A model generated the notes under the pieces. That model did not search any database. It was given only the letters and a program-made list of their open reading frames with translations, and had not been told where the DNA came from. Source: Ianthella basta (taxonomy: Eukaryota; Porifera; Demospongiae; Verongiida; Ianthellidae). From it: DNA of 64,000 bases. The stretch lies in contig OZ025884.1 in NCBI GenBank assembly GCA_964019415.1, positions 5,401,733 to 5,465,732 on the forward strand. Direction: 5' to 3'. Positions 1-64,000 of this stretch are shown in pieces (within the stretch, counting starts at the first letter, position 1; each line of letters begins with the position of its first letter). The translations under genes were made by a program, and so were the position numbers.

Positions 1-10
1 ATGCTCTAGT

Positions 11-60
11 CATCTATGCCCTGAAGAAGACCAGAGCATCTGGTCGAAACGTCGGCAAGG
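11..60 (+). ncRNA. Hammerhead-ribozyme-like motif, copy 1
   Basis: CTGAAGA (21-27) is the CUGANGA box. GACCAG (29-34) pairs perfectly with CTGGTC (40-45) as stem II. GAAA (46-49) follows, then A-C/G-U as a minimal stem III, and a cleavage-type GUC ending at 53. TGCC (17-20) pairs with GGCA (54-57) as stem I. Minimal type I hammerheads of this layout are known from Penelope-like and other retroelements in animals. Catalysis is not shown here. Confidence 0.7.
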
Positions 61-214
61 TTTTCAACCCTGTTGTGAAGCTGGTATTGGAGAACCAACC
101 CTTTCTGATGCCTGAGCCAGCTGAGAAGCCCTCACTTCATTGATGCCAATCGTACACAATTCCGTTACCAAACACGCAGTGTGCAGTGGCGGTCGTGTCT
201 ACCCATTGACTCAC

Positions 215-3636
<3,422 letters not shown>

Positions 3637-3800
3637 CCTACTGATTAACGAAAGTCCTTCCTAGAATCGAATGAAGGCCTGTGGAAGCCTTTCATGCACA
3701 GAGGAACGCATCTTCCGGTGCAGACATATTGGCGTGCACGCACGTGACGTCCCCTTAGAGTGACGTAGCACAGCAACGGGGCACCCCCTTGTAAACGCTC
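3637..3800 (-). promoter_or_regulatory. Probable promoter/5' region of the LRRK1-like gene
   Basis: Directly upstream of the LRRK1-like start codon. It contains CACGTGACGT at 3741-3750 and TGACGTA at 3761-3767, which resemble E-box/CRE sites. No TATA box is evident. The role is inferred from position only. Confidence 0.35.
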
Positions 3801-5956
3801 TGGGCAATTACTTTAAGCACTGTGGGCGATTGCTGGAATTCTTGCTATCAACGGGAGAAGCACTTAACAGTAAGTGAAGCGAAGCTAGAGGGTAAGTTAG
3901 CGTATTTGGCATTACTAGTGAGCCCCTGTAAAAGACAGTGTCATACAAAACTGCCACGTAACAGTAAATTGCCTTCTAAAGCTAATCTTAAAGTTAAACC
4001 GTGAAGTGTTCGTGCAGACGCCATTTTGTTCCAAGTCCTGGTTTCAAGGCGCTGTGTCAGACTCTGACAGACAGACGCTGTGTGTGTTTTTATCCCGTAT
4101 GGCAAGCCCCATGATACCTCTGTGCTGTAAGTGAATGGTAGAATGTTAAGTTATCTTAGCTGTCATTGTCACTGGCTGTAGTAGGACTGGGACTCCACCA
4201 TGAGTGAAGCTGTTTGGGAAGAGCATGCAACCATAGATGATGCGACTTGGGTACACTCCCAAACACGGCTATGGAATGTAGGGTGTGACAATAGCGCCCA
4301 TACCCACCATGATGCATCAGTGCTGCCATATGAGGGGAGGGTTTCCACTGTGAAGGTGACTGGGACTTACTCTACACCACGTTGCATCAGTCAGCTGAAT
4401 AGTCTGGATTTGTGAAATGACCAACTCAAATCTGTGGGGAATCATGCTTAAATGAATGGCAGGACATGCAACAAAGAGGCTTGTTCAAACCCATGAAAAG
4501 TCCCCTGCAATAGTTAAAGATCTTCATAGCCTTAAAAAACCCACTGCACCCCCACTCCATTTATAAGTAGATTGATGTTTGTATGAATGGGTTGGTTGCA
4601 TATTGTGTAGCTGTTCTTTCTCTCCGGCAGCAGTAGATGTAAACATATTTTGAAACTGTTAGTAGTTACTGACAACCCACGCTATTCATGAGCGTAGGAC
4701 GAGTGTAAGCCCCTGTCATTAAGAGTCATTTGCTATCCTGCTGTTTGGAAAAGTTCACTTCCAAATATGGTCATGTGTAAGTTTAGGAGTCCCATGATTG
4801 TGGGATTTCCCTGCTGTGACATCATTGCACTGGTGTGGCTTCACAACATGTCAGCTTACTGATGTGAGTGTGTTTTGCTAGGCAGCAGCCACTCAGGGCT
4901 GGCTTCACACCTTAGGGCTGCGTGTGTTACACGCTGTGTTTCGTGTTTAAGGTGTGTCGCCATAATTTTGCATTAGGATGGTGCATTTTATGGCCAGAGC
5001 CTGTCCCCATAGTGAGGCAGTAAGGAGGCGGCCTCTATTGAGTTGTATTCAAAGTATGGGCCCACGTAGTAGGGACTGTTCCAACTAGTAGCTACTTACA
5101 TATCGTATGTAAGTTTGTAGCCAAATTGGTCGCCAAGGCAACAGAGTAGGAGAATGAGTGTTGCAATCTAAACCTATTAATTTTTAATTTCCTTTTCATC
5201 GTCACTGGCATGCAATTTCCCTGTGTTCAGGATTGAACACTGGAGCCTTAAATTGCAGTACACTTGGAAAGGCACTCCTGTAGAAAATTCCTCTCCCCTT
5301 GCTAAAGTGGCACAATTAAGTGTCCATTTTCATATTAATGCATCAATCGGATACAGCCCATAATACGTAGTGCTTACAGTATGTTGGGTCTACATCTGGT
5401 GATTCTAAGACAAGTCTTTTTGGAGCAAATGAACAAACATAGCAAAGAGCAGTCACTGATTGCTTGGCATTTTGATTAGAAAGGTATTCATCAGCTGTGA
5501 TGGATGTGTTTGCTTCTTACACAACTGATAAACACCTTCACAGTCAAATGATCCCTCTACCAGCAATTGCCCTTTCTTAATTAAGTGATGCAGATCTTTA
5601 AACTAACTACTGCTATGCACAGAACAATGAGTTTCCATGCTATTATTCATTGGGCACTAAAGGCAGGAATCTAAAAAGTGTTAAACAGGTCTTTCCCAGT
5701 GTTGTTTGCTCCCTTGATAAAGATTAGGTGGATGTGGGCTGGTGTGTCTGCCAATAGTTGCAGACTTGGAAGTAACTTCTTCCAACTAGTCTCCTACTGT
5801 ATTACATCTCCCTGGAGGTAAACTGGCAGTCATATTAATTGTGTGAGCTGTTTGGGTTTTGAGAAGCCATTGTTGCCAATGTGTGTGCGTGTGTGTGTAG
5901 GTGAGTGTATCTTGTTCAATTTTATATTTGACGGGTTTGTGTAGGTTACCGTGGTG
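3801..5956. other. Intergenic spacer between the divergent LRRK1-like and OSTF1 genes
   Basis: No convincing coding exon is seen. The open frames at 3822-4004 and 4200-4415 (plus) have no recognisable homology or splice context. At 5945 there is a possible 3' splice site (TTGTGTAG|GTTACC) just ahead of the OSTF1 start codon, and a donor-like TAG|GTGAGTG at about 5899-5906, so a 5' untranslated OSTF1 exon ending near 5899 is possible. Confidence 0.5.
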
Positions 5957-8252
<2,296 letters not shown>

Positions 8253-9840
8253 ACACATGAAATTTAATTTTTTGGTGGTGAATTGCAGAATATGCAAAAT
8301 TGAATATGATTGTGCAAGTGGTTCTACTGAATACATTAGTAATGTATGCCCTTTGAGATAATTATTTTTTTCATGTACGCAAGACATTTTCTGCTCATTG
8401 ATTGACACCCCCGTATATGGAGTTTTGAAGACAATAGGGAGCATGAATGTCATGGTAATGATGGTTTTCCTGATACTCCTGAATGCTAGATTCTGTTACC
8501 TTGGTGTCGTTTACCCAGGTAATCTAAAATTATAATTCGGCCAGGGTTCATTGTATCACGAGTATTCCTGATTGTATGTCCCCAGCCCTCCCCCTCATGG
8601 ATGTGGTGTGATATGTGGAGTTCTTAAGCTCATTGAACTTGCACATACCGTACCAACTCTTCATCCCCTCCCCCTCCCCCCACTATGTGTAAATGAGAAT
8701 TATGGTTTGTTGATATCTACAAGGGAGGTTGAAACCACAACAGTGGCCGTAAAAATAAGTAGTCTCACACGCACCAGATGTTCTTGTGCAATAGTCATAA
8801 GCTCACAGAGAAGCAAGGGCTGGATGCAAGACTAGAAAATAGTGAGATTCACTGCCCAAATTTTAAAGAGATGAAGTGCAAACATGCACTCATAATCCCT
8901 TGTCTGCATTAGACCCTCATCCTAACAGTGACAGAGGAGGTCCCAGCCAAAGTCTTAATTTACCACAGCAACGAGTGACTTGAGGGAAAGACCACATGCA
9001 CATGTACTGTACATACATTAATACTAAATGGATTATATCATCCTCACAATGGAGCATAATCATTCACAATCAGATGTGCCAGGTTTGTGGTAGTAGGACC
9101 TAAGGCCTGTAGCAGTGACGTTCTCAGCTGCCTTGTACTCTATTATACAGTATCTGGCAATATCAATGTGTCTCTGTGTGAATGTGCCTGATTGAAATGT
9201 GTGCTAATATCACTGTGTATGTGTGTATGTGTCTATGCATTGTGCATGCAACTTAAGACACTACTGCCACTTGTCTTCCGGTATCTCCCACGTACGTACA
9301 ACTCATATGATACCCCCTGCAACGTGAAATGCTTACATTGTATACTTACAGCTGCACCCATCACTCAGGTAGCTGTGTATATGTATACACATACGCACAC
9401 CATATCAGCACACAGCCTGTACGTCTGTCTCTCTTCCTGTTTGTGCACATGCGAACACCTGTACTCACCATGGAGTTCTACACATATGGACTGCATTCAA
9501 TGAATGTAGTCAGGTAGCTAGCTAGCAAGTTGAAGAATGGCTGTGCAAGTTTGTGGGAGAATGCATGCATGAAAGACAAGCATACTGCAGGCATGGTGTA
9601 TTCAAACTGACAGCCTACTATAAATCATGAACTCTTCTGCATTCTTCTTCCATGCCATGACGTAAACTGCTGAACAGACTATGGTCCAAATAGTATACAC
9701 ACACATACACACATACATACATACATACATACATAAACACGGTACATAACAGTACAGTGTATGAATGTAAATGATATGAGTGACCACAGCAAGGTGATGA
9801 CATACATACAATGGAGCAGCAGCTGGGTGGTGGTCTACTG
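8253..9840. other. Spacer between the convergent OSTF1 and KHDC4 genes
   Basis: Holds both 3' flanks. No coding exon is evident. A short (CATA)n tract lies at about 9712-9735. No clear AATAAA was found close to either stop codon. Confidence 0.5.
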
Positions 9841-15909
<6,069 letters not shown>

Positions 15910-15965
15910 TTTAATTTTCAGTGCACGCGCGCGCGCATTCGTCACATGACGTATACGTAACAGGA
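15910..15965 (-). promoter_or_regulatory. Probable KHDC4 promoter region
   Basis: Upstream of the tentative KHDC4 first ATG. It contains a CGCGCGCGC run, GTCACATGAC and TGACGTATACGTA (palindromic, CRE-like). About 200 bases separate it from the cadherin stop codon. Confidence 0.35.
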
Positions 15966-16163
15966 GCAGTACAAACTACAATGTCATGCAAAAGCTACAA
16001 AAATTAAAGGTGCATAATGAAACGAGGGGAGCTATTTATATAAGTTGTGGTTGCATGCTGTAATTTGCAAAGTTAGTTTTGCTCTACATATATACTTGCA
16101 CTGTATGAAGCTGTTCAATTAGGTATGTTTATGTTGAAGGACTTAAATTGAGGGTTGTGTCAA

Positions 16164-16396
16164 TTACAGTCTACGATGTTTCGAGGACTTCTTGCGGTCT
16201 TTTGTTAGAGCTTTCTCTGACTCATTCCACTTGTCCATCATTGCAGTGAGGAATGGTCCCATCTGGAAGTCCCCTCCGGACGGTCCTGAGGCTAAATCAG
16301 ACTCATCTGTGTCCAGAGTTTCCTGCAGTGGGTACCTGTCATCGTCAAATGACTCAGTTGGGTGGAATGCAGGATGAACAGGCCCACGAGGGTAGT

Positions 16397-16483
<87 letters not shown>

Positions 16484-19400
16484 GCGCATGGAGAGGAGGG
16501 GAGAAATCAGATGAGCATATCTCTCTAAATCAAGGCAAGCAAATACGCATACAAACATCATTATCTATTCTTGTACCCAACCCAGTGAGTGTCAGATGGA
16601 AACACAAAATAACTGCCGGCAGACTAGATTATAGTCTGGGGGCTAGCCCCTCCACCTCGCAGAAGGAGGGTCTGGCTTCACTTGTACAATGTTTTCGTGC
16701 ATAGTGGGTGGAGTAAACGCATAGACACGTTAATTAACGCACTCTACTCATGCCAGGTAACACTATATTACGCAACTAGCGACTGAAGACTGGAAGACTG
16801 AAGACTGATGACTGAAGCCTTTTCTCTTTCGCAGTGACCAATTTTCAGCCAAGTCTGCACCATCCCTCTGTCGTGGCCACAAGTTGCACGCTCCATTGGA
16901 CTGAATTTTATTGAGTCATGATGTAATGCGTTTATGTGTATACGTTACGTTTACAGTTTATGCGCGTTCTGCAGTCTGATGTGTCCAACAGGTGGATTGC
17001 AAAAGTCGGATCCTGCACGAAAACGTTGTACAAGTGAAGCCAGACCCTCCTCCGCGAGGTGGAGGGGCTGGCACGCCATACTAACTGGATTAGGAACTAG
17101 CCACTATCTTTAAGGTATGGTGGTGGTTTAGGATTGCTCTCTACCATATTGTCCCTAATTTTTCAGCCCCCTAATTGTTTGGCACCCGCCTAAATAGGAT
17201 CGAATCATACTCTAATTTTTGACGAAAATGGTTGCCCCTTATTGATGTCTCGGACTCTAATAAGTCGTCATCTGCTGCGAAGTCTAATGAATCGTCGCGC
17301 TCACCTAATTCAAGTTTGAAGTAGAGTGTTGTATCAGCTGCAGCCTCCCACTGCTCCATGTAAGCATGATACCCACGAACAGCTGCCTCGATCGTAAGCG
17401 AGAATTCGGCCATTTTGTTTCCTATTAGCTATTCCATCGCGTACTCTAATTCGTCATCATAATTTCCTAATTTTTCGGTGCACTTCCAGTCGCAATCTAT
17501 ATATTCCAAAGTGCCGGCTTTGATCTGTGCTTTATTATGCCGAAAAATTAGGAAAAATATGGTATATACTGTACTATACACAGCTGTTCGCTACACACCA
17601 TACATGACCTACGACAGTTGGTACATGGCATGTATGCCTGCTAACACACTCAAATGCATTACAGACAATGTCTTTTGCATCACTGTTGCAGAAAGAGTGT
17701 AATGGACATGATAAACAGTCAGACTATGAGCAGGAATGTGTCGACTACGCTAGCTAGTGGCATGCTATTTGAAGCAATGCCTGAGGTAGCTGTCTTCTAC
17801 AAAACTGGATTACATTTTAGCAGTTCTGTTGTGGGCTGAGCCAAGCTTTCCGAGCTTTCCAAGCATGTGCAATCCAGCTGAGCCAAAGCAAAGCGTCAAA
17901 GCCTTCGCAACTTCTCCGCGTATTCGTGCATCACTCATTTTGCTGGGTACTGCGGCCACAGATCTGCGCACGCACTGAATGTTCCTGGTCTGAGAGTGCG
18001 CAGGAACAGAAGGCGGCGACTCTGTTGCACAGCACTCGAAAGTACTACTGGGGCGGTGTGGAGAGGATACGAAGCAACTTCAGCCTTGTCTTACAATGAG
18101 ATTACCACCAGTTCCAACGCAGCTCCCCAGCAAGATGCACTAAAATTCAAATTGCGGGCGCTTATTTTTGGTAAATCACTTACTACACGCCTTCGATGGC
18201 ATACGGCATATTTACTGCACTCGCCCTCGGGCGCTTCACGCCTTTGGGTCTCGTGCAGTAAATGCCGTAAGCCATCGAAGGCATGTAGTAACTACTACTT
18301 ACAGTAGATTAGCTACAACACACAGCATTAAGATGGGAGGGCTTGTAAGGGCACAAAGTAGAGGGTGCCTGGTTGAAGGCCATTGTACATTTTCACATGT
18401 GTACATTGAGAGGGTGTGCAGAAGGTGTGCAAAAAGTGTACTAGCTGAATCTTTCTCTCACCATAAAGGCAGTTTCGTCCATTGGTTCCTCTTGATAGAG
18501 AAGGTTCATGTGAGGGTCCACTGCATGGAGAGAAGGCAATAACCCAAGAACAAATGACCACAATCTTCCCATGTTTACGTTGTAACACTTCACCATTTAA
18601 TATTCATTTCAATTTAATGAACATCTTTCCACTTCATACATTTCCGAGAAATTGGCCGTGGTACCCATAACAATTCTACGTAATTTGGCTGCCATTGCAC
18701 TGTAACAAGACCCGCAAGTAATGTATGTAGCAGTGGAATGGAGACCTCACCACCGTCCACCTGCACTGTATCTGCTTGCAAAAGCACAGTGCTTACCTGC
18801 CGTGAAGTCTGGCTCAATCTGGTCTACACCCCAGCCATAGTGTTCACCCTGCAACTGCTGACCAACAAAGTAGTCCCTGCACAAGGGATATAGCATGGAC
18901 AGCAGTGAAATGCACACATGGCAGGCAAATTGCTTCTACAAATGTGCAAGAGTATATAGCACCATTTTGAAGACCCAACGATAGTCAGGGCACCACCCGT
19001 GCCTGGACAGTCTTCCCCCAAACTCAACACTCTTCCCATGCACCAAAACACTCCTCCCCCACACTCAACACTCACTGGTTTGCTTCTTTCTGGTCCTTCT
19101 GTGCAAAGTAGCAGTAACAGCAAATGCAGAAGACCATGACGCAGACTGCCAGTACAAAGAATATCACCACCACAATCACTGCAATCAGTGTACCAGTGAC
19201 CACTGGTGGTTGTGTAGGGACAACAGGTGGTTCTGTGATGATATCACTTTCTAAAATGCAAATATTGCTGAACAGAGAGCCTTCTGCAAGGCGTGAGGTG
19301 ATGGTTCTCTGGAGCTTGTCGCCAAAGGCAAAGCTCTTGGTATAGTCCTGTGCTGTGTCCAAGGTTGGTACAAGAGGGCTGGTCCAGTTCTGGTAGAACT

Positions 19401-22400
19401 CACCAATCACAAAGTACACCAACACACGGGACTGAGTCCTATTGTATCGTGGTAGCAACAATAAAGGGCAGAGTGAAAGTACTTTATACACATACGGCAT
19501 CTACTGTAACAGTATAAATACACAATATACTGTAGAGCACAAATATACCACACTGTATGTACATGTATGAATATTTGCTACAGCAGACATGATTTGCGTC
19601 TAATGCATCTAACAACTGCAGTTGACACAGCAGCTAATCAGGGCTTCTCATAAGCTTGTGCAAACAGTAGTAGCAAAAGCAGGACAGTAAAAACTTACAA
19701 ACGTGTAAAGCGATGGATAATCACAATGCCTCATCTCCTGAACCTTGTACACATACAGTAATGCAAAGCTCTCTTGAGAGTGGAACATGGTGTCACAGTG
19801 TATAAGTAGCCTTACCTGCTGTCATCTTCGTCCTCCCGTTCTGTGATGTTGTGTACAAACAGGGATCCTGTAAACCCATTGCCATTGTACCAGTTGTCAA
19901 GGGCTGCTCTAAGACGCTCTTGGCTGTTCTGCAGCACTGTGGTCGAGTTACATGACTTCAGAATCAAGAGGTGGCTAGTGTTGTATATGTTTACTGCTAC
20001 AAATGCAGTTGCCCTACCCATCGCTGGTTGGTTGTTATCTTCTGCAATTACCTCAAAGAGGTACTTATGTGGCCAGTTCAGTGTGATAGGATTATTTGTG
20101 GTGATGGCACCATTTTCAGGGTTGACGACAAACGGAACTTCAGACCCAGCCTGAATCAACTGCCTTGTGTATCTTACTCTCTGTCCATCATGGTCAGTAG
20201 CAGTCACAACCAGCACTTCTTTGTCAACGAGTTCTCCAAACAGAACCTGAGACGTGTACACAGCTGTGGGAAACTCAGGAGGAGTATTCTGCACTCTGAG
20301 AGTAAAGGTGATTGTGGAGGAGAGGGGAGGCTGTCCGCCATCCATTGCATTCAGGATGATGCTGATGTCATGATATTCCTCTACAATAGTCTTTACAGCT
20401 TGTAATCTTGCAACAAACCTGCCAGATGAGGGATTCTCTCTGGCAACAGTAAACAGCTCCTCACTTTGCATTGGGGCATAAGTGAGGGTGAAGGAGATAT
20501 TAGCATTTGAGCCTTCGTCTGCATCTGTGACAGTGAGGGTGACTAGGAGAGAGTCTGGTCCTGCCCCAGGCAAGATGGATGCTTCAGTTACGGGGTTAAG
20601 GAAAACTGGAGGATTGTCATTGATATCAGTCACAGTTACCGTCACTGCAGCAGAGGCAGACTGACTGTCCAGTGCCAAATCTTCTGCAGTGACATTGAAG
20701 TTGTATTCTGGTGTCTCCTCTCTGTCTAAAATGGCCAGCAAAGACAGCTCTCCAGTGATGCTGTTGAAACTGAACACTGTGCTATCACCATCGATTGTGT
20801 AACGCACTTCACCATTCAACAAGAAATCAGGATCTTCAGCTACAAATATGCCCAGAAGTAATGCACCTGGATCATCACGGGCACCTTCCACTACACTGAA
20901 CAAGTATGAAGGTTCAGTAAACATTGGGGCATTGTCATTGATGTCTTGGACTACAATGCGCAGCAAAGCTGTTACATTCACCCTTGTCACTTGGTCAAAA
21001 ACATCAATCAGAAGGCGGTGCTCAGGAATTTCCTCCCTATCTAGTTTCATTTCATTGATAATGGTATTACTATTTGCCACACCAAACACTCCTTCATCAT
21101 TTCCCCCAATGATAGTATACACTGTATTGGGGGTAACATCAACAGCCTTCGCCTTCAAATTCTGTGTCAGATTGTAGCGGAAAGCACCAATGACATCAGT
21201 TTCAAAGAAGACAGCTTCAAGGAGAGTCACTTCACGTACAAACACATTGACACAAGCCCTGTCCTCCAACTCTCCATCAGTTACACGCACAGTGAAGTAG
21301 TAATTGGTGGACATGCCGGTGGGTATACTACCAATCAACGTCAGCTCTTGTGTGCTGTCATCCACATCAAACAGCTGAGTGACTACATCCAGTCTTCGGA
21401 GAGAGGGATCAGGGCATGGGTCTGCGCTCACTTGGAAGTCTAGTGGCTCCAGGTTGTCGGCATCGGAGGCTCTGAGCCTGGACAGTCTACTACCAATAGG
21501 GTCAGAATCTGTGATGTATATAACATACTCTGACTGGTTGAAGGTAGGTGGGTTGTCATTGAGGTTGTTCACAGAGACAGTGACAAAAGTTTGTGAGGTG
21601 AGCTGAGGAGAGCCATTGTCTGAGGCAACCACTTGGAGGATTAACCGGTTGAAGAGTTCATAGTCGATCTCATTCACAGTAGCAATCCATCCAGTAATGT
21701 TATCAATGGTAAAGAACTGGCTCTCTGGAGTCTCTACCAAACTGTAGCTGATTCGTCCTCCTTCTCCTGTGTCCACATCATCAGCTCGCACTTGTATCAC
21801 CATGACAATTGCATTCTCATCTATGATGGCTTGATAACCATCTAGCTGGGAGAAAACTGGTCTGTTGTCATTCACATCTATTACTTCTACAACAAGGGTG
21901 GCAAAAGCTTCATACTGGGCATCAGTTGCCATAATCACTATGCCATACTCAGTTCTGTTTTCAAAGTTTAGCTCTCTGTTGAGAATCATGTCACCAGTGC
22001 TTGCTTCTATTGAAAAGAGCTGAAGAACCTCATTGTCACTGCTTTGCAGTGCAAAGTCAGGGTCTGTCTGTGCGCCAAACATTAGTGCCATTTTTAAGTC
22101 TTCCCCATTGAAGATCACAGAACCAATAGTCTCATTCTCTCTCACAGCTGTCCTAAACACAGCTGGGATGAACCGTAAAGACTCAGAATCATTCACTTGT
22201 ATGTTGACAATGACTTGCACATTCAGTGAGAAAGCTGGGGTTCCCTGATCACTGACTTGCACTGAGAGATCAATAACACCTGGTAGTACTGTTCCAGTCA
22301 GCTCAAGGATTCCTTCGTCTACATTCCATGTGAATGTTGCTCCACCAAACGTGTCCTGACTCACAATAGTGTATGAGAGGTCTCCATTGGGTCCTTCATC

Positions 22401-25400
22401 AGCATCAGTGCAGTTAAGGGCAGCTAGAGACAACCTGTCATATTCACCTTCCACAATCAAGTGGACAAATGTCTCCTCTGTGCACATTGGCCTGTTGTCA
22501 TTGACATCAACAATGTCAATTGTGACATTGATTGAAGATGTTAAAGGCCCAGCAATCATGTCTCCATCATCAGCCTCAATGGTAAGCCTGAATGAAGGAT
22601 TCTCTTCACGATCCACAAAGGACACAAGTGAGACAATGCCCGTCAGTCGGTCAACCACAAAAGCCAGTATGTCAGGATTCCTCTCTACCACAGAGTATGT
22701 GATGACAGCACTTTGCCGATTGTCGGGGTCAGAGGCAATCACTTGGCCTATTGGTACTGCCATGTCTACTTCTGTGTTCTCCATCACACTAAACTTGTAT
22801 GGGAGTGTGGAGTTGGCGCCTTCAAACACTGGAGCATAGAAGTTGACTGCATTTACAGACACTACAATGCTTTGGGAAGTGGACATTGGAAGGCCTGCCT
22901 CTGTAGGGGGATTGTCTGTGCAAACTATTGTCAGAGAATGTTCACTTGTTTCTTCATAGTCCAGTGCTTTCAAAAGTTGGAGATTGCCAGTACGAGAATC
23001 AATTACAAATTGGTTGAACTGGTCACCTTCTATGGAGAAGCTAACAGGAAACCCATCCCTGTCAGTGCAAGTGAATCGAGCAAGCATCACACTGGTACGT
23101 TGATTCTCTTCCAGCGTGATAGCTGATGGACCTGTTATTACTGGCTGGAAATCATTGTTGTTAAGGATATTCACAAACAAGACCACATCTGTGAACATTT
23201 GGTTCACTCGAGAAGCATCGTATGCCCGAATGGTGAGATTGTACGCTGGCTGCACCTCATAGTCTAGCCGTTTGTTCAGAATTACTTCCCCAGTGCCTTC
23301 ATCAATGGAAAAGGTGCTGTTGATGTTGCCTCCAACTATTGCATATGTAATGCCTGTGGGCGTCTCCACATCAGTTGCATAGACAACAAAGATGACCACT
23401 GGAACAGATGCAGATTCCTCTACAGAAACGGATCCCATGAAGTTGACAAAGACAGGTGGTCTTTCGTTCATTGGTGTGATGGTGACAATCATTGTGGAAG
23501 TGTCTGAAAGAGAAGGCACTCCTCTGTCGCTGCACACAAATGTGAGGGTTTTCACAGGTAATGTGAGCTCGTCAACATTTGTGAAGATACGAGCTACAGT
23601 CTGACCTGGTCGAGAGGATAGGATTGCAAGCTGAAAGTTATCAGCATCGCCGGAACTAGTCATTGAAATGCTCAATTCTGCATTCTGATTGGTGTCTACA
23701 TCAATACAAGTGATATCTCCCACAATTGAGCCACTTGGCAATTCAACTGAAGCGAACACCACATACACCTCTTCACTAAAGTATGGTGCTTCGTTAACAT
23801 CAGTGACAGACACGTCTACATCAGCATACCCTGTCAAGCTGATGGGGGAGCCTCGGTCGGTGGCAGCCACCTCAAGGTTGTAAAAGGTTTGCCGTGTTGC
23901 ATTCAAACTACTAGCTATGGCCAGTGACTGACCACTGATGACAAAGTCACTGGATCCAATGCTGGTGGTGACTTGTAGAGAGAACTGACCATCATTTCCA
24001 CCGTCACGATCGGACACATTCAATTGCTGAATTGTGGACCCAGCACTGATATCTTCTGACACTTGAACAAGGTATACTGAAGGGTCAAACACTGGTCTGT
24101 ACTCATTGACAGGTTCTACGATGATGATAACTGTCCCTGTAGTCATCTGGGGAACAGTACCTCTATCACGGCACATCACAGTGATGTTGTACTGGGTCAC
24201 ACCTGAGTCGTAGTCAAGAGCTCCTATTACAGAGAGAACCCCGTCTGGAGTCACACTAAACAGCCCATCTGCAATCTGTCCACTGGGAATGCTGACAAAA
24301 GTCTCCCCGTTACTTCCTTCATCGCTATCTTCACAGATAATTGTTGACACTGAGGAGGGAGGTGAGATCGTCTCCTGTACAAAGATGGTCTGTTCTGCTG
24401 GGATTATCTCAGGCACATTATCATTGATATCTCGTACCCTGACAACAAGAACTGCTAGTGAGGAGTGTTCATTGGCTGTTGCTTGGATGATGACATGATG
24501 TACGGCTTGAACCTGACGATTCAGCGTGCCAGTTATCCTCACATCACCACTTGAGACATCTACTGAAAACTCTGAACCACCTTCAAACACAGTGAAAGTG
24601 ACTGGGCTAGCTGATTGTGTTTCAGCACTGACAGTGTACACAATCACATCAGTGTAGTCACCTTCGTCGATGGTTGTTTCGTATCTGTTGGATGGCACAA
24701 ACTGAGGTATGAGGTTCCTGTCTTCATAGATGGTGATTGCCACAGCGGATGTGAGTGCAATACGCCCACCTCTGTCTGCACAGTGGACTTTTACAGTGTG
24801 TACTGCAGGTGATTCAAAAGTGCTATTCATCACAAGCTGATTATTCACATCAAGGACAAATTTGGGAGAGGTAGTGGAGGCTATTGACAATGTGGGATCA
24901 CCAACTGGTACAGTGTCTTCATCTTCACAAGCAAACCGCTGCACCAGGAGACCTGCCCTTTCACTCACATGAATGTCTACAGCAGCAGCAGTAGGTGTCA
25001 AAACTGGGTTGTTGTCATTCACATCACTCAGCTGTATCACTAACTGAGCAGTGCTTGCTTCTCCACCCTCGTCCTCAACAATGACAGTCAGAGCATGTTC
25101 ACGAGAGGCTTCATAATCCAAAGGACGAATCACTGTTATTGAGCCATTATCAGAATTGACTTGGAATGATGGGTTGGGTTCAATCACACGGAAAGAGAAT
25201 ATGCCATCTCTGCCACTATCTCCATCCGTTGCTGCTACCTGACCAACAATGCTACCCACAGCAGTGTCCTCAGCCACATCTGGGATAGTATAGGTATCCA
25301 TTGTGAACATTGGTGGATACTCATTGACAGGGGTTACCCTGATCAGAGCAGTAGCTGTAGCTGATTGAGGTGGAGCTCCACTGTCACTGCAAGATATTGT

Positions 25401-28400
25401 GATGGTGTGATCCATGCTAGTTTCATAATCCAAAGCAGTGTTCACAAACACCACACCATCACTGCTAATGTCAAACAAACTGTTAGAGCTGGTCACTTGG
25501 TAAGATATCTCCGCATTTTCTGGCAAGTCCCCATCTTCACAGGTGACAGAAAGAACTGTTCTAAATCTGACAGCTGACTCACTGACAGTGCCTCGATAGA
25601 AGTTGCTTGGTGTGAAGACAGGTGCATTGTTATTCACGTCAGTCACTGTAATGGACACTAACACACGTGAATTCAGCTCATTGGGTCCCACATTCTGAGC
25701 AGAAACCAGAACGTAGTAAGTGCTCTTCTCAACAGCGTTGAGGCGTGCAGTGGTGAAAAGGGAACCTGAGGAGGGATCAATGCCAAACTGCTCTGCTCCG
25801 TCGCCCTCACCATCCACAATGGAATAACTTACACCAATGTTGATGTTGGCTGGTGTTGCAGATACCTGGAGAAAATCGCCAAGCACTGGATGATCTTCGG
25901 GTATGGAAGCATTGTAACTAGTCTCATCAAAGATAGGAGCACCTACACTAATAGGAGACACAATGATGACAACTTGTACAGATGATGATAGCATAGGAGT
26001 TCCTCTATCAGTGCAAAACACTCTTAGAGTGTAGACAGCTTCAGTTTCAAGGTCTCCTGTCAAGAGGATGCTGCCTTCATTGGTGATAGCAAACTTGTCT
26101 GAAGTGGGAAGGATGTCATAATCTATGAGTTGGTTCACACCTGAATCACCGTCTGAGCAGCTAACATTGACAACAGAGCCAAGGAGTGCATGGTCTGTCA
26201 AGATGGCAGCCTCATAAATAGGCTGACTGAAGACTGGAATATTGTCATTGGCATCCTCAACCTGGACAAACACAGTGGTTGAGCCAGTGAAGCGCTTGCC
26301 ATCAGGGGCAGTTGCTCCTCCGTCCACAGCCACTACTGTTAAGTTGTATTCATTGATTGTTTCAAAGTCCAATGCTGACAGAAGGCTGATATCCCCAGTG
26401 GTTGAGTTAATAAAGAACTTGTTTCCAAAGTTTCCACTTTCAATAGCATAAGAAAACTCTCCAAAGCTACCAATGTCAGAGTCTCTTGCCACAACTTGCT
26501 TCACTGATTCTGAGGCATTGAGGTTCTCTGGTACAGGAACAGTGTAAATATCCAGGTCAAATGTTGGAACATGATTGTTTTCAAATCGAACAGTGATGGT
26601 GACAATGCCTGATGCAACCTCAGGTTCATCTGTAGTGAGACTGTAGCAGATCACGGGAAGGACATGTACTGGTGTTTCGTCAAGCTGCTTCAACAAACGC
26701 ATTGTTCCATACTCGTCTGCACTAAAGAAATCAGAAGGTGGAATGAAGGTGAAATTGAAGGTATCTCCCCTTTGTAAGGTGTCATTGGAGCACTTTAGCT
26801 GACCAAATGGTTCATTCACGGGTGTATCATGGGCCACAATATACCTTCCTGAAGGTGGAGCCAAGTCTGAGCTCTCACTAATGTCCAAGACATTAATGAT
26901 AACAAGCACTTCAGAAAAGTTACCATTTCCGTCTGTAGCTCGGACAATAAGTCCATGCCTTCGCTGCAGCTCATAGTCTACTGAGAAGGCAAGCTGAAGA
27001 ATACCATTCTCACGATTAATTCTGAAATGGCCATCCTCATTCCCATCTGTGATACTGTATGTCAAAGCTGTCCCACTGGTTGTCTCAGCAGAGATCTGTG
27101 TGAAGTTGTTCCCTACTGGGGAATCCTCAGGAAGGTTCCATTGGTAAACCACCTGAGAGAACTTCGGATTACCAGGACGCAGAATAGCAATGAACACCTG
27201 TCCTACAGTGGAAAACATTCCATCTGTGCAAGAGATATTAGCTGTGTAACTGGTGCCACCACTCTTAGTGAGGTCTTCGTTGACCACAATGCTGTACTGA
27301 CCAGAGCCTCCTTGAGTAGCAAAAGGAATGTCAATTGGGTCTTGTGTTACAGTGACAACACCGAAGCTGCCAGAGTCATCATCTTCACACATGAATTCTA
27401 GGATTGAAGTTCCCATTGAGGTGGTAACATTCACAACAGTACCATAAATACCACTTCCACTGAGCTCTGGAGCATGGTCATTGACATTGTTAATGGTGAC
27501 TGTGACAGTAGCTGTGTCTGACAGAACATCAGACCCATTGAAGCTACCTCCATCTTCAACAATAACTGAAAAGACAAACATGTCCAGCACCTCAAAGTCC
27601 ATGGGGGCAGTTACAAGGATCAACCCAATTTCAGGATCCACATAGAAATCTGGGTTGTCTGAAGCAAGCCTGTACCTCAAACTGTCAGTGGGACTGTCAC
27701 TGTCGGTTGCAGCTACAACACCAATTGAATCCAGCACTGCAATGGTCTCATCAATGGTAAAGCTATATTCAGAACTTCCAAACATAGGTGGGAACTTGTT
27801 CTTACGATACACTTCCAAAACCACGTCTACTTCACTCCTTAGGGATGGTGAACCAAAGTCTGACACCACAATTGTGCTGAGGAAGGATGTTGAAGGTTGA
27901 AGGGGGCCTGCCACCGACACAGTACCATTGTTGGAATCAACTGTGAATGGTGCTCCAGATGTTGAAGGGCTCACACTGTACATTAGCCTCCTATTTTCTC
28001 CCACGTCTGCATCAATACAATTCAGCTGTGCCACTACAGTGCCCACCCCAGCGTCACTTAAGACTGGTACAGTTAGGTACATTGGAACACAGAGTGGATG
28101 GTTGTCATTCACGTCCTGCACTACAATAGTAGCATTTGCACTGCCAACCATGGGAGTGAATGGATCCCCATCAGTGGCCACCACTTGGAAGTTGAGTGAC
28201 GAAATTCTTTCCCGATCCAGTGTGTTGGCAAGGAGAACAGCCCCAGTTTCTGAGTTGATTCTGAAGAAACTTGCATCTGGTCCAACAAGGGAATAAGAGA
28301 CCTGACCTTGAATCCCACGATCACTGTCTGTAGCTGTTACGTTAGCAAAGTTGGTACCAATGGCACTATCCTCCTTCAACATCCAGCTGTAGGTTAACTG

Positions 28401-31400
28401 TTCAAACATTGGGGCATTGTCATTTCCAAACAAAAATGCTATTTGCACATCAATATCTGTTGTCCTTCTGGGGTCAATGGTGTCAGTAACAGGGACTACA
28501 AACTCATAGAACTCTTTAGTCTCCTCTGAGCTTGATGACAGGCGTACACCCAAAGTGATCTCTCCATTTTGTCCCACATTAAATTCAGGATTAAAAGGAC
28601 TAAGGTTACCTGCTCCCCGTGAGTATGTAACATCATCAGACCTATCCCCACCAGAACAGTTGAGTTGCAAGACAATGGCACTGACGGGTGTTCCGTCATC
28701 AACATAGCCAATATAGAGAGGTTGGGTACAGATTGGAGCACGCTCATTAACATTCCTCACAAAGACAGTGAATGTAGTGGTAGCTGACATGCGGTTAGCA
28801 CTGTCTTCTGCTCCATCAGTCACCACAATGGTGAGTTGGTGTGACTGTTCCCTTTCAAAGTCCAGCAGTCTTAGCAGCTTCAACTCTCCTGTGGATGGTG
28901 TGATGGTGAAGATGTCATCTTGGTTTGTGACTGGATCAATGGAGAACGTCAGTTTGCCATACAGTCCGGGATCATTATCAGATGCATTAAACTGCTGTAG
29001 CACTTCAGTCAAATTGTGTGATTCAGGCACAGTAACATGAGGAGGTGGATCCACAAACATAGGTGAGTGACTGTTGATTTCAATAATACTGATGATGACT
29101 TCAGTGATGCTGCCCAGTATGGGTACACCACTATCTGAGCACTGAATTAAGAGGCCATAGTTGTCAAATTCACGTTGGAGAAGATCACCTGCAACCCTTA
29201 TTTCTCCACTGGAACTGTCCACAAGAAATAAGGTGCCCACTGCTTGGTTGAGCAGGGTATATGTTATCACAGTGGGAGTCTCAAAGTCAGCGTCTGTACA
29301 GCTGACCACACCAATAGTGAAGTTGACAGCTTGTGTTGCATCAACAGTGAAATTGTACATTGCGCCTTCTGGAAACTTTGGAGGCTCATCATTTACATTT
29401 ACCAGAAATGTTAAAACATTACTAGAGTATGTTCTTCTGTCCGGATCATTATTGCCAGAAGCAGCTCTATCATAAGCCATGACCATCAGTGGGTACCCTC
29501 TGGCTCCAGTATCATAGTCCAGTGCTTCACTGACGGTAAGCTCACCAGTTGGTGCAAGGCTGAATGGCACAGACTCTGACACAAGCTCAAATCGCACATT
29601 GCCATCTTCCCCAGCATCCCCATCAGTGGAAATGAGGGTTGTAACTCTGTAACCCACATAGACATTCTCTAAAATGTTAAATGTACCATCACCAAGAAAT
29701 GTTGGGCTGTGCTCATTGACAGGTAGGACATTGATCATGACCAAAGTGGTAGCTGCAAGAAGTCCATCAGAGCACTGGATAGTGAGGGCAAACCCTCTTG
29801 TGCCTGCATCATAGTCCAGCTGCCTCCCAGCCAGAACAGCAAGGCTGCCTACTATCATACCCCTGCCATCATCTGCAATGCTCTTTGAACTCACAGAGAT
29901 GCCAAATATTCCTTCGTCATTGCCTTCACTGATGGTCATTGTGAGAGGGTCATTGAAATCCACATCATAACAGGGTACATCAAGAAGCTGTTCCCCTAAG
30001 CTGGGTGAGGAAGACTCAAGGATTCCAATGGGTTCCACAGTGGTTGGAAGGGTGGGAGCTGTGTTGGCACTAATGAGGATTTGAAGTAAGACACTGTCAC
30101 TCAGTGATGGCACTCCGTTATCTTCCACTGTTAGTCTGTATGTAAACTGCAGAACTGTGCTTCTGTCTCCAAGGTCTATTTCTTGGCCATTCATTGGGTA
30201 GATGCAGCTAGCTGTGCTATTGAAGGCAAAATAAGCTGTTCGTGTACTTGGTACTGGGGTCAGGGTGAAACGCAAAGTACCTTCTGGGGTGTTTGCACCA
30301 TCAGCATCTTGAGCATCAACAAAATACACACAGTCAGTACTGTTGAGGTTATCTGGTTCAACAGTGATGGTAGGTTCCAGGTTGACAAACTCTGGGCGGT
30401 TCAAATTTGTTGAGTTAGCAGAAATCACCACTGTGGCAGTGGCTGACAGTGATGGGGAACCAAAATCTGTACATAGGACTTCAATGTAATAGTATGCCTG
30501 AAGTGGTGTCACTGTGGTTACAAGAAATCCAGCCGAATTCAGTTCAAAGTCCTGCACAGTACCAACAATGGACATTTCCACTTGGCCTGCACTACCAGAA
30601 TCCTCATCAGTGCATGTAAACATGACCGCCACAGAACCCACTGCTGAGTCCCGCTGCAAATTGGTTACAATAGCATCAGCCGGACTGATGCGGGGATGCA
30701 CATCATTCACATCAATAACATCTATCGTCACAGTGGTGAAATCGCTCTTCTGCTCTGAGCCACTCTCATCATCAGGTGGAATGATGTTTGTTGCTTGCAC
30801 TGTGAGAATGTACTGGGTCTGGGTCTCATAGTCCAGTGGATTCACCACTCTAATGACACCAGTACTACTGATCGAGAACCTTTCTTCTGGGTCCCCAGAT
30901 GTAATGCTGTAGACCGGAGTGCCATAACTGACAAAGTCACCATCAGAGGCTATGACTTGGATAACAGATGATACAATTCTTCCCTCTATGACACTCTGTT
31001 GGTAATTGTCACGTGAAAACACAGGGGCAAAGTCGTTGAAAGGCAGAACAGTCACACGCACACTGGCAGTTGCACTAAGTCCATCAGAATCTGTGCAAAC
31101 AACAGTGAACTGATGCTGCAATAGAGATTCTACATCAAGCACTGATTTAGTGCTTAGAGCACCACTTGTATCATCAATGATGAAGCTGTTAGTGCCTTCC
31201 AGAGAATAAATTAGACTCCTACTAGTATCAGCATCATCGTCCACATCAGTACAGCTGATTCCCACAGGAATCAATAGTGGTGGGGGCTGAGACTCTCTGG
31301 CCTGTCCAAAGTAGATGGTGTCAGAAAACATTGGACCAGCATCATTCTCATTCAAAACAGACACCGCTACTGCTACTTCTGCTGAGGCACCATCTGGTTT

Positions 31401-34400
31401 AGTTGCACGTACTGTAAAAGTGAAAAATCGGTCTTCTGGGTTCTCATAATCCAATGCTCGCAAGAGTCTCAGCTGTCCAGATGAAGCAGTAATGAAAAAT
31501 GTGCTGTAATTCCTTCCCACTATCTCATAAGCAAAACTATCTGTGATGTTGTCATATGCTTCAATGTTCCCAACAACGTGCCCAGCAACAGCTTCTAACT
31601 CGGGAACATTGAATGAATAAAGGTTCATAGTGAAGCGAATTTCTTCCACACGAGGAGTGACACTGACTATCACCACTGAGGATGCTGTCCTTGGTGGGAT
31701 TCCTCCATCTGAACACATCAGCTGCACTATGTATGGTCTGGCTTCAAGTGGCTCAGTTGCCTCCAGAAAGCCAAGAGGCAAGCTGGTGCTCAAGCGAAAT
31801 GGTACAGGGTTCTCATCACCATTGGTTATCACAATCTCCTGTACTCCATTTGGTCCTGAATCCCTATCTGTACAATTGACAGTCTCAATCACAGTTGTTA
31901 ACGAAGCATTCTCCCGCACAGACACAATGTATACTTCTTCAGTGAACACTGGGTTGTTGTCATTCTCATCAGTGATGAGGACTGTAATGGCGGTGATTGA
32001 GGAACGCGCCATGAACTCATAGTCCTGTTCGCCATTGTCTGTTACTTCAATCTGCAGACTAAACATTGTGTCTTCTTCATAGTCCAGGTTGCTGATCAGG
32101 AACAGTTCACCAGTAACCTCATTCAGTTGGAATTTCTGCTTCTCATTTCCACTAATAATGTAGTATCTGATGGTATCATGAGGAAAGTCATCAGCATCGT
32201 CTGCAGTAATCTGTTTCACTTGAGCTCCAACGCCAGTGCTTTCTGATATCATTGCTTCTGTACTACTAGTGATCTGTGGGGCAAATTCATTCACAGGCAA
32301 CACTTCAACAAATACAGTTACTTCATCTGTCAGTTCACCGTCAGAGCAGGTGATAGTGAGAGTGTACTGAGAGGCTTGTTCATAGTCAGGTACCATTCCA
32401 CCTAAGAGAGAGATTCTACCAGTTGAACCTGACACTTCAAACAATGAATTTGCACTGATGGAGTATTGTACCGTTCCAAATGGTTGTGAATCGTTGTCAA
32501 AGCATTCCACTATTGCATTCTGCAGGCCTTCAGTAGAGCTTTCATTGAGGCTGAGAGTGAAAGTGTCTGTAATGAAGACTGGCAGATTGTCATTTTCATT
32601 CAAAACATTTACTTGGGCCTGCAGTTCATTGTAGATCATGGGGTTAGTGCTGAGAGACGCCCGAATGATCAGTGAGTAAGTTGTTACTGTCTCATAGTCC
32701 AAAGGACTCTTCAGCCTCACAATACCTGTCCTCTCTTCAATGAAGAATGTATCATGTGTCATACTGTATACAACTGTGCCTGAGGCACGGGCAATAACGG
32801 TTAGAATGCGAGTGTTCTTGCCTTCGGCAGTATCAAACACAGGTGTTGATTCTCTAAATGTGACCATAGGTGTTGCATCAACAAAGGTGATGTTTGGGGT
32901 ACCTGCTGACACTAAAATTGAAACTGATGACCTGGCTGTGAGCACAGGCAAACCAGAGTCTGCGCACTGCACATCAAAGACATATAGCATGTCTACCTCT
33001 GGTACAGTGCTGACAACGACTATGCTACCAGCTGTGGTGACACTTAAGAAACTAGGAGCAGACAACAGCTGCAGTGTAACTGGTCGTGTTGGAGTGAATT
33101 CAGTGTCTGTACAGGTGATTTGTACTCCAGTAGCACCCAGTCCATCAGATGACCGGATGGTGCCCGTGTACAGGTCCTCAGACAGCTCTGGAGGAAGGTC
33201 ATTCTCATTCTCTACTATGACTGTAAATGTGGCAGTAGAGCTTCTTGACATTATGGCATTATCCCTTACTGTAACAGTCAGACTGTAGCTGTTTCGTCTC
33301 TCAAAATCCAAAGGTGCAGCTGTCACTACATCACCATTGGCCAGAATACCAAAGTCTGCATGGTCAGTGCCATCCAAGAAGACAAAAAACTGTCCATCTC
33401 GATGAGTGCTTCTATCTTGGTCACTTATTTCAAATCTGTAAAAGCTGGAACCCACCGTTATGCCCTCTGAAATAGTTGCTTGCAAGTCAGTATTCAAAAT
33501 CATTGGAGCATGCTCATTGACAGGAATGATACTAACCCTGACCGTTACTTGTATAGATTGGGCCGGGGTTCCTCGATCTGATACATTGATGGACACACTC
33601 AATTCTTCAAACTGCTCAAAGTCAATCATGGGAGCAACCGTTATAGTTCCATCACTACTTACAGTGAAGAAGTTTTCATGTGGTCCAGGTTGAACATTGT
33701 AGATGATGGTGCCACTGACACCATTGTCCCGGTCATCACAGTCCACAAGACCTGGATATATGGTCTCCCCACTGCCCTCCAAAACAGTTGTGAAGTAGGT
33801 CTCTTGGGTACAAACTGGAGCAAAATCGTTCACTTCACGCACAAGGAATGTTAAAGTTGATGTCACCGTAGTGTCTGGGTCTGCTACTGAAACAGTGATG
33901 TTGAAGGTGTCAGTATCTGAAGCATCAAGGGCACGAAGTAGCCTCACATTGCCCTCATTCCCAATCAAAAAGAAATCCATTGGGTCACCCGACACCTCAC
34001 TGAAAACTAGGTTCCCAAAGAAACCTGTATCAGGGTCACTGGCACTAATAGTGAATATCACACTGGAAATAGCTGTAGATTCGTCAACCATGATAACTGC
34101 AGGAAGATTCTCAAATGAAGGTGGTCCAACATTAACAAGGTCAACTACCACAGTCACATAAAACACAGTGCTGCGTTTCACATCCACCCCATTGTCAGTA
34201 GCTGTGATTTCCAGCAAGTGCCTTGTAGCCGAGCTTGAAGTCAGGTTTTCCGTCACTATCAGACTGGAAGGGGGCATTATGCCAAACAAGGGGTGGTTGA
34301 GTGCATAGCTAACCTTTCCATTTTCCCCAACATCCACATCCACACAATTCAGTTCTGCTATAACCGAGTTAGGCTCACGACTTACTTCAACCTGGAACTC

Positions 34401-37400
34401 TCTCCCATTGATTAGAGAACAATTGGGCTCATTGTCATTTACATCTTGAACGAACACCGTAACATTCACAGTGACATCCCTAGTGTCCGAAACAGTCACT
34501 GGGAAGAAATAAGTGGTGACTAAATCCGCATCAAGTGGTGTTCTCAGGCGAATGGTGCAGTTTGGGTAAGAATTGCTGGTGTAAAAGATGTCCTGGGCAA
34601 TATCATCATTGATAGTACACTCAAACTCGTTTTCATCGAAGTTCTCTGTGACAATGTTAGACACAATGTCATTTAGTTGCAGGTTCTCTGGAACGGACAC
34701 TACAATATCATCAGCATTTCCAGGAGTGAGTATGGTTGCATTGTCAGGAACAGCCGCAACACTGATAAAAACATCACCAGTTTGGATTAGCTGTGGGTCA
34801 CCATTGTCAGAACATTGTATGCCAAGTGTGAAACTAAGGCTAGCCACCCCTTCTGGAACGATGATAACATTTGCTATTGAAATAATACCAGTTTCATTGT
34901 TGATAGCAAAATGCCGATTGGGGCTGTGAAAGGAGTAAGTGATGAGAGAGTTGACAGTGTTGGGAGCATCAGCATCAGTGCACCTCAGAGTATGGACCAG
35001 GGAGCCAATTGGGTTATGTTCTAGAGTATTTAACGAAATGGGTCCAAATCCATCTACCCATTGTGGTCTGTTGAAGTTTCCATCAGTGACGACAACAGTT
35101 ATAGGTTCCACCGTGGTAAAGGTGCCATCCGACACTGTGACATTGTATTCAAATTGTGAAATCAAACTTTCAGAAAGGTCTTGTCTCAAGAAAAAGAAAG
35201 CATTTTGCATTAAATCACTTGTCTTTACCACATCAAATGTAGAGGTTGCTGGCTCCAGTGTGTATGTCAGAGTACCTCCAATACCCTCATCTCCATCAGT
35301 TACAGACAAAGTTGAAATAACAGATGGCAGAGTGGTCTTTGAGATACTGAAATCAAAAGGGGCATTGGTGAAGACTGGTCTGTGTTCATTCACTGCCAGG
35401 ACATTGATGACCACATCTGCTGTAGCAGTGTCAGTACCATCTGTGCATTGTACCAAGAAGCTATAGCCTACCCGCTCTTCGTAGTCCAAAGTTAGGCCAG
35501 AACGCAAGGTGACAGCAGTTGGTGATACTTCAAACATTTGTTCTGCGATTAGATGATCAACAATAGTGACAGTCAGTTGACCCCCAATGTATAGATCACT
35601 ATCACTGCACATGATAGCTAGTACTTCTGCCGGCCCAGTCAAGCCTTCACTAACTTCAGTCTCATATATGTTCTGATCAAACACGGGACTATCATCATTG
35701 AGAGCTCTTACAATCAAAACATACTGCTCAGCCAGGCAGTCAGTATTATCTGTATCACCATCACAAATGGTTATTGGAATAGTGATCTTACAGTAAGGAC
35801 TGGTTTGTGTTATGCAAGCCATTGCTGGAAAGAGAGTAGTGTCATCGGTATTGAGTTCAGAAGTAGAAACAAGAACACTGCGCTCATTATCGATGGAGAA
35901 GAGGTTACTCAGTCCTGACAGAGTATAGCGAAAAACAGAATTCCTGTCTCGATCACTTACATTCACATTCCGTAGACCATCAACACTGCTGTTAAAACTG
36001 ATGACCACACTTCCAATAGGCAGGCTCTCATCTGCTACAAAGAATTTGGACCCATCTGTCATTGGTGGATACTCATTAACATTCTCAATTATCACATCGA
36101 GTGGTGCAGTACTATTCAAGATTGGCTGATCCATATCATAGCACTGAAGTGTTACAGTGTAACGAACAGGACCAATGGTTTCATAGTCAATGGGAGCAGT
36201 AGAGGACACATTCCCTGTGTCTTCATCGATGACCAAATTGAAGGCAGATGGAATTGGGTCTGGATCTACTTGAGTGATACGGTACTTGATGGTAACTGGA
36301 AGATCTTCTGGATCCTGACACTGGGCTTGAAAGAAATTCTCTGGGATGATCAATGGTGGAACAACAGCATTTGACTCAGGCACGGTGACAGTATACGAAG
36401 CACTAGCAAAGGTTGGTGGCATGTCATTCACATTCTCCACCTGCACAAAAATAGTAACTGTGCTAGTCAGTGGTTGGCTGGCATCATCCACAGCTTCAAT
36501 GGACAGTCCAAATTGGGAGAAATCACCTTCAAAATCAAGGGCCTGCTTTAGGGTTACCTGTCCAGACATGGAGTCCACCAAAAAGTATTGACTGTTAGAT
36601 GCAAAGTCAACAAGGCGATAGGATACACTATCTCCATCATCGTCAGTGGCATTGACATCAAATATTACTGTGTTCACTGCAGTGTCTTCAGGGAGGTTCA
36701 GTGACACATGGGAAGAGTGACTAAATTGTGGTGCCCTGGTGTTGTTTGAGGTGACTGCGATGTCTATGAAGGCTACGGCTGTGTTTACTCCATCAGTACA
36801 AATGACAGCAAGAAAATAACTTCCAAGCAGACTGGATCGATCCACATCCTGAGCCAGAAAAATGGATCCATTTGATGGCTCAATGTAAAAGGTGCCTGTA
36901 GCTCCGCTGGATATGCTGTACGAAATCACATCATTCACATCTTGATCGGTACAACGTGCATTAAATACTGCCATATTCAAAGGGTGGCTTCGAGCAATAG
37001 TAACCATAGCACTACTCTCAGTGAACTGCGGACTATTGTCATTCACATCCTCCAAATTAATTCTGATGGCAACACTTGAACTCTGTGTGCGATAGAAATC
37101 CTCAGGCCCATCTCTAGCAGTGACAATCACGGTAAGGGAAGGAGACGACTCTCTATCAAGTTCTTGGGTAGAGACCAGCGTGTACTGGCCATTTCCCAAT
37201 GACTGTAGCAAGAATCTTGCAGAGGCTCCACCAGTTATCACAACAGTAATAGTGTCTTGTGGATCAGGGTCAGTGACAGTAAAAGTACCCACTTGAGTGT
37301 TGGAGTCTTTGGTTTCTGTCACATTGAATACAAGAGAAGATGGGAGAACAGGGGGCCCTATGTTGAGTGCTTGAGCAACAACAGTCACACCAGCAGAGTC

Positions 37401-38014
37401 CGCCATGGGACTGTCTCCTGCGTCTGGACTATCAAAGCACAGTACAGTGAACTGGTACTCCTCTGTCGGACGGGTGGAAGTGATATCTTGCATCCTTCGA
37501 ATTAGCCCACTTGCATCTACAGCAAGGAACTGACTACCATTTTGTGGGATAAATTCTTGAGCAGTGAATTGTAATGTATTGTAAGGGGCTGCATCGGAGT
37601 CAGAGCACATGGAGGATATGTCGTATGTTGATGGTTCACCTTCATAGGGTAGGTAGACGGTGTAGGTGTCCCGTGTGAAGACAGGGGCATGATCGTTGAT
37701 ATTGGTTACCTGAACAGTCACGGTTGCAGTAGCAAGTGTACTGCCATTCAAGGCATTCATAGCCTCAACCACTAGTTCATACATGGATCGGGTTTCAAAG
37801 TCCAAGGTGCCCATGACCAGCAGAAAGCCTGTGTCATTCACATATAGCACACTATGCCCACCAGTCTCACCAAACACAATATCATCCAGTGATGGATCAC
37901 CCACAATATGAAATTCATAAAGAACTCCTGTCGTAAGCTCAGGAACAGTCAATTCAACGTTGGATCCACCAGTAAATTGGGCAGAATCCAGTGAAGGTTG
38001 AAGTGTAACCAACA
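16164..38014 (-). CDS. Giant transmembrane cadherin (about 57 EC repeats), 5' exon(s) not found
   Basis: Five exons join in phase on the minus strand: 19816-38014, 19076-19438, 18797-18876, 18462-18520 and 16164-16397 (TAA), about 6,300 residues. The ectodomain is a run of about 57 cadherin repeats of about 105 residues, counted from 56 linker motifs (DVNDNSPQF, NENDNLPVF, PVNEHAPMI and so on) and from calcium-site motifs of DxD and LDxE type (for example LDYE and LDFE). A membrane-adjacent domain, one transmembrane helix and a tail of about 130-150 residues follow. Cadherins of this kind bridge cells or act as long extracellular tethers; the partner here is unknown. No laminin-G or EGF domains are seen, which separates it from Fat and CELSR. 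It is closest in architecture to CDH23/Dachsous-type proteins but roughly twice as long. The signal peptide exon should lie between 38,015 and about 42,100. Confidence 0.9.
16399..16490. repeat. (GT)n microsatellite abutting the last cadherin 3' splice site
   Basis: In the transcript this is (CA)n running straight into ACACACAG|GACTAC, so the usual polypyrimidine tract is replaced by CA repeat. Confidence 0.9.
16632..17083. mobile_element. MITE-like element with long terminal inverted repeats
   Basis: 16632-16702 and 17008-17083 are inverted copies of each other over about 70 bases, with few mismatches (shared core CCCTCCACCTCGC and GGGTCTGGCTTCACTTGTAC). Ends read TAGTCTGG and CCATACTA. The interior has a GACTGAAGACTG micro-repeat near 16780-16820 and no transposase. 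It lies in the last cadherin intron. Confidence 0.75.
17144..17562. mobile_element. TA-flanked inverted-repeat element carrying an ORF
   Basis: The left end CCATATTGTCCCTAATTTTT and the inverted right end CCATATTTTTCCTAATTTTT match over about 24 bases. Both are flanked by TA (17142-17143, 17563-17564), the target duplication of Tc1/mariner-type elements. CCTAATTTTTC(A/G)G recurs inside at 17469. It lies in the last cadherin intron. Confidence 0.7.
17171..17413 (-). CDS. 80-residue ORF inside the TA-flanked element, function unknown
   Basis: An 80-residue frame beginning MAEFSLTIEAAVRGYHAYME. The VRGYHxYxxxW pattern at its start resembles the N-terminus of a recurrent invertebrate family that I recall only loosely; no catalytic motif is visible. 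The rest is acidic (GERDDSLDFAADDDLLESE). It fills most of the element between the inverted repeats, so it is probably a captured or decayed gene piece. It has no splice link to the cadherin. Confidence 0.4.
   Translation of the reverse strand: MAEFSLTIEAAVRGYHAYMEQWEAAADTTLYFKLELGERDDSLDFAADDDLLESETSIRGNHFRQKLEYDSILFRRVPNN
18171..18302. repeat. Long hairpin (foldback), about 60-base arms
   Basis: 18171-18230 pairs with 18245-18302 (shared CCTTCGATGGC, TACGGCAT, TTTACTGCAC), with a GC-rich loop. It lies in the last cadherin intron. It could be a foldback transposon remnant; a small-RNA precursor is possible but unproven. Confidence 0.7.
19816..38014 (-). other. Single 18,199-base exon encoding the cadherin ectodomain
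   Basis: An uninterrupted frame of 6,065 full codons. The 3' splice site is CTCTTTACAG|TGTTGG (boundary 38015/38014) and the donor is GACAGCAG|GTAAGG (19816/19815). Both give the phase needed by neighbouring coding sequence: the downstream AG + G makes Arg, followed by TQSRVLVYF. No internal stop or frameshift is present. Repeats diverge strongly from each other, so this is an old expansion. Confidence 0.93.
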
Positions 38015-38162
38015 CTGTAAAGAGATTGTGGAGGATGTTCTCATTCAAGTGAATAACATAGCAATAGTAGTACACAAGGGGAAGAACATATCAATGAATT
38101 ATAGAATAGCATTTCCATATGTAGGACTGGGCAAATTGTTGAGCAATCACATAGCAGAAACA

Positions 38163-38212
38163 GATTGAATGTAGAACGTTTCGACCACGAAGGTCTTCAT
38201 CAGTTACAAATT
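38163..38212 (-). ncRNA. Hammerhead-ribozyme-like motif, copy 2
   Basis: On the minus strand: CTGATGA (38203-38197), stem II GACC/GGTC, GAAAC, cleavage-type GUU. Stem I keeps four pairs (TGTA/TACA) after one A-C mismatch next to the core. It is part of the inverted unit upstream of the giant cadherin exon. Confidence 0.6.
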
Positions 38213-38339
38213 GATGAAGTGAAGTGAAACCAACACTGTAAAGAGATTGTGTAGGATGTTCTCATTCAAGTGAATAACATAGCAATAGTAGTACACAAGG
38301 GGAAGGAAATATCCAGGAATTTGGTTTGGTTTGGAACAC

Positions 38340-38390
38340 AGTTTGTAACTGATGAAGACGTTTGTGGTCGAAACGTTTTACATTCAATCT
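38340..38390 (+). ncRNA. Hammerhead-ribozyme-like motif, copy 3
   Basis: CTGATGA at 38349-38355, a weak three-pair stem II (GAC/GTC), GAAA at 38370-38373, GUU, and a perfect five-pair stem I (TGTAA 38344-38348 with TTACA 38378-38382). It is inverted relative to copy 2. Confidence 0.6.
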
Positions 38391-40904
38391 GTTTCTGCTA
38401 GGTGATTGCTCAAGAATTTGCCCAGTCCTACTTATGTTGTATTTTCCATATGTGTACAAAATTTTGCAGGACATTAGCTTTCCATAAATTTTGCCAGTTA
38501 GCAAATGTTTGTGAAAACAAAAATGCAAATCTCCCCATATTATACCGGTATTAAATGTTAGGGGAATGCAGGACTTCACAAAAAAATGCTCAGGCAAGGA
38601 GCACCTGCAACATATATACAAGTCCCGTGATATTTGTATGTATATGGTAACTTAGTAGTTTCATGTGAGATAGACCTTGTAGCAAGTGGGAAAATATACA
38701 TAGGCATACAGTAGTTACACAATTTCTTGTCCTGCTTGTGCAATGCACATCACACGATTACAGTGATTTGCACGTGCCACATGATATTGCTCCGCATGTG
38801 TTTTTCTCCAATCTTAAGTACAGGGGCACGCTCTCTTCCTGCCATATATATTATCTTTGGAGAGAATGATGCAGGTGAATGGATGGAAATGATGTATCAA
38901 TATCACGGGGCATGTGCTAGTCAGTGTGCATTGTGCATATATCGTACAGGGGTTGCATTGCATGAGTGGGACTAGAAATTGCAAAACTACTGTATAGGTA
39001 CACGCTGGTGTAACAGTTGGACTGATAGTAATGATATCGTACGACAGCGCAAATTCCTTGGAAGCACAAAGTAAGTACCTATCTATTGCTTGATACACAT
39101 GATGACAGGTAGTCAGAGTCTACTTCATTCATGTCTCATAAACACAAGATCAAGTGCAAGTGTATACACCTTTAGTTCCAATCAATTGGCCACCAAGTCT
39201 ACTGATGGCACCCTGTGATCGAAATAATATGGTTGGCCATCAGTAAATTACTATACGTTAATATTAGAAAGACCATAAGTAGTCCCATGTGGACAGTAGG
39301 TGTATACAGATGACCAATCGAACTCAATGGTGCTACATACATCTTTTGACGGCACAGTAATTATGCCGTATTTTGACCACAGGCACCCAGAGCATATACC
39401 AGACCTGTAGGCTGGGGGGTCGGAAGTTCCACTTTGGCTGGACCAGAACCCCCCATTTTCTGACCAGGCTATAGGCCTGACTAGCATTCAGAGACAGGCA
39501 TTGGATACATGACACAGGGCACTTTTCTGAAGGGCAAGGATCCCTCACCCCCCGCCCCTCAACCATATTCTGTATTATCTGTACACGCAGTCTGCCCTGG
39601 TTGCGCAGGGGATGTGACTATGCTGGAGTTAAAACATGTGGGTCAGACCATACAATACTGCCACCATCAGCATGTGTTCACTGAACTGTGATAAGGCCAA
39701 CATTCCAAGGTCAGGTCTACTGATAAACACCTCTGGTGGAACTCTACATAAGCCTTCAGGGAGAAAGTAGAAATTTCTCCATTGAGTGGTATAAGGAAAT
39801 TAGGGTGTTCTAAGGGTTGCGCCAGTGCAAGGAAGGCGGGCAATGCAAATGCGAAATGGTTTGGACACGGTAGAAAGGCAGGTGAGCACTGGTAAGCACA
39901 CTGCCAGTTCGCATTCTATGCCAGTGGGGCGTGCAGGGCATAGGAAAGGTCTTCGTCTCATTCTCCCGCTAGACGTAGGCAGCTATACTCGCAGCGCGTT
40001 GGGTTATCAGCTGAAGGGAGTTTGAGGCGGGCATGAATACCCAGAATGGCTCACCTGCGAACAACAAGAAGGCGACCGTTCCTCGGTGCCGGCTCCCCTC
40101 CATGGTGCTCGACTGAGCGCCAATACAAAGCCTGTCAGCAGTTGGTTTTCGTTCTGTCCAACTTTGCTACTGAAAGAGGTTGGAAAACAGAGAGTGAACT
40201 GCACATTTGGGGTGAAGCCAGATGAACGCACACTTGTAGATGCAGAAACAGGCGCGCGCTGTTGGTCTTCCACACATGGCAACAAGCAAGCGTCGCCTGG
40301 GGCTAAAGTAAAGGCCTTACCTGGTGTTATGTTTCCTTCCAATGAGCAAGGTGTCGCTGCTGGGACGAGGAAAATGTAGAAAAGTAGGTCTCGCTGCTAA
40401 AGGGCGTTCCTTGTCGAAATCATGCTCCGGACGCGCCCCACGAGTAAAGCGCGTAAACTATGAATTTCATTACACTATCCCCATAAACAATGAATATCGA
40501 TATAGCACCCATATAAGGGCAATCTGAGCTCAACTCGACAGGAAGCAACGCGGACAGCACAACAACACAACGCATGCGGCCATGATGTGGAACGATAAAC
40601 AATACTAAATTTAGAAGTAACGATATTCATACATATGGCCTGCTTACAATATCAACCGGCACATTGCATTGGAAGGAATGCTGTGTACACATCACACCTG
40701 GTGTAGGTAAAGAAGTAACAGCAACTGTTGCCATTTATGCATTAATATTGTGCATCGTACATGTATATATGCAATGTACAGTGTCTGTGCACAGAATGCA
40801 AGGCCTACACCAGTACAGTTGATTGGCATAAGGTAGCTATAACCCTTGTTCTCAGGACATCTGCATGAATTATATAGATCCTCCAGGATTCTATAATCTC
40901 TACA

Positions 40905-41100
40905 TGTATTCTTAGGGGGGGAGGGGGAAAGGGGGAGAAGTACGGTGCCCAAAGTAAATATATAGCCCTAAAGGGGGTCTGGAATCATGCATGCCCCAAA
41001 GGAAATTTAAATGCTAGATTTTAGGCCCTCTGGGAAATGGCAATGCGAAGTAACATTCACATTCTATAGCTGCGTACATACAATAGTCAAACATTATATT
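40905..41100. repeat. Interspersed repeat, copy A
   Basis: Shares TGGAATCATGC, a GATTTTA(G/C)GCCCT segment and TTCTATAGCT with 48760-48900, in the same order. No coding potential. Confidence 0.6.
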
Positions 41101-41247
41101 TAATTGGACCCAGGGCGGGGGGAGTGTTTAAAGCTGAAGTGCTTGGGGAGGAACCCCCTCCACAGTAGAAACCTATAGCTGTCCTCTAGCTCTGGCTGCT
41201 CCATCATGGCCTATAGGGCCTATATAATGTTACTATATAATATATGC

Positions 41248-41424
41248 CAGTGTAGTCCACTTCATTCAAATCTGTGGGGAGCACAAAGTGAGTTTGATTA
41301 ATCAGGTTTTTTAATTTATGAGAATTCCTTTTTTGTATTAGCTGATAGCGGGACCAGAGCAGCAGTTTGAAATAAGTGAAAATTTGTCTTGAGCGAATTT
41401 GAATTATATAGGTGGACTACACTG
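41248..41424. mobile_element. Short MITE, termini CAGTGTAGTCCAC
   Basis: Thirteen-base perfect terminal inverted repeats (CAGTGTAGTCCAC / GTGGACTACACTG) bound 177 bases, and similarity continues inward (TTCAAAT). No clear target duplication. Confidence 0.65.
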
Positions 41425-42196
41425 TAATTCAATTGTGCAGTATACGGCCTGCACGGGAATGAGGCTATGGGTAGAACGACAGTGAAATACTAATGTTGGA
41501 AGCTAAATCATTTAATGCATTATAGGTATGATGCATGCAATTAAGCAGATGATTGTGTGCTGGAGAGGCAATACATTAATTAATATAATAGTGCCAACCA
41601 AATTACATGCCAGTTACAAAAAATAAAATGAGACCAATTTATGCATTGGAGTGCTACTAAAAGTTGGAAGTTATAATATATAACAGTTTGATGAATAGAT
41701 AGGCAGTCTCCTAATACATTAGGGTGTGAATGAGTCAGATATATTTTACATTAAATATTACCCATCACTGAGCTTCACCCTGAAAATGTGAGAATAGAGA
41801 ATAACAAAGTAATTGCACACTCCTGTGGTAAGCATATGTGAATTGACCTCCATACAGTTGAGGCTACCAAGTGCAGTAATGGTGCGTATACCCACACCCA
41901 CATGCACACGCACATACACCCACCCACCCACTCACACACACATGCATGCACACGTCTTTACACCTTGTCCATTAAGGATGTTGGGCAGGATTTAATAATG
42001 TATGTGCTTCACTTTTCATAGGATTTACAACTTGCAGATTTGCACTTAGGGTTAGACATCTGTGGACCAGTTAGCCCCAGTCTGGAAATCACAGTAACAA
42101 AACAGGATTGCTCTTATTGATGTTAGTGATGACACTCTTGCCATAGTAATCTACAGCAGCCATTTTGTACCAATCTGTTATGCCATAACGTGGTCG

Positions 42197-42514
42197 CTAG
42201 GCAACAGCAATAATCAAGTGAGATTGGGGTAGTGCAATCAATGTATGCAGTGTGTAGGGACAGGAGGACCATACACACACCTCTGCTTCCTCCTTAGTCT
42301 TCACGAGCCTCTTCCAGTGCTCGTTGTTCTGTGCTATGTTCATCATCACAGCAGGTATGGGGAGGAACTCTGTGAATTAACAGGTACAAAGAATGTTGCT
42401 GAAATATGACACACATATACACACATGTAGGAACCATCATCTCCCCATTTGCATCCCCACTCGTACACACGCATGCACACACACACACACACACACGTGC
42501 CTGCACACACACAC

Positions 42515-42558
<44 letters not shown>

Positions 42559-45500
42559 GCGCACACACAAACACAGCATTTCAACAACAACCTTGTCATA
42601 CAGGGGAACAGATGTACATACACACACATTGAAGTGCACTCCACTACATACAATAGCGATTAAAAATACTTAGCCATACAACACGCATGTGGATCTAGCG
42701 TAAAATAGTACTTGTGCGAGTGAAATCCCGCTCGTGCGAGTGAAAATCTCACTCGTACAGTAAAAATGGCCGACGTGTTAACTATAGGCGTTAACGAACG
42801 ACTGCTCTTGAACAAAAATCATACGTCGGGAGTGATCTTAGAGAGGAATGGGCCGTTTAGCAGAAGGAAGAAGACATGTCCACTCTTTATCCGGTTATTT
42901 ATGGCAGTGAAGTGTTAGCTTGTGGACACCTGGTATCTCACACATCGCCAAGATTCTCCCTGCAGAGAGAAGAAGCAGAAATCGGGAACCGGCCACAAGG
43001 TGTCTTTCTCTTGAGGAGGCAAGAGCTGAAGAGGAAAGTGAGGAATCGTATGGAAGACATTCTAGCTATATTAAACATAATATTGTGCACGTTGCGTAAC
43101 GGGGATTATACGGGGATACGAGCTAACCTGCTCTGCCGTCTTCCACTTTGTTGGCTCTTAGGAGGTTCCCAGTCTAGCAAACCAGCCACTGCGCCAAGGT
43201 ATCGCTGGCACTACACCTCACGACAACTTCTGCTCCGACCGTGATCTTTGCGAACTGTCAAACAACCTACTTAACGTTCACATGGTTTGTCTTCCTAGTG
43301 TGACTGCGTCCTTCAATTCCTACCACTTCACTGCCATTTCATTCGGTATACAAGACAACTTCTTCTCTTTGGACACGATTTCGCAGGTTAAACATAAAGA
43401 CGATTTCGCACGTTTGAATAAATAAAGAAATAATGCTTAAAATGTGTTAACTTCCGATCTGCGCCATTTATATTAGCGAAACAGCCATGCCGAGTACATT
43501 CCTCACTTGTACGAGTATATTTCTTACTCATATGAGTGAATTCCGTGTGCACACAGTATCTGCAAGCTGTATGCGATTTTATGGTTATCTATTATTAATT
43601 GGTACAGTACGTAGAATGTCACAACACACATATGCTGTCACTCACTGTTCCATGCTTGGTAAAGGTCCAAGATGAAGAAGTCAATGAATTGGACCTGGGA
43701 ACAGCAGGCACAGAGGGGAATGACCCCACAGGTAGAAGCACACACTGACAGGCAAAGAGACATCATGCAAACTTCTGCTACAAATTAATGTAAGAAGAAT
43801 GCCATCCCCGCACAGATGTTGCCTTATGTATGTACACTCACCTGTGTCTTCGGCAGGTAACAAGTACTCCGTTCAAAGGCTGGCAGCATCACGGGTAACC
43901 CACGCTTCTTCTCCTCATCAGTCTAACAAATAAGCAGTCAACAACTAATTATGTGAATCCATCATCAAGTGACAATTGCCCACTGTCGCTAAACTGATCA
44001 ACCAACTTTGCTGCCAACTTCAGTCATGTGACTGCCAATCAATCAAGATGCTAACTTCAGTCATGTGACTGCCAACCAATCATGTCAACCCACCCATACA
44101 CAGCATGCCACTTGCACAGCCAGTACCTGATCAAAGTACTCTTGAGATATCCTCTTTGACCAGTCCACACACAAGTGCTGTGGCCTTCCCTGATTGGAGA
44201 TGTCGGCCGCTTTCACTAGGATCCTCTTCACTATAAGTTTGGAGTCAGCATCAAGGGTTGAAAACGTTGTCATTTCCTAGCATAAACAGTAGGAAGTGGA
44301 GAAGAATCACACAACGCTCTTCATATGGTAATGGAGAAGGGCATCTACAGCTCTCTGCCAGGATCTGCCTTATTATCACTTTCCTTGGTTGTCCTAAAGC
44401 TATCAGGCAATTTTCTGCCAATTGAAGCCATCTGCTTCGGTCATCATGTCAGCTGCAATTCTCGTGGCTCACTCACGCGCCTGCATCACTCTGTACCTTC
44501 ACTCACATGATATCAGCTACACACACAGAGCAGTAAGGGGAAGGTGGCTGTGGTGCGATGCTACCGCAGTGCTTACCGAAGCCTCGAAGGCAGCCTTGAA
44601 CTTTTGCAGGTGCTCAAAATGCTTGGACATGTCAGTGGACATGACCATGTCAATGATGGAGGACCGCATAGTGCGGTATTGAACCCTGTGAGGGAGACAG
44701 GAGGGGAGAGGGAGGGGAGAAGTGCAAGTGATGGGGAGGGTATGGATGTCAGAATGGAGGGAGATGGAAGGAGTGGAGAGGAGATGGGACAAGAGCAGAA
44801 GAGCGAGGTTTGAGAGTATGTGTGGTATACTAGAAAGGAACAATTGGAATGAGGAGATGGGTGTAAGATGAAGTAGGCATGTAAGGAAAAGGACGAGAGA
44901 TGTAGCTAGAGCCAAGGAAGTGAGAGCAGTGATAGGAAGGATAGCATCGGGGCAGAATGAAGAAGAACAGCATGTGCAAGAACATGGGAATGCAGTAGAG
45001 GTTGGTGCTCCACCCTCCAAATACCAGACAATCACCAAAGTGCAACAATCACACATTTCTCCAGCTTCTGACTCACTCCTCCACATAACTCCACCAGACA
45101 TAACATGCAGACCAATAAACATGAATCAGCAAACCCCTGGCTTCACATACGTACCTACACACACATGTTGCCCCAAACTAGGAAAGTTGGTCTGACCCCC
45201 TACAGGGCCACATGTGGCTATATATAGCCATGGTTACCAAGTATGAAGTGAGTTAGCATAGTGCAATGTGGAAACAATAGAAAGATATAGGTTATTTAGG
45301 AGGAGGAGACCTTCCAGCTGGTGGAAAGTTACCCATCCTTCCAGCTGGTGGAAAGTTACCCTTCCTTGCCTGTCTTCTTTCAAGTCATGACACATACACA
45401 CAAGCCATCCTGATGAGAAACACCTTCTGTACAGCAGGGCACATCTGACCCAAATGTATGTAAAGTATGTAAGTGCACACACTCAGCAGAGACTGTTGGC

Positions 45501-45934
45501 CAATGTTCCTTGTTACACTTTGAAAGGATTGCACTACGTCTACCGTGAGATTATCAACGAGTGCATGTGAATAGAAACTGGATCTAACTGTGTTCACCCA
45601 ACCATGTCCGATGTTGTGGTGGGTCCACCGGGAGGAAGGCATAACATGGCACACTAACTGAACAACAGGAACACCTTAATGTGCATCTAATCAGCACAAC
45701 CAATGAACAGAACTATTTAAAAACAGTCATAAAAACAATCGCACATATTCAGCCATCACATGTGGCTCCACGTACGTGTCCAGGTTCTTGAAGATGTTAA
45801 TCTTCTTGTGTTGCAAGGTTAGTTTGAAGGCAAGGGCTGCATGGTGACTCTCCAAGACAGCTCTAGGGGGTAGAGGAACAGGAGATTACTAGTTTGCCAG
45901 GTTAAGAATGTGGTAGATCTGCTGTGAGTTCATT

Positions 45935-46023
<89 letters not shown>

Positions 46024-48447
46024 TGTGCTGTCTCTTTACTCACGTGTCATTGTACAGCACAGCAAGGTCATTGTTACTGTTACAAAGGAAAGGATTGGTC
46101 CGGCCAGGGTGGTCAATGTCGTGAATAGCGCATGCAATGAGGACGGCTGCAATGTCACCCTGTTCAACGCCGTCCTGTATGCAAGTAGTGCATGTAGTGT
46201 AGAAGAGACATACATCGTAATAACTGCTACATTAGAGGATAATTGCTGCGTGGAAGGGTTGAGAAGAAAGGATAATAAGCGTTCACAGCAAAGCCCAATG
46301 GAAGGAGCTACGTCCAAAGACCTTAAAGGCAACCTGTCGAAACAAGCCATGATCGACGTCGTTACTGTCCGTAGACCTTTGAAACAAGGTGAGACTGCAA
46401 AGAAAGTGGCGCCGCCGGGAATCGAACCCAGGACACCTGGCTTTAGCTGCCAGTGCTCAAGCAAGTGGTTGCCGTCGGGGCGTCGTAGCTCAGTGGTGAT
46501 AGATGCTCATTCCAAGTGGATTGAAGTTTGGCCAGTTCATGCAGCAACTTCAAGTGCGACTATTGTGAAGTTAAGAACTTTGTTTGCACAGTTTGGTTTA
46601 ATTGCCTGAGACCATTGTGTCAGCCAGTGGTACTTGTTTCGTGAGTGAGGAATTTGAGTCTTTTCTGCAAGCCAATGGCGTCAAGCACGTTACATCTGCT
46701 CCATATCATCCCACCTTTAACGGCTTGGCAGAAAGAGCGGTGCAGATCGTGAAGAACAGGCTGAAGAAGGAGAGAGAAGGGTCTCCCAGTCATGTTCAGC
46801 AAGAATCTTGTTTATGCACCGCATAACTCCACAGGACACAACTGGTGTGTCACCAGCCGAACTTCTGTACCCGAAGTGAGAAAGGCTATTTCCGTTGTGT
46901 TAGGCCATATTTCTAGTCTTTAAACATTTTCCACCGATTTCGCCTCTTTGTATTCAAGTGTAACATCTTAGTGTAGATGTTGCAAATATGGAAGGCTATT
47001 TGGAGCAATTGGTCCATACGCCAGCAAAACGTTTTAACGTAAACCAGACCTAAAACTGGATGTACCTGCATCGCCCCGCATCCTCCATCACACACACACA
47101 CGAGTCCTCACCCCTCTCTCCTGCATCTTGTGGAGGTAGTATGCTGCACAGTGCAGCACGTCCGCAGCATGTGTGGAGTTGTGGTAAGTATTGCTTCGGC
47201 GGTAGTGCTTCTCAATCACCTACATGAATGGAGCAGTGGAGTGGGCCACTAGTGGACCTTGCCCAGAGAGAGACACATATACACGTGCAGAAGCTATCAA
47301 CAGCATTTGACTGACTACCGGCTGCACTGCATATCACAAACACTAACTCACATATACATTCATACAACCACACACCCACTCACACCCACACATTCACACA
47401 CACACTAGGTCTGGGCGACAGTGACAATATTACTATCACAATAGTAAAAAGGTAACTATTCGCGATTGTGAAGTATCACGATATCATATACGAAGATATC
47501 CTTAATATATTTAATCTTTTCCAGTCTGTGTGCTCGTTCGCTTGTGCGTGGCATTTAAAACGGGCATTTGATTGGATGACGCAATGATGTAACCGCAAAC
47601 ATGTCCGTTCTGGCAGTGCGCATGTGTCTGGCAGCCAGCTGTCTCTTAGACACTCTGTGTGCCTCAGGTTGGGTCTCCAAGGTGCGACACACACTTGCGT
47701 AGAAGCTTACTGTAATTACCTGGTGCAAGGGAGCTGCTCTGGCTATCGGTACGTGAGGTTTTCTATTTCGCTATTTGGGTACTTTAGTTGTTAGCGTTCT
47801 TGGCTACTGAAAGCCCTCTCTCTATCGCGAAGTAAGCTATTGCACAAAAATCTTGCTCGGCTTCGGCACTGCATTATTGGCTAAGGAAAGACATGACCAT
47901 GCAATACTTTTAACATGGTGTAGATGTAGCTATCACTATGTATATGTGCATGCAAGTGCATGACAGTGGCCAACGTCAGTGCAAACAAGATCAGCACTAT
48001 ACCCAGGCAGTGTCACCCAGCTGCAATCACCAAAATGGTGATAGTTGGCCTGTGTTGTCCACTTGGCAACGCGACGCGGAGCGAGTGCGGCCAAAGGCCG
48101 TGCTTGCTCTTACAGTATATAAATATAATCATGCAACACCACATACAACCACACGCAATGCAAGCAGAAGGACCAGTGCCAGTAATTGTGTCAGTTTGTG
48201 GTGGAAAAAGACCCCATTCCAGTCTGTTATCCATTCAGTGGTCAGTGTTCCAATATGCTGGTGCTGCCACTGAAAAAAGTGGTGTCCTTGCCTGGGTTCG
48301 AACTGGGGACATCCCATAATACCTTGCATTGACACTTTATGGCTTAAGCACCAGACCACCAGAGCCAGCATGTCTCATTTAAACTGTTTTATTGAGATTG
48401 GGACTGCTATTGCAATAGTAAATAGCATTGCCACTCTCTCCTGGGCT

Positions 48448-48501
<54 letters not shown>

Positions 48502-49327
48502 TGCATTCACACACACACCTGCAGCCAGTGCCCCAAGCACTTCTCATCGATACCAAAGAACTTGACCAAATTGAAGTGGTTAAACAGCTCCAGTCCAATA
48601 TAGTAGAGTGGTCTGTAGAGTCACACAACACAAGAGACAATACTAACAACTCTTCAAACTGCTACAAAGAAGCAGGTGGAGAAGTACTGGGATTCTATCT
48701 AGGGTGAGAATTTCATTCTTCCAAAAGTTGTGAAGTAAGGTGTAGCGTCAAAGTATATGCATCCAAGGGGGGGGGGCTGGAATCATGCCCCCCCCAGAGC
48801 AATTTTTGGATTTTACGCCCTTTGAGATTGATTCTATAGCTACATAGCTCTGATGCAATCTGAGAGGTAACAATCACATTACTGCCATTTTTATAGTGTG
48901 GTAAGGCTACAATGGAGTGGTGTAGTGAGGTGTTGTGTAGGGAGGTGAGGTGTGGTTTAGTGAGATGCTGTGTGGGGAGGTGAGGTGTGTTGTGTTGTGT
49001 AGGGAGATACACAGTGAAGGACGGGGTTAGAGGCAACTAACTGGTGTTGTGAGAGCTGCTCCAAACGAATGACGTCAAACTCCCAAGACATGACATTCTT
49101 CATGGCCTCCCTCAACTTCATGGGCGGGTCACGATGGGGATGGGTGGCAGGTGGTGTAGCCTTGCCTCCTGTGTAGGTACAAAAGCAAAGATGAATACCC
49201 AACCACAAGGACCAGCAATAGGTCCAAGCAAGAACACAATCGTTAGCCCTGCAAGGCAGGACTGATTACGGCCATGAGGTATGAAACACTTGTGGGGACT
49301 TATGTAATACAGTATGTTCTACCATGT

Positions 49328-49404
<77 letters not shown>

Positions 49405-52044
49405 GTATACATGTATGTGTGGAGCAGAGTTTAATGGGTAAAATCTGGGTTGAACACAAATGAGGAATGTGGGCACACACAGTGTGTGGCTGAACATGCA
49501 TTCTCACTTCTCTGCAGTTGCTCGGGGTTCAGTGATGGCCTCCTGGTGTTCTGCATACATAAGTACATACAGAATTAGTACAGGTAGCAGTCAGGTACAT
49601 TGTACATAAATACTACTGGCTCAAATAGAACATGAGAAAGTGTGTGTGCGTGCGTGCGTGTAAGTGTTCAAATTACCATTATTAGACCTCTGACGAAGTC
49701 CTTCTCATACGTGTCATCTGCCGTGTTGTCCTCAGGCAGGCTGTACAACTCCGTAGGAACTCCAAGAATACTCTAAGCACGTTGGAGGAATGAATAGCAT
49801 AGCTGATGGCATAGCATAACTCAGTCTCTCTCTCTCTCTCTCTCTGCAGCCTCTCAAGACTCACAATCACTCGCTCAAGAGTCATTCGGATTTCTAGAGA
49901 ACAATCCTCGTGCTGAGCTGCTGTAGCCAGCATGGTGAGTACCTGGAACACAAAGACAACAAACAATTATACACTTTCAATTTTGCCCATTCCTTAGCCT
50001 CTGGCTGCTTTTGGGCTTTTATTCCTCTTATTAAGCAAGATTCCCCTTCCCTTCTTCACTACATTTTCTTAACTACATACAGCACGTATGTACCCGCAGT
50101 TGGTCTCTGCCTCTTAAGTGACTGTCACTTACTGCTTGACTGTCTGACACATCTCTCTGTCTCTCTAAACTTCCTCTCTCTTTCTTCCTTCACTGTTATT
50201 CCACTCCTTCACTCTCACACCTTCCCTCACTCCCACCCCTTCCCCCCACTCCACCCCCCTTTCCTCTCCCTGCTTCCACTTCTACCCCTGTACTATAACT
50301 CTGCTTCTCCCAACATACCTTTCCCATTGGTGTTTCTTGGTGCATCATGCTCCGAAGGGACAGTGATCCCAAAGACCTCCTTGCGTTCAAATCAGAAGCA
50401 GAGCCTTCCCCAAGAATGGGAGACCCTGATAGACAAGGAACAGGGACACCATAATTGCTGTGGAATTGCTCATCACAAAGGCACACACATGTTGGATCAA
50501 CACACATAGTTGATGTTGACCAATCATATCTATGTACATGCGTCTACTCTTACACATGTATGTGTGTACAGTATGTGCACACAGGCAGACAGGCAGACAG
50601 ACAGACAGACGCAAACAGACAGACGGACCAAGGCAAACAGACAGACAGACGGACACACACACACAGGCAGACAGACAGACATACACACCACAGCAGACAG
50701 ACAGACAGACTGACAGACAGGCAGACAGAGAGACAGATGGACCGAGGCAAACAGACAGACGGACATACACGCACACAGGCAGACAGACAGACATACACAC
50801 ACACACACAGGCAGACAGACAGACTGACAGACAGACAGACAGATGCAAACAGACAGACACAGAGAGACAGACGGACCAAGGCAAACAGACAGACGGACAC
50901 ACACACACAGGCAGACAGACAGACAGACATACACACCACAGGCAGACAGACAGACTGACAGACAGGCAGACAGAGAGACAGACGGACCGAGACAAACAGA
51001 CAGACGGACATACAAGCACACAGGCAGACAGACAAGACATACACACACACACACAGGCAGACAGACAGACAGACAGTGAAGGTCTGCAATGTTGGTGCAT
51101 ATACGTAGGTGTACACATGCTTCACACTGCAAATAACACTAGGTATGCAATGCTGCCACAGCCCATGTCAGCAGGATCCAGCTGTAATCCACTCACTGTC
51201 AAGGATCCTTGCGATAGGCTGCCGATGACCACCCAACGGACCTTCCGGGCTCTCTTTGATGGTGACATAGTGAATGACATGCCTGTATATACCGGAAATA
51301 GAAGGCATGCTGTAGGACAGGTGGATCAGGCCTCAGACTCCACTTCTTTCTTCCACCCACACCCACACCACACCCACTCCCACACGCCAACCTACACACA
51401 GACAATACTTACTGCAACGCATTAGAAATGGGTAGGAATTTCGCCTTCTGGTGCATCACATCTCCATTACTATGCTTCGTCGTAACAAATCCTTCCCGGG
51501 CTCGCTGGAGGGAGGAGGAGCAGTACATCACACAGCAGCTCCACCAGCCGGCACTACCCCAAACACACACACACTGTACATGCATTCAATGCTCTTTCAA
51601 TGGATTGCCCAGATGGGACGGTAATCGACAATGGACTGACACAGTGGCACATGCCATGCAGTCCTCACAGACAATGTTAAGCTGCACGAGAGTACAGGCC
51701 TACAAAGTGACACTATTAGACATGATGAGATACAAAAATATCACAGTGACACTATTAATTCCCCATCAACCTAGTCTCTCAGTCATGAACATGTACCCTT
51801 CTTATCTGGTTTGGTTTGGAAGTGCACTTGCGATAGACACAATTAGTTGGTCATCCAATCACATCCACCAGTACACCACGCTAATGAGTCCCAAACAGGG
51901 TGAAACAGCTGTCTGCAGTTCTATAGTTCTTGTTCGAATGACTGGTGCAGTGATCACTGGTTGCCAATTGATAGGGCCAAGTGTCTGGAAGAACATCCAT
52001 GTAGTGCGCTGTGTACGTACCTCTAGGTGGTGTGTAAAGTGTGT

Positions 52045-52131
<87 letters not shown>

Positions 52132-55100
52132 CGTCAACAAGATGGCGGCAAGGAGACCACACGGTCGCTGAAGGAGACCACAGTAACAGTTTGTTCACAT
52201 GGAGGTACAGTAGCATGTATTGCCCTGCTGGAAGGAGTTCCGGGTGACTAAGGAGCTGGAAGTGTGAGCGTCGTGGTTCTTCGTCAGTGGAGAGTGCCAC
52301 TTCACAGCAGCAGAGACTGACCAGCAATGCTATAGCGAACTGTGCGATATTGGACCCTACCAGCAACATCAACTGTTTACTGTCCCCTTGGGCCTGTCGG
52401 CTAGGCTGACGGACGGGCGACCAACACATGCATCTATAGGTGACACTGGTGTTTGTAACCAGCATGGGTTCATTGCAAGGCGGAATGGCTGTCTGGCACA
52501 TTCTGCACCGCCATCACACCACCACAACGCACATTAATCAACAAGGATGTGAGTGCAGTGCACCATGCCACACCAGACAGGTAGCACCACAATGCTTTCT
52601 CCTCCTCTTCCTACTCAAGAACACAACACTACCCACAGAAGCCACACTACGACCCCAAATGGCTAGCATTTACTAAGGTTCACACACAATCTCTTCTCCT
52701 TTGATGTCTATGGAAGCCAGATGCTACACCGGAAGTAAGCTCACCTCTCCTCTCCTGAATGAGCTTCTGTGCCCGTGGTGTTCCTACACAAACAATAGGG
52801 GAAGGAAAAGAATTTTGGCGAAGAGATACACTGCAAAAATTCAATTCCACTTGTGGGTGCAAACAGCCTAAATAGAGGAACACAGACAACCACCTCAGGC
52901 AATAATGAGACCATTGTCTGGGGTTCACACTGAGAATTACAACCAGACACTCCATTCACTGCCTCTGAGTTACTACCTGTAAGGTGCTCACCGTGTTAGG
53001 CAGCCACCTCTCTATAGCATCCAACCTCATTAGCCCCAAATAGCACTAAAACATTGCAATCTACCTTTGAAGAGCAGCCACCTCTCTATAAAGGTCGGTT
53101 AGAACAGGCCCACAGGTGGCTGTCTTAGACAGGTTCCACTGTATTACATATGTGTGTATCTATCTCCACCTTCTCCCTTCTTCCTGCATCCCGTCCTCCT
53201 AACTCCTCTCATGGGAGCAGTGGTGTAGGGGGTTGGCACCTATACATGCTACAATATCCTTGTGCACACAAGAGTAAGGACTTAACACTTACCTTGCTGC
53301 TACTTTCCGGGGAACCGAATGTCTCGGACAACCGAGAGCCAATGAGCTTGTCTGCCTGATATCCTGTCTGGTCCTCATATGACTGGTTGACATACTACAG
53401 GAGAATCAAGACTTCTATAACGCTCTGGGGGCCTAGTACAGCTCAGTATACTCCAGTGAAACTCAGTACACTCAAGTAAAGTTCAGTATACTCCAGTGAA
53501 ACTCAGTACACTCAAGTAAAGTTCAGTATACTCCAGTGAAACTCAGTACACTCAAGTAAAGTTCAGTATACTCCACTAAAACCTAGTACGACTCAATCTT
53601 AGCAACACTACAAATAGTTAATTCCACACATGCCTATTATAATCAGTGCACGTGTGAGCCTTCAAACAATACTACACACATGAATGTAAAGGACCAAACA
53701 CTGATGTTCAGTGTACACACGTTGATGAAAAACTCACCAAGATTACGCCATCGCTCTCTGGTGTTGTGATCTCTATACCATCACTGCAATGATCAACTGC
53801 CTCAAACAATGCATAAGAGTACCTTCAAATGGAGTGCACACAGTGAGTGAATGAGAATGTACAGCATGTGACACTAGAAAGTAAACGTTTTGTTCTGTTC
53901 TGTCTTTACTGAATGATTCAACCACTCTACAGTGAGTGTGTACATTCTATGGAATGCATAAAACCAGTTGTATACTTGACAGTAAGGGTCGAACGAATAC
54001 TCTGTTTTAAGTTCAAATATTCACTGTTTCCAATGAACGAATATTCGAATATTCGTTCCACCGGAAGTGATTACCAAATATGGCAGTCTTCTGTGAAGTG
54101 ATTACGAGGAGAAAGGTGGATGAAGAGCAGAATAGGCACATCTGACCTGACAAAAGCATTTTTCTGTCGTCTCTGCATAATCTATGAAAGCTAAGAGGTG
54201 TACCATTCCATAGATATCGGCTGATTTGTGAACAAAACGAGTTTTATGCTACTGGAGGCCATTTTTGTGACATCCTAAGCCTACACAAATATTCAAATGA
54301 ATACTTTCATCTTTCAAATATTCAGCTACTGAACGAATATTTGACTATTCGGTTATTCGTTCGATAGGAATACCAGAAGAGAATAACAGTTATGTCTCGC
54401 ACAGTAGACTCTCTTCGCCCTCCATTTTCTTGTTTGACGATATCCCCAAACTGACAGAAAACACAGAGAAAGAGAGTGACATGATGGAACACACTCACTG
54501 TATCTTCTTCTTCATCTTTGACTCATTCCTCTCCATCAGTTGCAGTTCTAGAGGTAATCGCCGTTCACACTCAGCCTCCGTCAGTATACGGCTGTACCCC
54601 ACTGACGCTAGATGAGAGATGATCGGAGCATCAAGATCAGTCACCACGGCAATCAGGGACACCACATCATCATATGGCGAAATCAGGAGACTCCTATATA
54701 GGGGCACAGAAGTAACAAAATTGATGACATCACAACTCATCTGCAATGACTCCACTTAATATGCAGTGGAACCCATCTAGGACAGCCACCTGTGGGCCAG
54801 TTCTAACTGACCTTAATAGAGAGGTGACTGCTCTACAGAGGTATGTATATTGCAATGCTCTAGTACTATTTGGGGCCAGGGAGGCTGGCTGTTATAGTGA
54901 GGTAGCTGCCTAACACAGTGACCATCTTAGACAGGTTCCACTGTACGTACACTCCTACATACAGGCTGAGTCAGTGGACCGAGCTCAGACCACTGATGTG
55001 TACGTGTATGTGTGTGCGTGTCTTTGAGCCTCAGCTTACTTCATGAAACCATCATTGTCCACTGACTCCTGCCAACGTACATCCACCACCACCACCAAGT

Positions 55101-55357
55101 GGTCCACGCCCATGGTCTCCAGGGTGGCGTCGGCAGTTGCCACCCAGCTGCAACTGAACCCCGCCTCCTCACAGCGTGGCCGCAGGCGTCCCAGTAGACT
55201 GTCCGACTCCTTTGCAAACAGGAACACAACCTGGAGAGGAGGGAGCACCACATTGTCCTATGACACAGGTACAAATGCACACACAGAGACATTTGCATTG
55301 TCACTGCATAGTCACTGGCTATAGCCTAACATATTACGTAATACCTCACAGGCTGCT

Positions 55358-55436
<79 letters not shown>

Positions 55437-57172
55437 TGTGTGTGCAAGGGATAGGTAGGGGAGACAGAGGGAGGTGGGGGCCAAGGGAACAGGGGGACAG
55501 GGGAGGGGGCAGGTGGGACAACAGGTGGGTGGGACAGTGGGGAGACATGGGGAGAAGGTGGGGGGGGGACAGTGGGAGACAGGTGGGTGGGACGGTGGAA
55601 GGACGGGCGAGACAGGGGGCAGGTGGGTGGGACAGGTGGGTGGGGCAGTGGGGGGACAATGGGGGGACAGGGAACATGTGTGTATTCTGTTTGTGTTCAT
55701 ACACACACACACACACACACATTAGTCTACCACTCAGATGACACCTCAGACAACAACATACATACATCTAGAGACTTAAAAGAGCCACTTTCATGTAACG
55801 GCACATGACTTTCTGCCATCAGTGAAATCACATTGCATAACACTACAACCATACAGTGCCCAAATGTTCCTTGCAGTGTTTATGGTGTCTGGGCACGACG
55901 CTACAATGAACCTGCAACTGCAGCACTTCAAACTGTTATCAGGTGGTGCAAGTGAGCTACAGCCTTGGGCCTGTGGAATGGCAGACAGCAGTCTGGGTCA
56001 TCGCCGGCTCCCACACACCCTCCTACCATAAACTGCAATAGCTGGCCCTACATTTGCATACCACTGTCAAATACCACACTTTGAAGCACGTGTGAGGGAA
56101 TTACAGACTTCAACTTTAGTGGTCAAGGCTTGTTATGTGAGTAATTGCCATAATTTGAATTAAAATCTCAAAACAAACTTGAAGCATCTGTAGCTTTGCC
56201 ACACATGTGTGGCTGACTGCTCCTTCACAGATGCAAATGTAGTTGTTATGTGGAGCACTCTCTTACAGAAAAGAATGCAGTTTTCACATACCTGCTCAGT
56301 TTGGCTAGTTTCCCCCCCAATATCGGTTATGGGACCTGTGATATGTGTGCAGAATGCTTGAAATGGACACTTCTCACTAGCTAATGTACGTGTGTACAGG
56401 TATAGGGGAAGTGTGATGAATATGTAAAACCACACACACACACACATGCATCCACGCACACACCACTGTACATGTACAAAAACACATTCCATTACATACA
56501 GACAATGTTGTAAGTGTAAAATGACCATGAAATGGACTTCCATCGAGTGAATGACCGCAGCAGCAGAACAAAGTGGTAGCAGGTCAATTAGGCCATGGAG
56601 GCCTTCTTCTTCAACAGTTTCAGGGCACTGTGCATAAGTGGAGCTCTGGTGCACATAAACTAGTGAATAAGCGCAGACAACACCAGACATGTTGTCTGGG
56701 ACAGCTTAGCCTCATCCTCTGTGTTGCAACTGTGGCTATTGTGCAGCTTCAGGCCATTCCATGTCTACACTTAGACTCACGGTAAACAAATGGAAACTTC
56801 AAAGCCATACCACAGGGTACCCACAATCGCACGGCAAACCAGCAGCTGCCATGTCACACACAGACATACCGACAATCTAAACACATTGATGTCTGCTCAA
56901 TTGAAGGCCACATGGACTGGCAGTACTGGTGGGCTTGTTCCATATATGGGCAAGGAATGTGGAAAGCCCCGCCCCTTGGATAAAATTGTATTTCCAATGG
57001 AAGCCATAGGCTAAGTAAGTCACGCTCTTTGGGCAGGTGGGCCTATTCACTTAGACCACACAACAGTGGCACATTGTGTGTGACTGTGTTATGGCCACAT
57101 GGTCAGTTGACATGTAAAGGAGCCTGGTCACAATGGGGAGAACATCATGGGTGCAGCTGTCTGTGTGTGTGC

Positions 57173-57203
<31 letters not shown>

Positions 57204-57852
57204 TGTGTGCACACATGAGGCACTTGCCATAATTACAGCAAAATGTACAGGAGCTCCAGAGGGGAGACAAAATGGATGCAAACTCAGCAACAAGAACAAC
57301 TTCTCCTCAACTCAAGTGCATACTGTACACACACAACATACATATGTACACGCATGGAACACACACTCACACACCGCGAGAGAGGGAGAGGAGGCATTTG
57401 AAGGCAGTTTAGGCATTATAAATGAGTTCATTCTTAAAGCACACCCAAGAAAAGTAGTCAAGCAACTCCTCCATACAGTGAATTAGCACTGCCTTGTCAC
57501 AGCTTTGGACGTGAACACTATGACTTGGTCAAACGAATGTGACAACTACACCAATGGATGTGTAATGTCACACAGTCGCACCAAGTTGTGTCACAGTCAC
57601 ACCAAGTTGTGTCACAGTCACGCCAAGTTGCATCACAGTCACACCAAGTTGCATCACAGTCACACTAAGTTGCATCACTCCATCACTTCCACCAAACAGT
57701 CGCTAAGCGGAAAATGTTACTGGACATGGTCAGTATGGCCTCAACCCACATCACTTCAAGTCGTGTTTCTAAGTGTTCCATTATGAGTGCCTGCATGTGT
57801 GTGTGTGTGTGTGCGTGTGTGTGCGTGTGTGTGCGCATATGTGCATGTGTGT

Positions 57853-57931
<79 letters not shown>

Positions 57932-57939
57932 ATGTGTGT

Positions 57940-58015
<76 letters not shown>

Positions 58016-60767
58016 TATGTGCCTGCGTGTGTGTGTGCATGTGTGTGCATGTGTAAGAGTGTATGGTACAAAATGTGCACAGGACATAGTCTACTCAGCG
58101 ACATCAGAAACGATAACCCATCCACAACATCTACGCAAAAAAAGGTGAGAAGACTCTTATCACGTCAGATTAGGTCATCACCTCATAGTACCATAAAGTG
58201 CATTCCCATGACTCGACTGTTCTGCAACTCAATACAGCCTCCCACAGCATGCCATGGTCACTTGAGTAAGGAACTAATGCTATTGTTCACAGTACACCAC
58301 ATCTAACAACATCACACTGCGCTTTCATCTCAGCGGTTCTGTAAATCGATACAGATTACCTAGTAACCAAAGGCAGGTTGTAGGGAACAAGCCGTATATG
58401 GTGGAATGGGAGTTTGAGCACTTGTTCGGTCTCCCAAACACAAGGAATTAGAGCAGTTACGACATTAACAACTTGTTTGAGCAGGCATACATAATGCATG
58501 TACAGCCTAGCCTCATTGTCTAAGAAGAGGTGTAATGTCATCTCAAGCCAGGTGTTACATAACCACTGTAGGGACCTACATACTTCTAAAGGACACCCTG
58601 AATTGAGACCACCTCTCTAAGGAGGACAGTGCCTACTGTCCCAACTACATAGAGATGTGTACAAAACTACCTCTGAAATAAGGACACCTCTCTAATGAGG
58701 ACAGTGCCTACTGTCCCAGATGTGAAAAAAACAACCTCTGAATTCAGACCACCACTCTGAAGAGGACAGTACCTATTATCCTAGGTATATAGAAATGTGT
58801 ACAAAACTACCTATGAATAAGGGACGCCTCTCTAATGAAGTATCTTGCAAAATGTATATAGTTAATTGTATAATGTACGTCTGTGTTTTAAAGAGAACAA
58901 AGACCCAAAGGCTGTACTGTGCACACAACATTCCCCCTTGTAACAATTCGGTTTCACTAGTAATTTCAACTGATGCTGACACATAAATATTCTCTATTTC
59001 GGGCACCTTCTGGGACAGTTTGGGACAGGCCCAAGGGTACCTTGGGCAATTCAATCAGAGCTCCTTTGCGCAAGCCATGAAATAAACCACATGAAGCGAT
59101 ACTGCACCTTTGGTAGGAATACGGACCTCAACCGAATTCTCGGAAGTGCTTGCCAGAATTGATTTATTGAAAAAATGCAGCATATAGTCACCCACTTGTC
59201 AATGTTCTAATACCTAGAGTATAAAGCGTGAACAGAATTAGCACCATGCCTATGAGTATGACGCCATAGGCTCTGAGTGACATCATGGCTGACACATGTT
59301 GCGACTAATTATGACAGCAACGTGTGAAGTCTGCTTGGTGGTGACGACACCACTGCCAAAGAGAGAAGGGGGGCCACAAGGGGTAGCGGACAGGTAGCTT
59401 GGCGTGGGCTGTAAATTCATCTCAAATTCAGTACGTATGCAGACGATTCAAAAGTGTTCGAAACCACAAAACATAGTCCCCACAGCACTCAAGTACATTC
59501 CTATACTTGGCAACCAGAACTATCACGCTAACACACAATATATTGCATATCTTGGTCTGTTGCTGGGCAGCAATCAAAACAAGAGTATGTACCCTACACT
59601 TGGGATACGCACTTCACACAGCCAGTGACCGACCACTCAGTGCACTAAGAAATGCTGTAACACAAATGCGGTTCACTCATGTCTGCAGGTGGAGGTGTAA
59701 GTGTGTGTGTGGCAACAACACCACGACACCCCATAACTACAGCAGTAGAGGCCCTTGATAGTGATCAATGCTGACGACAACTGACCAATACGGCTAGCTG
59801 CCCTTGAGCCACTAACACACAACACAACAGACGTACACGGCACCTCTGTGAAATGTGGCCTCCTGTCTTAGTGGAAAAAACAGGTCCCATGATTATTGAC
59901 ATAAATGGACATGTTCCACAATGCACACAATCACCGTCATAGCTTTGGTGGTTGAGTTTGTGTCATCTGTGGTGATGTTCAATCAGTCACTTGGCAACAA
60001 ATTGCGAGACAGAGATTTAAATATTCAAAGCAATGCATGTGTGGCACATGACGACCGCTACAGGCCTCTACTAGAGAAGAGCCAAGCTGAGTTGAACCCT
60101 GTGGTATTGACTGCAACACTCCAGCCATACTCCACTGTGAGCTGCAGCGATTGTTGTACACCATCAGCCACACTGCACACACTGTCAGCTGCCGGGGTGA
60201 TTTTGTGCCCCAACCATTGGCCAGAATACAAGGAATGGGGCTTTTCTATACTGATATCACAATACAACCCTATGATCCCTCTAACCACAACTACCACCTA
60301 CACCCACCAATCCCTCTAACCACAACTACCACCTACACCCACCAATCCCTCTAACCACAACTACCACCTACACCCACCAATCCCTCTAACCACAACTACC
60401 ACCTACACTCACCAATCCCTCCCCACACCTACCTATCCCCAAAACACACTCCAGTTAGATCAACCCTATAATAGCATGCTTCACACAACAAAGTACAGGG
60501 TACCACTTCATCAGGAGGTGTGACACTGTGCATCTAATTACATCAATACCTGAACACAATTGCTAAACTATGACCTTCTTAACTTTACACTCCCCCACAG
60601 CAACACTGCAGACAAACAGGCAGCTGGAGTTTTGAAACAGAGAGGGAGGTGATTCAGTGTTGTAGCAATTGTGGTTGTGGCAATGGTGGCCACGGCAAAT
60701 CATGAAAAGTGGCCATGGCAACGGTGTGCGTGGAAAAGGTGTTTGTGGTAATGGTGCATGCGCGCGT

Positions 60768-60810
<43 letters not shown>

Positions 60811-61864
60811 CATGCATCATTAAAGAGACAGCTCAAATTAATAGCAGTGAATACATGGACATATGTACAGTACTCATCACAGAAGAGAGTCAGCCTGCCA
60901 CAAAGAGCGTGTGAGAGCAAGCACCAGTCGCAGAAATGACAATGCAGCTTTGTGACCCTCTGACCTGCTACAAAAGTATGCCATGTCTAATGACAGCAGT
61001 ACCAATTAGAGAGAGCTGTGTCCCCGGGTCAAACACGAAGCCAAGCCACGGTACCATACAATTTTACAAATGGGTCTCTTGAGTGCCTGTCAAGTTTGGA
61101 GTGCTTGACTGGTCACGTCACTGCACACAGCCAAACTAGACAGCAACATCATCATTCCACAACTCTTTCAAGCAACTCAGTACTCCCACTAACTGTGAAG
61201 CTCTTTCAATTAACGACTGAGGAAATGCCTAAAAAGTGGCTTTATCTTCATAATTAAGAGAAATAACAGCAAGCATAACAATGCATTGTAAATGACATTA
61301 TCAATTAAGACACTAAGGAGTAATCAATCATCACTCATCCATTCTGACACCTAGTTTCCAATTCTGAAGTGGGGACAGTTCGCTGCTACCACAGCGGCAC
61401 ACACCCATGCAATTACACCTCATATCAATTTGTCTAATTTGAATATAATTTTAATTAGGTACACTAATAGTGGGAACGGCTTTTGTACGTACAACGGGGT
61501 GCTACAGAATTGAAAAGGGCAGAGCAAAAACTGTCAAAACAGCACTAGATTCCGCCTCGTCGAACCAGGTCCTACGGGGCTAGAAAGGTCACACACAACT
61601 CAGTTGACACCAGCAAATGTACAAAATAATTTGAGACGTTTCGGTAGCATCCAGCCACGAATAGTTACCTTCGTTAACATACGAATGTGGTGCAGCTATA
61701 GACTAGGAATCTTTAGACTCCAGCACACATGATAAGAGGCATGAACATGCACGCACTTACACAACCGTACACAACAGACATACACTGCCACTGTCGCAAT
61801 AAAGTTTTGTGAATGCATATGTCAATCACAAAAGTACATGATGATATGATACAAACGCACATGT

Positions 61865-61957
<93 letters not shown>

Positions 61958-63530
61958 ATGCATCCACAATACATCACACACATACAGCCACTACAACTGA
62001 ATAGCGAAGCCATTGGTTGGAATAAGTACCACAAAGAAGTCTTGCCTAGCATCTCTCAACACAGGAACTGACAGACACGCTAAAAATAGGAGTAATGTCC
62101 ATTGCAAGAATCTCATATCTTAACACACAAAAATGTCAAAGGAAGTGAGACATGAAATGTGTCATTATAAATGCCAGTCAAAGAGATTATCACAAAATAC
62201 CAACCTTGGTCTGACTGCATCCCAAATTAACAGTCCCAAAATAGGCATCCTGAAGCAGAAAGAGGTAAAGAAAGAGGTATTTGTAATGCAGCAGTGCTAA
62301 AATCACAACTGGTGCTAATCGATGCCTTCCTTTATACACCACTTCAGATACAGCACACAAAGACAACAGCAGTATGCACACAACCTCATGCAATGGATAC
62401 AATGTGTAAGATCCAAGCAAATCTGTGCAATTACACCCAATCAGATTCGCCCCACAATCACGTATTACATCATCACACATCAAACCAGGACCACATCCAC
62501 ACCAGCAGTCTCATTGTGCTGCCACAATTCAATGAATATAATTACTTAATTTGATACTCTACACTTTGAAAGAATATAAAGTTTGCAGTTACTATGGCAA
62601 CAAGATAATACTACCTTCACATTCAAATGGCACTTCATATATAAATTGGCAGTTTGTGCCCTCTTCCTCCCCTCCCTTTTCCTCCCCCCTTCCTTCCTTC
62701 CCCTCCCCTCCCAAAGGGGACCAGCAGGTACAACATTGAACGGTATGCCCCACCTCAGCTGGGACACGTCTGATGGCTAAAACAGCAAACACAAGCTAAG
62801 GTTAAAACCACCGAGCACACACACGCACGCACGCACACACACACACACACACACAGTGACACACACACACACACAGTGACACACACACACACACAGTGAC
62901 ACACACACACACACACACAGTGACACACAGCCCTGGTTCACGCAGTTCTATGCCGGTGACTTCAATTTGTACACCCATGTGCTCAATAAGTGTTAGTGAG
63001 TGCAGGGAGGGGCCATCGCAGTCCAGCTGCAAACAGCATACATACGCACGTACGGCGCACACCGTAGCACCACGGCGTGCTGTCTAAATACTGTAGCTCT
63101 AGCCAAGTGGTTTTACACATAAAAACACACACACACACAGGCTGGTTGTTGGTTGTTGGAAAGCGCATTGCTAGCTCTCGGGCGCATTTGACTTAGAAAG
63201 AGAGATACATCTACATCCCCGCCCTAGGTGGTCACTCACCATAGCTCCCTTGTTCGAGGGGAACCGTGTACCTTTGAGTTGCTTTACTGGGGAGTCGGGG
63301 CCGCGCGGGATGTCGGAGTGTTCCATATGCCCCACGCCGTTCTCCGGCTTTTCTTCCGAAGGCTGTCTCTTCAGTTGCACCGGCATCGACATGAGGTCTT
63401 GCAGAAACGATACCGGAGCGATAAGCGTCAGAAGTAGCAGACCGTAGGACGGTCGCACAGAGAGGGGTCCAGGAAATCTAGTCGACCCAAGGCGAACAGA
63501 GCCGGGCACCACTTCCTCATCAATCCACAC
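42197..63530 (-). CDS. PDE8: PDE8-type cAMP phosphodiesterase (REC-PAS-catalytic), 24 exons
   Basis: Exons: 63240-63530, about 62930-63026, 62205-62249, 55040-55230, 54499-54693, 53738-53822, 53293-53394, 52745-52783, 51413-51504, 51197-51282, 50319-50425, 49865-49942, 49677-49772, 49508-49550, 49042-49168, 48519-48612, 47112-47219, 46044-46174, 45776-45862, 44577-44685, 44127-44276, 43842-43922, 43646-43694 and 42197-42369 (TAG, or splicing at 42281). Phase is kept throughout, giving about 885 residues. The REC-like domain begins [10 protein letters not shown] and has [11 protein letters not shown] reads [15 protein letters not shown] and [12 protein letters not shown]. Catalytic metal and active-site motifs are intact: [44 protein letters not shown] and the glutamine-switch segment VQFIDFF. 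REC plus PAS is unique to PDE8 among animal PDEs. The donor of exon 2 lies inside a GT repeat and is not resolved. Arg-Arg-Ser stretches (RRPSL, ARRSLGS) could be PKA sites. Confidence 0.93.
42469..42566. repeat. (CA)n microsatellite
   Basis: Last PDE8 intron; it ends with a CGCG interruption. Confidence 0.9.
42706..43545. mobile_element. Inverted-repeat element in the last PDE8 intron, with short ORFs
   Basis: The left end (CTCGTGCGAGTGAAAATCTC at 42731) and the inverted right end (CTCATATGAGTAAGAAATAT, 43540 leftward) are similar over about 35 bases and each contains small palindromes. Inside are a plus-strand frame from ATG 42766 ([15 protein letters not shown]) and another at 42876-43244, neither recognised. 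Confidence 0.45.
45310..45361. repeat. Two copies of a 27-base unit (CTTCCAGCTGGTGGAAAG)
   Basis: Tandem duplication with an internal palindrome TTCCAGCTGG(T)GGAA, in a PDE8 intron. Confidence 0.9.
45937..46024. repeat. (GT)n microsatellite
   Basis: PDE8 intron; on the sense strand it is (CA)n starting about 20 bases downstream of the donor of exon 46044-46174. Confidence 0.95.
46385..46503. pseudogene. Broken tRNA-like/SINE remnant with halves in opposite orientation
   Basis: On the minus strand 46443-46408 holds a B-box (GGTTCGATTCC) and a tRNA-like 3' half. The matching 5' half (GGCGTCGTAGCTCAGTGGT, A-box) reads on the plus strand at 46483-46503. A normal tRNA would have both on one strand, so this is a rearranged remnant. 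Confidence 0.5.
46489..46900 (+). pseudogene. Ty3/gypsy retrotransposon integrase fragment, degenerate
   Basis: Two frames carry parts of an rve integrase core: [14 protein letters not shown] with the first catalytic Asp, then after a frameshift near 46605 a segment ending [20 protein letters not shown] with the catalytic Glu. The middle Asp position reads SASG instead of the usual S-D-N-G, so the active site is broken. It lies antisense in a PDE8 intron, with no LTRs or reverse transcriptase. Confidence 0.85.
48233..48375 (-). mobile_element. tRNA-derived SINE-like sequence
   Basis: Minus strand: A-box-like TGGTCTGGTGCTTAAGCC, B-box AGTTCGAACCC, spaced about as in a tRNA with an expanded middle. 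In a PDE8 intron. Confidence 0.5.
48450..48500. repeat. (CA)n microsatellite just after a PDE8 donor
   Basis: Sense-strand (GT)n; the donor of exon 48519-48612 reads CTGCAG|GTGTGTGTGTG. Confidence 0.9.
48760..48900. repeat. Interspersed repeat, copy B
   Basis: Matches 40905-41100 in blocks (TGGAATCATGC, ATTTTACGCCCTTTGAG, TTCTATAGCTACATA) and begins with a G10 run. Confidence 0.6.
49330..49401. repeat. (GT)n microsatellite
   Basis: PDE8 intron between exons 49042-49168 and 49508-49550. Confidence 0.95.
50577..51080. repeat. (CAGA)n-based minisatellite with higher-order period of about 250 bases
   Basis: ACAGACAG blocks mixed with CACACA and GACGGACCAAGGCAAACAG. The latter marker recurs at about 50,622 and 50,870, and a GGACCGAG(G/A)CAAAC variant at about 50,738 and 50,984. 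It fills the PDE8 intron between exons 50319-50425 and 51197-51282. Confidence 0.9.
52048..52130. repeat. (GT)n microsatellite
   Basis: PDE8 intron between exons 51413-51504 and 52745-52783. Confidence 0.95.
52981..53141 (-). mobile_element. MITE with TACAGTGGAACCTGTCTAA end, copy 1
   Basis: Minus-strand sequence from 53141 matches 54764-54943 along most of its length (AGACAGCCACCTGTGGGCC, TATAGAGAGGTGGCTGC). The terminal inverted repeat is seen clearly on one side only. Confidence 0.75.
53443..53580. repeat. 40-base tandem repeat, about 3.4 copies
   Basis: Unit CAGTATACTCCAGTGAAACT + CAGTACACTCAAGTAAAGTT; the two 20-base halves are themselves related. In a PDE8 intron. Confidence 0.95.
53989..54365. 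mobile_element. MITE with TCGAACGAATA ends and ATTCGAATATTCG palindromes
   Basis: Terminal inverted repeats TCGAACGAATA / TTATTCGTTCGA, with further inverted AACGAATATT blocks inside both ends. No transposase. In a PDE8 intron. Confidence 0.7.
54764..54943 (+). mobile_element. MITE CAGTGGAACC...GGTTCCACTG, copy 2
   Basis: The ends CAGTGGAACCCATCTAGGAC and TCTTAGACAGGTTCCACTG are inverted copies; TA follows the right end. Same family as 52981-53141, opposite orientation. Confidence 0.8.
55362..55680. repeat. (GT)n array followed by G-rich minisatellite
   Basis: GT array to 55444, then about 235 bases of GGTGGGTGGGACAGTGGGGA-type repeats with many G runs of 3-9, able in principle to form quadruplexes on the plus (antisense) strand. 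Confidence 0.9.
57166..57210. repeat. (GC)n(GT)n alternating tract
   Basis: GTGTGCGCGCGCGCGCGCGT followed by GT repeats, an alternating purine-pyrimidine tract of Z-DNA type. Confidence 0.9.
57571..57678. repeat. 20-base tandem repeat (CACAGTCACACCAAGTTGTGT), five copies
   Basis: Nearly perfect copies drifting from TTGTGT to TTGCAT on the right. Confidence 0.95.
57797..58048. repeat. Duplicated (GT)n arrays
   Basis: Two long GT arrays, each preceded by ATGTGCATGTGTGTGG (about 57,838 and 57,925), so a block of about 87 bases was duplicated. Confidence 0.9.
58590..58840. repeat. Tandem/palindromic repeat (CACCTCTCTAATGAGGACAG)
   Basis: Four copies of CACC(T/A)CTCT(A/G)A(A/T)G(A/G)(A/G)GACAGT-type units alternate with TGTGTACAAAACTACCT, period about 60 and 125 bases. 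Confidence 0.8.
60277..60422. repeat. 35-base tandem repeat, four copies
   Basis: Unit CCCTCTAACCACAACTACCA plus CCTACACCCACCAAT. Confidence 0.95.
60763..60810. repeat. (CA)n microsatellite
   Basis: Preceded by GCGCGCGTGCG, inside the large PDE8 intron. Confidence 0.9.
61863..61955. repeat. (CA)n microsatellite
   Basis: Nearly pure CA, inside the large PDE8 intron. Confidence 0.95.
62816..62930. repeat. (CA)n with repeated ACACAGTGACAC, at the PDE8 exon 2 donor
   Basis: Four CAGTGAC interruptions at about 20-base spacing. On the sense strand exon 2 runs into this GT-rich block without a clear boundary. Confidence 0.9.
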
Positions 63531-63755
63531 AACCGGCCGTTAGGTTCTTGCCCCTCGCCTCAAACAGCACCTCACTCCCTGTTTTGAGTAGGTATAAAAA
63601 TGAATTTGTAATGAAACAGCTATTACTTCCGATGTGCGAGTGCTTGCTTACAATATAGCCTATGCAATACACTAGTATTGACGCCGCTATGTAAACAATG
63701 TACACAATAAGGGCGTGTCCCTTGTGATATCGCTAAAGCCACGCCCCCAACGGAA
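63531..63755. promoter_or_regulatory. Bidirectional promoter between PDE8 and NDUFA6
   Basis: Only 225 bases separate the two divergent start codons. It contains GGGCGTGTCC (63711) and CCACGCCCCC (63739), which are GC/CACCC-box-like sites in opposite orientation. No TATA box. Confidence 0.55.
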
Positions 63756-63860
63756 ATGGCGTCCCAGGTGGTTCGCGCTGTGCCGAAGCCCTTTCTATCT
63801 TCCTCCTTTCTCGAAGCGAGAAGACGGGCCCTGAACCTGTATAGGGCATGGTACAGAGAG
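63756..63860 (+). CDS. NDUFA6: NDUFA6 (complex I LYR-motif subunit), first exon; rest beyond the window
   Basis: Thirty-five codons from ATG 63756 to a donor GAGAG|GTGAGC: MASQVVRAVPKPFLSSSFLE, then ARRRALNLYRAWYRE. The LYRxWYRE signature and the preceding ARRR match NDUFA6/B14, an accessory subunit at the matrix arm of mitochondrial NADH dehydrogenase that binds the acyl carrier protein. The remaining helices lie past base 64,000. Confidence 0.88.
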
Positions 63861-64000
63861 GTGAGCTATGACGAGTGGTTGGTATCGCTAAGACACCAAT
63901 GTGACCCACTTTTTACGCTAACGAACGCTGTTCATGAAACAAGTTCAGAGAATGGCATGCATGTAGTCACATGCGTTTTCTTCTGGAAGTCACGTACCTC

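Follow-up and report, generated by a model that had tools for sequence, protein, structure and literature searches.

Why would a giant cadherin carry cysteines in every second EC repeat, and what might such an alternation do for the protein? The locus that raises this question lies in a window of 64,000 nucleotides of the sponge Ianthella basta (contig OZ025884.1), where a minus-strand open reading frame of 6092 codons (window 19815-38090) contains a giant exon of 18.2 kb whose limits, at 38014 (acceptor CTCTTTACAG) and 19816 (donor GTAAGG), agree with the splice signals (Table 1). A self-made EC profile detects 57 EC repeats in it, each with an E-value of 1.4e-9 or better, a count that is partly circular because the profile was seeded with the protein of the giant exon and its relatives. 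With Pfam PF00028, one half of the protein gives 22 stretches at E 0.001 and the other half 23 at E 1, and the tandem EC repeats match this family above its curated cut-off, placing the protein in the cadherin superfamily. The EC array is followed by a membrane anchor, joined to it by splicing as predicted from the genomic sequence; the exon that encodes the helix ends at a GTGAGT donor found at the same place in this gene (A) and in three paralogues of the same genome (B, C, and D). A candidate first exon (40103-40055) is compatible in phase with the giant exon, and a search of the genomic sequence for tail exons beyond 19076 found none.

Table 1. Features of the giant cadherin gene, in window coordinates.
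Feature	Position	Strand	Basis
Candidate first exon, putative signal peptide start (MEGSRHRGTVAFLLFA)	40055..40103	-	Scan; inference only
Giant exon: 57 EC repeats and membrane-proximal stretch	19816..38014	-	ORF, EC profile, Pfam PF00028, splice signals
Alternating block EC2 to EC50: 25 Cys repeats and 24 between	22185..37709	-	Cysteine column map
EC7, odd, four own Cys; linker below ALNDD, without first ligand	35727..36086	-	Column map, linker count
EC11, odd, pair at columns 63/83; canonical linker below, a rule exception	34419..34703	-	Column map, linker count
EC12 with its A-strand Cys, A-B type pair	34131..34421	-	Column map
EC14, A-B type pair (columns 26/50)	33495..33842	-	Column map
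EC25, odd, pair at columns 44/84; linker below without calcium motif	30069..30416	-	Column map, linker count
EC30, A-B type pair (columns 26/50)	28440..28760	-	Column map
EC32, A-B type pair (columns 26/50)	27792..28115	-	Column map
EC50, A-B type pair (columns 26/50), last repeat of the block	22185..22514	-	Column map
EC51 to EC57, alternation absent; first ligand kept in 4/6 linkers 51 to 56	19977..22175	-	Column map, linker count
EC53, pair at columns 71/118, outside the block; linker below without calcium motif	21228..21572	-	Column map, linker count
Next exon: remaining membrane-proximal stretch, hydrophobic membrane helix, start of Cys-rich cytoplasmic tail	19076..19438	-	Aligned with paralogues B and C; splice sites and translation

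The sequence-only reading had claimed that about 49 EC repeats alternate between a class with a cysteine pair and a class usually without, and a column map of the cysteines bears this out for EC2 to EC50 of the 57. A cysteine occupies column 50 (strand B, the Ala of the AxDxD motif) in all 25 even repeats of this block and in none of the 26 odd repeats from EC1 to EC51; it is the sole column identical across the even repeats, whose mutual identity is about 22%. As had also been claimed, the second cysteine is at column 105 (strand F, the Ala of AxDxG) in 20 of the 25, and in the other five (EC12, 14, 30, 32, and 50) it is replaced by one at column 26, the aromatic position after the linker proline at the start of strand A. 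The A-strand cysteine of EC12 (EPNC), which the profile books under column 133 of EC11, is counted here as belonging to EC12. No even repeat has cysteines at columns 26, 50, and 105 together, making the swap between strands A and F exactly one-for-one. The three odd repeats of the block (among 24) said to have cysteines of their own are EC7, with four, and EC11 and EC25, with two each; the sole pair beyond the block is that of EC53. This assigns all 61 cysteines of the exon: 50 in the even repeats, four in EC7, two each in EC11, EC25, and EC53, and one in the membrane-proximal stretch. If 25 cysteine repeats were scattered at random over EC1 to EC51, the probability that every one took an even place would be 1 in C(51,25), about 4e-15, and that of five A-strand cysteines matching exactly the five repeats without an F-strand cysteine is 1 in 53130. 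A strand-B cysteine is absent from all 240 repeats that reach this column in other cadherins of the same genome. A super-repeat of period 18, hinted at by the spacing of the A-B repeats 12, 14, 30, 32, and 50, was rejected, the similarity at lag 18 being unexceptional (z 1.0).

The proposal that the cysteines are bonded within each repeat also gains support from the sequence, since their number is even in each cysteine repeat of A, the A and F positions swap one-for-one, and all 61 are unchanged across full-length A, B, and C, in which 10.3% of 6065 columns vary. The predicted pairs were compared with residue covariation among 180 repeats without the column 50 cysteine, where the pairs of columns 26, 50, and 105 rank 491-682 of 4868, or 370-755 of 5569, that is, in about the top 7-14% and not among the strongest. 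If its own row is counted, the pair of EC11 ranks 5 of 4868, and it ranks 51 of 5569 without the two rows that have both cysteines; that of EC53 ranks 27 of 5569, its own row included, that of EC25 ranks 1946, and the best of the EC7 column pairs tried ranks 192.

A second alternation, that of the calcium linkers, runs in the same phase as the first. By hand-set motifs checked with a script, the first ligand of DxNDN (D or N) is kept after only 1 of the 25 even repeats, as opposed to 22 of the 25 odd repeats (EC1-49), and the fourth ligand, D, is present in 4/25 linkers after even repeats and 19/25 after odd ones. In an automatic alignment, the mean of nine calcium ligands is 5.0 after even and 8.08 after odd repeats, a difference matched by 0 of 100000 permutations. 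Over all 56 linkers, the first ligand is absent after 27/29 cysteine repeats and 2/27 others, the exceptions being EC6 and EC11, which have cysteines and keep the ligand, and EC13 and EC56, which have neither. We infer that loss of ligands means loss of calcium. Against this, position 4 is still acidic and Asn3 retained in many linkers after even repeats (NE in 8/25, D at position 4 in 4/25), so some of them may bind one or two calcium ions. No link between cysteines and ligand loss is seen in E1, F1, G1, and H1, further cadherins from the same genome (4/37 versus 10/89 scorable linkers), and their mean ligand numbers hardly differ by repeat parity.

Both alternations are kept in the three paralogues. 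With automatic counts in which an unaligned residue is scored as lost, the first ligand is missing after 24/25 cysteine repeats and 3/31 others in B and in C alike, and after 13/13 and 2/18 in D. Compared with its relatives, D lacks 24 repeats at its start, equivalent to complete units, and has lost one F-strand cysteine, and the phase of the remainder is intact. Among prokaryote genomes, 74 pattern matches included no relative. A silicatein-like motif, sought with a narrow pattern, gave no match; many tandem Wnt exons and two weak matches to innexins had prompted a guess at a calcareous or homoscleromorph sponge, which plays no part in the reading.

The simplest origin of such an array is a two-repeat unit that was copied, and the alternation might be explained by ancestry alone, the copied unit having happened to possess a disulfide and a weak linker that were inherited with no joint mechanical meaning. 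Similarity is slightly higher within a parity class than across classes (identity difference 0.0059, P 0.006; 0.0041, P 0.053, or P 0.02 with BLOSUM, when the cysteine and calcium columns are left out), and F1 and G1, taken as controls, show no such parity effect. However, the repeats have diverged to about 19-22% identity, and yet the column 50 cysteine stands in 25/25 even repeats of A, B, and C and in 13/13 of D; therefore, something keeps it. The rule linking cysteines to poor linkers is also weakly present outside the alternating block, where the first ligand is absent after 3/4 cysteine repeats and 2/27 others (P 0.008, post hoc). We consider it unlikely that inheritance is the whole explanation; as the origin of the array, it is compatible with the reading that we favor.

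That reading, which we hold to be probable, is of a membrane-anchored giant cadherin built of tandem two-repeat units, with a calcium joint within each unit and a disulfide above a calcium-poor joint between units. In each unit, a full calcium linker would connect the odd repeat, which comes first and usually has no cysteines, with the even repeat, and the latter would be closed by an internal disulfide beneath its calcium-binding loops, of the B-F type in 20 units and the A-B type in five. The calcium-poor linker that follows would form a looser or bent joint, and the ectodomain would become a chain of about 25 stiff two-repeat rods connected by such joints. The two-repeat unit had been put forward from the sequence as one that stiffens every other EC. 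The unit is supported; that account was incomplete in overlooking the calcium joints, which alternate in the same phase, and the likely design is therefore a rigid pair plus a loose joint. The disulfide may stand in for the calcium missing at the lower end of the even repeat and would thereby keep strands A and B from being peeled off this repeat when the loose joint is bent or pulled. For calcium-starved PCDH15, the authors of PMC11459131 propose, in the passages available, that strands A and B may come undone.

The disulfide could instead act upward, as a clamp on the calcium joint above and not as a substitute for the one below; with its cysteines placed two residues ahead of the DxD and xDx ligands that belong to the entering linker, it would pre-order these ligands. 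Columns 50 and 105 do adjoin the ligand columns 52/54 and 107, which are kept in 23, 23, and 24 of the 25 even repeats. Against this, the same ligands occur without any cysteine there in the other cadherins of the genome, and the extra cysteine repeats 7, 11, 25, and 53 use other columns, three of the four with a ligand-poor linker below. A clamp in place of a substitute for calcium seems quite improbable to us, and the two effects, clamping above and replacement below, may occur together. That the cysteines are free, or bonded between neighboring molecules as in coat or matrix cross-links, is highly improbable: disulfide-linked dimers of refolded PCDH1 appear in passages of PMC6769022, possibly rare or artefactual according to its authors, but the even counts in every cysteine repeat of A and the one-for-one A/F swap point the other way, as does the fact that, where these cysteines stand, most odd repeats have a small or an aromatic residue.

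Like the giant cadherin, Fat, Dachsous, and CDH23 are long single-pass EC arrays. These proteins have 27 to 34 ECs and EGF or LamG domains, whereas the giant cadherin has 57 ECs, and a Pfam scan of the stretch between the array's end and the tail, joined across the predicted splice, gives only Cadherin above the cut-off, without any EGF or LamG match in the part that separates EC57 from the membrane. In Fat and Fat-like cadherins, EGF and LamG domains stand at this place. Cadherins of the CDH23/PCDH15 type have a ferredoxin-like domain adjoining the membrane; the membrane-adjacent region of the giant cadherin has no Pfam match above cut-off, and its best PDB match (E 0.2) is unrelated. The ectodomains of Fat4 and Dchs1 are described as partly flexible in passages of PMC9935876. 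Calcium-free linkers are known from PCDH15, whose EC9-EC10 linker makes a bend of about 90 degrees and behaves elastically in simulations (passages of PMC5120219), and from Drosophila N-cadherin, where such a linker is also bent (passages of PMC8325961). Both have lost ligands of the XEX, DRE, and DxNDN motifs, as in the giant cadherin, but from what these passages say, such linkers are single or few, whereas here the first ligand is missing from 24 of 25 alternate linkers, each after a cysteine repeat.

Staple disulfides are likewise known. According to passages of PMC8691648, a disulfide at the tip of PCDH15 and CDHR5, in EC1, connects strand A with strand F. It is also a staple within one EC, and the F-strand cysteine of PCDH15 corresponds to column 105, but the bond is A-F and confined to EC1, in contrast to the predicted B-F or A-B bonds in 25 strictly alternating repeats; none of the 25 even repeats has the A-F type pair of columns 26 and 105 (50 and 105 in 20, 26 and 50 in five). 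A disulfide loop between strands E and F of protocadherin EC1, proposed as a "staple" of the calcium linker (passages of PMC9935876 and PMC6769022), is a conserved EC disulfide too, but it is one local loop at other positions and does not alternate. Among the matches listed from the open-access literature on cadherin cysteines, disulfides, and calcium linkers, and on sponge and choanoflagellate cadherins, we found no description of such an alternation in cadherins, nor is there one in the passages available from PMC8691648, PMC5473995, PMC8325961, PMC6769022, PMC13245172, PMC4942974, PMC9935876, PMC5120219, PMC12051499, and PMC11459131.

More tentatively, the array may embody a two-repeat code, in which calcium and an internal disulfide strictly take turns, through about 50 repeats, in holding the lower end of a repeat, and calcium-stiffened rods with calcium-independent joints make an adhesion filament that is mechanical or can adjust its length. 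Cadherins are known to have either feature, a calcium-free linker or a staple disulfide, on its own, and the mechanics of both have been argued from few cases, such as PCDH15 and Drosophila N-cadherin. If our reading is true, the giant cadherin would combine the two some 25 times at a constant phase, its two kinds of joint would lie next to each other as internal controls, and it would allow a direct test of what holds an EC repeat without its calcium. It would also be a filament of modules, in which the number of units could determine both the stiffness and the response to calcium.

A profile seeded from its own repeats plus relatives finds 57 cadherin (EC) repeats in A, the window's giant cadherin gene, numbered EC1 to EC57 from the N-terminus and each at E 1.4e-9 or better; the Pfam Cadherin model matches 22 stretches in one half of A at E 0.001 and 23 in the other half at E 1. 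Each cysteine of A was assigned to a profile column, with strand names following the sequence-only reading and published EC motifs rather than a structure made here. The column map reproduces exactly the pattern described by that reading: every even repeat in EC2-EC50 (25 in total) carries a cysteine at column 50 (strand B), paired with one at column 105 (strand F) in 20 of them and at column 26 (strand A) in five. Column 50 is the sole column identical across all 25, and none of 26 odd repeats has a cysteine there. Between EC2 and EC50, 21 of the 24 odd repeats are free of cysteine, the three that had been said to carry their own being EC7 (four), EC11 (two) and EC25 (two), and outside this block only EC53 has a pair. 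Under random placement of two repeat classes among EC1-51, the even-place pattern has a probability of 4e-15, and the swap between columns 26 and 105 would arise by chance once in 53130. The cysteine pattern is not chance, and these probabilities leave selection and an inherited two-repeat unit unseparated.

The linkers of A show a second alternation, which the sequence-only reading had missed. The linker after a repeat, meaning the joint at its lower end, is canonical or nearly so after most odd repeats (DVNDN, NENDN, DENDN), whereas after even repeats it is of types such as PVNEH, AVNEH, SNNTR or LVNVG, or the motif is absent. Linker motifs set by hand and then verified with a script keep the first ligand (D or N) after 22 of 25 odd repeats versus 1 of 25 even ones, and the fourth (D) after 19/25 versus 4/25. 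The XEX and DRE ligands contributed by even repeats are likewise often missing, and the mean of nine ligands, counted automatically, is 8.08 after odd repeats versus 5.0 after even ones (0 of 100000 permutations as extreme). At the poorest linkers, after EC16, 20, 34, 38 and 42, the following repeat's ligands are gone too; ligand losses on the two sides of 25 linkers are weakly correlated (Spearman 0.42, P 0.04). Over all 56 linkers of A, the first ligand is absent after 27 of 29 cysteine-bearing repeats versus 2 of 27 cysteine-free ones, the exceptions being EC6 and EC11, which have cysteine and keep the ligand, and EC13 and EC56, which lack both. With the even block set aside, the ligand is missing after 3/4 versus 2/27 of the remaining 31 repeats (P 0.008, a comparison picked post hoc).

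The whole repeat array lies in a single open frame on the minus strand (38090-19815, 6092 codons). The limits that the sequence-only reading gave the cadherin hold as exon limits, because a splice acceptor and a donor coincide with them. The next exon encodes a hydrophobic membrane helix and then the cysteine-rich start of a tail; a GTGAGT follows it at the equivalent place in A and its three paralogues (4/4), which suggests that the tail continues into more exons beyond 19076. A candidate first exon, whose phase fits, would add a signal peptide.

Features of gene A, its surroundings and its paralogues
Feature	Position	Strand	Details
Giant exon of A	window 38014-19816	minus	CTCTTTACAG acceptor, GTAAGG donor
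Next exon of A	window 19438-19076	minus	alignment to matching exon downstream of B and C
Candidate first exon of A	window 40103-40055	minus	49 bases; phase fits; encodes putative signal peptide
Frame with part of a cyclic-nucleotide phosphodiesterase domain	window 44517-45125	minus	upstream of A
ORF with ankyrin repeats, then leucine-rich repeats	window 2305-3402	minus	
Long CA/TG microsatellites	window 7972-8118, 13593-13733, 16354-16506		around A; appear on translation as runs of TH and VC
Paralogues B, C and D	G000:C17:6202870-6268442		B and C in tail-to-tail orientation with 12 kb between them; D next to C

The relation between cysteines and linkers is also obeyed in the paralogues B, C (6078 codons each) and D (3446 codons), which lie about 0.8 Mb from A on the same contig (OZ025884.1, here G000:C17). 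A is 93% identical to both B and C (dS 0.12-0.13, dN/dS 0.26-0.28). All 61 exon cysteines are unchanged across the three, in which 10.3% of 6065 columns are variable; at that rate, the chance of no change at the 50 paired cysteines is 0.004. The calcium ligand columns 52, 54 and 107 are also below average (1, 2 and 1 variable of 54-57), and a few extra single cysteines have arisen in B and C. This conservation shows constraint, though not one peculiar to cysteine, because other conserved positions also vary below average. In D, the exon start leads directly into the EC25 equivalent, the first 24 repeats and the last being absent, and the membrane helix is in the same frame as the repeats. One F-strand cysteine has been lost and several single cysteines gained, so that D may be under weaker constraint.

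For comparison within the 209-Mb assembly (96 contigs), we used 253 repeats, 183 from five other cadherin frames (E1, F1, G1, H1 and H2, the last two 97% identical) and 70 from parts of four more cadherins. Column 50 holds a cysteine in 0 of the 240 comparison repeats reaching it versus 88 of 203 repeats of A-D, and ligand loss in E1, F1, G1 and H1 is unrelated to cysteine (4/37 versus 10/89 linkers). In a whole-genome search with EC11-EC14, which scored 119 of 278 candidates, high identity was confined to A, B and C (B and C at 95%), and other matches reach at most 33%.

The genome holds other giant frames. A pair of cadherin-containing ORFs, 8415 and 8413 codons long (G000:C22:3013804-3039048 and 3048478-3073716), 97% identical and about 9 kb apart, have some 100 cysteines each, not following the alternation of A. 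Two frames of more than 8000 codons (G000:C21:6251002-6275889 and 4531054-4555998), with 41 and 36 EC repeats found, both hold long stretches outside EC profile coverage. Exons of Wnt, an animal marker, have 34 matches in the genome, including tandem matches at G000:C16:1991483-2026924, six of them to the family's C-terminal part.

The cysteine pairs of A are probably bonded within a repeat, as candidate disulfides. Every cysteine repeat has an even count, column 50 is constant while columns 26 and 105 swap one for one, and the conservation of the cysteines points the same way. In PCDH15 and CDHR5, the disulfide of EC1 has been reported between strands A and F (PMC8691648), and positions on these strands are therefore able to bond in an EC repeat. 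The F-strand cysteine of PCDH15 EC1 maps to profile column 105, its A-strand cysteine being placed before the profile. We infer a single cluster of the A, B and F positions beneath the upper calcium loops, from which PCDH15 EC1 would draw an A-F bond and gene A putative B-F or A-B bonds. Mutual information in 180 repeats without Cys50 counts against such bonding or is neutral: column pairs 26/50, 50/105 and 26/105 rank 491, 591 and 682 of 4868; in a second run, they rank 635, 370 and 755 of 5569.

Bound calcium rigidifies cadherin linkers. In PCDH15, the EC9-EC10 linker, which lacks calcium, is described as bent by about 90 degrees, with more elasticity in simulation (PMC5120219), and bendable sites in Drosophila N-cadherin have been related by the authors to linkers predicted to be wholly or partly free of calcium (PMC8325961). 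Calcium-free PCDH15 is reported to unfold stepwise, with strands A and B suggested as possibly coming undone (PMC11459131). In A, the repeat with the cysteine pair is the one above each calcium-poor joint, and a disulfide there would tie strand B either to F or to A. The lower end of each repeat would be held by calcium or else by a disulfide, giving two-repeat rods with softer joints between. Such securing would be the simplest joint explanation of both alternations.

Identity among the repeats of A is about 22% (18-19% without the cysteine and calcium columns), and same-parity repeats are just marginally closer than cross-parity ones, so any unit copying would be old and almost erased save at the cysteine and calcium positions. 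Old inheritance with ongoing selection on those positions is the best reading. Cadherins as such are already known, as are intra-repeat staples and calcium-free linkers, each singly; strict alternation of both over some 50 repeats was not found in the open-access literature among the matches listed. A similar pattern may well be present, unremarked, in annotated animal genomes. At about 4.5 nm per EC repeat, the 57 repeats of A would reach near 250 nm if straight, a length suggesting that the protein spans a wide gap or forms a folded coat.
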